Shown piece by piece: positions 1 through 52,110 of a stretch of 52,110 bases of DNA. The translations under genes were made by a program, and so were the position numbers. Where the stretch lies: contig WOYX01000019.1 in the NCBI GenBank assembly GCA_011620595.1, positions 56,809 to 108,918 on the forward strand, read 5' to 3'. Origin of the DNA: Bacteroidales bacterium (lineage in GTDB: Bacteria; Bacteroidota; Bacteroidia; Bacteroidales; VadinHA17). Within the stretch, counting starts at the first letter, position 1. Every line of letters starts with the position of its first letter. A model generated the notes under the pieces. It was given only the letters and a program-made list of their open reading frames with translations. It made no database searches and was not told the origin of the DNA.

Positions 1-326
1 CCTATACCCAGCAGGGCAAACCCTGCGATCACGGTCGCAAAGTTGTAGTAGAAGAAGGGTATCAGCAGCCCCACTCCCGTCACTCCCATGCCGATATTGA
101 GCATGGTCTTCTTGCCCACTCTGGCCTGCAGTATGCCCACAGGAACAGAGAGGATGAAGAACCAGATAAAGGCGGCAAAAGGTATCAGTCCGAGGATGAA
201 ATCGCTCAGTCCGAGATCACCGGCTACACGGTCCTTGCCGATACCTACGAGATCGACAAAGCTCATGACGAAGAAAGAGAGGAGCACCGGCACCACCAGT
301 CTCATCTCGATTTTTTTCTCATTCAT
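1..326 (-). CDS. MFS sugar transporter, N-terminal part (truncated by window edge)
   Basis: The first 108 residues of a membrane transporter are visible; the rest lies beyond base 1. The ATG is at 324-326 and the protein begins MNEKKIEMRLVVPVLLSFFV. Three to four hydrophobic segments follow (residues about 9-25, 41-63, 73-92, 94-108). Between helices 2 and 3 lies the basic loop GILQARVGKKT, which resembles the conserved MFS loop motif. The length of the helices and the early SFFVMSFVDLVG stretch resemble FucP/NagP-type sugar:proton symporters of Bacteroidota. That is a family-level inference from a fragment. It starts 20 bp after the ROK kinase stop on the same strand, so the two probably form a sugar uptake and phosphorylation operon. 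The substrate is unknown. Confidence 0.8.
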   Translation of the reverse strand, partial: MNEKKIEMRLVVPVLLSFFVMSFVDLVGIGKDRVAGDLGLSDFILGLIPFAAFIWFFILSVPVGILQARVGKKTMLNIGMGVTGVGLLIPFFYYNFATVIAGFALLGI

Positions 327-346
327 TGTTTTTGGATTGTTCAGTC

Positions 347-1291
347 TTACATTAGACGGAGAGCAGGCTGGACGGCCTTCCAGAATTCCTCATCATGAAG
401 ATAGGCGCTGCCGAGCAGTGCAGCATCCTCCTTCAGTTCAGAGATGGCTACCGTGGTGTTGCATTCTGCCTTTTTCAGTTCGCTCTCAAAGGTATCTCCA
501 AAGAGCTCCCAGGCATGAGATATGTTGCCTCCGGCAACAAGTATCTCTGTGCCAAAACGTTTCAGCCATGGTGCAAGGAAGGCTCCCAGGTTTCTGCCGA
601 ACTCACTGAAGATATTGCGGACCGCGGGATCACTCTCCGCCGCCACTGCTATTTCCTTCACTCCTTCTGCCACAAGTCCTGTAACCTCTTTATAACTGGC
701 CGTGAACCAACGTGTTGAAAAGTAGTCATCGGCAATGCCGTTGCCAAAGGGAAGATGGTATACGCATCCCATTTTCGGGACTCTCTCTCCCTCAACCACT
801 GGAATACGGTCACTGAGGAATGCTGAACCGAATCCCGTGCCAAGGGTGATAGCCATCATCTTACTGAAACCTGCTGCCTTACCGGCCCAGGCCTCGCCAA
901 CGGCAAAGGAGCTGGCATCATTCATGAAGCGTACGTGGCAGTCGCATGGCAACCCCAGTGCTGAGCTGACTGCCTTGCCAATGTTGATGCCGTAAAGCTT
1001 TTCATATTTGGGCACGCCCCTGATGAGGCAGATACCGTTGACATAGTCAAACGGTCCGGGCATGGCAAAGCCTATTCCACGGAGGTTGAATATTTGTATA
1101 CCCTTCAGAACCTTCCGCAGGGTGTCATTCCATACCTTCAGTATCTCATCGGCTTCTGCCTTGTTGTCAACGGGGCTTGAGGCGCGTGAGGCTTCAATGA
1201 TGCGGTGTTTCTCCATATCAACGGCAACGGCGGTGATATGGCTTCCACCTATATCAACACCGATTGCAATATTCTGCAGCATAGGGTTCAT
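347..1291 (-). CDS. ROK-family sugar kinase
   Basis: 314 residues, the usual ROK length. The phosphate-binding motif GVDIGGSHI is at residues 11-19, and a second glycine-rich ATP motif, ITLGTGFGSAF, lies in the middle. The region FMNDASSFAVGE carries the expected catalytic Asp (ND). The cysteine-rich zinc motif (CxCGxxGC) found in many ROK glucokinases and repressors is absent; the corresponding region reads GCVYHLPFGNG. There is no N-terminal helix-turn-helix, so this is a cytoplasmic kinase and not a ROK repressor. It probably phosphorylates the hexose or amino sugar imported by the MFS transporter that follows 20 bp downstream. Sugar specificity cannot be read from the sequence. The ATG at 1289-1291 is used; a second in-frame ATG three codons in is possible. 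Confidence 0.87.
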   Translation of the reverse strand: MNPMLQNIAIGVDIGGSHITAVAVDMEKHRIIEASRASSPVDNKAEADEILKVWNDTLRKVLKGIQIFNLRGIGFAMPGPFDYVNGICLIRGVPKYEKLYGINIGKAVSSALGLPCDCHVRFMNDASSFAVGEAWAGKAAGFSKMMAITLGTGFGSAFLSDRIPVVEGERVPKMGCVYHLPFGNGIADDYFSTRWFTASYKEVTGLVAEGVKEIAVAAESDPAVRNIFSEFGRNLGAFLAPWLKRFGTEILVAGGNISHAWELFGDTFESELKKAECNTTVAISELKEDAALLGSAYLHDEEFWKAVQPALRLM

Positions 1292-1463
1292 GGCATAAAT
1301 CTGGTCAGGTTCTGTTTAAAACGTTGAAAATATCTATTTTTCCAAAGAGCACAAAGTGAATTGAGTTTATTATTTTCAAAAAATAGGAGCAATCGTGGAA
1401 TTGTGTTAAATTCGTGATGTTAATCCCTTTTTCCTAATCGTTCATAATCAAAATTTTTCTACT

Positions 1464-2771
1464 ATGCCAAAAGCCACAAAGGAGGATGCGCTGTTGTATC
1501 ACAGCAGCGGACGCAAGGGCAAGGTGGAGGTAATCCCCACCAAGCCGTACCGGACACAGTTTGATCTAAGCCTGGCCTATACGCCGGGTGTTGCCTACCC
1601 CTGTCTTGAGATTGAGAAGAACCCGGATGATGCCTACCAGTATACAGCCAAGGCCAATCTTGTGGCTGTCATCTCCAACGGCACTGCCGTGCTCGGGCTC
1701 GGTGACATCGGGGCTCTTGCCGGCAAGCCGGTGATGGAGGGCAAGGGGCTTCTCTTCAAGGTCTTTGCCGACGTCGATGTATTTGACATTGAGGTTAATG
1801 AGAAGGATCCCGACAAGCTTATCGAGATATGTGCGAAGATAGCCCCCACATTTGGAGGGATCAATCTTGAAGATATCAAGGCTCCCGAATGCTTTGAGGT
1901 GGAAACCAGGCTGAAGGCGATGCTTGACATACCGGTTTTTCATGATGATCAGCACGGTACTGCGATCATTTCAGCGGCGGGGCTGCTCAATGCGCTGGAG
2001 ATCAACGGCAAGGAGATAAGTGATATAAAGGTCGTTGTCTGCGGTGCCGGAGCTGCAGCCAATTCATGCTCACGTCTCTATGTGTCACTTGGAGTGCGGA
2101 AGGAGAATCTGATCATGGTTGACAGCAAGGGTGTGATCAACAGGGACAGGAAAGATCTCAACAAGTACAAGCAGGAGTGGGTTACCGACCGTAACGTCAG
2201 CACCCTGGCGGAGGCAATGAAGGGAGCCGATCTCTTCCTCGGGCTCTCAGTGGCCAATATGCTGACGCCGGAGATGCTCAGCACGATGGCGCCTCAACCT
2301 ATCGTCTTTGCCATGGCCAATCCCAATCCCGAGATAAGCTACGAAGATGCCATGGCCACGCGTGATGATCTCATCTTTGCCACCGGCAGGTCAGACTATC
2401 CCAACCAGATCAACAACGTACTGGGTTTCCCGTTTATCTTCCGCGGTGCTCTTGATGTCAGGGCCACCTCCATCAATGAAGAGATGAAGCTGGCGGCCAC
2501 CAAGGCTCTGGCAGCGGTTGCCAGGGAGCCTGTACCGGAGGTGGTGCTCAAGGCTTACGGGCTCTCCTACCTGGAGTTTGGCACGGACTATATCATTCCC
2601 AAGCCTTTGGATCCGAGGCTTATATCAAAAGTTGCCTCTGCCGTTGCCAGGGCAGCAATCGAGACCGGTGTAGCAAGGCTGAAGATAGATGACTGGGATG
2701 AGTATGAGAGGTCGCTCGACAGGCGTATCTCGGATCACATAAAACGGATTGCAGACATAAGCTGTCTGTGA
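1464..2771 (+). CDS. NAD(P)-dependent malic enzyme (oxaloacetate-decarboxylating type)
   Basis: 435 residues. This enzyme oxidatively decarboxylates malate to pyruvate and CO2, producing NAD(P)H in the cytoplasm. Visible motifs are the catalytic-Tyr segment [12 protein letters not shown], the substrate/Lys region [10 protein letters not shown], the metal-binding FHDDQHGTA, a Rossmann nucleotide motif [13 protein letters not shown], and [10 protein letters not shown] near the end of the NAD domain. The long bacterial MaeB form carries a C-terminal phosphotransacetylase-like domain of about 320 residues. This protein ends shortly after the malic domain, so it is the short single-domain form. 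It stands alone, facing away from the ROK gene, with an intrinsic terminator 12 bp after the stop. The C-terminal helices (residues about 400-435) look complete, so it is not a truncation. Confidence 0.93.
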
Positions 2772-2782
2772 CCAAAAGCCAG

Positions 2783-2818
2783 AGAGGGCCGGTGTGCAAC
2801 AGCCACCGGCCCTCTTCT
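2783..2818 (+). terminator. Intrinsic terminator after malic enzyme
   Basis: A perfect 12-bp stem, 2783-2794 paired with 2804-2815 (AGAGGGCCGGTG and its complement), has a 9-nt loop. It is followed by a short T-rich tail (TCTT). The next gene converges from the minus strand, so the element may terminate both transcripts. Confidence 0.85.
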
Positions 2819-2876
2819 TACCCTCTTCACTAAACCAACCACATAACTGTGCCCAAACTCTTAAAAAAGCACAGTA

Positions 2877-3587
2877 TTACAATATTGTTCTGAGCCTCAT
2901 CTTTGTCTCATACAGTTCAAGGATCATGGAAGAGATCTGATCAATCGTAAAACTGCCCCTGTTGAGCGTAACATCAAAGAGATAGTCGAGACTGAGCGGT
3001 TTTTTGTCTTTGTCAAGGAAATCGACGATCAGTTTATGTCTCTTCTCATCGGTTTCAACAATATACTTCTCAGCCTTCTCCGCTGACATCTCCTTCTTTT
3101 TCATGACGTTATCGATACGCCATGGGAGCGGCGCCACCAGTCTGACATGCAGGGAGTTTGTCATCTCCCGTGTGATGGCCACTCCTCCCCTGCCGATTAT
3201 CACCGCATAGCCGTCACGGGCAATGGATGTCACCACCTCCCTGATGGCCTTTTTAACGGAACTGTCAGTTACAAATGTACCTGAGAAGGCCATTATCATC
3301 TGTGAAATATCCGACAAACCGAATCCCTGGTAGTAGGTCTCCACGCGGTGCGTGTCAGTCCTGAGTTCGTGGGCTGCATGGTAGATGATGTCCTTGTCAA
3401 CCCACTTCCATTTGTTGGTGTTGAACCTGAGATTGAGCTTGGCAACCAGCTCGGCGGCGACCTCCCTGCCGTCACAGCCGGTGAGGCGTGAGACGGTAAT
3501 CACAGGACCCGTACGGTCAATGGGCCTGCCAAGCATCTCAGCCCTGTAGCGCGCATCAAAATAGTCAAATATCTTTTTCACGGCCAC
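2877..3587 (-). CDS. Cytidylate kinase-like family protein
   Basis: 236 residues. It resembles the cytidylate-kinase-like family (Pfam Cytidylate_kin2), P-loop nucleoside-monophosphate kinases of poorly known substrate that occur beside a normal cmk. The first strand and degenerate P-loop read VITVSRLTGCDGREVA (residues about 29-44). The second strand carries WVDKDIIY, and a third VIIGRGGVAI precedes HVRLVAPLPWRI, with the arginines expected near the lid. The start is uncertain: no in-frame ATG precedes the conserved region. GTG at 3585-3587 is taken, and GTG two codons later is an alternative. An inverted repeat, ATTGAC-AAA-GTCAAT, lies at 3666-3680, 78 bp upstream, and could be an operator. 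No neighbour points to a specific pathway. Confidence 0.8.
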   Translation of the reverse strand: MAVKKIFDYFDARYRAEMLGRPIDRTGPVITVSRLTGCDGREVAAELVAKLNLRFNTNKWKWVDKDIIYHAAHELRTDTHRVETYYQGFGLSDISQMIMAFSGTFVTDSSVKKAIREVVTSIARDGYAVIIGRGGVAITREMTNSLHVRLVAPLPWRIDNVMKKKEMSAEKAEKYIVETDEKRHKLIVDFLDKDKKPLSLDYLFDVTLNRGSFTIDQISSMILELYETKMRLRTIL

Positions 3588-3756
3588 GATATTGGCTTCC
3601 TCTGACAGACTTTATGGCACCTGTCATGGCGGCAGAGGAAAATTTTACAAAATATAGTTAAAAATATTGACAAAGTCAATTTTAACCGTCAAAAAATGAC
3701 AGTTACTTATCAGATAGGGGCATGCTGATGATGATCAGCGGGAGTCTCTGATCACG

Positions 3757-3879
3757 TTGTTCCCGGATCCTGAGTCACAGTTTTCCATACTTCCCGGGCC
3801 CGGTAGCAGAGTCCTGCGCTTTCCGCAAACCTGAATGCAGGGTTTTCCCTATTCCGCGAACCTGAGGTCACAGCTCTCC
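3757..3879 (-). repeat. Degenerate ~30-bp tandem repeat spanning the hypD stop codon
   Basis: On the minus strand four units begin near 3879, 3849, 3819 and 3786, a period of 30-33 bp. Each has the rough form GGAaAaCTGtga-CAGG-nnCgGGAA. The first unit contains the last hypD codons and its stop (GAGCTGTGA). The fourth unit also reads CTGTGA-CTCAGG and matches the first at most positions. The middle two units are more diverged. The other 3588-3756 sequence between this array and the kinase-like gene holds only the ATTGAC inverted repeat noted with that gene. Confidence 0.5.
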
Positions 3880-6237
3880 GTGCTCGGTGCGCCTGATGAT
3901 CTCGTTCTGCAGATCTTCGCCCAGGTCGTTGAAATAGTCGCTGTATCCTGCCACGCGTACTATCAGGTCACGGTACAGCTCAGGATGTTTCTGTGCCTCA
4001 CGCAAAGTGTCGGCACTGACAACATTGAACTGCATATGGTGTCCGTCGAGGCTGAAGTAGCTTCTAATGAGAGCAGTGAGTTTACCGTAGCTCTCTTCAT
4101 CCTCGAAGAACTCCGGGGAGAACTTCAGGTTGAGGAGGGTGCCTCCCGTTCTCAGGTGATCGATCTTTGAAGCTGACTTTATCACTGCCGTCGGTCCCTG
4201 GCGGTCAACTCCCTGGAAGGGACTTATGCCCTCGGAGAGCGGCACCCAGGCCTTGCGGCCGTCAGGGGTGGCGCCCGTCACACTGCCGAAGTAGACATGT
4301 GATGTTGTGGGCAGCATGTTGATACGGTGGATGCCTCCCCTGGGTGTCGGCCTTCCTGTGACGGCATCATGGAAGATCTCAAAGACCGCCACAGCCTGCG
4401 CATCGGCATAGTCATCATCATTGCCGTATTTGGGTGTCTTGTATATCATCTCATACTGCATCTCTGCGGCATCCTCAAAATTGTTTTTCATGGCGGTCAG
4501 CATCTCCTGCCACGTGAACCGTTGCATATCGTAAATATTATACCTTATTGAGGTAAGGATATCGGTAATGCTGCCCAGTCCCACTCCCTGGATGTAGGTG
4601 GTATTGTACCTGGCGCCCCCGGCATTGTAGTCCTTGCCGTTGGCTATGCAGTCTTCAAGCAGCAGTGACAGGAAGGGCACCGGCAGGTGAAGTGCGAATG
4701 TCTTTTCAATGACGTTGTTGCCCCTGATCTTTATATCTGCGAAGTGATTTACCTGCTCACTGTATGCCAGCATGAGATCATCGAAGGTGCTGAACGTCGA
4801 AGGGTCGCCCGTCATGGGTCCGACCTGCACTCCGGTGCGGGTATCGAAACCGTTATTCAAAGTGACCTCCAATATCTTGACCAGGTTGAAATATCCTGTC
4901 AGCCAGTAGCACTCGGTGCCGAATGCGCCAGTCTCAACACAGCCCGAGGCCCCACCGTTGCGTGCATCGACGATGCTCTTGCCCTGCCTGAGAAGCTCCT
5001 GAATGATAGCCTCGGTATTGAATACCGAGGGCTGCCCGAAACCTGTCCTGATGATATCCAGCGCCCTGTGGATGAAGGTGTCGGGGTTCTTCCGGCTCAC
5101 CTGTATCATTGAGCTGGGCTGTAGTATCCTCATCTCCCGGATCACATCAAGGAGTATGTAGGTCATGTCGTTGACGGCGTCGCTGCCGTCCGGTTTCACT
5201 CCCCCGAGGTTTATCAGACAGAAATCAGTATAGGTGTTGCTCTCCTGTGCCGTGACACCTATCTTGGGGGGTGAGGGATGATTGTTGAATTTTACCCAGA
5301 AGCAGCCCAGAAGCTCATATGCCTCTTCGGGAGTGAGGGTCCCTGATTCTGTCCCCTCTTTATAAACAGGCCAAAGATGCTGGTCCAGGCGCCCGGGGTT
5401 GAATGAGTCCCACGGGTTGAGCTCGGTGACCACACCCAGGTGGATGAACCAGTAATGCTGGAGCATCTCATGGAAAGTACGGGGAGCGTGTGCCGGCACC
5501 CTGCGGCATATGGCCGCCATCTGCTCCAGCTCCCGTCGGCGTCCGTCATCCTTTTCAGCAGCTGCAAGTGCCTCCAGGGCATCGGCATACCTTCCTGCAT
5601 ACATGATGATGGCATCGCAGGCTATCTCCATGGCCTTCAGCTCTTCGTTGCGCTCGTATGCCAGCGGGTCCTTGCGAAAGTCAAGGCTGGCCACTGCATC
5701 AGCTATCTCCCTTTTGAGGTCCAGGAAGCCGGTATGGAACATCTTGTAGCCCAGCACAGTATGACCCGGTGCCCTCTGTTCCTGGAACTCGGTGAAGATG
5801 CCCGCCTTGTATGCTGCAAGCCACTCCGGAGTCATGCGCTCCATTATGCGGTCACGGTTGCTGCGTCCCTTCCAGAAGGGGATGATCTCCTCACTGTATA
5901 TCCTTCTTACCTCATCATCAACCTTGAAGCTGACCTTCTCTCGGGTGTCAAGGATATCAAGATCCTGCATGGAGTGAAGGCTGATCTCAGGGTATGTGGG
6001 TGTGGCCTTGGGCGAGGGACCTCTCTCTCCCACAATCAGCTCGCCCTCATTGATGCAGATGGCCTTGTTCCGCAGCAGATACTCAAAGGCCCTTGCCCTG
6101 AGCACAGGTGCGGAGAGGCCCACGGCCTCCCGGCTGGCATAGAACCGCGTAATCAGTTGTGCCCTCTCTGCGGTTATGGTCTCGGTGGCATTCAGGCTCT
6201 GCTCCCTGAGCCTCATTACTCTCTCTGTCATTTTCAT
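3868..6237 (-). CDS. hypD: Glycyl radical enzyme, trans-4-hydroxy-L-proline dehydratase type
   Basis: 789 residues, matching the length of characterised HypD. HypD removes water from trans-4-hydroxy-L-proline to give (S)-1-pyrroline-5-carboxylate, which is then reduced to proline; the enzyme works only without oxygen. The thiyl-radical loop SGCVETGAFG has Cys433 and the general base Glu435. The glycyl radical motif RVAGYSDYF places the radical on Gly764. Both positions agree within one residue with the clostridial enzyme as I recall it. The segments WLAAYKAGIFTEFQEQRAPG (residues about 139-158) and GGARYNTTYIQGVG also read like HypD and not like pyruvate formate-lyase, which has adjacent Cys-Cys. 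The activase lies upstream on the same strand. No proC-like reductase is adjacent. A broader glycyl-radical dehydratase cannot be excluded without a tree. Confidence 0.88.
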   Translation of the reverse strand: MKMTERVMRLREQSLNATETITAERAQLITRFYASREAVGLSAPVLRARAFEYLLRNKAICINEGELIVGERGPSPKATPTYPEISLHSMQDLDILDTREKVSFKVDDEVRRIYSEEIIPFWKGRSNRDRIMERMTPEWLAAYKAGIFTEFQEQRAPGHTVLGYKMFHTGFLDLKREIADAVASLDFRKDPLAYERNEELKAMEIACDAIIMYAGRYADALEALAAAEKDDGRRRELEQMAAICRRVPAHAPRTFHEMLQHYWFIHLGVVTELNPWDSFNPGRLDQHLWPVYKEGTESGTLTPEEAYELLGCFWVKFNNHPSPPKIGVTAQESNTYTDFCLINLGGVKPDGSDAVNDMTYILLDVIREMRILQPSSMIQVSRKNPDTFIHRALDIIRTGFGQPSVFNTEAIIQELLRQGKSIVDARNGGASGCVETGAFGTECYWLTGYFNLVKILEVTLNNGFDTRTGVQVGPMTGDPSTFSTFDDLMLAYSEQVNHFADIKIRGNNVIEKTFALHLPVPFLSLLLEDCIANGKDYNAGGARYNTTYIQGVGLGSITDILTSIRYNIYDMQRFTWQEMLTAMKNNFEDAAEMQYEMIYKTPKYGNDDDYADAQAVAVFEIFHDAVTGRPTPRGGIHRINMLPTTSHVYFGSVTGATPDGRKAWVPLSEGISPFQGVDRQGPTAVIKSASKIDHLRTGGTLLNLKFSPEFFEDEESYGKLTALIRSYFSLDGHHMQFNVVSADTLREAQKHPELYRDLIVRVAGYSDYFNDLGEDLQNEIIRRTEHGEL

Positions 6238-6388
6238 ATCTTTTGTCCTCCCTCTCTTTTCTCAGTACCTGGCATTTTAATATCTGGTGTCTTCATGTCT
6301 TATCTCAATGCCTGTCATTTAATATCTGGTGTCTTCATGTCTTATCTTAATGCCTGTCATTTTAATATCTTTTGTCTTCCTCTCTTGG
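6225..6388 (-). repeat. Four tandem 42-44-bp copies of the hypD start region
   Basis: Read on the plus strand, units begin at 6225, 6269, 6312 and 6354, each starting CTGTCATTT or CTGGCATTTT followed by a T/A-rich ATATC and a GTC-TTC/CTCC core. The first unit contains the hypD start codon (6235-6237) and its leader. The fourth, 6354-6386, matches the first at about 31 of 34 positions. The two middle units are nearly identical to each other (42-43 bp). In every unit the ATG corresponding to hypD codon 3 is kept (6229-6231, 6273-6275, 6316-6318, 6358-6360). The array fills the gap between activase and hypD. Confidence 0.85.
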
Positions 6389-6399
6389 TAATTTTATTG

Positions 6400-7200
6400 T
6401 CAGCCGCCCTTCTTGACGTGGATCCCGAGCGGCTGCAGGATCGCCATGTAGTCATCAAGATGCCCGTTGGAGATCTGGCTGTAGGACTCCATCCTGTCGG
6501 GCAGCCCGAACCGGCGGTACTTTGAGATGCCCGTCTTGTGATACGGCAGCAGGCTTATCCCGCTTATCCTCCTCCCGCGCCGGCTTTCAATGAAGAGCCG
6601 CAACTGCTCCATGAACTCCCTGTCAGCCGTCACTCCGGGTATCACAGGTATCCGCAGTATCACCTCCGCCCCCCCCTCAAGCAGCAGATCGAGGTTGGAG
6701 ATGATGAGCCTGTTGTCTACCCCTGTAAACTTCCTGTGAGCATCGGGATCAAGCAGCTTGATGTCATAGAGAAACAGGTTGGTATACTGCATTACTGACC
6801 TCATGACATCGGGAGCGGCATAACCTGAGGTGTCAACCGTGGTGTGGAACCCTGCACTTCTGAGCAGGCTCAGACTCTCGGTCAGAAACAGAGGCTGCAT
6901 CAGCGGTTCGCCGCCCGAGAAGGTGACACCGCCTCCCGAATGCTCCATGAAGACCCTGTCGCGCTCAACCTTCGCCAACACCTCCTCCGGTGTATATTCC
7001 ATGCCGACCAGCTCTTCAGACCTGAACTCCCTCTCACCAACCCTGTCTATCCGCTCGGTCGTGACCTGACCAGTAGCCTTGCCCTCGGGATTGTGACACC
7101 ACCAACAGTCGAGCGGGCAACCCTTCATGAAGAAGGTGACCCTGATGCCGGGGCCGTCATGTATAGCATATCTTTTTACACTGAATATTAAACCTTTCAT
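6400..7200 (-). CDS. Glycyl-radical enzyme activating enzyme (radical SAM)
   Basis: 266 residues from the ATG at 7198-7200 (MKGLIFSVKRYAIHDGPGIR). The reading frame continues 32 codons upstream, but the family always starts just before this segment. It makes the glycyl radical on the partner dehydratase using S-adenosylmethionine and a [4Fe-4S] cluster. The CxxxCxxC cluster motif is GCPLDCWWC (residues about 28-36). SAM-binding SGGEP follows, as does the helix region TVDTSGYA. The extra ferredoxin-like cysteine insert of many activases (two CxxCxxC motifs after the first) is missing, so this is the short single-cluster form. It precedes hypD by 162 bp in the same operon and is presumably specific for it. 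Confidence 0.92.
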   Translation of the reverse strand: MKGLIFSVKRYAIHDGPGIRVTFFMKGCPLDCWWCHNPEGKATGQVTTERIDRVGEREFRSEELVGMEYTPEEVLAKVERDRVFMEHSGGGVTFSGGEPLMQPLFLTESLSLLRSAGFHTTVDTSGYAAPDVMRSVMQYTNLFLYDIKLLDPDAHRKFTGVDNRLIISNLDLLLEGGAEVILRIPVIPGVTADREFMEQLRLFIESRRGRRISGISLLPYHKTGISKYRRFGLPDRMESYSQISNGHLDDYMAILQPLGIHVKKGG

Positions 7201-7363
7201 ACTGCTGCAATGTGATTGAGTCCGGTAAAACGGGAAAAGGAGCGGCAGCCGTCGGCTGCCCTGATGAAAGGTTATCTGCTGTAGAACATAAGGCAATGGT
7301 ACAGCCTCCTTCCGAGGCGGTTCATCATAAACCTGTGTTCACTCCGCTGCATGAGATAAAATA
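7201..7363 (-). other. Long structured 5' leader of the activase-hypD operon
   Basis: The predicted start point lies about 160 nt before the activase ATG. On the minus strand this leader holds a hairpin with GCCTC/GAGGC arms (7304-7318) and a perfect 7-bp hairpin, GGCAGCC-GAC-GGCTGCC (7244-7260), followed by a pyrimidine-rich stretch. A small open frame of 18 codons (7272-7328, starting ATGATG) runs through the first hairpin. I recognise no known riboswitch class. The region holds no other gene. Confidence 0.45.
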
Positions 7364-7369
7364 TTAATG

Positions 7370-7400
7370 CAAATGTAAACATTTCCAGCCTTATTTCAAA
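7370..7400 (-). promoter_or_regulatory. Bacteroidota-type promoter for the activase-hypD operon
   Basis: On the minus strand the -33 element TTTG (7397-7400) is separated by exactly 19 bp from the -7 element TACATTTG (7370-7377), a full match to TTTG-N19-TAnnTTTG. The -7 box overlaps an interrupted palindrome, AAATGT-AA-ACATTT (7371-7384), which could be an operator for a Crp/Fnr-type or other dimeric regulator. Confidence 0.75.
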
Positions 7401-7520
7401 CATCGGCATTCGCAAAACGATTGACAAAAGTTTATTTCCAGACATATAATGTTGATTATATGAAGGTTACTGACCCTTCTGTCCGGTTAACAAAAGTTTA
7501 ACAGAAAATGTTTGCAGCAT

Positions 7521-7751
7521 ATGAGGGGGTTGCCGGTCTTTATTACGGAAAGAGAATGGAAAAAGACAGTTCCGCTTTTTTTCGGCGTCAACAAGGTCGA
7601 CAGGAAGTTCAGGAATGCAGGAATCGTCACTGATGACTCGAAGCTTGACAGGATGGATTATTTCCATCAGAAGGTCATAGCCCGGGGTCAGACAAGTGAT
7701 TTTGAAGCTGCAGTTCTTATTGCATCATTTTTTCCCCAGCTCATAAGCTAG
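7521..7751 (+). CDS. Possible small hypothetical protein, 76 aa
   Basis: An open frame from the ATG at 7521 (MRGLPVFITEREWKKT) encodes 76 residues ending ASFFPQLIS. I do not recognise the family. In favour: codon choice (AAG, AGG, GTC, GAC) resembles the neighbouring real genes. Against: there is no clear phylum-type promoter and no domain. The sequence is mildly basic with a hydrophobic C-terminus and has no signal peptide. It is divergent from the hypD operon and upstream of the M3 peptidase on the same strand, 337 bp away, so they are probably not co-transcribed. Confidence 0.4.
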   Translation: MRGLPVFITEREWKKTVPLFFGVNKVDRKFRNAGIVTDDSKLDRMDYFHQKVIARGQTSDFEAAVLIASFFPQLIS

Positions 7752-8088
7752 AGCCGGAGCAAAGACTTTTTTCCTTCCTTTATCAGGCCGTCCGGCCTGT
7801 CTACGATCAGGTTTAGGTTGAATTGAGGGTGCCTCACACGGCATCCTCTTTCTTTTGCTGCTGCTGATCCTACTTGCCGGGGAGAGGCAGAGTTGAGAAC
7901 ATCAGAATAAATCAGGGCTGATTTTTGCCTGCCGCCGGATAGGTAAATGTATGATCAGGTCTGAAATGTGCAGCGTCAAGGCCGTCATCTGGTTAACAGA
8001 TGTAAAAACCAGGCCGGAAATAAGCCAAAAATTGCACTTTTTCCGTATAAATAGGTATTTTTAACCTGTAAATCCAAACTTCAACGAT
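7752..8088 (+). other. Intergenic region before the M3 peptidase
   Basis: No gene is seen in these 337 bp. There is a perfect 7-bp hairpin, CAGGCCG-TC-CGGCCTG (7784-7799), without a following T-run. An inverted repeat, CATCTG-GTTAA-CAGATG (7986-8002), could be an operator. A poor promoter match (TTG near 8033, then TATTTTTA about 21 bp later) lies close to the peptidase start. Confidence 0.4.
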
Positions 8089-10182
8089 ATGAAAAAAACT
8101 TTCATTATGCTTTTGATTATTGCCGTGGGAGCGGTCTCATGCAGGAAGGAAACCTGTGAAAATCCGTTCTTCTGTGAATGGGACACTCCGTTTGAGGTTC
8201 CGCCATTTGACCAGATCAAATTTGAACATTTCAAGCCAGCCTACCTGAAAGGGATGGAGGAGCAGATGGCTGAGGTGGATGCCATCATCAACAATAATGA
8301 AGAGCCCACCTTTGACAACACCATCAGGGCCATGCAGTTCACCGGCAAGCTGCTCACTAAGGTTCAGCGCGCCATGGGCCCCCTCAGCGGTGCCAACACC
8401 AATGACTCGATCCAGACCCTTCAGAGGGAGATGTCTCCCCTCTTCTCAAAGCACAGGGATGACATTGCACTCAATGAGAAGCTGTTTGAAAGAGTCAAAA
8501 CAGTATATGAAAATCGCGATAGCTTCGACCTCACCCCTGAGGAAAGCAAGCTTCTCGTAGATGAGTATCTGGGTTTCATCAGGAGCGGCATAGGTCTCTC
8601 TCCGGAGGATAAGGATAAGCTCCGCAAGCTCAACAGCGAGCTTTCGCTCCTCTCGGTAAAATTCGGAGAAAACCTGTTGGCTGAGACCAACGGTTTCACG
8701 CTGGTCATTGAAAATGAAGAGGATCTCTCCGGACTCCCCGAAGGTGTCAGGGCACAGGCTGCCGATGCAGCAAAGGCTAAGGGAATGGAAGGTAAATGGC
8801 TCTTCACCCTTCAGGCTCCCAGTTACTTCCCCTTCATGACCTACGCTGACAACAGGGCACTGAGGGAGAAGATGTTCAGGGGTTACATGATGCGCGGCAA
8901 CAACGGCAACGAGAGAGACAACAACCAGATCCTGGCTGACATCATCAGGTTGCGCGTTGAAAAGGCAAGGCTTCTCGGATATAAAAGTCATGCCGATTAC
9001 GTGCTTGAGCGCAATATGGCAAAGGAGCCTGAGACAGTGCTTAATTTCCTTGCACAGATATGGGAGGCAGCCCTTCCTGTTGCAAAGGCAGAGGCTGCTG
9101 CACAGCAGGAGCTCATTGACAGGGAAGGCGGAAATTTCAAGCTTGAGCCGTGGGACTGGTTCTATTACACAGAAAAGATCCGCAAGGAGAAGTATGACCT
9201 GAGCGACGAAGAGACGAAACCCTATTTCTCTGCCAAAAATGTCACTGACGGTATGTTCTATGTTGCAAACAGGCTTTACGGACTTGAATTCAGCGAAAGG
9301 AATGACATTCCGCTCTATCATCCGGATGTAAAGACCTTTGAGGTAAAGCGTAACAAAAAGCATGTCGGCATCCTAATGATCGACTACCACCCGAGGGCCT
9401 CCAAGCGTGGCGGCGCATGGTGCAGCGGCATGAGGCCACAGAGGCTTGACGAGAACGGAAAATTTGTCACCCCGCTTGTGAGCATGGTCACCAACTTCAC
9501 TCCTCCCTCAGGAGACACACCGTCACTGCTCACCCCTGACGAGGCAAGCACCCTCTTCCATGAGTTCGGTCATGCGCTCCATAACCTTCTCTCCAACACT
9601 GAATATACCAGCGGTGTCGCACGCGATTTTGTGGAGCTCCCCTCACAGATAATGGAACACTGGGTCTTTGAGCCCGAGGTGCTGAAGGTATATGCAAAGC
9701 ACTATCAGACCGGAGAAGTTATTCCGGATGCACTGATTGAGAAAATTGAGAAAGCCGGCAAATTCAACCAGGGATTCATCACCGTGGAGTACCTGGCTGC
9801 CTCATTACTGGACATGGAGTATCACTCCCTCACCGAACCGGTTGAGATAAATGTGGGCGAGTTTGAGAAGAGCACCATGGAGAAGTACGGACTGATAAAA
9901 GAGATCATTCCCCGCTATCGGTCGACATATTTCAGCCACATCATCGGAGGTTATTCGGCCGGTTACTACAGCTATATCTGGTGTGAGCAGCTTGACGCTG
10001 ACGCTTTCAAAGCCTTCAAGGAGACGGGTGACATCTTCAACAAGGAGGTGGCAGCCCGTTTCGAGAAAGAGATCCTTTCACGCAAGGGATCGAGGGATGA
10101 ACTTGAGATGTGGGTTGCCTTCAGAGGTCGTGAGCCGAGCATTGAAGCCCTGCTTGAGAACCGGGGACTGCTGAAACAGTGA
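8089..10182 (+). CDS. M3 family metallopeptidase (dipeptidyl carboxypeptidase/oligopeptidase type), lipoprotein
   Basis: 697 residues. The N-terminus is a lipoprotein signal peptide (MKKTFIMLLIIAVGAVSC) with Cys18 as lipidation site, so the enzyme is anchored in the envelope, probably facing the periplasm. The zinc site is HEFGH in the segment STLFHEFGHALH (residues about 491-502). The third zinc ligand Glu lies in FVELPSQIMEHW about 25 residues later. The preceding DYHPRASKRGGAW is typical of the Dcp branch of thimet-like peptidases. It likely trims short peptides for an amino-acid-fermenting organism. That fits the S46 peptidase and hydroxyproline dehydratase elsewhere in the window, but is an inference. 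It is monocistronic, closed by a strong terminator. Confidence 0.92.
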   Translation: MKKTFIMLLIIAVGAVSCRKETCENPFFCEWDTPFEVPPFDQIKFEHFKPAYLKGMEEQMAEVDAIINNNEEPTFDNTIRAMQFTGKLLTKVQRAMGPLSGANTNDSIQTLQREMSPLFSKHRDDIALNEKLFERVKTVYENRDSFDLTPEESKLLVDEYLGFIRSGIGLSPEDKDKLRKLNSELSLLSVKFGENLLAETNGFTLVIENEEDLSGLPEGVRAQAADAAKAKGMEGKWLFTLQAPSYFPFMTYADNRALREKMFRGYMMRGNNGNERDNNQILADIIRLRVEKARLLGYKSHADYVLERNMAKEPETVLNFLAQIWEAALPVAKAEAAAQQELIDREGGNFKLEPWDWFYYTEKIRKEKYDLSDEETKPYFSAKNVTDGMFYVANRLYGLEFSERNDIPLYHPDVKTFEVKRNKKHVGILMIDYHPRASKRGGAWCSGMRPQRLDENGKFVTPLVSMVTNFTPPSGDTPSLLTPDEASTLFHEFGHALHNLLSNTEYTSGVARDFVELPSQIMEHWVFEPEVLKVYAKHYQTGEVIPDALIEKIEKAGKFNQGFITVEYLAASLLDMEYHSLTEPVEINVGEFEKSTMEKYGLIKEIIPRYRSTYFSHIIGGYSAGYYSYIWCEQLDADAFKAFKETGDIFNKEVAARFEKEILSRKGSRDELEMWVAFRGREPSIEALLENRGLLKQ

Positions 10183-10253
10183 GGCTCTGACCTGCAGGGT
10201 GAGATGACGAAATAATCATCCTGCCCTGATAATTGATCTGACATGAAAATATT

Positions 10254-10287
10254 CCTCCCGGGGTGCAAACTTCCGGGAGGTTTTTTT
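10254..10287 (+). terminator. Intrinsic terminator after M3 peptidase
   Basis: An 8-bp GC stem, CCTCCCGG (10254-10261) with CCGGGAGG (10273-10280), has an 11-nt loop and is followed by seven T residues (10281-10287). Confidence 0.92.
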
Positions 10288-10353
10288 GCTGGCGTAATGA
10301 ACCTCCCGGCGGGAACCTGAAACGGGAAAAAGGGACCTCCCTGGTTGTGAAAA

Positions 10354-11025
10354 TCAACTCTCCGAAAGAGTCGAGAGGCGCCTGATGTCAAGGATCCTGA
10401 CTTCACGGCGGTCAACGGAGATGAGCCCGTCACTCTCCATCCCACTGACGGCCCGCGCCAGTGAAGGCCTGGTGACCCCGAAATAGTCGGCCAGCTCCTG
10501 CTGTGTCCGGTTGATGACAACCCTGCCTGAGTTCGCTCCCGGCAAAGAGCTAATGTAATGGGCATACTTCTCCCTGATGGTCCGGAATGAGAGGAAGCGG
10601 AGCCTGTCAGACAGAAAGAGTGCCCTTGTGCATACTGCCGTGAGATAATTCAGCAGTAACCTGCGGTCATTATTCATCAAGGTAAGAAATTCAGCCCTGC
10701 CGATGATAAGTAACTCGGCATCTGTATTGGCAATGACATTGACCGGGTAACGGGCTTCCTTACCATAAATGAATGCGGCAGCAAGAGCCTGGGGAGGATG
10801 GATATCTTCAATCTTGATTGTCCTGCCGGTAAGATCCGTCATCTCACCCCGCACACTGCCCGAAAGCACAATCATCACCGAGGATATATCATCGCCTTCA
10901 ATCACCACCATGGCGCCGGCCGGAAAAGAGCGCGACCTGTAGTTGACGCTGTCAATTATACCGTCTATCTCCGTGTCACTAAGACCGCTGAATAAAGGTG
11001 ACCTGTTAAGAACTGGAAACTTCAT
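10354..11025 (-). CDS. hcpR: Crp/Fnr-family transcriptional regulator, HcpR type
   Basis: 223 residues. An N-terminal cyclic-nucleotide-type sensor barrel (residues about 10-120) includes FPAGAMVVIEGDDISSVMIVL and SGSVRGEM. A dimer helix is followed by a C-terminal winged helix, with recognition helix in TQQELADYFGVTRPSLARAV (residues about 167-186). There is no N-terminal cysteine cluster as in Fnr. In P. gingivalis and other anaerobes HcpR senses nitrosative stress and activates hcp; the divergent hcp gene here and the GTAAC-N4-GTTAC operator between them fit this closely. The assignment rests on that context plus overall similarity. The ATG is at 11023-11025, about 14 nt after the predicted transcript start. 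The operator overlaps the promoter, so autoregulation is likely. Confidence 0.88.
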   Translation of the reverse strand: MKFPVLNRSPLFSGLSDTEIDGIIDSVNYRSRSFPAGAMVVIEGDDISSVMIVLSGSVRGEMTDLTGRTIKIEDIHPPQALAAAFIYGKEARYPVNVIANTDAELLIIGRAEFLTLMNNDRRLLLNYLTAVCTRALFLSDRLRFLSFRTIREKYAHYISSLPGANSGRVVINRTQQELADYFGVTRPSLARAVSGMESDGLISVDRREVRILDIRRLSTLSES

Positions 11026-11042
11026 CTGTTTTATTTGTGCTT

Positions 11043-11050
11043 CAAAATTA
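11043..11050 (-). promoter_or_regulatory. -7 element of hcpR
   Basis: On the minus strand TAATTTTG matches TAnnTTTG exactly, 17 bp before the ATG. No TTTG stands at the usual 19-21 bp; that place is occupied by the HcpR operator. Confidence 0.55.
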
Positions 11051-11059
11051 ACACAATTT

Positions 11060-11073
11060 GTAACAAATGTTAC
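11060..11073. promoter_or_regulatory. HcpR operator between hcpR and hcp
   Basis: GTAACAAATGTTAC is a perfect match to the GTAAC-N4-GTTAC consensus described for HcpR of Clostridia, Thermotoga and Bacteroidetes. Symmetry extends one more base on each side (TGTAACA-AA-TGTTACA, 11059-11074). Its centre lies about 40 bp before the predicted hcp start point and about 27 bp before that of hcpR. Confidence 0.85.
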
Positions 11074-11095
11074 ACTCCGTGTTGTTTGTTGTCCC

Positions 11096-11103
11096 TACTT
11101 TTG
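11096..11103 (+). promoter_or_regulatory. -7 element of hcp
   Basis: TACTTTTG matches TAnnTTTG. No TTTG is found 19-21 bp upstream; the HcpR site ends 21 bp before it. This suggests activator-dependent transcription. The predicted leader to the hcp ATG is about 80 nt. Confidence 0.65.
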
Positions 11104-11184
11104 TGGCTGAAGATTGCAAAAAGAGAGATGGAAAGGGATATAATAAAGATGTTAACTTATAAATCAAACTAAAAACAGAAAGAG

Positions 11185-12831
11185 ATGAGCATGTTTTGCT
11201 ATCAGTGCCAGGAAACAACAAAAGGAACCGGATGCGTCGTCAGGGGCGTATGCGGAAAGACGGAAGAGGTTGCACAGTTGCAGGATATTTTGATCTATGT
11301 CGCCAAGGGGATCTCAATCCTCGGAACCATAGCACGGGATAACCGATATTCAAACGTCAGGGTTGACAGGTTTGTACAGGAGGCCCTCTTTACAACCATC
11401 ACCAACGCCAACTTTGACGGTGGAAAGATCATCGAAAGGATTCATGAGGGTGTGGAGCTAAGGGAAAAATTCATCGGTGAGATGAAGGCTCACGGGATAG
11501 AGATTCCGGGTGACCTTCACCCCAGTGCCACCTGGAAGCCGGCCGACGGTGAGGATCTGATGGAGACTGCCGCCAGTGTGGGTGTTCTGACCACTGAAAA
11601 TGAGGATATCAGGTCACTGCGCCAGCTGGTAATCTACGGTGTCAAGGGCATGGCAGCCTATGCCGAGCATGCCGGCAACCTCGGCTTCAACAGCGACAGC
11701 GTTGACGCCTTCATCCAGCGTGCGATTGCCGCCACCACCAATGACAGCCTGACTGCTGACGAACTCGTGGCTCTGGTCCTTGAGACCGGCAAGCACGGTG
11801 TTGAGGTGATGGCTCTGCTTGACAAGGCCAACACCACCGCCTACGGCAACCCCGAGATAACAGAGGTAAACATAGGCGTGAGGAACAACCCGGCCATCCT
11901 CATCAGCGGACATGACATGAAGGACATGGAGGAGCTGCTGCGCCAGACAGAGGGAACGGGGGTGGACGTCTACACCCACAGTGAGATGCTGCCGGCAAAC
12001 TACTACCCGGCATTCAAGAAGTACAGCCATTTTGTCGGCAACTACGGCAACTCATGGTGGAAGCAGGCCACCGAGTTCGAGACCTTCAACGGGCCGGTGC
12101 TCTTCACCACCAACTGTATTATTCCGTTGCGCGACAGCTACCGCGACCGCGTCTACACTACCGGTTCGTCTGGATATCCCGGCTGCCCTCATATTCAAGA
12201 CAGGGAACCCGGCAAGGAGAAGGACTTCTCGGCAATAATTGAGCATGCAAAAAAATGCGCTCCACCGAAGGAAATAGAAAACGGAACCATCATCGGAGGT
12301 TTTGCACACAACCAGGTGCTTCAGCTTGCCGACAAGGTAGTTGACGCTGTCAGGAGCGGAGCTATACGCAAGTTTGTTGTCATGGGCGGATGTGACGGCC
12401 GTATGAAGAGCCGTGAGTACTACACGGAATTCGCGCAGAAGTTGCCGAAGGACACTGTGATACTTACCGCAGGCTGTGCCAAGTACCGCTACAACAAGCT
12501 CAAGCTTGGAGACATCAACGGCATCCCGCGCGTGCTCGACGCCGGTCAGTGCAACGACTCCTATTCACTCGCCGTCATAGCCCTGACTCTTAAGGATCTG
12601 TTCGGCAAGAGTGATATCAACGAGCTGCCCATAGCCTACAACATCGCATGGTATGAGCAGAAGGCCGTCATCGTGCTGCTGGCTCTCATCTACCTGGGCG
12701 TGAAGAATATCCACCTCGGACCCACCTTACCGGGATTCCTCTCTCCCAACGTGGTCAATGTGCTTGTCGGGAAGTTCGGCATTGCAGGTATCACCACCGT
12801 TGACGAGGATATGAAGATACTGATAAACTAA
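11185..12831 (+). CDS. hcp: Hybrid-cluster protein (hydroxylamine reductase / NO reductase)
   Basis: 548 residues, full length for class I Hcp. It contains a [4Fe-4S] cluster bound by the N-terminal motif C5-x2-C8-x8-C17-x5-C23 (the anaerobe spacing) and a hybrid 4Fe-2S-2O cluster. Ligand segments of the latter are visible: [34 protein letters not shown] and [12 protein letters not shown]. It was first known for reducing hydroxylamine to ammonia; in cells it mainly detoxifies nitric oxide. It is cytoplasmic. No NADH:Hcp reductase gene (hcr) is adjacent. Its partner HcpR is transcribed divergently and the HcpR operator sits at the activator position, so nitrosative stress induction is expected. 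The ATG two codons later is an alternative start. Confidence 0.96.
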
Positions 12832-12870
12832 AGAGCGGGCAGGAGCTGCCTGAAATTCCATGATTAAAAT

Positions 12871-12914
12871 CGCCGATTCCCGGTTGCCAACAACCCGGTA
12901 GAGGCGCTTTTTTT
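12871..12914 (+). terminator. Intrinsic terminator after hcp
   Basis: An outer CGCC/GGCG stem (12871-12874 with 12903-12906) surrounds an inner CCGGTT/AACC(C)GG stem, followed by C and seven T residues (12908-12914). Confidence 0.75.
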
Positions 12915-13144
12915 ATTACCTGATGCCAGAAAACCTTCCCTGCCGATAATTTCCGGTCATCCATAGATAGCATAAATATTATGCGGAGATGCAGCGTCGA
13001 CCGGCAACTGTCTGGCTGATCCGGCCGGCAAGGCTGATACTCAACTGCATCAAGATTATACGAACAGTCATAAATATTGATCAATAATTTCCTAACTTAA
13101 AAGCCTGATTCCATACAGGACCACATTACCAAAACCTGAGAACC
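12915..13144 (+). other. Upstream region of the acyl-CoA dehydratase-like gene
   Basis: No gene is seen. Two A/T-rich palindromes stand out: GCATAA-ATA-TTATGC (12970-12984) and a perfect TATTGATCAATA (13075-13086), about 60 bp before the ATG. Either could be a regulator site. No good TTTG-N19-TAnnTTTG match was found. Confidence 0.4.
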
Positions 13145-16100
13145 ATGGATGCGGGAAAGGGGAAAAGTGCACCAGGGGAAAAATATTTCCTGGGACTTGA
13201 TGTCGGATCCGTTTCACTGAACACCGTGTTACTTGACAGCTCCGGCAGGATAGTTGAAGACTTCTATGATTATGTACACGGCAAGCCGTTCAACAAGCTT
13301 CATGAACGGCTCACGCTGCTGCAGAATGATTATCCTGCCGATACCATCGAAGGGGTTGCCCTGACAGGCACGGGAGGCAAGCTGGCTGCGAGTCTGATCG
13401 GGGGCATCTTCGTCAACGAGATCATCTCGCAGGCTGCCTCCACCGGGCGGCTCTACCCTGATGCGCGCACCGTGATAGAGATCGGTGGCGAGGATTCGAA
13501 ACTTATAGTTCTTGAGAGGGAGCCGGGCGATGAGTATGCCAGGCTGGTCGACTTTGAGATGAACAGCATCTGTGCGGCCGGCACAGGGTCATTCCTTGAC
13601 CAGCAGGCAAGGAGGATCGGTGTGCCGATAGAGAAGGAGTTCGGAAAAATGGCCATGAAGTCAGTCAACCCGCCGCGTATTGCCGGCCGCTGCAGTGTCT
13701 TCGCCAAGAGCGACATGATACACCACCAGCAGATAGCCACACCGCTTCATGATATTGTCGCAGGGCTCTGCTTCGCCCTGGCAAGGAACTTTCGAAGTAC
13801 CGTCGCGCGCAGCAAGGAGATAAGGAAGCCTGTCATCTTCTCCGGTGGGGTGGCGGCAAACGCGGGCATGATACGGGCCTTCAGGGAGGTGCTCGGTCTG
13901 ACGGGTAATGAACTGATCATCCCTGAGCATCATGCATCCATGGGTGCCATAGGTGCGGTTATGTATGTACGGTCCAACGGCACTGAGCCCGGAAAATTTG
14001 CCGGGCTGCAGAAGCTGAAGGAATATCTTGAAAGCAACACCTCCGTCTTTGTCAGCCTCCCGCAGTTGAAGGAGTCCGAAGCCCTTTACACCAAGGAGGT
14101 GAGGTTCATTAAGAACGGACTCGAAAAGCTGCCCGTCTACCTGGGTGTTGATGTGGGATCGCTCAGCACCAACGTTGTGCTCATCGATGCAGATCACAAC
14201 GTCGTGGCCAGACGCTATCTCCCCACTGCCGGCAAGCCGCTGGAAGCAATACAGAGAGGCATGAGCGAGATCTACGATGAGGTAGGCGAAGAGGTGGAGG
14301 TGATCGGCGTCGGTACCACAGGCTCCGGCCGGTATCTCACAGGCGACTTCATCGGTGCCGACACCATCCGCAACGAGATCACGGCACAGGCCACGGCAGC
14401 CATCGACTATGACCCCACCGTCGATACGATCTTTGAGATAGGCGGTCAGGATTCAAAGTACATCAGTATTGAGAACGGGGTGGTAGTCGATTTCGAGATG
14501 AACAAGGTGTGTGCTGCCGGCACCGGCTCCTTCCTGGAGGAGCAGGCCGAGAAGCTTAACATAAACATCGTGGGTGAGTTCGGAAAAATGGCCCTGAAAT
14601 CGGCCTCACCCGTGAAGCTGGGCGACCGCTGCACTGTCTTTATGGAGTCAGACCTGAACAGCTTCATGCAGAAGGGCGCCCGTAATGACAACCTGGTGGG
14701 CGGACTGGCCTACTCGATAGTATACAACTACCTTCAGAAAGTGGTTGCTGACCGCAGGATTGGCGATAAAATATTCTTCCAGGGCGGGGTGACCAACAAC
14801 AAGGCCGTGGTGGCTGCCTTTGAGCAGGTACTGGGAAAAAAGATCATCATCCCGCCACATTTCGACGTTACGGGAGCCATCGGCGCTGCCATACTGGCGC
14901 AGAATATGATGACCGAAGGCCATAAGACAACATTCAAGGGTTTCGGCATATGCAATGCATCATATAAGACCACCAGGTTTGTCTGCAACGGCTGCACAAA
15001 CCACTGTGAGATCAGCAGGGTGAAGATCGCCGGCGAGAGCAAATCACTGTATTACGGTGGCCGCTGTGAAAAATATGAAATAGATTCAAGAAAGAAAAAA
15101 ACAGACCATCTGCCCAATCTATTTAAGAAGAGAACCGAGATGCTCATGGGCGATTACCGGGAGAGAGAGGTTGACGGCAAGCCTACGGTGGGCATCCCCA
15201 GGGCGCTTATGATCTACTATCAGCAGTTCCCATTCTGGAGGACATTCTTTGAGGAGGTGGGTTTCAACGTTATCCTCTCGCGGGAGTCGGACAAGAGCCT
15301 TGTGACACGATCACTGGAGACCGTCACGGCGGAGACCTGTCTTCCAGTGGAGCTGATGCACGGGCATGTCATGGACCTGATCGACAGGGGTGCTGACTAT
15401 ATATTCATGCCCTTCATCGTAAGCGGTAAATACCGCGAGGGAGACACCACCACCAACTCAAACTGTCCGTGGATACAGTCGTTTCCCTTCATGATCAGGG
15501 CTGCCCTTCGGGGTAAGGTGGATGAGAAAAGGTTTCTCACTCCCACCCTCCATTTCAGGTATTTTGAGAGGGCGCTGGTAAAGGAGATGATATCTTTCTT
15601 CGGCGAGAGGTTCAGGCTTGACGCCGGAAAGATAAAGAATGCGATATACAAGGCTGACGGCGTTCAGGTGGCCTTTGAGAAGGGGCTGACGGAATATGGC
15701 AAAACGGTGATGGATAATCTTCCTGAAGGTTGCCGTCCGGTCATCATCCTCGGCCGGCCATACAACAGCACAGACCCTCATCTGAACCTCAACCTGACGG
15801 AGAAGCTGCTTGCGCAGAATGTCATGCCCATACCGCTTGACATGCTTGATCTCTCACTGGCGCACATCTACGGCAACTACCGGAACATGTACTGGCCCAA
15901 CGGGCAGAAGATGATCGCCGCGGCCCAGCATGTGGCCCGCACCGACGGACTTTACGCTGTCTATATCAGCAACTTCAGGTGCGGTCCCGACTCCTTCATA
16001 TGGCATTATGTCACCGAGGAACTGAAGGGTAAACCTTTCCTCCACCTGGAGGTGGACGAACACTCAGCCGATGCCGGCATGGTGACACGCATCGAAGCCT

Positions 16101-17398
16101 TCCTTGACAGCCTGAAGGGATCAGAACAGAATGAGAAGAGGGAGATCGAGGTTATCAGGCCGCGGCCCAGTCCTGCCGAGCCGCCGGTGAACAGGACGCT
16201 CTACTTCCCATATATGCATGACGGTGCCTATTTTATTGCTGCGGCAGCGCGCAGCGTGGGCATCCCCTCGGAGGTTCTGCCCAAACAGACCGAAGAGGAC
16301 ATTGCACTGGGAAGAAAATACACCTCCTCCAGGGAGTGCTTCCCGATGATATGTACCACCGGCAGCTTCCTCAAGAAGCTTATGGAACCCGGCGCCGACC
16401 CTTCGAAGATGAGCTTCTTCATGCCCGACCATAATGGTCCCTGCCGCTTCGGGCAGTACAACCAGTTCCAGAGGATACTCTTTGACCGGCTCGGGTTCAG
16501 GGAAGCAGAGCTGGTGACACCCTCCAATGACACATCATATGCTGACCTGGCCGGTGACCGCAGCCAGCGCTTCCGCGTCAATGCCTGGAAAGGATTTGTG
16601 GCCTTTGACTATATCAGGAAGCTCTATCGGGAGACAAGGCCCTACGAGCTCAACCCCGGCGACACTGAAGCGATATACCAGGCTGCCCTGAAGAGGGCCG
16701 GGGATTCCATAGAGAATAACTGCAGGGGATTACGAAGGATCCTGGTGGAAACGGCGCACGAGTTCATGGCGGTGAAGGTTGACAAGAGCCGCAGGAAGCC
16801 TGTCATTGCGGTGATAGGCGAGGTCTACATGCGCGACAATGCCGGGTGCAACGGCAACATCGCCAACAGGCTTGAGGCGCTGGGTGCTGAGGTGTCCATC
16901 GGTCCCTTCTCGGAATGGATAACCTACTCCACCCACCGCTATACGCGCGACAGCCGGTGGAAGAATGACACCAAAGGTGTGATCAAATCGAAGATACAGG
17001 CCATCGGCCAGGAGGTGATCGTCGAATATCTCCTCAGGGGCATCAACAAATATACTGACACCACCAAGGATGTCTCGCTTCATGAGATGCTTGATCTGAG
17101 CAACAGGTATGTCAGTGAGTTCTATGACGGTGACCCCCCGATAGCCATAGGTACCTCGGCAGCACTGGCACATAGGGGCGTCTCGGGCATAGCAGCCATA
17201 CTGCCCTTTGCCTGTATGCCGGGAACACTGGTGGCATCGGTGAGTGACTCATTCAGGAAGGACAACAACAACATTCCCTTCCTGAATATACCCTATGACG
17301 GACAGGATACCGTCTCCCTGGAGACCAGGCTGCAGGCTTTCGTCTTCCAGGTCAGGGAGTATGCTGAGGCTCACCAACCAGTGTCATCTCATCAATGA
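13145..17398 (+). CDS. Giant acyl-CoA dehydratase activase/dehydratase-like iron-sulfur fusion protein
   Basis: 1417 residues. Two ASKHA-type activase domains of the BcrAD/BadFG/HgdC family stand in tandem: residues about 14-275 (FLGLDVGSVSLNTVLL) and about 330-590 (YLGVDVGSLSTNVVLI). Each keeps both cluster cysteines 40 residues apart: Cys143 in CAAGTGSF with Cys183 in GRCSVF, and Cys456 in CAAGTGSF with Cys496 in DRCTVF. A cysteine-rich linker follows (Cys603, 614, 617, 621, 641). The C-terminal half (about 680-1410) resembles DUF2229 and HgdB-type dehydratase components. In the characterised family, ATP-driven electron transfer activates 2-hydroxyacyl-CoA dehydratases or benzoyl-CoA reductases. 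The substrate of these long fusions is unknown to me. The 3' end overlaps the convergent DPP11 gene by 47 bp. Confidence 0.9.
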   Translation: MDAGKGKSAPGEKYFLGLDVGSVSLNTVLLDSSGRIVEDFYDYVHGKPFNKLHERLTLLQNDYPADTIEGVALTGTGGKLAASLIGGIFVNEIISQAASTGRLYPDARTVIEIGGEDSKLIVLEREPGDEYARLVDFEMNSICAAGTGSFLDQQARRIGVPIEKEFGKMAMKSVNPPRIAGRCSVFAKSDMIHHQQIATPLHDIVAGLCFALARNFRSTVARSKEIRKPVIFSGGVAANAGMIRAFREVLGLTGNELIIPEHHASMGAIGAVMYVRSNGTEPGKFAGLQKLKEYLESNTSVFVSLPQLKESEALYTKEVRFIKNGLEKLPVYLGVDVGSLSTNVVLIDADHNVVARRYLPTAGKPLEAIQRGMSEIYDEVGEEVEVIGVGTTGSGRYLTGDFIGADTIRNEITAQATAAIDYDPTVDTIFEIGGQDSKYISIENGVVVDFEMNKVCAAGTGSFLEEQAEKLNINIVGEFGKMALKSASPVKLGDRCTVFMESDLNSFMQKGARNDNLVGGLAYSIVYNYLQKVVADRRIGDKIFFQGGVTNNKAVVAAFEQVLGKKIIIPPHFDVTGAIGAAILAQNMMTEGHKTTFKGFGICNASYKTTRFVCNGCTNHCEISRVKIAGESKSLYYGGRCEKYEIDSRKKKTDHLPNLFKKRTEMLMGDYREREVDGKPTVGIPRALMIYYQQFPFWRTFFEEVGFNVILSRESDKSLVTRSLETVTAETCLPVELMHGHVMDLIDRGADYIFMPFIVSGKYREGDTTTNSNCPWIQSFPFMIRAALRGKVDEKRFLTPTLHFRYFERALVKEMISFFGERFRLDAGKIKNAIYKADGVQVAFEKGLTEYGKTVMDNLPEGCRPVIILGRPYNSTDPHLNLNLTEKLLAQNVMPIPLDMLDLSLAHIYGNYRNMYWPNGQKMIAAAQHVARTDGLYAVYISNFRCGPDSFIWHYVTEELKGKPFLHLEVDEHSADAGMVTRIEAFLDSLKGSEQNEKREIEVIRPRPSPAEPPVNRTLYFPYMHDGAYFIAAAARSVGIPSEVLPKQTEEDIALGRKYTSSRECFPMICTTGSFLKKLMEPGADPSKMSFFMPDHNGPCRFGQYNQFQRILFDRLGFREAELVTPSNDTSYADLAGDRSQRFRVNAWKGFVAFDYIRKLYRETRPYELNPGDTEAIYQAALKRAGDSIENNCRGLRRILVETAHEFMAVKVDKSRRKPVIAVIGEVYMRDNAGCNGNIANRLEALGAEVSIGPFSEWITYSTHRYTRDSRWKNDTKGVIKSKIQAIGQEVIVEYLLRGINKYTDTTKDVSLHEMLDLSNRYVSEFYDGDPPIAIGTSAALAHRGVSGIAAILPFACMPGTLVASVSDSFRKDNNNIPFLNIPYDGQDTVSLETRLQAFVFQVREYAEAHQPVSSHQ

Positions 17399-19523
17399 GA
17401 TAGCCGGCGCCGGCGAACTTGTCTATCAGGAAGAGCACGTACCTGATGTCAAGGCTTATGTTGCGGCTCTGCTTAGGATTGTACATGATATCCGATGCGA
17501 CACCTTCCCAGGCACGGTCAAAGTTGACACCTATAATGTGACCCTCAGCATTGAGAACCGGGCTGCCCGAGTTACCTCCTGTGGTGTGGTTATTGGCGAT
17601 GAAGCAGACTGGCACGTCGCCGTCTGTGGTGGCATACCTGCCGAAATCCTTCTTTTCATAGAGCTCCCTCAGCCTGTCAGGCACATCATAATCATATATC
17701 TCCGGGTTATCCTTCTCCATCACTCCGGTCAGGGTGGTCTGGTGCCTGTGGTAGACGGCATCACGGGAGTCATACCCCATAACCTTGCCATATGCCAGCC
17801 TTAGGGTAGAGTTGGCATCAGGATAAAAGACCCTGTCGCTGCCCTGTTCCATCTGTGCTGCCATGTAGAGCCTGTTCAGCTTCTCAAGACGGGTATTGTG
17901 CGATGTCAGCTCCGGCCTCACCCTGTCATTCAGCAACTCTGATGCCGACTGGGCCAGAATATAAAAGGGATCCTTTCTGACCTTCTTCGCGTCAAACTTG
18001 CTTAGCAGTGCATTGACCCTGTTCTCATCGGTGAAGAGTGACTTCTCATAAAGTTTATCGACAATTGATCCGAAGTCCCCCCTGCAGGAGGTATAGAGAG
18101 CCTTATATGCCGGTGCCTGCCACTCCGGGGCGATGTTTTTGCCGTAGAGGTCCATCACCGCAACAAATAGCTTCTTATCTACCGAAGGGTCATAGTTCCT
18201 GAAAAAGCCGGTGACATAACTCTTCACCCTCTCTATCTCCTTATCCAGCTCCGTGTTCTTTTCCGACGCCAGCTCCACAGCCCTCATGAACCTTCCTGCC
18301 AGTCCGACAGCCTCAGCCCCGCTGCTGAAGAACACCTCGGAGGTATAGATATTCACAAGGTATAAATCCTGGTAGCTGTTGTATATCTCACTGTACTGGT
18401 CAAAAATCTCGCCGTATTTCCGGATACGCTCCGGCTCTTCAGCCACCCATGCCGCAAACTCCTTCTCAAAAGCTTGCTTGCGCTCCACGGCGTTCATCCT
18501 GTCGAGGCTCTGTATCTCTCCTATCCACTTTTTCCATCCGTTGGCCATTCCGAAAGACTTGGCCGAATACTTGAGTCTGACCAGCGGGTCCTTTGCCATC
18601 TCCTGCTCCATTATTGAGATTTTTTTGCCGCGTATCTCCACTTGCTTCGGGTAGATAACATCCTTGAGCATCCGGATGTGGTGCGATGGTGCATATTCCT
18701 GTGTACGTCCCGGATAGCCGAATACCATGGTGAAGTCGCCCTCCTTCACGCCCGCAAGAGAGACGGGGAAATGGTATGCAGGCCTGTAGGGCACATTGTC
18801 CGCTGCCCAGGATGCCGGTTTATTATCCTTGTCGGCGTAGACCCTGAAGAGGGAGAAGTCGCCTGTATGACGGGGCCATACCCAGTTGTCAGTGTCACCA
18901 CCGAACTTGCCGATGGCGGATGGTGGTGCCCCCACCAGCCTTACATCCTGGAAGACCTCATTGACGATCAGGAAATACTGGTTGCCAAGAAAGAAGGGTC
19001 TTACCGCTGCCAGGTAATCTGTTCCTTCAATTGCTTTGGCATTGATTTTAACAATATTTGCATTGATCAAGGCCTCCCTTTTGCTGTCATCCATATCATC
19101 AGACACCCCTTCAAGGACCCTGTCTGTCACATCCTCCATATACTTCAGGATGGTGACGGTTAGCCCGGGATTGGGCAGCTCCTCTTCATGGGAGGCTGCC
19201 CAGAAACCGTCGGTCAGATAGTCATGTTCCAGGGTAGAGTGTCTCTGTATAGAGCCGTACCCGCAGTGGTGGTTGGTGATGAGAAGCCCCTGGTCAGAGA
19301 TGAACTCACCGGTGCAGCCACCGCCGAAAAGCACAACGGCATCCTTCATTGAGGCCTTGTTAATACTGTAGATGTCCTCGGCCGTAAGTTTAAATCCGTT
19401 CTCCTGCATGAGGCTGATATTGTACTTCTCTATCAGAAGCGGTATCCACATGCCTTCATCAGCCACAGCCGGGACTGACAACATTGAGAGAAGCAAAATA
19501 GCGGTTAAGGTTTGTTTCTTCAT
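17352..19523 (-). CDS. S46 family serine dipeptidyl-peptidase, Asp/Glu-specific (DPP11) type
   Basis: 723 residues with a signal peptide cut near AVA-DEG (residues 19-24), so it acts in the periplasm. It releases N-terminal dipeptides. The catalytic His is His85 in LLITNHHCGYG, the same number as in P. gingivalis. The catalytic Ser is Ser652 in GGNSGSPV. Eighteen residues further, in GVNFDRAWEG, is Arg670; in DPP11 an Arg at this spot selects Asp/Glu at P1, whereas DPP7 has Gly. DPP11 specificity is therefore favoured. It is the last gene of the minus-strand operon, 4 bp after maf. Its final 47 bp lie inside the 3' end of the opposing acyl-CoA dehydratase-like gene, with no room for a terminator between them. 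Confidence 0.93.
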   Translation of the reverse strand: MKKQTLTAILLLSMLSVPAVADEGMWIPLLIEKYNISLMQENGFKLTAEDIYSINKASMKDAVVLFGGGCTGEFISDQGLLITNHHCGYGSIQRHSTLEHDYLTDGFWAASHEEELPNPGLTVTILKYMEDVTDRVLEGVSDDMDDSKREALINANIVKINAKAIEGTDYLAAVRPFFLGNQYFLIVNEVFQDVRLVGAPPSAIGKFGGDTDNWVWPRHTGDFSLFRVYADKDNKPASWAADNVPYRPAYHFPVSLAGVKEGDFTMVFGYPGRTQEYAPSHHIRMLKDVIYPKQVEIRGKKISIMEQEMAKDPLVRLKYSAKSFGMANGWKKWIGEIQSLDRMNAVERKQAFEKEFAAWVAEEPERIRKYGEIFDQYSEIYNSYQDLYLVNIYTSEVFFSSGAEAVGLAGRFMRAVELASEKNTELDKEIERVKSYVTGFFRNYDPSVDKKLFVAVMDLYGKNIAPEWQAPAYKALYTSCRGDFGSIVDKLYEKSLFTDENRVNALLSKFDAKKVRKDPFYILAQSASELLNDRVRPELTSHNTRLEKLNRLYMAAQMEQGSDRVFYPDANSTLRLAYGKVMGYDSRDAVYHRHQTTLTGVMEKDNPEIYDYDVPDRLRELYEKKDFGRYATTDGDVPVCFIANNHTTGGNSGSPVLNAEGHIIGVNFDRAWEGVASDIMYNPKQSRNISLDIRYVLFLIDKFAGAGYLIDEMTLVGEPQHTP

Positions 19524-19527
19524 ATCA

Positions 19528-20127
19528 TTAATTCTTTTTGTTTACTGTAAATTTCATCAGTTCGGTCAGGAGGTCGCTGACGGGCATGCCTACTACGTTA
19601 TAGTATGATCCCTCTATCCGGGTGATGCCTCTGAGTCCTATCCACTCCTGTATGCCGTATGCTCCCGCCTTGTCAAGCGGAGCGTATCTCTCAACATAAT
19701 ATGCAATCTCATCCTCCTGCAGCTTGCGGAATCTCACCCTGGTAGTAACGGAGAAGGTATGACTGCGTCTGCTGTCTCGCAGGCAAATGGCAGTTATAAC
19801 CTCATGTTCGCAATCTGACAGCAGTCTGAGAAAGCGGGCGGCCTCATCCCTGTCTGCCGGCTTACCAAGCAGCCTGTCGCGGCACCATACTACAGTATCT
19901 GCGGTAATGACAATCTGCTTTGCCCTTATTGGTTCCTTCCATGCCCGTGCCTTGGCTGCAGCGAGATATTCGGCGATCTCCCTTCCCGACAGTCCCTCAG
20001 GCCAGACCTCATCATATTCTGCAACAGCCGCGGTGAAGGTGAGCCCTGCCTCCTCAAGCAGATGTCGCCGCCGTGGTGAGGCTGAAGCAAGAACAAGCTC
20101 ATAGTTCTTCAGTCCGTCAAAAGCCAT
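19528..20127 (-). CDS. maf: Maf-like nucleoside triphosphate pyrophosphatase
   Basis: 199 residues. Maf/YhdE-type proteins hydrolyse dTTP, UTP or modified nucleotides to the monophosphate and PPi; some influence septum formation. Motifs seen are the phosphate-binding LASASPRRRHLL (residues about 13-24), the catalytic-Asp region VITADTVVW and LGKPAD, and the family C-terminus AYGIQEWIGLRGITRIEGSYYN followed by VVGMPV. It starts 2 bp after the prenyltransferase stop and ends 4 bp before DPP11, so it is translated from the same message. Which of the Maf substrate classes it prefers is not decided here. Confidence 0.93.
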   Translation of the reverse strand: MAFDGLKNYELVLASASPRRRHLLEEAGLTFTAAVAEYDEVWPEGLSGREIAEYLAAAKARAWKEPIRAKQIVITADTVVWCRDRLLGKPADRDEAARFLRLLSDCEHEVITAICLRDSRRSHTFSVTTRVRFRKLQEDEIAYYVERYAPLDKAGAYGIQEWIGLRGITRIEGSYYNVVGMPVSDLLTELMKFTVNKKN

Positions 20128-20129
20128 TG

Positions 20130-21140
20130 TCAGAAGATTTTTCCGGAGGTGATTATAGCCCCGGCCACAAGGGAGTAAAGCATTCCCGCCACCATGATCA
20201 GTTTTATCAGCCTGCTGGCCATATGAAACTGCTGTTTATCCCTGCCGGCAACAACAATGTAGATGACAGACAGCAGAGGCACGGCAAGCAGGAGTGAGAT
20301 ATAGACGAGGGTGATGGTGTCATGGAGAAACCTGTTCCACACCAGGTAGAAGAGCACCAGGGTAACCAGCGACAGCCCTGTGACAATCGTCTTGCAGGTA
20401 ATCAACCCACATCTGACCGGCAGGGTCTTCATGCCTGCCTCCCTGTCCCCCTCACAGTCTTCCATATCCTTAATGATCTCCCTTATGAGTGTTGTAAGGA
20501 AGGCGAAGAGGGAGAATCCGCCTACCCACCAGAAGAGGATAGCCACCCCCGGGAAGTCGGTCAGCACCCCGGAATAGTAAGAATAGATCGGGGCTCCGTC
20601 ATAGACCACAACCAGCATGGGTATCATGGCTACCAGCAGGGCAACGATGATATTACCGATAAGGAATTGCCTCTTGAATGTTGATGAATAAAACCAGAGA
20701 AGCCCTGTGATGAGTACAAAGAAGATGCCCAGCCAGATATATCCTATTCGTGCCGAGACATAGGTTCCGCCTGCCACCCCGAGGATGTTGAGCACATTGT
20801 GGTACATTATTGCCGTGCGCCTGGTAATGGTGTTGCCCACTATGATCCTGCCCCTGTTGATAAAATCGGTCCGGATATCAAAGTAATCGTTGATGACATA
20901 TCCGGCGGCTGTTATGAGACATGCTGAAAGGACCAGGATAAGAAAGTCGAACCATCCCAGCTGGAAGGTCATGCGTGTAACCAGCAGCGGGTTATCGGCC
21001 ATGGTGACAGGTATGGCATTAAGCAGAGGCCTGATGATGGCATAGCGCATCAGCATCATCGTAATTGCCACCACCAGCAGGTTGGGCAGCCTGACGAGAC
21101 TCATCAGGTCAACAATCTTCTTACCACGAGAATGCTTCAT
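20130..21140 (-). CDS. UbiA-family prenyltransferase (geranylgeranylglycerol-phosphate synthase-like)
   Basis: 336 residues, an integral membrane protein with about eight to nine hydrophobic helices. The two Mg-prenyl-diphosphate motifs are present: NDYFDIRTD (about residues 83-91) and the second Asp-rich segment DMEDCEGD. Bacteroidota genomes carry such a protein annotated as geranylgeranylglycerol-phosphate geranylgeranyltransferase, located beside maf as here. Whether the acceptor is a glycerol phosphate, a quinone precursor or another polar head is not visible. Its start overlaps the HAD phosphatase stop by 20 bp. The operon context does not name a pathway. Confidence 0.88.
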   Translation of the reverse strand: MKHSRGKKIVDLMSLVRLPNLLVVAITMMLMRYAIIRPLLNAIPVTMADNPLLVTRMTFQLGWFDFLILVLSACLITAAGYVINDYFDIRTDFINRGRIIVGNTITRRTAIMYHNVLNILGVAGGTYVSARIGYIWLGIFFVLITGLLWFYSSTFKRQFLIGNIIVALLVAMIPMLVVVYDGAPIYSYYSGVLTDFPGVAILFWWVGGFSLFAFLTTLIREIIKDMEDCEGDREAGMKTLPVRCGLITCKTIVTGLSLVTLVLFYLVWNRFLHDTITLVYISLLLAVPLLSVIYIVVAGRDKQQFHMASRLIKLIMVAGMLYSLVAGAIITSGKIF

Positions 21141-21642
21141 GGTCCATCCATTTGTTATGCAGTCTGAGCGCCTGCTCTATCACATCGCGTACGCACCCCT
21201 CACCTCCGCGCTTGTCAGAAATGTATACAGATATCTGTTTGATTTCGCTGTCAGCATCGGCAGGGCAGACAGGCAGTCCAACCATTTTCATCACCTCGAT
21301 GTCAGGTATGTCATCACCCATATAGAGAATGTGTTTCAGATCCACCTTCCACCGGGCCACAAGCTCCTTCATGCTCTCGCTTTTGGTCCGCGAGTTGAGG
21401 AAAACATCGTTTACACCCAGTAGTTTGAGTCGTTTCAGGTACTCTTTTGAGTTTGCGCCTGAGATGATGCCAACCCTGTATCCCTTCTTCACTGCCAGTT
21501 GAATGGCGTAGCCGTCCCTGAGGTTGACCGACCGCAGCGGTACTCCCCATTCGGACATGGCAACCGTCTGGGAGGAGAGCACCCCGTCAATGTCAAAAAC
21601 AAATGCGGTGACGGAGCTCAGTTCTGCCTTGAAGTTGGTCAT
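21121..21642 (-). CDS. HAD-family phosphatase, KDO-8-phosphate phosphatase (KdsC) type
   Basis: 173 residues, the size of the cap-less KdsC class of HAD phosphatases that work as tetramers. Motif I is FVFDIDGVLSSQ (nucleophile Asp and acid/base Asp). Motif II lies in GIISGANS, the Lys of motif III in LNSRTKSESM, and motif IV in YMGDDIPDIEVM. KdsC frees KDO from KDO-8-phosphate for lipopolysaccharide core synthesis; acylneuraminate and other sugar phosphatases share this fold, so substrate is inferred. It overlaps the upstream DUF2520 gene by 4 bp and the downstream prenyltransferase by 20 bp. Confidence 0.88.
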   Translation of the reverse strand: MTNFKAELSSVTAFVFDIDGVLSSQTVAMSEWGVPLRSVNLRDGYAIQLAVKKGYRVGIISGANSKEYLKRLKLLGVNDVFLNSRTKSESMKELVARWKVDLKHILYMGDDIPDIEVMKMVGLPVCPADADSEIKQISVYISDKRGGEGCVRDVIEQALRLHNKWMDHEAFSW

Positions 21643-22475
21643 TTCCTGCCGTTTTTATAGTATCCGGAGATCATGCTGCTGACCAGCCGGTAGAGTTCCT
21701 GGTGTTGAGGCGAGAAAGATAACAAATCGATATGACTTTTCACCGTACCCTCATCATCCCTTTTGGCGGGCCCTGTCTGTGCCAACACCGGCCCCATGCG
21801 CAGCACCTTGCGCATCGTCTCCTCTGCCAGGGGTTTAAGCAGCGAAGGGTCGAACCCTGCCTCTGCAGCGATGACCTCACCTGTGGTCATCATGAAATTC
21901 GAGAAGTTATTTGTAAAGACGGCTGCCACATGGAGCTTTGACCGCTGCAGGGAGTCGCACTCCCACGTTCCTGCACCGACACTGTTTCCAAGCTCTCTGA
22001 GCATCTCAAGTGACCGGCTGTCCGTTGCCTCGATGAAAAACGGCACCTTGCCAAGATCAGGGAAAAAGCCTTTGGTGAATGTCTGAAGCGGATAAAGAAC
22101 CCCGGCGCTCCGGTTGCGTCCCAGGGCTGCCAGGGAGACACTCCCTGCGGTGTGTGCCAGCATTGTGCCGGCAGGTATTTTCACTCTGGCGGCAACCTCC
22201 GCGATGGCGGAATCAGTAACGGCAAGGAACAGGATATCACAGCTGTCAGGAACGGAGAGGTCTCTTCTGTGCTGCGCCCCTGTCAATGCCGACAGTTCTC
22301 CGGCACTCTCACCACCTTTTGAGGCTATCGAGATTATCCTGTGACCCGCGGCTGCGAAACCGGCACATAGTGAGGAGGCTACATTGCCTGCACCGATGAA
22401 TGATATGTTGTATGTCGCCACTCCGGATGAGGCTTGTGGTGTGAGACAGGCAGCAGCATCACTTGCCGAACTCAT
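21639..22475 (-). CDS. Rossmann-like and DUF2520 domain oxidoreductase
   Basis: 278 residues. An N-terminal nucleotide-binding fold starts at NISFIGAGNVASSLCAGF (residues about 23-40). The middle part includes AHTAGSVSLAAL and YPLQTFTKGF, both typical of the DUF2520 family. The C-terminal all-helical domain has KLHVAAVFTNNFSNFM, like the dimerisation domain of P5C or F420-dependent reductases. The reaction is unknown. A role as a pyrroline-5-carboxylate reductase partner for hypD is not supported: the family differs from ProC and the genes are 15 kb apart. The first 20 residues before the Rossmann strand are unusual and poorly conserved-looking, so a later non-ATG start is possible. Its start overlaps the lipoprotein gene by 17 bp. 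Confidence 0.82.
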   Translation of the reverse strand: MSSASDAAACLTPQASSGVATYNISFIGAGNVASSLCAGFAAAGHRIISIASKGGESAGELSALTGAQHRRDLSVPDSCDILFLAVTDSAIAEVAARVKIPAGTMLAHTAGSVSLAALGRNRSAGVLYPLQTFTKGFFPDLGKVPFFIEATDSRSLEMLRELGNSVGAGTWECDSLQRSKLHVAAVFTNNFSNFMMTTGEVIAAEAGFDPSLLKPLAEETMRKVLRMGPVLAQTGPAKRDDEGTVKSHIDLLSFSPQHQELYRLVSSMISGYYKNGRK

Positions 22476-22860
22476 AGGCTGCCACGCTGGTAACCTGTAT
22501 CTGGTATATCCTCATGGGATTGTAGTAGTAGGAGTTACTGCTGCTCATCAGGTAGTTGCACTCATAAAAGAAGGGACCGGAAATGAGTATCTCCTCACCC
22601 TGCTCAAACTTGGTCAGCTCACTCATCCACTCGGAAGGATTGCAGAAGTAGTATATTGAATAGGAATCCCCAAGAGGAGTAAAACGGGCAGTGTTGTTGT
22701 CGGCATCATATGAGATATAAACGTGTGTGCTGCCAAGGGTGTCAAGGGCATCACCGTCACATCCGCATTTAGGCTGCTTCTTGCAGCCTCCCGCCAGAAT
22801 CACCCCTGCGGTCACTATCAGAACAATGGCTGAATTGGCAAGTATCTTTTTCCTTTTCAT
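22459..22860 (-). CDS. Small hypothetical lipoprotein
   Basis: 133 residues. A basic start and hydrophobic stretch end in the lipobox LAGGC (Cys26), followed by KKQPKCGCDGDA, so the mature protein is lipid-anchored. The rest is rich in Tyr, Ser and Asn and looks like a small beta-sandwich or OB-type fold (VYISYDADNNTARFTPLG, GPFFYECNYLM); I cannot name a family. It is the first gene of the six-gene operon, directly behind a good promoter, and its 3' end overlaps the DUF2520 gene by 17 bp. Confidence 0.75.
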   Translation of the reverse strand: MKRKKILANSAIVLIVTAGVILAGGCKKQPKCGCDGDALDTLGSTHVYISYDADNNTARFTPLGDSYSIYYFCNPSEWMSELTKFEQGEEILISGPFFYECNYLMSSSNSYYYNPMRIYQIQVTSVAAYEFGK

Positions 22861-22882
22861 GGTCTCTGTTGTTAATCACCTG

Positions 22883-22913
22883 CAAAATAACGCTTATTTT
22901 CCGTCTCTGCAAA
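22883..22913 (-). promoter_or_regulatory. Promoter of the lipoprotein-to-DPP11 operon
   Basis: On the minus strand TTTG (22910-22913) is followed after 19 bp by TTATTTTG (22883-22890), one shifted base away from TAnnTTTG. It starts inside the T-run of the rpoBC-operon terminator, so terminator and promoter are packed end to end. Confidence 0.5.
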
Positions 22914-22944
22914 AAAAGCAAGCCGGTTGATCTCTCAACCGGCT
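22910..22944 (-). terminator. Terminator of the rpoB-rpoC-DUF3467 operon
   Basis: A perfect 10-bp stem, AGCCGGTTGA (22921-22930) with its complement (22935-22944), has a 4-nt loop. On the minus strand it is followed by TGC and seven T residues. It lies 21 bp after the DUF3467 stop codon. Confidence 0.93.
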
Positions 22945-22965
22945 CAATTCCAAGTCCCCAGTCAA

Positions 22966-23283
22966 TCAAGCCTGGGCTGTGGGTCCTCCGAAGGCGGGAG
23001 GCATGACAGGCCCTGAACCCTTCATCTCGCGTATGGGACCATGAACGGCCTCATACTTGGCGATATTGTCATTGAGAGCAGCCACAAACCTCTTCGCATG
23101 TTCAGGCGTGAGTATGATCCTCGACTTGACCTTTGACTTGGGCACTCCGGGCATGATCCGTATAAAGTCAATTACGAATTCAGAAGGTGAGTGAGTTATC
23201 ACTGCCAGGTTTGAATAAACTCCCTCGGCAACATCTTCACTTAGCTCGATGTTAAACTGGTTCGGATTCTTGGTATCTTCCAT
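22966..23283 (-). CDS. DUF3467 domain protein
   Basis: 105 residues of a small conserved family that sits next to rpoC in many Bacteroidota. Visible: FNIELSEDVAEGVYSNLAVI (residues about 8-27), HSPSEFVIDFIRIMPG, a VKSRIILTPEHAKRF segment, and a Gly/Pro/Met-rich tail. It has no signal peptide or catalytic motif. The start lies 12 bp after the rpoC stop and a strong terminator follows, so it is the last cistron of the RNA polymerase operon. Its function is unknown; the location suggests a link to transcription, which is an inference. Confidence 0.9.
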   Translation of the reverse strand: MEDTKNPNQFNIELSEDVAEGVYSNLAVITHSPSEFVIDFIRIMPGVPKSKVKSRIILTPEHAKRFVAALNDNIAKYEAVHGPIREMKGSGPVMPPAFGGPTAQA

Positions 23284-23295
23284 GACAATGTTGAT

Positions 23296-26200
23296 TTATT
23301 CCTGTTCCTGTTCCTGTTCCACCTCACTGGGATTCCTCTCGGCATGGACAAGTGTCTCATAGTCATCAAGGGATCCGACAATTATGTTGTTATATTCCCT
23401 CAGTCCCGTTCCTGCCGGTATCAGGTGACCCACAATCACATTTTCCTTCAGCCCCTCAAGGAAGTCGACCTTTCCTAGTATGGCAGCTTCATTCAACACC
23501 TTAGTGGTCTCCTGGAATGATGCGGCAGAGAAGAAGCTGTTTGTCTGAAGGGCGGCACGGGTGATACCCTGCAGCACCTGCTGTGAGGTTGCCGGTATGG
23601 CATCCCTTGCCTCTATCAGCTTGAGGTCACGCCTCCTGAGCAGCGAGTTCTCATCCCTGAGCTTGCGGGCCGTGATAACCTGTCCGGGCCTCAGCGTCTG
23701 GCTGTCACCCGAATCAAGCACGATCTTCTTGCCGTATACCCAGTCGTTCTCATCCATGAACTCAATCTTGTCAACAACCTGACGTTCAAGGAATTTAGTA
23801 TCACCCGGATCGATGATCTCTACCTTGCGCATCATCTGTCTCACGATGATCTCAAAGTGCTTGTCATTTATCTTCACACCCTGAAGGCGGTAAACCTCCT
23901 GTATCTCGTTGACGATATACTCCTGCACCTTTGTGGGGCCCTTGATGGCAAGGATGTCAGCCGGGGTGACTGCTCCGTCGGAGAGAGGTATCCCTGCTCT
24001 CACATAGTCATTCTCCTGTACAAGAATCTGTTTTGAAAGCGGCACCAGGTACTTCTTAATCTCACCCGATTTGGATGTGATGGTAATCTCCCTGTTACCC
24101 CTCTTGATCTTGCCATAGGTCACCTCGCCGTCAATCTCCGTGACAATGGCGGGGTTTGACGGGTTACGTGCCTCAAACAGCTCCGTAACGCGCGGCAGAC
24201 CACCGGTGATGTCACCCGATTTACCAACGGCCCTCGGTATCTTCACGATAGTGTCTCCGGCAACAACATGCTTATTGAGGTCAGTCACCAGGTGAGCTCC
24301 CACGGGCAGGTTGTATGATTTGATCTCCTCACCCTCGGGTGACATGATCTTGATAGTCGGGTTCTTGGTTTTGTCGCGGCTCTCAATGATCACCTTTTCC
24401 TTGAATCCTGTCTGTTCGTCAGACTCCTCGCGGAACGTCACACCCTCTATCAGGTAGTCAAAGGCCACCTTACCGGCCACCTCGGAGATAATGACCGCGT
24501 TGAACGGATCCCATTCGCAGATGAGGTCACCCTTGTTCACCTCCTGGTTAGGCTTGATAAAGAGTTTGCTTCCGTAAGGAATGGTATTTGTCGTAAGGGT
24601 TATGCCGGTGGTTTTGTCTATGATTCGCATCTCGCCCAGTCGTCCGATAACAATATCGATCTTTCCCTTCTCAGGGTCTTTCCTGCTGACGGTTCTCACC
24701 TCCTCTATCACCGCGATACCGCCGTACCTGGCCACCAGGCTTGATTCGGTGGTGATGTTTGATGCGGTACCTCCGACGTGGAATGTACGCAGCGTCAGCT
24801 GTGTGCCGGGCTCTCCGATACTCTGTGCAGCGATCACGCCCACGGCCTCACCCTTCTGTACCATTCTTCCTGTTGCCAGGTTACGGCCGTAGCACTTGGC
24901 GCATACACCCTTTTTGGATTCACAGGTGAGCACCGAACGTATCTCTACCTGCTCTATGGGGGAGTCTTCGATACGGTTGGCAACATCCTCCGTTATCTCC
25001 TCCCCGGACTCGATGATCAGTTCGCCGGTAAGAGGGTTGTATATGTCATGAACGGTTGTGCGGCCGAGGATCCTGTCATAGAGTGACTCGACTATCTCCT
25101 CATTGTTCTTGATGGCGGTAGCCACCAGCCCGCGCAGTGTTCCGCAGTCCTCCTCATTGATGATCACATCCTGCGATACGTCAACAAGACGGCGCGTCAG
25201 GTATCCTGCGTCAGCGGTCTTGAGGGCCGTATCGGCAAGACCCTTACGGGCACCGTGCGTTGAGATGAAGTACTCGAGCACCGACAGTCCCTCTTTGAAG
25301 TTCGAGAGGATGGGGTTCTCGATGATCTCCGAGCTTGATGAGCCCGACTTCTGCGGCTTGGCCATAAGACCCCTCATGCCGGAGAGCTGGCGTATCTGCT
25401 CCTTGGAGCCCCTTGCGCCTGAGTCAAGCATCATATATACCGAGTTGAAGCCCTGCTTGTCGGTTGACAGCTGCTTCATAAGGCTCTGGGTAAGACGTGC
25501 GTTCACATGGGTCCAGATATCGATAATCTGGTTGTACCTCTCATTGTTGGTGATGAAGCCCATGCTGTAGTTTGCCAGCACCTCCTCCACCTGCTCATAA
25601 CCCTCCTGCACGAACATCTCCTTCTCCTTCGGGATGATAACATCGTCAAGATTGAACGAAAGACCACCTGTGAAGGCCATGCGGAAGCCCAGGTCCTTGA
25701 TGGCATCGAGGAAGTCGGCCGTCTTGGCGGTACCGGCTTTCTTGAGGACGTTTCCGATGATGTCCCTCAGTGATTTCTTGGTCAGCAACTCATTGATGAA
25801 TCCCACCTCCTCGGGAACGAACTCATTGAAGAGCACCCGACCCACCGTTGTCTCTATGATATGGTTAACCTTCTGTCCGTCAACAATATCATCTACCTTC
25901 ACCTTGATGATGGCATGGAGGTCTATCTTGTTCTCGTTGTATGCTATCTGAACCTCTTCCGGTGAATAGAATACGGTGCCCTCGCCCTTGACCTTGATGG
26001 ATTCGGTGCTCATACGGGCCTTGGTGATGTAGTAGAGCCCCAGTACCATGTCCTGCGACGGTACCGTGATAGGCGCACCATTGGCAGGGTTGAGGATGTT
26101 GTGCGAAGCCAGCATGAGTATCTGTGCCTCGAGTATGGCAGCGTTGCCCAGCGGCAGGTGAACAGCCATCTGGTCACCGTCGAAGTCAGCGTTGAACGCC

Positions 26201-27600
26201 GTACAGACGAGCGGATGGAGCTGTATGGCCTTACCCTCGATCAGCTTCGGCTGGAAAGCCTGGATACCCAGCCGGTGCAGTGTCGGAGCACGGTTGAGCA
26301 TCACGGGATGACCCTTGAGAACATTCTCAAGGATATCCCATACCACAGGATCCTTGCGGTCAACAATCTTCTTGGCACTCTTTACCGTCTTTACTATGCC
26401 ACGCTCTATGAGCTTGCGAATGATAAAGGGCTTGTAGAGCTCAGCCGCCATGTCCTTGGGAATACCGGTCTCGTGAAGCTTGAGTTCCGGGCCCACGACG
26501 ATCACCGAACGTGCCGAATAGTCGACCCTCTTACCAAGAAGGTTCTGACGAAATCGTCCCTGCTTGCCCTTGAGGCTGTCAGATAGTGACTTCAGGGGCC
26601 TGTTGGCATCGGTCTTGACAGCATTGGCCTTGCGCGAGTTGTCAAACAGCGAGTCAACAGCCTCCTGCAGCATCCTCTTCTCATTGCGGAGGATCACCTC
26701 GGGTGCCTTTATCTCAATCAGTCTCTTGAGACGGTTGTTGCGTATTATCACCCTGCGGTAGAGGTCGTTAAGGTCGCTGGTGGCAAACCTGCCACCGTCG
26801 AGCGGAACAAGCGGTCTCAGCTCCGGGGGGATGACCGGTACGATCTTTACTATCATCCATTCAGGCCTGTTGACATTCTTCGATTCCCTGAATGCCTCAA
26901 CCACCTGCAGTCTCTTCAGAGCCTCGCTCTTGCGCTGCTGCGAGGTCTCCGAATTGGCACGGTGACGGAGTGAATATGAAAGCTCATCAAGATCAAGCTT
27001 GTTCAGCAGCTTGTAGAGAGCCTCAGCTCCCATCTCCGCAACAAACTTATCAGGATGCTCATCGTCAAGATACTGGTTTTCCTTTGGCAGCGTCTCGATG
27101 ATCTCCATGTACTCCTCCTCGGTGAGGAAGTCAAGATACTTGACACCGTCAACCGCCTTGACACCTGGGTTGATAACCACATACTTTTCATAGTATATGA
27201 TGCTGTCGAGCTTCTTGGTAGGCAGTCCCAGCAGGTAACCTATCTTGTTGGGCAGCGACCTGAAGTACCAGATGTGGGCCACGGGCACCACCAGTGAGAT
27301 GTGGCCCATGCGTTCGCGCCGCACCTTTTTCTCTGTCACCTCAACACCGCACCTGTCGCACACGATACCCTTGTAGCGTATCCTTTTGTACTTGCCGCAG
27401 TGGCACTCATAATCCTTCACCGGACCGAAAATCCTCTCGCAGAAGAGGCCGTCACGTTCAGGCTTGTAGGTGCGGTAGTTGATCGTCTCCGGCTTCAGGA
27501 CCTCGCCGCTGGATTGGTCGAGAATCTCTTCGGGCGACGCCAGTCCGATAGATATCTTCGTGTAACTGGTCTTCTGTTTGTTATCTCTTCTGAATGACAT
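23296..27600 (-). CDS. rpoC: DNA-directed RNA polymerase subunit beta'
   Basis: 1434 residues, full length for the phylum. It forms the active site of RNA polymerase. Seen in order: the N-terminal zinc ribbon [19 protein letters not shown] (residues about 66-84), the double-psi barrel with the invariant catalytic [12 protein letters not shown] (about 455-466), the bridge-helix/trigger-loop region, and the second zinc site [14 protein letters not shown] (about 895-908). The C-terminus is acidic with repeated Glu-Gln (EVEQEQEQE). No frameshift or intein was seen. It follows rpoB by 41 bp. Confidence 0.99.
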
Positions 27601-27641
27601 ATGTCTTTCTGTTTTTTTCTGTTGAATTTTTCCCGGCCCTT

Positions 27642-30600
27642 CTACTCAAGGTTGATGCTCAGTCCCAGTCCGCGAAGCTCGTGCAGCAGCACGTTCAGCG
27701 ACTCAGGGATGCCAGGCATGGGCATCGGTTCACCCTTGACGATAGCCTCGTAGGCTTTTGCCCTTCCTATCACGTCATCAGACTTGATGGTCAGTATCTC
27801 CTGCAGTATGTGAGCAGCGCCAAAGGCTTCCAGTGCCCACACCTCCATCTCACCGAACCGCTGTCCTCCGAACTGTGCCTTACCTCCGAGAGGCTGCTGG
27901 GTGATGAGCGAGTAGGGCCCTATGGAGCGGGCATGCATCTTGTCATCAACCATGTGTCCCAGTTTGAGCATATAGATCATACCCACCGTGGCAGGCTGGT
28001 CAAAACGCTCACCGGTACCCCCGTCGTAGAGATAGGTGGTACCGTTGCGCGGTAGGCCTGCTTTTTCTGTCAGGCTGTTAATCTCATCCTGGCTGGCACC
28101 GTCAAATATCGGAGTCGAGAACTGCAATCCCAGCTCCTTGCCGGCCCATCCAAGGACGGTCTCGTATATCTGACCCAGGTTCATCCTGGAAGGCACGCCC
28201 AGAGGGTTAAGGACAATATCCACAGGTGTTCCGTCAGCAAGGAAGGGCATATCCTCCTGCCTTACTATCTTGGCCACAATACCCTTGTTACCGTGACGGC
28301 CGGCCATCTTGTCACCTACCCTGATCTTGCGCTTCTTGGCAAGATAGACCTTGGCAAGCCTGACGATGCCTGCGGGCAGCTCATCACCGATGGTGATGTT
28401 GTACCTCTTTCTCTTGTAGATACCGTCAATCTCCTTGTACTTGATGATATAGTTGTGAAGCAGCTGCTTGATGCTGTCGTTCTTCTTCTTGTCCGTCGTC
28501 CACTTGTTGGGGTTGACATTCAGATAATCAATCTCCTGTAGCTGCTTGAGGGTAAACTTGGCTCCCTTGGGTATGATGTCAACGTTGAGATAATCCTTCA
28601 CACCCTGCGAAGTCTTGCCGTTGACAAGAATGAACAGCTTGTCCACCAGCCTTGCCTTGAGGTCATCCGAGGCCCTGTTGAAATCGGCGTCTATCTTGTC
28701 AATGAGGGGTTTCTCAACGCTCTTTGACTTACGGTCCTTGACAGCCCTGGTAAAGAGTTTCTTGTTGATGACCACGCCCTCGAGTGAGGGGCCTGCCTTC
28801 AGTGAAGCATCCTTCACGTCACCGGCCTTATCGCCAAAGATAGCCCTCAGGAGCTTCTCCTCGGGTGAGGGGTCAGATTCACCCTTCGGGGTGATCTTCC
28901 CTATAAGTATGTCACCCGGTTTTATCTGGGCTCCGATGCGTATCAGTCCGTTTTCGTCGAGGTTCCTGGTGGCCTCCTCGCTGACGTTGGGTATGTCAGA
29001 GGTCAGCTCCTCCATGCCGCGCTTGGTGTCACGCACCTCGAGGATGTATTCGTCGATGTGCACCGAGGTGAAGATATCCTCCTGGACCACCTTTTCGCTT
29101 ATAACAATGGCGTCCTCGAAGTTGTATCCCTTCCACGGCATGAATGCCACCTTCAGGTTGCGGCCCAGGGCCAGCTCACCGTTCTTGGTTCCGTAGCCCT
29201 CCGTCAGCACCTGTCCCTTCACCACCTTCTCTCCCTTTCTGACGATCGGTACGAGGTTGATGGTGGTATTCTGGTTGGTCTTGTGGTATTTGGGCAGCTC
29301 GTAACGCTTAACGTCGTCATCGAAGCTCACGAACTTCTCCTCGTCGCTCCTTATGTACCTTATGACTATCTCGCTGGCATCAACATATTCCACCACCCCG
29401 TCGCCCTCGGCAACGATAAGTATCCTGGAGTCCTTTATCACCTGTGCTTCGAGTCCTGTGCCCACTATCGGCGCCTCCGGCTTCATCAGCGGCACTGCCT
29501 GGCGCATCATGTTCGAGCCCATAAGGGCACGGTTGGCATCATCATGCTCAAGGAAAGGTATCAGTGAGGCGGCGATGGAGGCTATCTGGTTGGGCGCCAC
29601 GTCCATCATCTGCACCTTGGAGACCTCCTCGAAGGGATAGTCTGCCCCCAGCCTCGACTTGGCCCTGGGGTTGGTGAAGGTGCCGTCAGGATTGAGAGGT
29701 GCGTTGGCCTGTGCTACGGTGAGGAGCTCCTCATCCTCTGCGGTGAGCCACTTCACCTCCTCGTTGTTCAGGTTGACCTTGCCTTCATTGACATCACGGT
29801 AGGGCGTCTCGATGAAGCCCAGATCGTTAATCCTGGCATAGACGCAGAGTGAGGATATAAGTCCGATGTTCGGACCCTCGGGAGTCTCTATCGGGCATAG
29901 CCGTCCGTAATGGGTATAGTGCACGTCGCGCACCTCAAACCCTGCACGCTCACGCGAGAGTCCGCCGGGACCCAGGGCTGAGAGACGGCGCTTGTGGGTC
30001 ATCTCCGCCAGCGGGTTGGTCTGGTCCATAAACTGCGACAGCTGGTTGGTGCCGAAGAATGAGTTGATGACCGACGAGAGTGTCTTGGAGTTGATAAGGT
30101 CAACGGGGGTGAAGACCTCATTGTCCCTCACGTTCATGCGCTCACGAATGGTACGGGCCATACGTGCAAGACCCACGCTGAACTGTGCCGAGAGCTGCTC
30201 ACCCACGGTACGAACCCTCCTGTTGCTGAGATGGTCGATATCATCAACATCGGTCTTGGAGTTGATGAGCTCAATAAGATAACCGATAATGGCAATGATA
30301 TCCTCCCTGGTCAGGATCTTGGTATCCATGTCGATGTTGAGGTTGAGCTTTCGGTTGATGCGGAACCGGCCCACACCGCCAAGGTCATACCTCTTGTCTG
30401 AGAAGAAGAGCTTGTCGATGACGTCACGGGCGGTAGCCTCATCCGGCGGCTCGGCATTGCGGAGCTGACGGTAGATGTATATTACCGCCTCCTTCTCGGA
30501 GTTGCAGGGGTCTTTCTGAAGCGTATTGTATATGATGGCAAAATCGGAGAGACTCATATCCTCACGGTGAAGGAGGATCGATTTGGCTCCGGAGTCGACT

Positions 30601-31451
30601 ATAAGGTCAACATGTTCATTTTCAATGATCGTCTCCCTGTCGAGAACCACCTCGTTACGTTCTATGGAGACAACCTCACCGGTATCCTCGTCAACGAAGT
30701 CCTCAACCCATGTACGGAGGACCCTGGCAGCAAGCTTGCGGCCGACGAGCTTCTTAATGTTAACCTTTGAGACCTTATGTTCCTCGGCGAGGTTGAAGAT
30801 CTCAAGTATGTCCTTGTCACTTTCAAAGCCTATTGCCCTGAGGAGAGTAGTGACAGGAAGCTTCTTTTTTCTGTCAATGTAGGCATACATCACATTGTTG
30901 ATGTCGGTGGCAAACTCTATCCACGAGCCCTTGAAGGGGATGATGCGTGCCGAGTAGAGTTTGGTGCCGTTGGCATGTATGCTCTGACCGAAGAAGACGC
31001 CGGGCGACCTGTGGAGCTGCGAGACTACCACTCTCTCAGCGCCGTTGATGACGAAGGTGCCGCGCTCGGTCATGTACGGTATTACACCCAGGTAGACATC
31101 CTGGATGACTGTATCAAAGTCTTCATGCTCGGGGTCAGTGCAGTAGAGCTTCAGTTTGGCCTTCAGCGGGACGCTGAAGGTGAGGCCCCTCTCAATGCAC
31201 TCGTCTATGGTATAACGCGGAGGATCAATGGAATAGTCGAGAAACTCAAGCACAAAGTTATTCCTGGTATCGGTAATGGGGAAGTTCTCCATGAAGACCT
31301 GGTAAAGGCCCTCCTTTCTCCTGTTCTCGGGTGTTGTTCCGAGCTGAAAAAACTCGGAAAAAGATTTAAGCTGAATCTCAAGAAAATCAGGGTACTCAAG
31401 CTGCTCTTTCTTGGATGCAAAATTGATTCTTTCGATATTTTTTGAAGACAT
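27642..31451 (-). CDS. rpoB: DNA-directed RNA polymerase subunit beta
   Basis: 1269 residues, a complete beta subunit. Typical segments are [20 protein letters not shown] (the rifampicin-pocket/fork region), [34 protein letters not shown], and the C-terminal [20 protein letters not shown] followed by the clamp contact with beta'. It starts 97 bp after rplL. Within that gap is a hairpin with a T-run, so a fraction of transcription probably ends before rpoB. The gene order rplL-rpoB-rpoC is the universal one. Confidence 0.99.
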
Positions 31452-31485
31452 TTCCGGTAGGATTAAGTGAACTTATAAAAAATGA

Positions 31486-31523
31486 CAAAAAGGCTTAGCT
31501 CCGCCTGGTGGCGGAACTAAACC
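31486..31523 (-). terminator. Attenuator-like terminator between rplL and rpoB
   Basis: On the minus strand a near-perfect 14-bp stem with a 4-nt ACCA loop forms from GGTTTAG-T-TCCGCC (31510-31523) and GGCGGA-G-CTAAGCC (31492-31505), with one G-T wobble. It is followed by five T residues (31487-31491 in plus-strand complement). It lies 26 bp after the rplL stop. A partial terminator here would set the ratio of ribosomal protein to polymerase transcripts. Confidence 0.85.
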
Positions 31524-31548
31524 TGTAAACCCGGTAATCAGGTATAAC

Positions 31549-31929
31549 TTATTTAAGTTCAACTTCAGCTCCTGATTCTTCCAATGTTTTCTTAATGCTC
31601 TCAGCCTCTTCCTTTGATACGCCCTCTTTCACAGGGCCGGGAGCGGCGTCAACTACTGCTTTGGCTTCTTTCAGGCCGAGTCCGGTGATATCCTTCACAA
31701 GCTTAACGATCTGAAGCTTCTGGCCACCTGCACTTTTGAGGATGATATCAAAACTGGTCTTCTCAGCTTCTGCCGGTGCACCGTCGCCTCCTGCTGCCGG
31801 AGCTGCTACTGCTACTGCTGCTGCTGCGGGCTCAATGCCATACTCTTCTTTCAATATTTTTGCAAGCTCGTTAACCTCTTTCACGGTTAAGTTCACCAAC
31901 TCTTCTGCAAATTTCTTAAGATCTGCCAT
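31549..31929 (-). CDS. rplL: 50S ribosomal protein L7/L12
   Basis: 126 residues. The N-terminal dimerisation helix pair ([20 protein letters not shown]) is followed by an Ala/Gly/Pro-rich hinge (residues about 36-54) and the C-terminal factor-binding domain ([20 protein letters not shown], then [15 protein letters not shown]). It forms the stalk that recruits translation GTPases, bound to L10 encoded 36 bp upstream. Confidence 0.98.
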
Positions 31930-31965
31930 TTCTATAGGAATTTTAATTTGATTAACTAATGAATA

Positions 31966-32481
31966 CTACTTTTTTGAGAGTGTCTCGAGGACACCATGAA
32001 TTGTGGAACCACCCGACTGCAGTGCGGAGATAACGTTCTTCGCCGGCGACTGCAGAAGCATGATGATATCGCCTATGAGTTCCTCTCTCGACTTGAGTGC
32101 GGCGAGGGTCTCAATAAGGTTATCACCCGTATATACTGATTCTTCTACATATGCGCCCTTGATCAGGGGTTTCGGATGCGATTTACGGAACTCCCTGATC
32201 ATCTTGGCAGGTGTGTTTCCGTTATTCGAGAACATTACAGCAGTTGAGCCTTTAAGCACGGGGATAAGTTCCCCCACTTCGAGGCCGGCCTGCTCCAGTG
32301 CTCTGCGGAGGAGGGTGTTTTTAACGACAACCAGTTTGATCTGGTTCTCGAAACACTTCCTGCGCAGGTTGCTGGTGTCAGCAGCATTGAGCTGTGCAGT
32401 GTCAGTCAGGTAAAAGTGGCTGTACTCCTTCAGGGTATCAGCCAGACTGTTGATGATATCGGATTTCTCTTCTCTTCTCAT
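31966..32481 (-). CDS. rplJ: 50S ribosomal protein L10
   Basis: 171 residues, starting MRREEKSDIINSLADTLKEY. The globular domain contains FENQIKLVVVKNTLLRRAL and the typical LKGSTAVMFS. The C-terminal helix is the anchor for L7/L12 dimers. It is 25 bp downstream of rplA. In E. coli L10 represses its own message; no matching leader structure is evident in this short gap. Confidence 0.97.
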   Translation of the reverse strand: MRREEKSDIINSLADTLKEYSHFYLTDTAQLNAADTSNLRRKCFENQIKLVVVKNTLLRRALEQAGLEVGELIPVLKGSTAVMFSNNGNTPAKMIREFRKSHPKPLIKGAYVEESVYTGDNLIETLAALKSREELIGDIIMLLQSPAKNVISALQSGGSTIHGVLETLSKK

Positions 32482-32506
32482 AATCTCTCTGAATTTCTTT
32501 GTTCAG

Positions 32507-33202
32507 TTAAACTTCAAGGCTCTTTGGATCAACCTTCAGTCCCGGACTCATGGTACTGGAAAGGAAGATGCTCCTTACGTAGGTACCTTTTGCAGAGGCG
32601 GGTTTGAGCTTGTTGATCGTGGAGAGAAATTCCCTTGCGTTTTCAACGATCTTATGAGGTTCAAAGGATACTTTTCCGATGGAAGCATGGACTATACCGG
32701 CTTTGTCAACTTTAAAGTCGATTTTTCCCTGCTTAACCTCCTTAACAGCCTTGCCTATCTCCATGGTCACCGTTCCGCTTTTGGGGTTCGGCATCAGACC
32801 ACGGGGACCCAGCAGGCGTCCCAACTGACCTATCTTACCCATTACTGAGGGCATGGTAATAATGACATCCACATCTGTCCAGCCGCCCTTGATCTTCTCA
32901 ACCCACTCATCCAGTCCCACATGATCAGCGCCTGCCTCTTTTGCTTCAGCCTCCTTGTCAGGGGTTACCAGGGCAAGAACCCTGACCTCCTTGCCTGTGC
33001 CGTGAGGGAGGGAGACAACACCGCGAACCATCTGGTTCGATTTGCGCGGGTCAATTCCCAGCCTTACGTCAATATCGACCGAGGCATCAAACTTTACAGT
33101 AGTGATATCTTTTACCAGTGCTGCCGCTTCCGACAAAGTATAAAGCTTGCCGTGCTCGAGTTTCTCGAGGACAAACTTCTGTTTCTTGGTAAGCTTAGCC
33201 AT
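32507..33202 (-). CDS. rplA: 50S ribosomal protein L1
   Basis: 231 residues with the L1 signature region [20 protein letters not shown] (residues about 120-139) and conserved [17 protein letters not shown]1 binds 23S rRNA at the E-site stalk and usually represses the rplKA transcript. It starts 18 bp after rplK. Confidence 0.98.
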
Positions 33203-33220
33203 TTCTATTCACATAATTAG

Positions 33221-33661
33221 TTATTTACCCGGGAATGCACCTGTTACGGTGATACCCATACTCCTGGCGGTGCCTGCCACCATCTTCATCGCGGATTCGA
33301 GAGTGAAGCAGTTAAGATCCTGCATCTTATCCTCGGCTATAGTCTTTACCTGGTTCCATGATATAGCTGCCACCTTGGCGCGGTTGGGCTCAGCAGAGCC
33401 TTTCTTGGCCTTTGTGGCTTCCAATATCTGGACTGCCACAGGGGGGGTCTTGGTGACGAAGTCAAATGACTTGTCGCTGTACACGGTGATGATCACCGGT
33501 ATGACCTTCCCTGCCTTGTCCTGGGTACGGGCATTGAACTGTTTGCAAAACTCCATGATATTCACACCCTTGGAGCCCAGTGCAGGGCCTACGGGTGGAG
33601 ATGGATTGGCTGCTCCGCCTTTAATCTGTAATTTGATTAATCCAGCAACTTCTTTTGCCAT
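33221..33661 (-). CDS. rplK: 50S ribosomal protein L11
   Basis: 146 residues; N-terminal [20 protein letters not shown] and the [15 protein letters not shown] linker, then the rRNA-binding domain ending [13 protein letters not shown]. It forms the GTPase-associated centre. It lies 87 bp after nusG. Confidence 0.98.
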
Positions 33662-33748
33662 AATTAAAAATTTGCATTGTTTATAGCGAGAGCATGACTG
33701 CCGCTTAAGGAAGCATTATAATTCACGGCTGTCAATTTCCTTATTTCC

Positions 33749-34297
33749 TCAACTTTCTTTCTCTACCTGCAGGAAGCTCAGCTCCAGCGGGGTCTTGCGT
33801 CCGAAGATCTTGACCATCACCTTGAGCTTGCGCTTCTCCTCATTGACCTCTTCAATCACTCCTGTAAAGCTGTTGAAGGGTCCGTCTATTACTTTAACCG
33901 TCTCGCCAATCACGAAAGGAACATTCAGTTCCTCTTCGCTGGCTGCCAGTTCATCTACCTTTCCGAGTATACGGTTGATCTCTGCCCTCCGTATCGGTGT
34001 CGGTTCACCCGACGAAGTCCCGAGGAATCCGAGAACATTTGGTATGTTGCGCAGCACATGCGGCACCTCACCCACCAGGGCGGCCTCCACTATGACATAA
34101 CCCGGGAAGAAGGTACGCTCCTTGCTCACCTTTTTTCCGGCACGTATCTGGTAGACCTTCTCGGTAGGTATCAGCACCTGTGTGATGTAATCATGAAGCT
34201 TGAGGCGTTCTATCTCACTCTCGAGATACTCCTTCACCTTCTTCTCCTTGCCGCCTATAGCCCTGAGTACATACCACTTTTTGACATTCTCGCTCAT
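33749..34297 (-). CDS. nusG: Transcription termination/antitermination protein NusG
   Basis: 182 residues from the ATG at 34295-34297 (MSENVKKWYVLRAIGGKEKK). The frame stays open 20 codons further upstream, but that would nearly reach secE and lacks family similarity. The NGN domain (residues about 6-115) binds the polymerase clamp; the KOW domain contains VKVIDGPFNSFTGVIEEV. It starts 19 bp after secE, the usual pairing. Confidence 0.97.
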   Translation of the reverse strand: MSENVKKWYVLRAIGGKEKKVKEYLESEIERLKLHDYITQVLIPTEKVYQIRAGKKVSKERTFFPGYVIVEAALVGEVPHVLRNIPNVLGFLGTSSGEPTPIRRAEINRILGKVDELAASEEELNVPFVIGETVKVIDGPFNSFTGVIEEVNEEKRKLKVMVKIFGRKTPLELSFLQVEKES

Positions 34298-34316
34298 CTG
34301 TGCCCGCTCCGTTTTA

Positions 34317-34508
34317 TTAATACAAGAGGTTGTAAACAATCCCCATGATCTTGTCAAAGAAGAAGTCTATAACCCAGATGACGAGCGCAAGGATGACAGA
34401 GGTGACAAGCACAAGAGTTGCGCTGGCCTGCAGTTCCTGCCAGGTAGGCCACGTTACCTTGTGCATCAGCTCGTTGTATGATTCTTTAAAATATGTTCCT
34501 ACCTTCAT
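34317..34508 (-). CDS. secE: Preprotein translocase subunit SecE
   Basis: 63 residues, the short single-helix form. An amphipathic N-terminus with the conserved MHKVTWPTWQELQASATLV (residues 15-33) leads to one membrane helix (LVTSVILALVIWVIDFFF). It clamps SecY in the Sec translocon. It lies between tRNA-Trp and nusG. Confidence 0.97.
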   Translation of the reverse strand: MKVGTYFKESYNELMHKVTWPTWQELQASATLVLVTSVILALVIWVIDFFFDKIMGIVYNLLY

Positions 34509-34527
34509 AATTAAGACTCCGTTTTCG

Positions 34528-34600
34528 CACGGGAGGAGAGGCTCGAACTCCCGACACCTGGTTTTGGAGACCAGTGCTCTACCAACTGAGCTACACCCGT
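34528..34600 (-). tRNA. tRNA-Trp (CCA)
   Basis: 73 nt. The anticodon loop CTCCAAA between paired CTGGT/ACCAG arms gives anticodon CCA. T-loop TTCGAGC, discriminator G, no encoded CCA tail. The acceptor stem (ACGGGTG with CTCCCGT) has a T-T mismatch at pair 6-67. It sits between tuf and secE. Confidence 0.95.
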
Positions 34601-34615
34601 GTAAATTTCATAGGT

Positions 34616-34642
34616 TATCCGTACGCCTGAGGCGTACGGATA
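34616..34642. other. Perfect 12-bp palindromic hairpin between tuf and tRNA-Trp
   Basis: TATCCGTACGCC (34616-34627), loop TGA, and GGCGTACGGATA (34631-34642) pair without mismatch. It is 32 bp after the tuf stop and 15 bp before the tRNA. No T-run follows on either strand, so it is more likely an RNA-processing or stability element than a simple terminator. Confidence 0.75.
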
Positions 34643-34674
34643 CCACCTGAAAATATATGTATATTTAAAAGGTC

Positions 34675-35862
34675 TTACTCGACAATCTCAACAACAGCAC
34701 CTGCTCCAACCGTACGGCCGCCTTCGCGGATAGCGAAACGGAGACCCTTGTTGATAGCCACCGGGTAGATGAGTTCAACGGTTATGGTTACGTTGTCACC
34801 CGGCATCACCATCTCTGTTCCCTCGGGGAGAGATATCTCGCCCGTAATGTCAAGGGTACGGAGATAGAACTGCGGACGGTAATGGTTGTGGAACGGAGTG
34901 TGACGTCCGCCTTCCTCCTTCTTCAGCACGTAGACCTCAGCCTTGAACTTGGTGTGGGGTGTTATTGAACCCGGCTTGGCAAGAACGTGACCTCTCTTGA
35001 TCTCCTTCTTGTCTACGCCGCGGAGCAGCAGACCGACGTTGTCACCTGCCTCACCCTGGTCGAGGATCTTGCGAAACATCTCAACACCGGTACATACGGT
35101 CTTGCGTTTTTCCGAACCCAGTCCCACGATCTCAAGCTCGTCGCCGGTGTGAACTATACCTGTTTCAATACGGCCAGTAGCCACGGTACCGCGACCGGTG
35201 ATCGAGAAGATATCTTCCACAGGCATGAGGAAGGGTTTCTCATTTTCACGCGGAGGAATAGGTATGTATTCGTCAATGGCATCCATCAGTTCCATGACTT
35301 TTTCTTCCCACTTGGCTTCACCGTTCATGGCACCGAGTGCCGAACCGCGGATAACCGGGGCATTGTCACCATCGAACTTGTAGAAGTTGAGGAGATCGCG
35401 GATCTCCATCTCAACGAGGTCGATAAGCTCCTCGTCATCAACGGCGTCAACCTTGTTGATGAAGACAACGATCTTCGGCACGTTCACCTGGCGGGCCAGA
35501 AGGATATGTTCGCGTGTCTGGGGCATGGGGCCGTCAGTGGCGGCTACAACGATGATGGCGCCGTCCATCTGGGCAGCACCCGTAACCATGTTCTTTACAT
35601 AGTCAGCGTGACCCGGACAGTCAACGTGGGCATAATGACGCTTTGCCGTTGAGTACTCAACGTGAGCCGTGTTGATCGTAATACCCCTTTCCTTTTCCTC
35701 GGGAGCATTGTCGATCGAATCAAAGTCCCTGATTTCAGAGAGACCCTTCTTGGCGAGAACCATCGTAATAGCAGCCGTCAGGGTGGTCTTGCCGTGGTCG
35801 ACGTGACCGATCGTACCAATATTTACGTGTGGTTTCGACCTGTCAAATTTTTCTTTTGCCAT
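34675..35862 (-). CDS. tuf: Elongation factor Tu
   Basis: 395 residues. GTPase motifs: GHVDHGKT (residues 19-26), RGITIN in switch [13 protein letters not shown] and SALGAMNG. The C-terminal barrel contains the kirromycin/tRNA contact region (ending [16 protein letters not shown]). It delivers aminoacyl-tRNA to the ribosome. It is embedded between tRNA genes, 45 bp after tRNA-Thr(GGT). Confidence 0.99.
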
Positions 35863-35907
35863 AACTAAAAGCTTATTAATTTAAATTTATATCCAAAGTC
35901 TGTTTTG

Positions 35908-35979
35908 AGCCGATGATGAGAGTTGAACTCATGACCCCTTCCTTACCAAGGAAGTGCTCTACCCCTGAGCTACATCGGC
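35908..35979 (-). tRNA. tRNA-Thr (GGT)
   Basis: 72 nt. Acceptor GCCGATG/CATCGGC is fully paired; anticodon stem CTTCC/GGAAG closes loop TTGGTAA, giving anticodon GGT. Discriminator T; no encoded CCA. Confidence 0.96.
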
Positions 35980-35985
35980 ATAATG

Positions 35986-36058
35986 AGCGGGAGACGGAAT
36001 TCGAATCCGCGACCCTTAGCTTGGAAGGCTAATGCTCTACCAGCTGAGCTACTCCCGC
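35986..36058 (-). tRNA. tRNA-Gly (TCC)
   Basis: 73 nt. Acceptor GCGGGAG/CTCCCGC; anticodon stem TTAGC/GCTAA closes loop CTTCCAA, giving anticodon TCC. Discriminator T; no encoded CCA. Six bases separate it from tRNA-Thr(GGT). Confidence 0.96.
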
Positions 36059-36120
36059 TTATATCGTTAACCGGCACGTCCCTGCCTGGGGAAGAGTGCA
36101 TTGATGCTCACTGTCAAGAG

Positions 36121-36203
36121 TGGGGAGAGCAGGATTCGAACCTACGAAGTCTTCAGACAACAGATTTACAGTCTGCCCCAGTTGGCCACTTTGGTATCTC
36201 CCC
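36121..36203 (-). tRNA. tRNA-Tyr (GTA)
   Basis: 83 nt, with the long variable arm of bacterial tRNA-Tyr. Acceptor GGGGAGA/TCTCCCC; anticodon loop CTGTAAA between CAGA/TCTG arms, anticodon GTA. Discriminator A; no encoded CCA. Confidence 0.96.
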
Positions 36204-36253
36204 TTCTCAACAGCGCATGCCTGGTTAGACATACACATTCTCATCACTGAATG

Positions 36254-36327
36254 AGCCGATGAAGGGATTCGAACCCCCGACCTGCGGATTACAAATCAGC
36301 TGCTCTGGCCAACTGAGCTACATCGGC
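36254..36327 (-). tRNA. tRNA-Thr (TGT)
   Basis: 74 nt. Acceptor GCCGATG/CATCGGC, identical to tRNA-Thr(GGT). Anticodon loop TTTGTAA gives TGT. The anticodon stem GCTGA/TCCGC contains one T-C mismatch. It is the first gene of the tRNA-tuf-secE transcript. Confidence 0.95.
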
Positions 36328-36377
36328 ATTCGAAAGAACGTCAGATCAATGAGGAAATACCCTCAAAAATCGGTTTG

Positions 36378-36409
36378 CAAATGTAGAAATTTTAATTTCA
36401 AATGTCAAA
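36378..36409 (-). promoter_or_regulatory. Promoter of the tRNA-tuf-secE-nusG operon
   Basis: On the minus strand TTTG (36406-36409), 20 bp, then TACATTTG (36378-36385) fully fits the Bacteroidota consensus. The predicted start is about 45 nt before tRNA-Thr(TGT). Confidence 0.8.
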
Positions 36410-36439
36410 ATAATATAAAGATTTTTTCCTGCAGCGCTC

Positions 36440-36739
36440 TTAAACTCCGCGCAGCTTGTTCTTCTGTTTGACTATCTGCCGCTTAAGGGCTGCGACGCAG
36501 AGGTCGGTCGCTTCTTCGAAGGTTTTGCTCTGCTTGCGCGCAAAAAGAGGGCCTCCCGGATACTCTACCTTGATCTCCGCAACCTTGTTTTCCCTCTCAT
36601 CATCATGGTCCAGCCTCAGAAACACTTCCGCACTGACAATATCATCACTTACAAGTGACAGCTTGTTCATCTTCTGCGATACAAAGTCCAGCAACTTCTT
36701 GTCAGCGTCGAACCTGACTGAATGAATCTTAATGTTCAT
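36440..36739 (-). CDS. hpf: Ribosome hibernation/HPF-RaiA family protein
   Basis: 99 residues, the short form without the C-terminal dimerisation domain of long HPF. It begins MNIKIHSVRFDADKKLLDFV and shows the beta-alpha-beta pattern and the conserved C-terminal helix TFEEATDLCVAALKRQIVKQ with basic residues that contact 16S rRNA. It blocks the decoding centre in stationary phase. It is the last gene of rpsU-xerC-hpf, 28 bp after xerC. Confidence 0.93.
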   Translation of the reverse strand: MNIKIHSVRFDADKKLLDFVSQKMNKLSLVSDDIVSAEVFLRLDHDDERENKVAEIKVEYPGGPLFARKQSKTFEEATDLCVAALKRQIVKQKNKLRGV

Positions 36740-36767
36740 GATAGTTCCTCCTGTTTTTTATTGATTG

Positions 36768-37649
36768 TTAAGCTCTGGGATGAGCCTGTTTATATACTTT
36801 CCTGAGCTGTTCGAAGGTATTGTGGGTGTAGACCTGTGTTGCCGAAAGACTGGCATGCCCCAGCAACTCCTTGATTGAATTGAGATCCGCCCCATGGTTG
36901 AGCATGTGCGTGGCAAACGTGTGCCTCAGTACGTGCGGACTCTTTTTCTCTACCGTAGTTACCATGGCAAGATACCTCCTTACAATATTGTAAACAGCCT
37001 TGTCATACATTTTGTTCCCCCTTGCGGTGACAAAAAACCAGTTGCCGTCAGGCTGTGCCTCCCTTCTTGCTGCGAGATATGTTCCGAGTGATTTTATGAA
37101 GCTGCCCGCCAGGGGTATTACCCTCTGCTTTCCTCGTTTTCCCGTCACCCTTACCTGCCCTGAGAAGAGATCCACATCCTCATTGCGCAGACCTATCAGT
37201 TCCGACCGCCTCATGCCAGTAAGATACAAAAATTCCACGATAGTGCGGTCACGTATGCCTGAAAAATCATCGCCAAACTTAAAATCGTCAAGCAGCCTGT
37301 CGAGCGCCTCTTCGGCAACGAACACAGGTAGCTGACGTGGCTTTCGCGGCAGCTTAAGGGCCGACATCGGGTCAGCACTGCTCATACCATGGCGGCGCAG
37401 GTAACGGAAGAAAGTCCTGAGGGCTGACATCTTCCTGTGCACACTGCTCACAGCATAACCCTCCTCAAGCAGTGACACCATCCAGCCCCTTACGGCAGCC
37501 GGTGTAACAGAATCATCACTCATCCCGGGATGATTCTCCCCGAGCCAGTGAAAAAACTGATCAAGATCGTTCTGGTATGAAGTAACGGTATGCGGAGAAT
37601 AGCGCTTCTCGGTACGTATATACTGCAGGAATGATTCCTTTCTCTCCAT
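36768..37649 (-). CDS. xerC: Tyrosine recombinase XerC
   Basis: 293 residues from the ATG at 37647-37649 (MERKESFLQYIRTEKRYSPH). The codon before it is TTG and could be read as an earlier start but is unlikely. An N-terminal SAM-like DNA-binding domain spans about residues 1-90. The catalytic residues are visible: Arg in LTGMRRSEL, Lys in VTGKRGKQR, His-x-x-Arg in PHVLRHTFATHML, His in LLGHASLSATQ and the nucleophile Tyr in VYTHNTFEQL. It resolves chromosome dimers at dif with XerD. Its chromosomal place between rpsU and hpf is typical of Bacteroidota, so it is the housekeeping enzyme and not an integrase. Confidence 0.95.
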   Translation of the reverse strand: MERKESFLQYIRTEKRYSPHTVTSYQNDLDQFFHWLGENHPGMSDDSVTPAAVRGWMVSLLEEGYAVSSVHRKMSALRTFFRYLRRHGMSSADPMSALKLPRKPRQLPVFVAEEALDRLLDDFKFGDDFSGIRDRTIVEFLYLTGMRRSELIGLRNEDVDLFSGQVRVTGKRGKQRVIPLAGSFIKSLGTYLAARREAQPDGNWFFVTARGNKMYDKAVYNIVRRYLAMVTTVEKKSPHVLRHTFATHMLNHGADLNSIKELLGHASLSATQVYTHNTFEQLRKVYKQAHPRA

Positions 37650-37701
37650 CAAAGGAACCTTTTGATGTTATTTACTGATGACCTGGCAGACAGCAGCGGG
37701 A

Positions 37702-37893
37702 CTACTCCTCCTCCTGCTGCAGTTGCTGAACATAGATGGCCTTCTTTATCTCTTCCCTGCGGCGGACCGAGGGTTTGATGAAAGCCTGGCGCGACCTGAG
37801 CTCACGGATAACACCCGTCTTTTCAAATTTCCTCTTGAATTTCTTCAGTGCCCTGTCAATGTTCTCGCCTTCTTTTACCGGTACTATAATCAT
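37702..37893 (-). CDS. rpsU: 30S ribosomal protein S21
   Basis: 63 residues: VPVKEGENIDRALKKFKRKF then a basic C-terminal tail with a Gln/Glu-rich end. It belongs to the small subunit near the anti-Shine-Dalgarno region. First gene of the operon, behind a consensus promoter, 52 bp before xerC. Confidence 0.97.
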   Translation of the reverse strand: MIIVPVKEGENIDRALKKFKRKFEKTGVIRELRSRQAFIKPSVRRREEIKKAIYVQQLQQEEE

Positions 37894-37922
37894 AATTTAA
37901 CTTTAGTGTTAAAAACGAGCCG

Positions 37923-37953
37923 CAAAATTAATATCTATCCAAATCATTTCAAA
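37923..37953 (-). promoter_or_regulatory. Promoter of rpsU-xerC-hpf
   Basis: On the minus strand TTTG (37950-37953), 19 bp, TAATTTTG (37923-37930): a full match to the phylum consensus, 30 bp before the rpsU ATG. It overlaps the last codons of the upstream helix-hairpin-helix gene (stop at 37944). Confidence 0.82.
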
Positions 37954-39017
37954 ACTTTTGACAAAATAAATTCATAATCCTCTCCGGTGACCTCTTCCGG
38001 GGGTCTTACATATGGTGCCAGTCGCTCAGCCTGCAGGGGTGATATGACTTTCCCTTCAACCAGGCTGCCAAGGGTCAGGGGTGCCTCTGCCAGCGACCGG
38101 TAGGCTGTTATGAGCCTTGCCGTCTCGTGTCCGACATATGGATGGCGGGCCAGGGAGCCGAAGGAGGCGCTGTCGAGCAGAAGTGGCCTCACCGCCTCAA
38201 AGGTGAGGGTTACCCTTCCTGACACCATCCTGACAACCGTGCTGTCTATACCGTAGACCTCTCCGAGCTGCTCCCTGGCGACAAAACCTCCGAGAAGAGC
38301 GCGGTATCTGATGATCCTCTCCGACAGCACCGGACCTATCCCCGGCAGCTGCTCGAGCTCCGCGGCGGTGCAGATGTTAAGGTCAATCATCGGACTCTCG
38401 CTGCCGTAATCAGGGTCAGCATTGCCTGTCGCACGATCATCAGCCGTACCGGCATTCCTTCCTGCCGGGCCTGCCGCCGGACGATTCCCTGAACCCGATG
38501 CACCGTCAGCATAACTTGATGCCGGAATATCAGCGCTGCCGGGATACCGCTCACCACTGCCCGGCAGGGTTCGCTCTCCTGCTGCCGCGGCATCAGCCCT
38601 CTGTCTGCCATTAGCAATTACAATATATGGTATAAGCCGTGCAGCATCAGCTGAGTCAATACCGTAAACCCTGCCTATATCCTCCGGGCGGCGGAACCGT
38701 GCCCCGCTGTTCCGGTAGCTTACAAGGGTGGCAGCCTGCCGTTCCGTCAGGCCGAGTTGCAGGAGCTCATCATATGATGCGGCGTTAGGATCGAAGGTGA
38801 AAAGCTCCGGCAGAATCCTGTCCGCATTGGCACCTCCGGACTCTGCAGTGACAGCCTCAGACGTCTCATCACTCACCTCACCCCTCTCCGGCACCCGGAA
38901 GGCAACAAACCTGAAGATTAACAGCAGGATAAGAAGAACAGAGAGCAGGTACGTACCTCTCCTCTCCCGCCGGTCATGGCCAAACAGCCCGGAAACAGTC
39001 TTTCTGAATGACTTCAC
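37944..39017 (-). CDS. Membrane-anchored helix-hairpin-helix (ComEA-like) protein
   Basis: 357 residues. A basic N-terminus and one membrane helix (YLLSVLLILLLIFRFVAFRV, residues about 24-43) are followed by several HhH modules: FDPNAASYDELLQLGLTERQ with TLVSYR (about 75-100), IDLNICTAAELEQLPGIGPV with LSERIIRYR (about 210-238), and a third-fourth pair near the C-terminus. The linker between modules 1 and 2 is Gly/Ala/Ser-rich and low complexity. ComEA-like proteins bind DNA non-specifically; in competence they pull DNA through the envelope. No comEC is adjacent, so competence is only a possibility. The start codon appears to be GTG (39015-39017); no in-frame ATG precedes the membrane helix. 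Confidence 0.82.
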   Translation of the reverse strand: MKSFRKTVSGLFGHDRRERRGTYLLSVLLILLLIFRFVAFRVPERGEVSDETSEAVTAESGGANADRILPELFTFDPNAASYDELLQLGLTERQAATLVSYRNSGARFRRPEDIGRVYGIDSADAARLIPYIVIANGRQRADAAAAGERTLPGSGERYPGSADIPASSYADGASGSGNRPAAGPAGRNAGTADDRATGNADPDYGSESPMIDLNICTAAELEQLPGIGPVLSERIIRYRALLGGFVAREQLGEVYGIDSTVVRMVSGRVTLTFEAVRPLLLDSASFGSLARHPYVGHETARLITAYRSLAEAPLTLGSLVEGKVISPLQAERLAPYVRPPEEVTGEDYEFILSKVLK

Positions 39018-39090
39018 CTGTTGTAATACAGCAAGAACAGAGGAAAGATAGGCAAAAAACTGAAGCCAGTCAAGGGTCAGTTCTGTCCAC

Positions 39091-39159
39091 AGTCTTCAGT
39101 CGGCAGTTGGCAGTCGTGACTTTTGACCAAAGACTGAAGACTGCTGACTGCTGACTTCA
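39091..39159 (-). repeat. Heptamer array with inverted arms directly after the tamL stop
   Basis: Plus strand: AGTCTTC-AGTCGGC-AGTTGGC-AGTCGTG (39091-39118), then GACCAAA-GACTGAA-GACTGCT-GACTGCT-GACTTCA (39125-39159), all in a 7-bp register. The second group is the reverse-complement type of the first, so the block can fold back. The tamL stop codon (39157-39159) forms the edge of the array. Confidence 0.7.
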
Positions 39160-41517
39160 GAAAGGATATCCTATTCCGATGACTATCGAGACATCATCCC
39201 GGGCATTGAACGGCCTGTTGAGGGGTATCCATTTTGATCCTTCGGAGTATTGGGGGTCACGCAGTTTAAGGCCCAGGTCCGTTCTCAGCAGCAGGAACTT
39301 GAGGTCAAACCTCAGTCCGAAGCCTGTTCCCACGGCTATCTCATCGGTGAAGGTACTTATCCTGAACCGGCTCCCGGGTCTGTCATCATCCTGCCTGACA
39401 GTCCAGATATTACCCGCATCAAGAAAGAGTGCGCCCTCAAGTATCCAGAAGAGCCTGAACCGGAATTCGGCGTTGGCCACCAGCTTCATATCAGCTGTCT
39501 GGTTTATGAACGGGCTATCGGGAATCACATAGGATCCCGGACCCAGTGCCCTGACCACCCATGCCCTGATATCATTGGCGCCGCCACAAAAATACTGCTC
39601 CTCGAAAGGCAATACTTGTGAATTACCGTACGGCAATCCCACGCCTGCAAAAAACCTGCACACAAAGCTGCTCTGCTCATTGATCCTGAAATGGTAGCTG
39701 GCATCGGCCTCTCCTTTCAGGAATTGTGCGAAGGGCTGGCGGAAGAGGTGGTAAGTGCCATCCTCCTGCTGTCCGGCACCGACAGCCTTGTACCCCAGGT
39801 TCAGGAGGTTGCCTGCCGCATCAAAGCCCAGCCTGATATTCCAGTAATCCCTTGATTTCTTAATTATCTGGTTGTTGAAAACAAAGTCGAATCTCCCGCC
39901 CATAATGGTGACATCACGGTAAGAGTATGCCAGGTATGACATCTCATCAATGACAGCCTGAAACTCCGGATCCACATAGTGCAACTTCACGACATTGAAT
40001 GAGAGAGGGTTCAGGTTGAACCTGGTGAACTTGTTGCCACTCCAGTTGTAACCCAGTGATATGTTGGCAACCGAACGTGCATAGATAGGCAGCTTCTGAT
40101 AGTTGAATCCGGCCTGTATAACCGTCCCGGGGTCATGCTTCCTGATGAAGTTCTCTCCTCCCTGAAACGGGCTCAGGACCCTGGGCAGCCGGAGGATGGC
40201 CTCGAGGCCGTACTGCTCGGTATTCTTGAAGCCTTTTACATCTTCGGTGAGAGTCTCATATGCCCCCTTTAGCTTCATGCTGAACAGCTCTGCCCCACGG
40301 AAGAGACTCTTGTTCTGATAAACCAGGTTCACTGCCCCTCCCAGGTTGCCTCCGGAGTGAGTGCCCTCAAGCTCTACGCTGAACGACTGCCTCTGCATGG
40401 GGGTCAGCTGTATGATACAGTCGAGCACTCCTTCATCTCGCCACCCTTCCGTCAGGCTCCCGGCTTCACTGTATGAGATGTTCACCAGCCTGTGGTTCTT
40501 AAGATCGGCAAGGTGGGCCTCGGTCTGCTCTGTATTGGTGACACTGAAGAGAGTGCCGGGCAACACGTACATCGATTGCGTTATAACCTCATGCTTGACC
40601 ATACTCCTTCCCGGCGGCTCAATGAAATAGATTCCTCTGTGGAAAGTCGTATCAAAGGACATGGTATAACGCTCACCTTCCGTGAGCGCCAGCCGTGGGT
40701 CAAAGGAGGGATAGACGTATACATCACCTACACGGTACATCCTGTGGTTGCTGTAGGATGGTCTTCCCCGGCTGTCGGTCGTCGACCGTGGAGTGACAAC
40801 ATAGTTTACGATAACCTGGTGGCTCATCAGTGCACTGTCGATCCGGAAATAGATGTTCTCCGTCGAGAAGGTATAGAATCCGATGTCCCTGACAAAGCGT
40901 TCCAGTCTCTTCCTCTCCTTCTGCAGCAGGTCTACATCATAGAGCATACCCCTTTCAATGAGGCAGTTGACAGTATCGCTCAGCACAAGACTCCGTAGCA
41001 GCGTATCCTGGATTTCGTATTTTATGTCCTTGATGGTATAGGGACGGCCAGGCTCTATCATATAGATTACCTCAGCCTCCTTTCCCTTTATCCTTATGCT
41101 GTCAGCCACACCGGCATTAAAGAAACCCTTTGAGCGCAGATAGCTTTCCAGCTGTCCTGCCGACCTCTCCGCTGCAGCGGGGTCGAAGATCACGGGCTCC
41201 TCACCAATACGTCTCAGCCAGCCGTGAGGCCACTTCTCCTTTTCCGGGTTTGAAAGGTTATAAAGCCCGAGATAGAACCGTACTCCGAGGATCTTCTTGT
41301 TGGGCTGCTGCCTGATATAGGGTTTCAGGGCACGCTTATCGACCCTGGCAGGCAGCGGATCAACCTGTTCCTGCACCTGCAGCTCACTCCGACTGAGAAG
41401 CATCTCACCGCCCGGAACATATTTTGTGGGATTGCACGAGGCAGCCGTGAAAATTACGCCCGTCAGCATAAGGAGTTTGGGCAGGGTAATTTTTATATTT
41501 GTCCTCTGATGATCCAC
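39157..41517 (-). CDS. tamL: BamA/TamA-family outer membrane protein, TamL-like lipoprotein
   Basis: 786 residues. The N-terminus is a lipoprotein signal (TLPKLLMLTGVIFTAASC, Cys28). POTRA-like repeats fill the first half, e.g. YLRSKGFFNAGVADSIRIKG and FVRDIGFYTFSTENIYFRID. The second half is a 16-strand-type barrel with aromatic strand ends. It includes the Omp85 signature region around PFEEQYFCGGANDIRAWVVR and ends VSIVIGIGYPF. In Bacteroidota a lipidated TamA homologue (TamL) works with TamB in outer-membrane biogenesis. No tamB is in view on either side. The start is GTG (41515-41517): the next ATG would cut off the n-region of the signal peptide, and the promoter start point lies about 16 bp upstream. 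Confidence 0.88.
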   Translation of the reverse strand: MDHQRTNIKITLPKLLMLTGVIFTAASCNPTKYVPGGEMLLSRSELQVQEQVDPLPARVDKRALKPYIRQQPNKKILGVRFYLGLYNLSNPEKEKWPHGWLRRIGEEPVIFDPAAAERSAGQLESYLRSKGFFNAGVADSIRIKGKEAEVIYMIEPGRPYTIKDIKYEIQDTLLRSLVLSDTVNCLIERGMLYDVDLLQKERKRLERFVRDIGFYTFSTENIYFRIDSALMSHQVIVNYVVTPRSTTDSRGRPSYSNHRMYRVGDVYVYPSFDPRLALTEGERYTMSFDTTFHRGIYFIEPPGRSMVKHEVITQSMYVLPGTLFSVTNTEQTEAHLADLKNHRLVNISYSEAGSLTEGWRDEGVLDCIIQLTPMQRQSFSVELEGTHSGGNLGGAVNLVYQNKSLFRGAELFSMKLKGAYETLTEDVKGFKNTEQYGLEAILRLPRVLSPFQGGENFIRKHDPGTVIQAGFNYQKLPIYARSVANISLGYNWSGNKFTRFNLNPLSFNVVKLHYVDPEFQAVIDEMSYLAYSYRDVTIMGGRFDFVFNNQIIKKSRDYWNIRLGFDAAGNLLNLGYKAVGAGQQEDGTYHLFRQPFAQFLKGEADASYHFRINEQSSFVCRFFAGVGLPYGNSQVLPFEEQYFCGGANDIRAWVVRALGPGSYVIPDSPFINQTADMKLVANAEFRFRLFWILEGALFLDAGNIWTVRQDDDRPGSRFRISTFTDEIAVGTGFGLRFDLKFLLLRTDLGLKLRDPQYSEGSKWIPLNRPFNARDDVSIVIGIGYPF

Positions 41518-41539
41518 CTTAACGGAAAAATAGCGAAAG

Positions 41540-41569
41540 CAAATATACCATTATAAATATTATCTTCAA
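41540..41569 (-). promoter_or_regulatory. Promoter of tamL
   Basis: On the minus strand TTG (41567-41569), 19 bp, TATATTTG (41540-41547), a perfect -7 box. The -33 box ends 10 bp before the divergent RNA methyltransferase ATG. Confidence 0.8.
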
Positions 41570-41579
41570 TTACTGAACA

Positions 41580-42356
41580 ATGCCCGCGACGATCACCAAA
41601 AGACACGTAAAAATGATACTTTCGCTTCAGAAACGAAAGTTCAGGGAGGAGCACGCGATGTTTGTCATCGAGGGCGACAAGCTGGTCCGTGAGTACATCC
41701 TGGCAGGCAACAGGGTGGCGCTGCTTGCCGGCAAGCCTGAATGGATCGACGGAGAGCCGGAGACTGTCACCTCCGGCGCCGATGAGATTGTGACCGTCAG
41801 TTACGATGATCTCAGGCGTATCAGCTCGCTGAGGACTCCCCATAACGTGCTGGCTCTGGCTCCCATGACCGTGGGCCGCTGGTCAGATGACCTGACAGCG
41901 GGAAAGCTGACCCTGGCTCTGGAGTGCGTGCAGGACCCCGGCAACCTTGGAACCATCATTCGTATTGCAGCCTGGTTCGGCATCGGAAACATCATCTGTT
42001 CACCCGACAGCGTAGACTTTTACAATCCCAAGGTGATACAGGCCACCATGGGTGCCTTCATGCACGTCAGCGTATGGTACCGGCCGCTTGAAGAACTACT
42101 GGAGAAGGCAGTTGGTGAAGGCATCAAGGTATACGGCGCCACCACCGGCGGCAGCAATATTTATGACAGCCCCCTCGGCAGTGAGGGTATCATACTGCTC
42201 GGAAATGAGTCAAAGGGTATCTCACATGATCTGTTGAGGCATGTCACAGAGCGAATTGCCATCCCTGGGCCTGAACGGCCCCTGGCAGGACTGGAGTCAT
42301 TGAATGTCAGCATGGCTGCTGCTATTATCTGCTCGGAATTTGCCAGGAGAAAATAA
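41580..42356 (+). CDS. TrmH/SpoU-family RNA 2'-O-ribose methyltransferase
   Basis: 258 residues. An N-terminal substrate-binding domain (FVIEGDKLVREYIL, residues about 24-37) is followed by the SPOUT knot domain. The three motifs are LECVQDPGNLGTIIRIAAWF, IILLGNESKGI and IPGPERPLAGLESLNVSMAA, which carry the AdoMet pocket and the catalytic Arg/Asn. It methylates a ribose in rRNA or tRNA; the site is not evident. It is divergent from tamL with 62 bp between starts, and is followed by a heptamer repeat 10 bp after the stop. Confidence 0.92.
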   Translation: MPATITKRHVKMILSLQKRKFREEHAMFVIEGDKLVREYILAGNRVALLAGKPEWIDGEPETVTSGADEIVTVSYDDLRRISSLRTPHNVLALAPMTVGRWSDDLTAGKLTLALECVQDPGNLGTIIRIAAWFGIGNIICSPDSVDFYNPKVIQATMGAFMHVSVWYRPLEELLEKAVGEGIKVYGATTGGSNIYDSPLGSEGIILLGNESKGISHDLLRHVTERIAIPGPERPLAGLESLNVSMAAAIICSEFARRK

Positions 42357-42365
42357 GGGATGTAC

Positions 42366-42405
42366 AATTTGCGATTTGCAATTTGCAATTTGCAATTTGC
42401 GATTG
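42366..42405 (+). repeat. Heptamer array (AATTTGC/GATTTGC)
   Basis: Five exact heptamers, AATTTGC-GATTTGC-AATTTGC-AATTTGC-AATTTGC (42366-42400), and a sixth partial GATTG. It begins 9 bp after the RNA methyltransferase stop codon. Confidence 0.92.
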
Positions 42406-42411
42406 TCTCCG

Positions 42412-42468
42412 GCCGCCGAAGCCTTCTTCGAGCTCCGCAGCTTAAGCGAAGGAGGTGGCGAAGGTGGC
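42412..42468 (+). repeat. 57-bp interspersed repeat, copy A
   Basis: Identical over 57 bp to 47742-47798. The flank before it is also similar (GATTGTCTCCG against GACTGCCTCCA). Inside are nested dyads (CTTCG/CGAAG and AGCT/AGCT round a CCGC loop) and end motifs GCCGCC/GGTGGC, so it can fold into a hairpin. It lies in a convergent intergenic gap. Confidence 0.9.
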
Positions 42469-42476
42469 TGAGTGTT

Positions 42477-42499
42477 GACTGAAGACCGAAGACTGCCTA
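42477..42499 (-). repeat. Heptamers adjoining the FAD oxidoreductase stop
   Basis: GACTGAA-GACCGAA-GACTGCC (42477-42497) in a 7-bp register, ending in the stop codon of the minus-strand oxidoreductase (42497-42499). Same family as the array behind tamL. Confidence 0.6.
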
Positions 42500-44038
42500 C
42501 AGCCTCCTGCCTCTTATCTGAGCAACCAGCATTCCGTCAACGGCAGAGGAGACGATACCGCCGGCATAGCCGGATCCTTCGCCTGCGGGATATAAACCTC
42601 TGATATTAACGGCATTGAGCAGCACGGGATCACGAATGATCCTGACCGGCGATGAGGTACGCGACTCAACTGCCGCCACCAACGCCTCATTGGTTACATA
42701 TCCCTTCATTCTCCTGCCGAATTCCGCCAGTCCGTACCGCAGCCTGCTGACAAGCTCTTCCGGCATCCACTCATGAAGGGGCGACGGTGTCAGTCCCGGG
42801 AAGTAGGATGACGCCGGCAATGTGGAAGAGGCCTTTCCTTCGATAAAGTCTGCGAGCCTCTGTGCCGGAGCCCGCTGTGTCATGCCTCCCTCCTTCCACG
42901 CCATCGTTTCAAGGGATGCCTGGTAATCCATGCCTGCCAGTGGTCCGCTGCCATATCTCATAGCATCCTCCTCGTCTATCCCGGTTACCACCCCGCTGTT
43001 GGCCCACCGGGAGTTGCGGCCTGAAGGCGACATGCCGTTCACCACCACCTCGCCGGGTGAGGTTGCTGACGGTACCATGAATCCTCCCGGGCACATGCAG
43101 AACGACCATACGCCGCGGCCATCGGGCGACTGCACCGCCAGATTGTATGCCGCTGCAGGAAGATACTCACCCCGCGAACTGCCGTGATACTGTATCCTGT
43201 CAATCAGCTCCTGCGGGTGTTCCGCCCTCACACCCATGGCAAATGGTTTGAAGGCCAGCTGCACTCCTGCCGCCTGCAGGATGCTGAACATATCCCTTGC
43301 CGAGTGGCCTGTTGCCACAATCAGGTCGGAGGCTCTGATCACCTCGTTGTCGTTGACCACCACTCCCCTGAAGTTTCCTCTCTCAATAACAAGGTCACTT
43401 ATCCGGCTGCCGAAGAGAACCTCGCCTCCCGCATCGGTGATGCTCTTTCGAATGGCTGTGATGATGCCCGGGAGCCTGTCCGTGCCGAGATGAGGATGAG
43501 CTTCGTATAGAATTGCCGGGTCAGCGCCGTGAAGCACCAGCAGCTCGAGCACCCGGCGGTTGTCGCCTCTCTTTTTTGATCTTGTGTAGAGCTTACCGTC
43601 GGAGAAGGTTCCGGCACCACCCTCGCCGAAGCAGTAATTTGAATCAGGGTTCACAATGTGCTTTCGGCTGATGGCTGCAACATCCCTCTTCCGTTCGCTG
43701 ACCGCCCTGCCCCGCTCAAGTATCACAGGTTTGAATCCCAGCTCTATAAGCCGCAACGCAGCGAAAAGCCCGGCCGGTCCGGCGCCGGCAATGAGTACCT
43801 CGGGCGATCGGGTTACATCTTTGATACTGAGAGGCTCAATTTCCGGCACAGGCTCATCAGCTGCCATGACCTGTACCGTCAGGCTGACCTTTATGTCAGG
43901 CTTGCGGGCATCAACGGAACGCCTCGTCACACGGTAAGAGAGGTCACTGCGCCCAACCTTCCGCTCCAGGTACTTTTTCAGGGCCTCCTCATCAAAGGCA
44001 GTCTGAGGAGGCAACACCAAAGCATACTCCTGAGGCAT
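42497..44038 (-). CDS. FAD-dependent oxidoreductase of the COG2509 type
   Basis: 513 residues. An N-terminal alpha/beta domain of about 85 residues precedes the dinucleotide-binding motif VLIAGAGPAGLFAALRLIE (residues about 86-104). Further family signs: FGEGGAGTFSDGKLYTRSKK (about 147-166), a second NAD/FAD contact LIVATGHSARDMF, CMCPGGFMVPSATSPGEVVV, and the C-terminal FAD motif GLYPAGEGSGYAGGIVSSAV. This is a widespread family of uncharacterised dehydrogenases; the substrate is unknown. It starts 2 bp after porT, and therefore belongs to the ubiE-porT transcript. Confidence 0.9.
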   Translation of the reverse strand: MPQEYALVLPPQTAFDEEALKKYLERKVGRSDLSYRVTRRSVDARKPDIKVSLTVQVMAADEPVPEIEPLSIKDVTRSPEVLIAGAGPAGLFAALRLIELGFKPVILERGRAVSERKRDVAAISRKHIVNPDSNYCFGEGGAGTFSDGKLYTRSKKRGDNRRVLELLVLHGADPAILYEAHPHLGTDRLPGIITAIRKSITDAGGEVLFGSRISDLVIERGNFRGVVVNDNEVIRASDLIVATGHSARDMFSILQAAGVQLAFKPFAMGVRAEHPQELIDRIQYHGSSRGEYLPAAAYNLAVQSPDGRGVWSFCMCPGGFMVPSATSPGEVVVNGMSPSGRNSRWANSGVVTGIDEEDAMRYGSGPLAGMDYQASLETMAWKEGGMTQRAPAQRLADFIEGKASSTLPASSYFPGLTPSPLHEWMPEELVSRLRYGLAEFGRRMKGYVTNEALVAAVESRTSSPVRIIRDPVLLNAVNIRGLYPAGEGSGYAGGIVSSAVDGMLVAQIRGRRL

Positions 44039-44040
44039 GG

Positions 44041-44775
44041 CTACTCAAAATGGAAAGAGAGGACCCACATCTGCGACCTGAGTGAACTGATCGAATTGGC
44101 ATAGTCAGGATAGCCCGGTGCCGGCTCATGAACCAGCACGTCACGCAGCCCGTTTGACATCTTTGCCTCAACGGTCAGCTTGAAATAGGGAAGGTAGAAG
44201 TCGATGCCTGCCCCCACCTCATAATAGAGGTCAGCTCTTTTGAGCCTTAGATATACAGGCCTCTCATCATCATACTCCTTCTTCCCCGCGAGGTCATACC
44301 TGAAGTTCAATCCACCTATAAGGTAGGGTCGTGAGTTGTTCAGCCTCATCCCCTTTGCTTTCAGCAAAAGGGGAAACTCCAGAAATGATGACTCCAGCAC
44401 CTGCGGCTCACCAAACTTTTTTACCAGTGAGATGTCGAGAGAGTCGTAGAAGGCGTAGAAATTGATATTCCTCTGCCCGAAAGAGACCCCCGGCAGGAAC
44501 CTGATGTCAAGATATGTTGCCGGCCTGAAATCCGTTACTATCTGTATATTGATACCCGGCTTGACGGCCATAACCTCTGCCTTTAAAATTTCCCCGTCAT
44601 TCGTCCGAAATTCGTCAGCCATCACTACCCTGAAATCCATGGCATTCATGCCCATGCTGAACCCGAAATGCAGAAGCCTCTCGTCATAGTTCGAATCATT
44701 CTTTGGCTTCGCCTTCTGCGCCGTCAGCAAGACCGGGATCAGAAGTAAAAGGAGTATGGTAATTTTCTTGTGCAC
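44041..44775 (-). CDS. porT: PorT-family outer membrane beta-barrel protein
   Basis: 244 residues, the length of P. gingivalis PorT. A signal peptide (MHKKITILLLLLIPVLLTAQ) is followed by about eight amphipathic strands and an aromatic C-terminus (MWVLSFHFE). PorT is needed for type IX secretion in Bacteroidota that have the system. The neighbour pair ubiE-porT is conserved in the phylum, which supports the name. No other type IX gene is in the window. The start is GTG (44773-44775); no in-frame ATG fits. It is 62 bp after ubiE. Confidence 0.85.
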   Translation of the reverse strand: MHKKITILLLLLIPVLLTAQKAKPKNDSNYDERLLHFGFSMGMNAMDFRVVMADEFRTNDGEILKAEVMAVKPGINIQIVTDFRPATYLDIRFLPGVSFGQRNINFYAFYDSLDISLVKKFGEPQVLESSFLEFPLLLKAKGMRLNNSRPYLIGGLNFRYDLAGKKEYDDERPVYLRLKRADLYYEVGAGIDFYLPYFKLTVEAKMSNGLRDVLVHEPAPGYPDYANSISSLRSQMWVLSFHFE

Positions 44776-44837
44776 TGCTATGAAGAGTCCTGATTAATAT
44801 TAACGGAAATAATTGGAATTATTGTGTCCTAAATTAT

Positions 44838-45563
44838 TTAGGTTCTGAATCCATAGTAAATACTTGCTATGCCGCCGGTCAGACGCTTCTGTCTTGTATT
44901 TTCAAACCCTGCCTCACGCAGCAGTTCCAGGAAAGCCTCATTGTCAGGAAATGTTGTCACCGACTCTGGCAGGTAGGAGTATGCGCCGGGGTCACCGGAG
45001 ACACTCCTTCCAATTCGGGGTAGGATTCTTCTGAAGTAGAACCCGTAAATCTGTTTCATCGGGAACCACGAAGGCTTTGAGAACTCTAGCACCATAACCA
45101 TTCCTCCGGGCCTGAGTACCCTATGCATCTCGCGAAGCCCGGTGACGGTCTCCTCAAAGTTGCGGACCCCGAAGGCTGACATTGCCACATCGAAGGTACC
45201 GTCGCTGAAATCCATGGAGAGCGAATCCCCACTTAGCATCTCAATCCTGCCGGCCAGTCCCAGCTTCTCAACCTTCCTCCGTCCTATTGCAAGCATCTCG
45301 TTGCTGATATCGATCCCGGTGATCTTCTCGGGAACAAGGTTCATGGCAGCGATGGCCAGGTCGCCGGTGCCGGTGGCCACATCAAGAATATGTGACGGGG
45401 CAACATAACGGCCTATCAGGCTTATTGCCCTTCGCCTCCAGCGCCTGTCGGTGCCCAGCGAAAGCATCCTGTTGAGAAGGTCATAGTGAGAGGAGATGGA
45501 ATCGAACATGGCCTCCACCTCATGCCTCGGACTTCTCCTTATCTGATCATTTTCCTGCATCAT
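44838..45563 (-). CDS. ubiE: Demethylmenaquinone methyltransferase (UbiE/MenG)
   Basis: 241 residues from the ATG at 45561-45563. An earlier TTG frame start overlaps the -7 promoter box and is rejected. It methylates demethylmenaquinone with AdoMet, the last step of menaquinone synthesis. Motif I is ILDVATGTGDLAIAAM, then GIDISNEML, and the UbiE-specific FDSISSHYDLLNRMLSLGTD at the N-terminus and YFRRILPRIGRSVSGDPGAY late in the protein. It heads the ubiE-porT-FAD-oxidoreductase operon. Confidence 0.95.
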   Translation of the reverse strand: MMQENDQIRRSPRHEVEAMFDSISSHYDLLNRMLSLGTDRRWRRRAISLIGRYVAPSHILDVATGTGDLAIAAMNLVPEKITGIDISNEMLAIGRRKVEKLGLAGRIEMLSGDSLSMDFSDGTFDVAMSAFGVRNFEETVTGLREMHRVLRPGGMVMVLEFSKPSWFPMKQIYGFYFRRILPRIGRSVSGDPGAYSYLPESVTTFPDNEAFLELLREAGFENTRQKRLTGGIASIYYGFRT

Positions 45564-45578
45564 TTTTCCGTTGCGGGC

Positions 45579-45586
45579 CAAAGATA
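45579..45586 (-). promoter_or_regulatory. -7 element of the ubiE operon
   Basis: On the minus strand TATCTTTG matches TAnnTTTG, 15 bp before the ubiE ATG. No TTTG is seen at 19-21 bp, so the -33 part is weak. Confidence 0.55.
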
Positions 45587-45629
45587 CCCCATAATATTTT
45601 TACATTTACGGGACAGAAACAGATATCAT

Positions 45630-46394
45630 ATGAAAAAGACAGTACTTATCACCGGTGCCACCTCGGGCATCGGAAGGGCTACAGCGGAGAGATTTGCAAA
45701 AGCATCATACAGGATAATTATTACCGGCAGGAGGAAGGAGAGGCTCGACGAGCTGGCCATGGAGCTTGCTGCCAGGTACGGAGTTGAGATCCTGCCCCTT
45801 GTCTTTGATGTACGCAGCAAGGCTGAGACAGAAAAGCATCTTCTTAACCTTCCCGCTGAATGGCGTGACATTGATATCCTCATCAACAATGCAGGGCTTG
45901 CGGTGGGTCTGGCCCATATCGACGAGGGTGATACCGATGACTGGGACCGGATGATAGACACCAATGTCAAGGGGCTGCTCTATGTCACCCGGGCTGTTGC
46001 TCCGGGCATGGTAAAGAGAGCCTCCGGACACATCATCAACATTGCATCAATAGCAGGCAAGGAGGTATATGAGAACGGAGGGGTCTACTGTGCCTCGAAG
46101 CATGCCGTTGATGCTCTCTCCAGGGGCATGCGCATCGATCTCCTGAAGCACGGCATCAAGGTTACGAACATTGCCCCGGGTATGGTTGAGACGGAGTTCT
46201 CGCTCGTGCGCTTCAAGGGCGACAGCACCCGGGCAGCTTCAGTCTATGAGGGTATAGATGCACTCAGGGCTGAGGATATTGCTGATGTAATCTTCTATTG
46301 TGCAACCCTTCCGGAACATGTTTGCATTAATGATCTGGTAATAACCCCCACCAGCCAGGCAAACGCAACCAACAGTGTCAGGAGAAGGAAGTAG
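45630..46394 (+). CDS. Short-chain dehydrogenase/reductase (SDR)
   Basis: 254 residues from the ATG at 45630 (MKKTVLITGATSGIGRATAE). An upstream open extension overlaps ubiE and is not used. NADP-type cofactor motif TGATSGIG (residues 8-15) with an Arg-rich strand end (TGRRKERL), then LINNAGLA, the catalytic Ser in HIINIASIAGKEVY, and Tyr-x-x-x-Lys in VYCASKHAVDALS. It belongs to the YdfG-like serine/3-hydroxy acid dehydrogenase group by overall look; substrate not known. A heptamer array starts 2 bp after the stop. Confidence 0.92.
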   Translation: MKKTVLITGATSGIGRATAERFAKASYRIIITGRRKERLDELAMELAARYGVEILPLVFDVRSKAETEKHLLNLPAEWRDIDILINNAGLAVGLAHIDEGDTDDWDRMIDTNVKGLLYVTRAVAPGMVKRASGHIINIASIAGKEVYENGGVYCASKHAVDALSRGMRIDLLKHGIKVTNIAPGMVETEFSLVRFKGDSTRAASVYEGIDALRAEDIADVIFYCATLPEHVCINDLVITPTSQANATNSVRRRK

Positions 46395-46396
46395 GG

Positions 46397-46610
46397 GATT
46401 TGCGATTTCAGATTTTCGATTGTCGATTTAATGAAATCGTAAATTACAACTCGGACATCTCAAATAGCCATAAATCGCGCATCGCAATTCGCACATCATA
46501 ATTCGCACATCGCAATTCGCGCACCGCAATTCGCAAATCATAATTCGCACACCGCAATTCGCGCATCGCAATTCGCAAATCGCAAATCGCAAATCAAAAA
46601 TCGCAAATCC
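46397..46610 (+). repeat. Large heptamer array between SDR and Ldh-family genes
   Basis: Left part 46397-46431: five GATTTNN heptamers (GATTTGC, GATTTCA, GATTTTC, GATTGTC, GATTTAA). Right part 46472-46604: exactly 19 heptamers plus a partial one, alternating AATTCGC with variants of AAATCGC (ACATCGC, GCACCGC, AAATCAT, ACACCGC, GCATCGC), which gives a 14-bp higher-order period. The right part has the reverse-complement orientation of the left (AAATCGC against GCGATTT). It ends 2 bp before the ATG of the next gene. Confidence 0.93.
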
Positions 46611-46612
46611 TT

Positions 46613-47689
46613 ATGTACGACCACAAATATCTGCTTGAATTCACCACCGGCCTCTTCATGGGCGTTGGATGCAGTCGTGCCGATGCTGCCGCCGTTGCCA
46701 ACGTTTTGATAGCGGCAGAGCTCCGCGGTCACTCTTCCCACGGCATGATAAGGGTAAAGGAGTATTATGAGCTCTGGAAGAGCGGCAGGGTGAACGTCAC
46801 CCCTGACGTTAAGGTGGTTCACGAGACGCCGTCGACGGCGGTTGTTGACGGCGACAGCTGCTTCGGCATGGTGGCCGGTGTCAGGTCAATGCGTCTGTCA
46901 ATAGAGAAGGCCGCCGTTACCGGCACGGGCTGGGTGGCGACACGCAACTCCAACCACTTTGGCATTGCGGGTTATTATGCCATGATGGCTCTCGAACATG
47001 ATATGATTGGCATCTGTGTTACCAATGCCAATCCGCTGGTTGTTCCCACCTGGTCTGTCAGCCGTTATCTTGGCACCAACCCACTTGCGGTGGCAGTGCC
47101 GGCACTGAATGAGCCTCCCTTCGTTGCCGACTTCGCCACCACCCCCATCGCCCGCGGCAAGCTGGCGGTGGCGGAGAAGAAGGGTGAGAGTGTGCCGCTG
47201 GGTTTAGTACAGGATGCCGAGGGCAACCCTTCGGATGACCCCGGCATTCTGCGCCGCGGCGGGGGCATGCTCACCCTCGGCGGCGACCGTGAGCACGGCA
47301 GCCACAAGGGTTACTGCATGACCGCTGTAGTTGATATCTTCAGCTCACTCTTCAGCGGCGCCAACTTCGGTCCCTTCGTGCCTCCCAGTGTGGCCTACCT
47401 CCCCGTGCCGGAGAACCAGCCGGGCAAGGGCACGGGCCACTTCTTCGGAGCCATGCGCATCGACGCCTTCAGGCCTGCCGATGAATTCAAGGCGTCAATG
47501 GATGCATGGATCAAAACCTTCCGAAGCGCCAAACCGTCACAGGGCGAGACGAGGGTGCTGATACCCGGCGACCCTGAGCGCGAAGCCGAAGAGCGTTACA
47601 GAAAGGAAGGCATAACCCTGGTGCCGGCTGTGATTGAAGATCTGAAGGCCATTGCAGCGGAACTGGGGATGAGCTTCAGGGAATATTAA
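46613..47689 (+). CDS. Ldh-family malate/lactate/ureidoglycolate dehydrogenase
   Basis: 358 residues of the NAD(P)-dependent 2-hydroxyacid dehydrogenase family that is unrelated to classical LDH (MDH2/YlbC/ComC-like). Conserved: ELRGHSSHGMIRVKEY (residues about 36-51), VATRNSNHFGIAGYYAMMAL with the catalytic His, GTNPLAVAVPA (cofactor site) and GSHKGYCMTAVVDIFSSLFS. The product is cytoplasmic; malate, sulfolactate and ureidoglycolate are possible substrates and cannot be told apart here. There is no normal leader: the heptamer array reaches to 2 bp before the ATG. Confidence 0.9.
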   Translation: MYDHKYLLEFTTGLFMGVGCSRADAAAVANVLIAAELRGHSSHGMIRVKEYYELWKSGRVNVTPDVKVVHETPSTAVVDGDSCFGMVAGVRSMRLSIEKAAVTGTGWVATRNSNHFGIAGYYAMMALEHDMIGICVTNANPLVVPTWSVSRYLGTNPLAVAVPALNEPPFVADFATTPIARGKLAVAEKKGESVPLGLVQDAEGNPSDDPGILRRGGGMLTLGGDREHGSHKGYCMTAVVDIFSSLFSGANFGPFVPPSVAYLPVPENQPGKGTGHFFGAMRIDAFRPADEFKASMDAWIKTFRSAKPSQGETRVLIPGDPEREAEERYRKEGITLVPAVIEDLKAIAAELGMSFREY

Positions 47690-47741
47690 CAGGCGTTGAT
47701 GTTTACTTAAATGTGACAGCCCTGGCTGCCGACTGCCTCCA

Positions 47742-47798
47742 GCCGCCGAAGCCTTCTTCGAGCTCCGCAGCTTAAGCGAAGGAGGTGGCGAAGGTGGC
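47742..47798 (+). repeat. 57-bp interspersed repeat, copy B
   Basis: Identical to 42412-42468. It sits in the 116-bp convergent gap between the Ldh-family gene and the nitroreductase, preceded by GACTGCC-type heptamers (47725-47740). Confidence 0.9.
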
Positions 47799-47805
47799 CG
47801 CTGCC

Positions 47806-48549
47806 TCATAATGCGAATCCCTGCTTCCTGATCACCTCAAGGTACCTGGCAGAGAAGTGTTCATTGTCAGCTTTCCGGTAGCGAACATCAGTGAAGACCT
47901 GTGCCAGCGTCTGCTTGCCGTTTTCGGCAATGAATTGCAGCGAGTCCTTGCGCGCCTCCTTCTCACTGTAGAGATCATTGATCATTTCAGGCGTAAAGTC
48001 GCGGTACGTCTCATGATGAACCACCGCATCCAGCGGCAGCCTGTCAGGCTGCTCCGGCACCTCCGCCGGCCACCCCATGGTCACTGTCGCCACAGGCACC
48101 ACTCCTGAAGGAAGCTCCAGCAGGTCAATAATCTGACCGGCATTGTAGGTTGCCGTACCCAGGTAGCATATTCCCAGCCCCTCCTCCTCGGCAGCGTTGC
48201 ACACCGTCTGCGCCACAATCAGGGCATCGATGGCCGCGGTCATGAATGAGAGAAAATTGTCATAGCCGGGCTCGGCATCCCGCTGCCGGCACCACTTGTT
48301 GAACCGGTTGAAGTCGGCACAGAAGGTGAGTACCACCGGAGCCTCCGTCACCATCGGCTGGTTGAAGTGCGCGGGAGCAAGTTTGCTCTTCATCTCAGGG
48401 TCTCGTGTGATTACTATGCTGTATACCTGCATGTTGCCCGTAGTGGAACTCCTGGTGCCTGCCGTCAGTATGCGCTCAAGCAGCCCGTCGTCAATATCTC
48501 TCTCATCATACTTCCTGATGGTCCTCCTGGTAAAATAGGTGCTGTTCAT
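47806..48549 (-). CDS. Nitroreductase-family FMN protein
   Basis: 247 residues from the ATG at 48547-48549 (MNSTYFTRRTIRKYDERDID). The 20 extra upstream codons read into AT-rich promoter DNA and are not used. FMN-phosphate contacts: TRRTIRKY near the N-terminus. The middle carries AQTVCNAAEEEGLGICYLGT, the glycine-rich loop of this family, and VVPVATVTMGWPAE. It probably reduces quinones, nitro compounds or flavin-linked substrates with NAD(P)H; the true substrate is unknown. Convergent with the Ldh-family gene. Confidence 0.9.
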   Translation of the reverse strand: MNSTYFTRRTIRKYDERDIDDGLLERILTAGTRSSTTGNMQVYSIVITRDPEMKSKLAPAHFNQPMVTEAPVVLTFCADFNRFNKWCRQRDAEPGYDNFLSFMTAAIDALIVAQTVCNAAEEEGLGICYLGTATYNAGQIIDLLELPSGVVPVATVTMGWPAEVPEQPDRLPLDAVVHHETYRDFTPEMINDLYSEKEARKDSLQFIAENGKQTLAQVFTDVRYRKADNEHFSARYLEVIRKQGFAL

Positions 48550-48661
48550 GATCTCTCTTGTTATTGGTCCGGCAAAATAATTAAATAACGTTAAAAAATA
48601 AGTTGACAAATATTCTTATCTTAACTTAGTATTCATAAATTACTCATCTAAATATCTGTAT

Positions 48662-51600
48662 ATGAAAAAAATTCTGACTCTAATTCTCCTGCTGGCTCTG
48701 ACGGGTACATGCAGCCTATGGGCACAGAGGAGAGAAATCAAAAAGGAAACGAAGGGATCTGAGACCCAGGTCAAACCATCAGTATCCTCATCACTTTTCA
48801 GCGGTATCAGCTTCAGGTCGATAGGGCCGGCATGGGCATCGGGACGCATTGCTGACCTGGCTGTGAACCCCTGTAACCACTCCGAGATATATGCTGCTGT
48901 TGCCTCAGGCAATATCTGGAAGAGTGAAAACAACGGCACCACCTGGAAGCCTGTTTTTGACAAATACGGAGCCTATGCCATCGGGTGCATAGTCATCGAT
49001 CCCAACAATCATCATGTTGTCTGGGCAGGCACCGGCGAGAACAACCACCAGCGTGCCGTGGGCTGGGGCGACGGTGTTTACCGCTCCGATGACGGTGGCG
49101 CCAGCTGGAAGAACATGGGGCTGAAGGAGTCACGCCAGATAGGCGGCATAGCCATCGACCCCCGCAACAGTGATGTCGTTTACGTTGCCGCCGAAGGATC
49201 AATATGGGGTCCCGGGGGCGACAGGGGACTGTACAAAACCGTTGACGGCGGCAAGAACTGGGAAAAGATCCTCAACATCAGTGAGCACACGGGCGTCAAC
49301 AACGTAGTGCTTGACCCGCGCAACCCTGATGTGATCTACGCCACGAGCGAACAGCGGCGCAGGCACGTTGGGATGAAGATCAGCGGCGGCCCGGAGTCGG
49401 CAGTATATAAGTCGACCAACGGTGGCCTCACCTTCGAAAAAATAATGAAAGGACTTCCCTCGGGTGACATCGGGGGCATGGGCATAGCTATCTCGCCGGC
49501 AAATCCTGACGTGCTTTACCTTATCGTCGAGGCCCAGGATGAGTCGGGAGGCTTCTTCCGGACAGAAAACAGAGGCGCTTCATGGCAGAAGATGAACCCG
49601 TACCATTCCAGCGGCCAGTATTACAACAAGATAATCGCAGACCCGGTAGATGTCGACCGGGTCTTCAGCCTTGACACCTACACCATGGTCACCGTTGACG
49701 GCGGCAAGACATTCTCGCGTGTGAGCAACGACGGACGCCATGTGGATGACCACGCCATGTGGATCGACCCGGATAATACGGATCACTTTTACATTGGCGG
49801 TGACGGCGGCATCTACGAGACCTGGGACAACGGCACGACATTCATCTTCAAGTCGAACCTGCCTGTCACCCAATTCTACAGGGTGGCGGTTGACAACTCA
49901 TACCCCTTCTACTACATCTACGGAGGCACACAGGACAACAACTCCATGGGCGGACCGTCAGCCAGCACGGGTGACGGGGTGGTCAATGACGACTGGTTTG
50001 TCACCCAGGGCGGTGACGGCTTCTGGGTAGCCGTTGACCCTGTAGACCCCAACATTGTCTACACCGAGTCGCAGTATGGCAATGCCTCCCGCTATGACCG
50101 CAAGAGCGGACAGAGAATAAGCATTAAACCTTATCCGGGTGAGGGAGAGTTGACTTACCGCTGGAACTGGGACACCCCCATCCTGATAAGCCCCTCTGAC
50201 CATAAGCGTATCTACATGGCTGCCAATTTCCTCTTCCGCAGCGATGACCAGGGAAGCAACTGGACAAAGATATCGCCTGATCTTACCAGGAACGAAGACC
50301 GCGACAGGTTCAGGATAATGGACAGATACTGGCCTGCAGATGCAGTGGCCAGGCACAAGTCCACCTCACTGTGGGGAACGATTGTCTCACTTGCCGAATC
50401 GAAGGTTCAGAAGGACCTGGTCTATACCGGCAGTGACGACGGCCAGATATCAGTGACCGAAGACGGCGGCGCAAACTGGAGGATGATAAAGAGCTTCCCG
50501 GGAGTGCCAGAGTACACCTACGTCAGCGATATTCTTCCCGACAAATTCAAGGCTGACGTTGTCTACGCCACCTTCAACAACCACAAGCGCGACGATTTCA
50601 AGCCTTATGTTCTCAAAAGCAACGACAGGGGCCGGAGCTGGGTGTCAATCAGCGCCAACCTGCCGGCTGTTGGGCCGGTTCATACAATCGAACAGGATCA
50701 TGTCAATCCTGACCTGCTTTTCCTCGGCACCGAATTCAGCTTCTTTATCTCCTTTGACGGAGGTGCAAGCTGGACAGAGTTCAAGAAGGGACTGCCTACG
50801 ATTGCCGTGCGTGATATCGCTATCCAGGAGCGTGAGAATGACCTCATCATAGCCACCTTCGGAAGGGGATTCTATGTCATCGATGACTACACTCCCCTGC
50901 GCAACTACAGCAAGGATATCATTGGCAAACCAGGTTATATCTTCCCGGTCAGGGATGCCAAAATGTTTGTACAGACCAGCGGTTTCGACCAGCAGGGAGC
51001 TATGTACTACCGTGCAGAGAATCCTCCCTACGGGGCTACCATAACCTATTATGTCGATACCGTTCCAATGACTGACAGAGACATAAGAAAGGAGAAGGAG
51101 AAGAAGCTGGTTGAGAAGGGAGAGTATATTCCTCAGCCCACTCCGAGGGAACTAAGTCTGGAAGAGAGGGAGATCAAACCTTATCTGATCTTTACCATTA
51201 CGGACGATGAGGGGAATGTTATCAACAAGCTTTACAAATCAGCCTCGAAGGGTGTCAACCGCATAACCTGGAACTTCACCTACGCCGGCTATCAGCCTGT
51301 CAGGCCGACTGAGAAGTTCAATCCCGTCTCCGGTAGCGGTGGTCGAAGCAGATGGGGTGGTGGCGGCATCGCAGTAATGCCCGGCAAATATTTCGTCTCA
51401 ATGGCCATGTATGCCAAGGGAGACATGAAAGAACTGGCCGGTCCTGAGCCGTTTGTATGCCAGTCCCTTGACATCGTCACCATGCCTGTCACTGACCCGG
51501 AAGCCAGGGAGAAATGGCTGAAGGAGGTGACCGCCTTCTCGAAGACAGCCTACGGTGCCATATCATATGCTGCAGAGCTTGAGGGCAGGGTTAACACCAT

Positions 51601-51964
51601 CATGCAGACCATCCATCAGACGCCTGAGGCACCTGCATCACTCATGCAGGAGGCTGCCGCACTCAATGAGGAGATGGCTGAGATCGGGTATCTCATCAGG
51701 GGTATCTCAGTCGGTGCCAGCACCGAAGAGACTCCGCCGTCACCTGTATCGCTCTCAGCACGGCTCTCGGCCATGTCGAGGTCGCTCTACGGCAACTCCG
51801 GTGACATTTCGGGCATCTCCGATCAGCAGTTCAGGATCCTGAAGAAGGAGTTCCCCGTGCTGCTTGAGAGGATTCAGAAAGCAGGAAAGGCTATTGACGC
51901 TCTGAATGCGAAGCTTGACGGGATAAATGCCCCCTGGACATCGGGCAGGATCCCGAAACTGTAA
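48662..51964 (+). CDS. Large secreted VPS10/sortilin-like beta-propeller protein
   Basis: 1100 residues. A signal peptide (MKKILTLILLLALTGTCSLW, cleavage about residue 22) leads to a long array of BNR/Asp-box and sortilin-type repeats, e.g. SDDGGASWKNMG, TVDGGKNWEKIL, STNGGLTFEKIM, TEDGGANWRMIK and SFDGGASWTEF, spanning residues about 45-760. This predicts one or two multi-bladed propellers. The C-terminal part has an Ig-like strand region (YLIFTITDDEGNVINKLY) and a helical tail. It resembles proteins annotated as glycosyl hydrolase or VPS10-domain protein in Bacteroidota. No catalytic site can be assigned, and it lacks a visible type IX sorting domain at the end. Monocistronic. Confidence 0.88.
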   Translation: MKKILTLILLLALTGTCSLWAQRREIKKETKGSETQVKPSVSSSLFSGISFRSIGPAWASGRIADLAVNPCNHSEIYAAVASGNIWKSENNGTTWKPVFDKYGAYAIGCIVIDPNNHHVVWAGTGENNHQRAVGWGDGVYRSDDGGASWKNMGLKESRQIGGIAIDPRNSDVVYVAAEGSIWGPGGDRGLYKTVDGGKNWEKILNISEHTGVNNVVLDPRNPDVIYATSEQRRRHVGMKISGGPESAVYKSTNGGLTFEKIMKGLPSGDIGGMGIAISPANPDVLYLIVEAQDESGGFFRTENRGASWQKMNPYHSSGQYYNKIIADPVDVDRVFSLDTYTMVTVDGGKTFSRVSNDGRHVDDHAMWIDPDNTDHFYIGGDGGIYETWDNGTTFIFKSNLPVTQFYRVAVDNSYPFYYIYGGTQDNNSMGGPSASTGDGVVNDDWFVTQGGDGFWVAVDPVDPNIVYTESQYGNASRYDRKSGQRISIKPYPGEGELTYRWNWDTPILISPSDHKRIYMAANFLFRSDDQGSNWTKISPDLTRNEDRDRFRIMDRYWPADAVARHKSTSLWGTIVSLAESKVQKDLVYTGSDDGQISVTEDGGANWRMIKSFPGVPEYTYVSDILPDKFKADVVYATFNNHKRDDFKPYVLKSNDRGRSWVSISANLPAVGPVHTIEQDHVNPDLLFLGTEFSFFISFDGGASWTEFKKGLPTIAVRDIAIQERENDLIIATFGRGFYVIDDYTPLRNYSKDIIGKPGYIFPVRDAKMFVQTSGFDQQGAMYYRAENPPYGATITYYVDTVPMTDRDIRKEKEKKLVEKGEYIPQPTPRELSLEEREIKPYLIFTITDDEGNVINKLYKSASKGVNRITWNFTYAGYQPVRPTEKFNPVSGSGGRSRWGGGGIAVMPGKYFVSMAMYAKGDMKELAGPEPFVCQSLDIVTMPVTDPEAREKWLKEVTAFSKTAYGAISYAAELEGRVNTIMQTIHQTPEAPASLMQEAAALNEEMAEIGYLIRGISVGASTEETPPSPVSLSARLSAMSRSLYGNSGDISGISDQQFRILKKEFPVLLERIQKAGKAIDALNAKLDGINAPWTSGRIPKL

Positions 51965-51967
51965 CAG

Positions 51968-52002
51968 GATTTTCGATTAGCGATTTGCGATTTACGAGTT
52001 TG
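51968..52002 (+). repeat. Heptamer array after the propeller gene
   Basis: GATTTTC-GATTAGC-GATTTGC-GATTTAC-GAGTTTG, five units in a 7-bp register, starting 3 bp after the stop codon. Same family as 42366 and 46397. Confidence 0.85.
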
Positions 52003-52032
52003 GCGGTTAAACGCTGATATTCAATAAACAAC

Positions 52033-52068
52033 GCCCCCGATTTGCCAGACGGCTGTCGGGGGCTTGCT
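52033..52068 (+). terminator. Intrinsic terminator after the propeller gene
   Basis: GCCCCCGA (52033-52040) pairs with TCGGGGGC (52056-52063); an inner GCC/GGC pair closes an AGAC loop; TTGCTTTG follows. Confidence 0.8.
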
Positions 52069-52076
52069 TTGTTGGG

Positions 52077-52110
52077 ATTTGCTATTTGCTATTTGCTATT
52101 TGCTATTTGC
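52077..52110 (+). repeat. Heptamer array (ATTTGCT), cut by window end
   Basis: Four perfect ATTTGCT units and a fifth of six bases run to the last base. The array probably continues beyond the window. Confidence 0.92.

Follow-up and report, generated by a model that had tools for sequence, protein, structure and literature searches.

Tandem arrays of seven-nucleotide units are known from several bacterial groups, and the name STRR for the heptamers of cyanobacteria reportedly goes back to Mazel in 1990. The closest described system consists of the GGGAATC and GGGGA(C/T)T heptamers of Xanthomonas and Nostoc, which in the available part of the account are intergenic, few between divergent genes, and near or overlapping stop codons; they lie on the coding strand downstream of genes and on the non-coding strand upstream, and vary in length between relatives (PMC4692102). 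The same source gives 70 convergent inverted pairs in Xcc, 75 in Xac and few in Nostoc, and mentions the cyanobacterium Calothrix as having heptamers. A second heptamer, TAACTGA, is mostly intergenic and patchily distributed across phyla, occurring in marine Beggiatoaceae, some Cyanobacteria and five Bacteroidetes; as far as the excerpted text goes, its indels between two Cyanothece strains are mostly 7-nt steps, some relatives' spacers are array-free, and in the BOGUAY genome it lies mostly upstream of starts and was proposed to form translational signals (PMC4679880). The (GATAGRA)n satellites of Chloroflexus aurantiacus also have a period of 7 (PMC6749651, in part). More generally, heptanucleotides form a class among long simple sequence repeats (SSRs), with 7 a common long unit and polymerase slippage as its hypothesized cause (Mrazek 2007, as cited in the consulted parts of PMC4692102 and PMC4679880). 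These accounts of simple repeats and satellites are surveys, with no mention of polarity at gene ends in the text covered.

The window analysed here is a stretch of 52,110 nucleotides from a Bacteroidales genome (G000). An earlier note on this DNA had reported 7-bp arrays at the stop codons at 39157, 42356, 42497, 46394 and 51964 and one more at 52077, and each was found in place when the sites were read. A period scan of the whole window gave six arrays at period 7, two at period 6 and none at 4, 5 or 8–12, with no period-7 array in shuffled window sequence. None of the six lies within the first 39 kb, and at the threshold of the scan the note's statement that this part is free of such arrays therefore holds. 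Tandem Repeats Finder scores of the window arrays range from 33 to 193.

A CAGTCNN/GACTGNN block at 39085–39161, detected by Tandem Repeats Finder and the period scan, contains both orientations as an inverted pair with the AGT arm first and touches the stop of a minus-strand Omp85-type gene (39157–41517). The period scan also detected an array of five to six RATTTGC units (AATTTGC/GATTTGC) at 42366–42404 on the plus strand, which begins 9 nt past the stop at 42356 and reads away from a SpoU-type rRNA methylase gene (41580–42356). It is followed by a GC-rich palindromic spacer module (42405–42476), recognized from sequence, fold and comparison with the relative G006, which separates two arrays and is not itself a heptamer array; a similar module lies within 47690–47805. 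The array beyond it (42477–42499, minus strand; GACTGAA/GACTGCC, CAGTCNN family) blends into the TAG stop codon that ends the minus-strand gene for an FAD-dependent protein (42497–44038), reads away from that gene and is too short for the period-scan threshold. Further on, a GATTTGC-type arm at 46397–46429 (plus) starts 2 nt past the stop of a short-chain dehydrogenase gene at 46394, and a long GCAAATC/AATTCGC arm at 46474–46609 (minus) ends 3 nt before the start of an Ldh_2 gene (46613–47689), in a spacer 63 bp longer than in G006. Since this last arm adjoins the start codon at 46613, not every array borders a stop. At the end of the window, a GATTTTC/GATTTGC array (51968–52002, plus) lies 3 nt past the stop of a sortilin/BNR-type gene (48662–51964), and an (ATTTGCT) array (52077–52110, plus) is cut off by an assembly gap of 100 N starting right past 52110, so that its 4.9 copies may not be the full length. 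Between these two arrays, and separate from them, sequence, fold and relatives indicate a terminator-like GC-rich hairpin followed by T-rich sequence (52033–52074, plus). A similar hairpin and T-run occupies the same place in the relatives G018 and G019, with a different hairpin in G009, and G018 and G009 have their hairpins with little or no array there.

The arrays form a genome-wide class, as the earlier note had supposed. In G000, ATTTGCRATTTGC had 42 matches and its reversed control none; the stretches around these hits, which were picked for carrying arrays, contained 43 arrays at period 7 against at most 7 at any other period tested (4–12), control stretches contained 11 against at most 4, and shuffled stretches none. 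At 93 loci outside Bacteroidota the count was 192 at period 7 and at most 16 at other periods. Period 7 therefore stands well above other periods and shuffles, as in the heptanucleotide SSRs. Nor are the arrays confined to a single assembly, which the note had named as an objection to its own proposal: the same arrays are present in other assemblies, including one of Desulfonema magnum titled complete genome.

Their placement relative to genes, which were called with a simple custom caller, is far from even. Among G000 spacers of at least 60 bp, an array was present in 17 of 54 convergent, 20 of 165 tandem and 3 of 82 divergent ones (Fisher test of convergent against divergent, 1e-5, made inside the hit stretches); in relatives, whose counts are not independent because orthologous sites are shared, the figures were 37 of 70, 30 of 119 and 2 of 79. 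Spacers containing N or outside 20–900 bp were left out of the spacer counts, and three control stretches consisting wholly of N were set aside in the placement analysis. Arrays within 10 nt of a stop numbered 21 of 43 in G000 against 5.2 expected and 37 of 76 in relatives against 11.6, in line with the preference for gene 3′ ends that the earlier note had seen and against the stop-independent placement that it had offered as a way to be wrong. Array boundaries were on the stop side 115 times and on the start side 14 times, and within tandem spacers the array was closer to the stop than to the start in 14 of 25 cases in G000 and 31 of 42 in relatives. One Chloroflexi genome showed no convergent preference (convergent 1 of 8, tandem 17 of 52, divergent 1 of 7). 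A fixed junction between stop and unit was rejected, as the offsets occupy all seven phases, with 0 and 1 the commonest (9 and 8 of 33). REP and BIME elements are extragenic sequences found between convergent or tandem genes, rarely between divergent ones, and occurring as inverted pairs. The arrays share this placement, but REPs are single short palindromes and the present elements are tandem heptamers.

The arrays are also directional. Of 26 cases at gene boundaries in G000, 24 have units that point away from the gene, and within 20 nt of a boundary in G000 and relatives GATTTGC read away 40 times and toward 5 times, CAGTCNN 25 times and once. For GATTTGC this polarity drops with distance (4 away, 7 toward at more than 60 nt from the stop), and outside Bacteroidota it is weaker than inside (37 away, 12 toward within 40 nt). 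A prediction set beforehand, that CAGTCNN would read away from genes in other phyla, failed as stated, with 3 away and 4 toward within 40 nt, or 2 and 4 once a single Bacteroidota locus is removed. The same family gave 9 away and 3 toward (within 40 nt) in other Bacteroidota genera and 8 away and 1 toward (within 20 nt) in one Chloroflexi genome, a set taken after the mixed-phyla test and including one site already counted there. Runs inside called genes were left out throughout: 41 of 153 for the 117 cross-phylum loci, which include Bacteroidota and the same genus; 37 of 126 for the 93 loci of the recount without Bacteroidota; 13 of 50 (6 of 20 and 7 of 30) in the CAGTCNN test; and 8 of 18 in the Chloroflexi genome.

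At stops, the away-reading strand has a marked composition: among 115 arrays, G exceeded C in 89 and fell below it in 20, and T exceeded A in 80 and fell below it in 29. Background strand bias was rejected as the source at stops, for in this genus the 3′ flanks that lack arrays are not skewed in this way (G above C in 158 and below it in 175 of 374). It is present at array-free starts of the genus, where the away strand has G above C in 290 cases against 185. Beside starts, too, arrays point away from the gene and hence run antisense to it, and this start-side polarity may thus be partly background. Inverted blocks follow a related order, the arm carrying AGT or ATT coming first in 13 of 13 blocks of the genus, 17 of 21 across all 117 loci (some from the same genus), 14 of 18 outside Bacteroidota and 5 of 5 in one Chloroflexi genome; this AGT/ATT descriptor was chosen after inspecting these loci. 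When arms were defined by complementarity alone, 29 pairs among the 117 loci followed the rule by 18 to 1 with 10 ties, and in 9 of the 29 the GCAAAT-reading arm came first (mostly quasi-palindromic AATTTGC), contrary to a simple GATTTGC rule. A single rule independent of the unit, by which across phyla AGT or ATT stands on the away strand and on the leading arm of inverted pairs, is possible but doubtful, and the recount without Bacteroidota made it slightly less likely.

Comparison with relatives shows spacer lengths that differ mostly by multiples of 7 bp from those of G006, a close relative, and different families at one orthologous spacer. Nine orthologous spacers with an array in G000, G006 or both differ in length by 63, 35, 14, −14, −35 and −42 bp, and further by −44, −3 and −1 bp; six multiples of 7 in nine has a chance probability of 5e-4, and the −14 case consists of two extra AAGAATT units beside the stop. 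Copy number thus varies in one-unit steps against G006, as in SSRs and as the growth in units suggested by the earlier note would have it, but both differences from G020 (40 and 29 bp) are not multiples of 7, and spacer content has been replaced there. In the orthologous spacer between the trmH and FAD genes, which in the window holds the array at 42366–42404, congeners carry GATTTGC, CAGTC, TAGGCAR or period-8 AGGTCTGA or GTTTCAGA arrays, and within a single array unit variants are homogenised. Of the 22 genomes that represent the genus, 15 carry the GATTTGC family, which is found in none of 38 other relatives yet recurs across phyla. Loss of the hairpin nuclease SbcCD was rejected as the cause: SbcD was over the cut-off in none of the 22 genus genomes, and also in none of 14 other family members without the GATTTGC pattern, so that this loss is at most permissive. 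Stop codon choice is shifted beside arrays, with TAG 37, TGA 25 and TAA 16 at adjoining stops and TAG 136, TGA 233 and TAA 248 elsewhere (p 3e-6).

The class as such is already known from the Xanthomonas and Nostoc heptamers, which according to PMC4692102 have the placement and polarity found here, coding strand downstream and non-coding strand upstream, and a similar variation in length; the cyanobacterial repeats, offered in the earlier note as a loose precedent, are a precedent indeed and a closer one than that. The Xanthomonas and Nostoc units form G-quadruplexes, whereas neither consensus unit here, GATTTGC or CAGTCNN, contains three consecutive Gs, and the arrays therefore do not require quadruplexes. 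Also in contrast to what that source describes, several families coexist here within a genome, and congeners have different ones at the same orthologous site; cyanobacterial genomes likewise have several heptamer families. The TAACTGA repeats differ in unit and in placement, the present arrays being mostly downstream of stops, and yet a sense TAACTGA just upstream of a start corresponds, in the terms used here, to CAGTTAT directed away from the gene. A text search of the available papers did not find the repeat strings of these arrays.

One reading, which is possible but doubtful, is that the arrays are functional RNA 3′-end or spacer hairpins, formed by pairing of the inverted arms at the two ends of a spacer and working in the manner of BIMEs or of two-way terminators. 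Placement as in BIMEs and the order of arms in most inverted blocks agree with it, and, as the earlier note had claimed, the window blocks with both orientations do fold back (z −2.3 to −2.5; −2.42 for 39085–39156 and −2.32 for the 46397/46474 block, whose outer ends pair). Own-arm duplexes are also stronger than those with permuted partners (−24.4 vs −21.9 kcal/mol, p 0.02), and in Xanthomonas the starts and ends of transcripts are reported to coincide with G4-forming repeats more frequently than with controls (PMC4692102). However, the own arm was among the best 5% of partners in 5 of 68 spacers against 3.4 expected, mean fold z differed little between spacers with and without arrays (convergent −1.34 vs −1.16, tandem −1.17 vs −0.59; 28 each), and the polarity is found in many single arms too, the genus having 13 inverted blocks and 45 GATTTGC boundaries. 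Terminator-like hairpins with a T-run were no commoner per stop in spacers with arrays (convergent 10 of 108, tandem 1 of 50) than in those without (20 of 140 and 28 of 234), so that the arrays do not resemble intrinsic terminators and the role in transcript 3′-end formation proposed earlier finds no backing here; the hairpin past 51964 is likewise separate from the arrays beside it, and G018 and G009 have one where there is hardly any array or none. That the arrays serve as a reserve of stop codons for every frame is very improbable. As 7 is coprime to 3, any unit with a stop triplet would yield stops in every frame, and stop choice does move to TAG, but stop triplets were more numerous on the away strand in 34 arrays, fewer in 35 and equal in 46, and GATTTGC repeats contain none on either strand.

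There are two further readings. Where ribosomes leave at the stop, naked nascent RNA could form R-loops, and arrays would grow in the orientation that favours them; such transcription-coupled expansion would place arrays just past stops with an excess of G over C and T over A on the sense strand, as in the stop-side boundaries and away-strand composition given above. It is nevertheless unlikely, since C outnumbers G in many CAGTCTT and CAGTCCA units, arrays adjoining starts read away and hence antisense, and the idea is post hoc, formed from the same data. A templated or mobile origin of the arrays, through a reverse transcriptase resembling telomerase, through a transposase or by the copying and pasting of composite spacer modules, is quite improbable, even though the same units occur genome-wide and across phyla, are polar, and palindromic modules recur between arrays. 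RVT_1 is absent in G000 (96% complete) and present in 4 of 22 genus genomes, and free variation of units inside one array and several families per spacer are unexpected from a fixed template. No target duplication was noticed in the spacer pairs compared for length.

The best explanation, held to be probable, is that these are heptanucleotide tandem repeats whose local origin and turnover come from slippage in 7-bp steps and from recombination between arrays, and which are confined by purifying selection. Selection may set the array boundaries, and arrays would persist mainly downstream of stops because coding sequence and promoter-bearing divergent spacers are purged of them; the shift in stop choice may reflect stops rebuilt from array units. 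Counted against slippage are the three of nine G006 and both G020 differences that are not multiples of 7, and the tandem spacers of G000. Slippage alone offers no reason for unit polarity, which this explanation leaves unexplained, and if arrays were born from random local seeds, the same few units would not be expected at many sites in many phyla. The five fixed and two free bases of CAGTCNN suggest more than drift.

Explanations of heptamer arrays have so far dealt with single cases and invoked either G-quadruplexes or translational control. The same placement and direction in units without G-runs, with different families at one orthologous gene end, suggests that unit sequence is not what matters. 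If the tentative rule across phyla is true, the literatures on the G-quadruplex GGGAATC, the "translation" repeat TAACTGA and the cyanobacterial heptamers would describe one phenomenon made or maintained by an unnamed process at gene ends, and the function proposed for each would have to be reconsidered. The shared placement and direction in units without G-runs, and the differing families at one gene end, already make the puzzle of why the period is 7, why arrays lie at gene ends and why they run in one direction testable on existing genomes and RNA 3′-end maps.

The heptamer strings described in the earlier note were all present on reading the window, and a period-similarity scan of its full length detected six period-7 arrays, every one past 39 kb, in agreement with the earlier observation that the gaps between operons in the first 39 kb lack such arrays. 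The same scan found two arrays at period 6 and none at periods 4, 5 and 8–12, and the shuffled window sequence gave none at period 7. The genes around the arrays look ordinary, encoding a helix-hairpin-helix protein, an Omp85-type outer-membrane protein, a SpoU-type rRNA methylase, an FAD-dependent protein, an outer-membrane beta-barrel protein, a UbiE-type methyltransferase, a short-chain dehydrogenase, an Ldh_2 dehydrogenase, a nitroreductase-family protein and a sortilin/BNR-type protein. Rfam at gathering thresholds returned nothing for 36000–52110 besides tRNAs, near 36 kb. At 6225–6386 lies a 43-bp tandem repeat (3.8 copies) that is unrelated to the heptamers.

A genome-wide repeat class had been proposed, and this was borne out in the source genome (G000, a 3.08-Mb draft in 63 contigs), where ATTTGCRATTTGC had 42 matches and its reversed control none, and where period 7 was foremost in both sets of stretches sampled. 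Three GACTG units, with one mismatch tolerated, gave 168 matches (control, 11). The 36 stretches taken round listed matches (378 kb) held 43 period-7 arrays and at most seven of any other period; the 20 control stretches (297 kb, three of these all N) held 11, with at most four at other periods, and their units were mostly different (CCTTTCT, CTTTATC, AAGAATT, AGGTCTG). CTGACNN, used as a reversed control, is common in its own right in some genomes (118+93 in G285, 71+92 in G072), which makes reversed patterns unsuitable as controls for the heptamer class. CAGTCNN is very dense in one Chloroflexi genome (G062, 147+122). It should also be noted that some contigs and one scaffold gap end within or beside arrays (window 52110, L346, L382), and draft genomes may therefore undercount them.

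When only spacers of 60 bp or longer are counted, arrays were present in 17/54 convergent, 20/165 tandem and 3/82 divergent spacers in G000, and in 37/70, 30/119 and 2/79, respectively, in stretches of relatives. The association with stop codons held: where a convergent or tandem spacer left its array 30 bp or more of slack, a stop was no further than 10 nt away for 21/43 arrays in G000 (5.2 expected under random placement) and for 37/76 in relatives (11.6 expected). Within tandem spacers the array was closer to the stop than to the start in 14/25 cases (G000) and 31/42 (relatives). Stops within 12 nt of arrays (TAG 37, TGA 25, TAA 16) differ from those elsewhere (TAG 136, TGA 233, TAA 248; p 3e-6), and at many genes the first unit is fused with the stop, as in TAG-TCGGCAGTC and TGA-TTTGCGATTTGC. 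It is as if arrays overran gene ends, a unit then possibly being turned into a new stop.

Arrays of this genus firmly follow a rule of reading away from the gene. With boundaries within 20 nt each counted once, GATTTGC read away versus toward at 5:1 stops and 3:0 starts in G000 and at 28:4 and 4:0 in relatives, and CAGTCNN at 15:1 stops and 1:0 starts in G000, with nine stops away and none toward in relatives. Per unmerged run, the genus gave 37:2 at stops and 7:0 at starts for GATTTGC, 23 away and one toward at stops for CAGTCNN, and six away and none toward for TAGGCAR; GATTTGC runs more than 60 nt past the stop were four away and seven toward. In blocks containing both orientations, which required no gene calls, the arm carrying AGT or ATT led in 13/13. 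Beyond the genus, GATTTGC within 40 nt was 49 away and 13 toward in 117 loci among the matches listed, 37 and 12 (p 5e-4) in the 93 of these outside Bacteroidota, and 20 and 8 (p 0.04) there at stops alone. The AGT/ATT arm led in 14/18 non-Bacteroidota blocks among the matches listed (p 0.03) and, again without gene calls, in 5/5 of one Chloroflexi genome; CAGTCNN was 9 away and 3 toward in other Bacteroidota genera and 8 and 1 in the Chloroflexi genome. However, a fresh CAGTCNN test in mixed phyla (3 away, 4 toward) and pairs set by complementarity alone (GCAAAT-reading arm leading in 9/29) count against a general rule. On these counts the rule likely extends more widely than the genus for GATTTGC and could conceivably be universal.

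(RATTTGC)3 was found in 15 of the 22 genomes of the genus, counting G000, and in none of 38 from other genera of the family and order. First-contig stretches held 26 period-7 arrays in 312 kb of the genus, about half of these stretches coming from contigs already known to hold genes studied here, and 4 in 299 kb of other genera; the ten remaining genus stretches, counted from the same listing, held 9 in 141 kb. In named records (RATTTGC)3 is present in no fewer than 117 stretches, the matches listed including Acidobacteria, Chloroflexi, Planctomycetes, Verrucomicrobia, candidate phyla, Deltaproteobacteria, Spirochaetes and two Cyanobacteria. Array families are many in the loci among the matches listed, and the 93 non-Bacteroidota loci among them held 192 arrays of period 7 (next period, 16). 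CAGTC triplets occurred in 25/296 Bacteroidota genomes and 16/47 of mixed phyla. (RATTTGC)3 was also present in 19 viral-contig stretches (L514–L532). Octamer arrays, CTAAACCC and TAACAATT, lie near contig ends in other genera (L396, 114–167; L409, 1–66), one of them looking telomere-like. SbcD scored above the curated cut-off in 0/36 genomes of the family and 9/24 in the remainder of the relatives set.

Between G000 and its close relative G006, nine orthologous array-bearing spacers differed in length by 63, 35, 14, -14, -35, -42, -44, -3 and -1, and two compared with G020 by 40 and 29. One difference consists of two additional AAGAATT units next to the stop, and some arrays of equal length differ in unit variant throughout. 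The spacer at 46397 is retained in G006, 63 bp shorter, and is mostly other sequence in G020. The trmH/FAD spacer, between the rRNA methylase and FAD-dependent protein genes, was scored by eye at 21 loci, one of them (G015) being unreadable; clear period-7 or period-8 arrays were seen at about 16, of differing families (GATTTGC with CAGTC, GATTTGC twice, TAGGCAR twice, AGGTCTGA and GTTTCAGA), the G011 spacer was degenerate, and no arrays were seen in G002, G008 or G013. In G013 (L264) it is 21 bp long, a near-perfect short hairpin with the gene ends (GTAGAG...CTCTAC) replacing arrays. Period-8 arrays (AGGTCTGA, GTTTCAGA and others) occupy this gene-end site in congeners (L252, L254, L256, L257, L261, L266). 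Spacers repeatedly contain a palindromic module rich in GC, either as GCCGCCGAAGCC...GGTGGCGAAGGTGGC or in variant form, often adjoining heptamer arrays (window 42405–42476 and 47690–47805; L070, L111, L114); G020 has a CAGTC array at a site occupied by the module in G000 and G006.

A mutational reading fits more of these facts than other readings do. Arrays would change by 7-bp slippage plus recombination, and selection would exclude them from genes and promoters, which would explain the period, placement, abutment on stops, turnover and patchy occurrence. This reading leaves the polarity unexplained. An R-loop model of array expansion is offered as a rival, against which the CAGTCTT units count. 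The G000 genome yielded no reverse-transcriptase domain.

The case for functional readings, as far as sequence permits it to be judged, is weak. A role in transcript 3'-end formation, suggested earlier, was not supported, as terminator-like signals were not enriched in array spacers and folding was about equal in spacers with and without arrays. Arms paired slightly better than permuted partners (p 0.02). Backup stop codons were rejected, stop triplets at stops being balanced (34 vs 35).

The present repeat strings had no match in the literature searched. The heptamers of Xanthomonas and Nostoc share their placement and polarity and, in Xanthomonas, convergent pairs, according to PMC4692102; there they are linked to G-quadruplexes, and its authors could not identify a role in gene regulation. 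The TAACTGA repeats of Beggiatoaceae, as described in PMC4679880, show mostly 7-nt indels and a patchy spread. Unlike the Xanthomonas and Nostoc units, those described here are without G-runs, and the shared placement and polarity therefore require no quadruplex, which is the new point.
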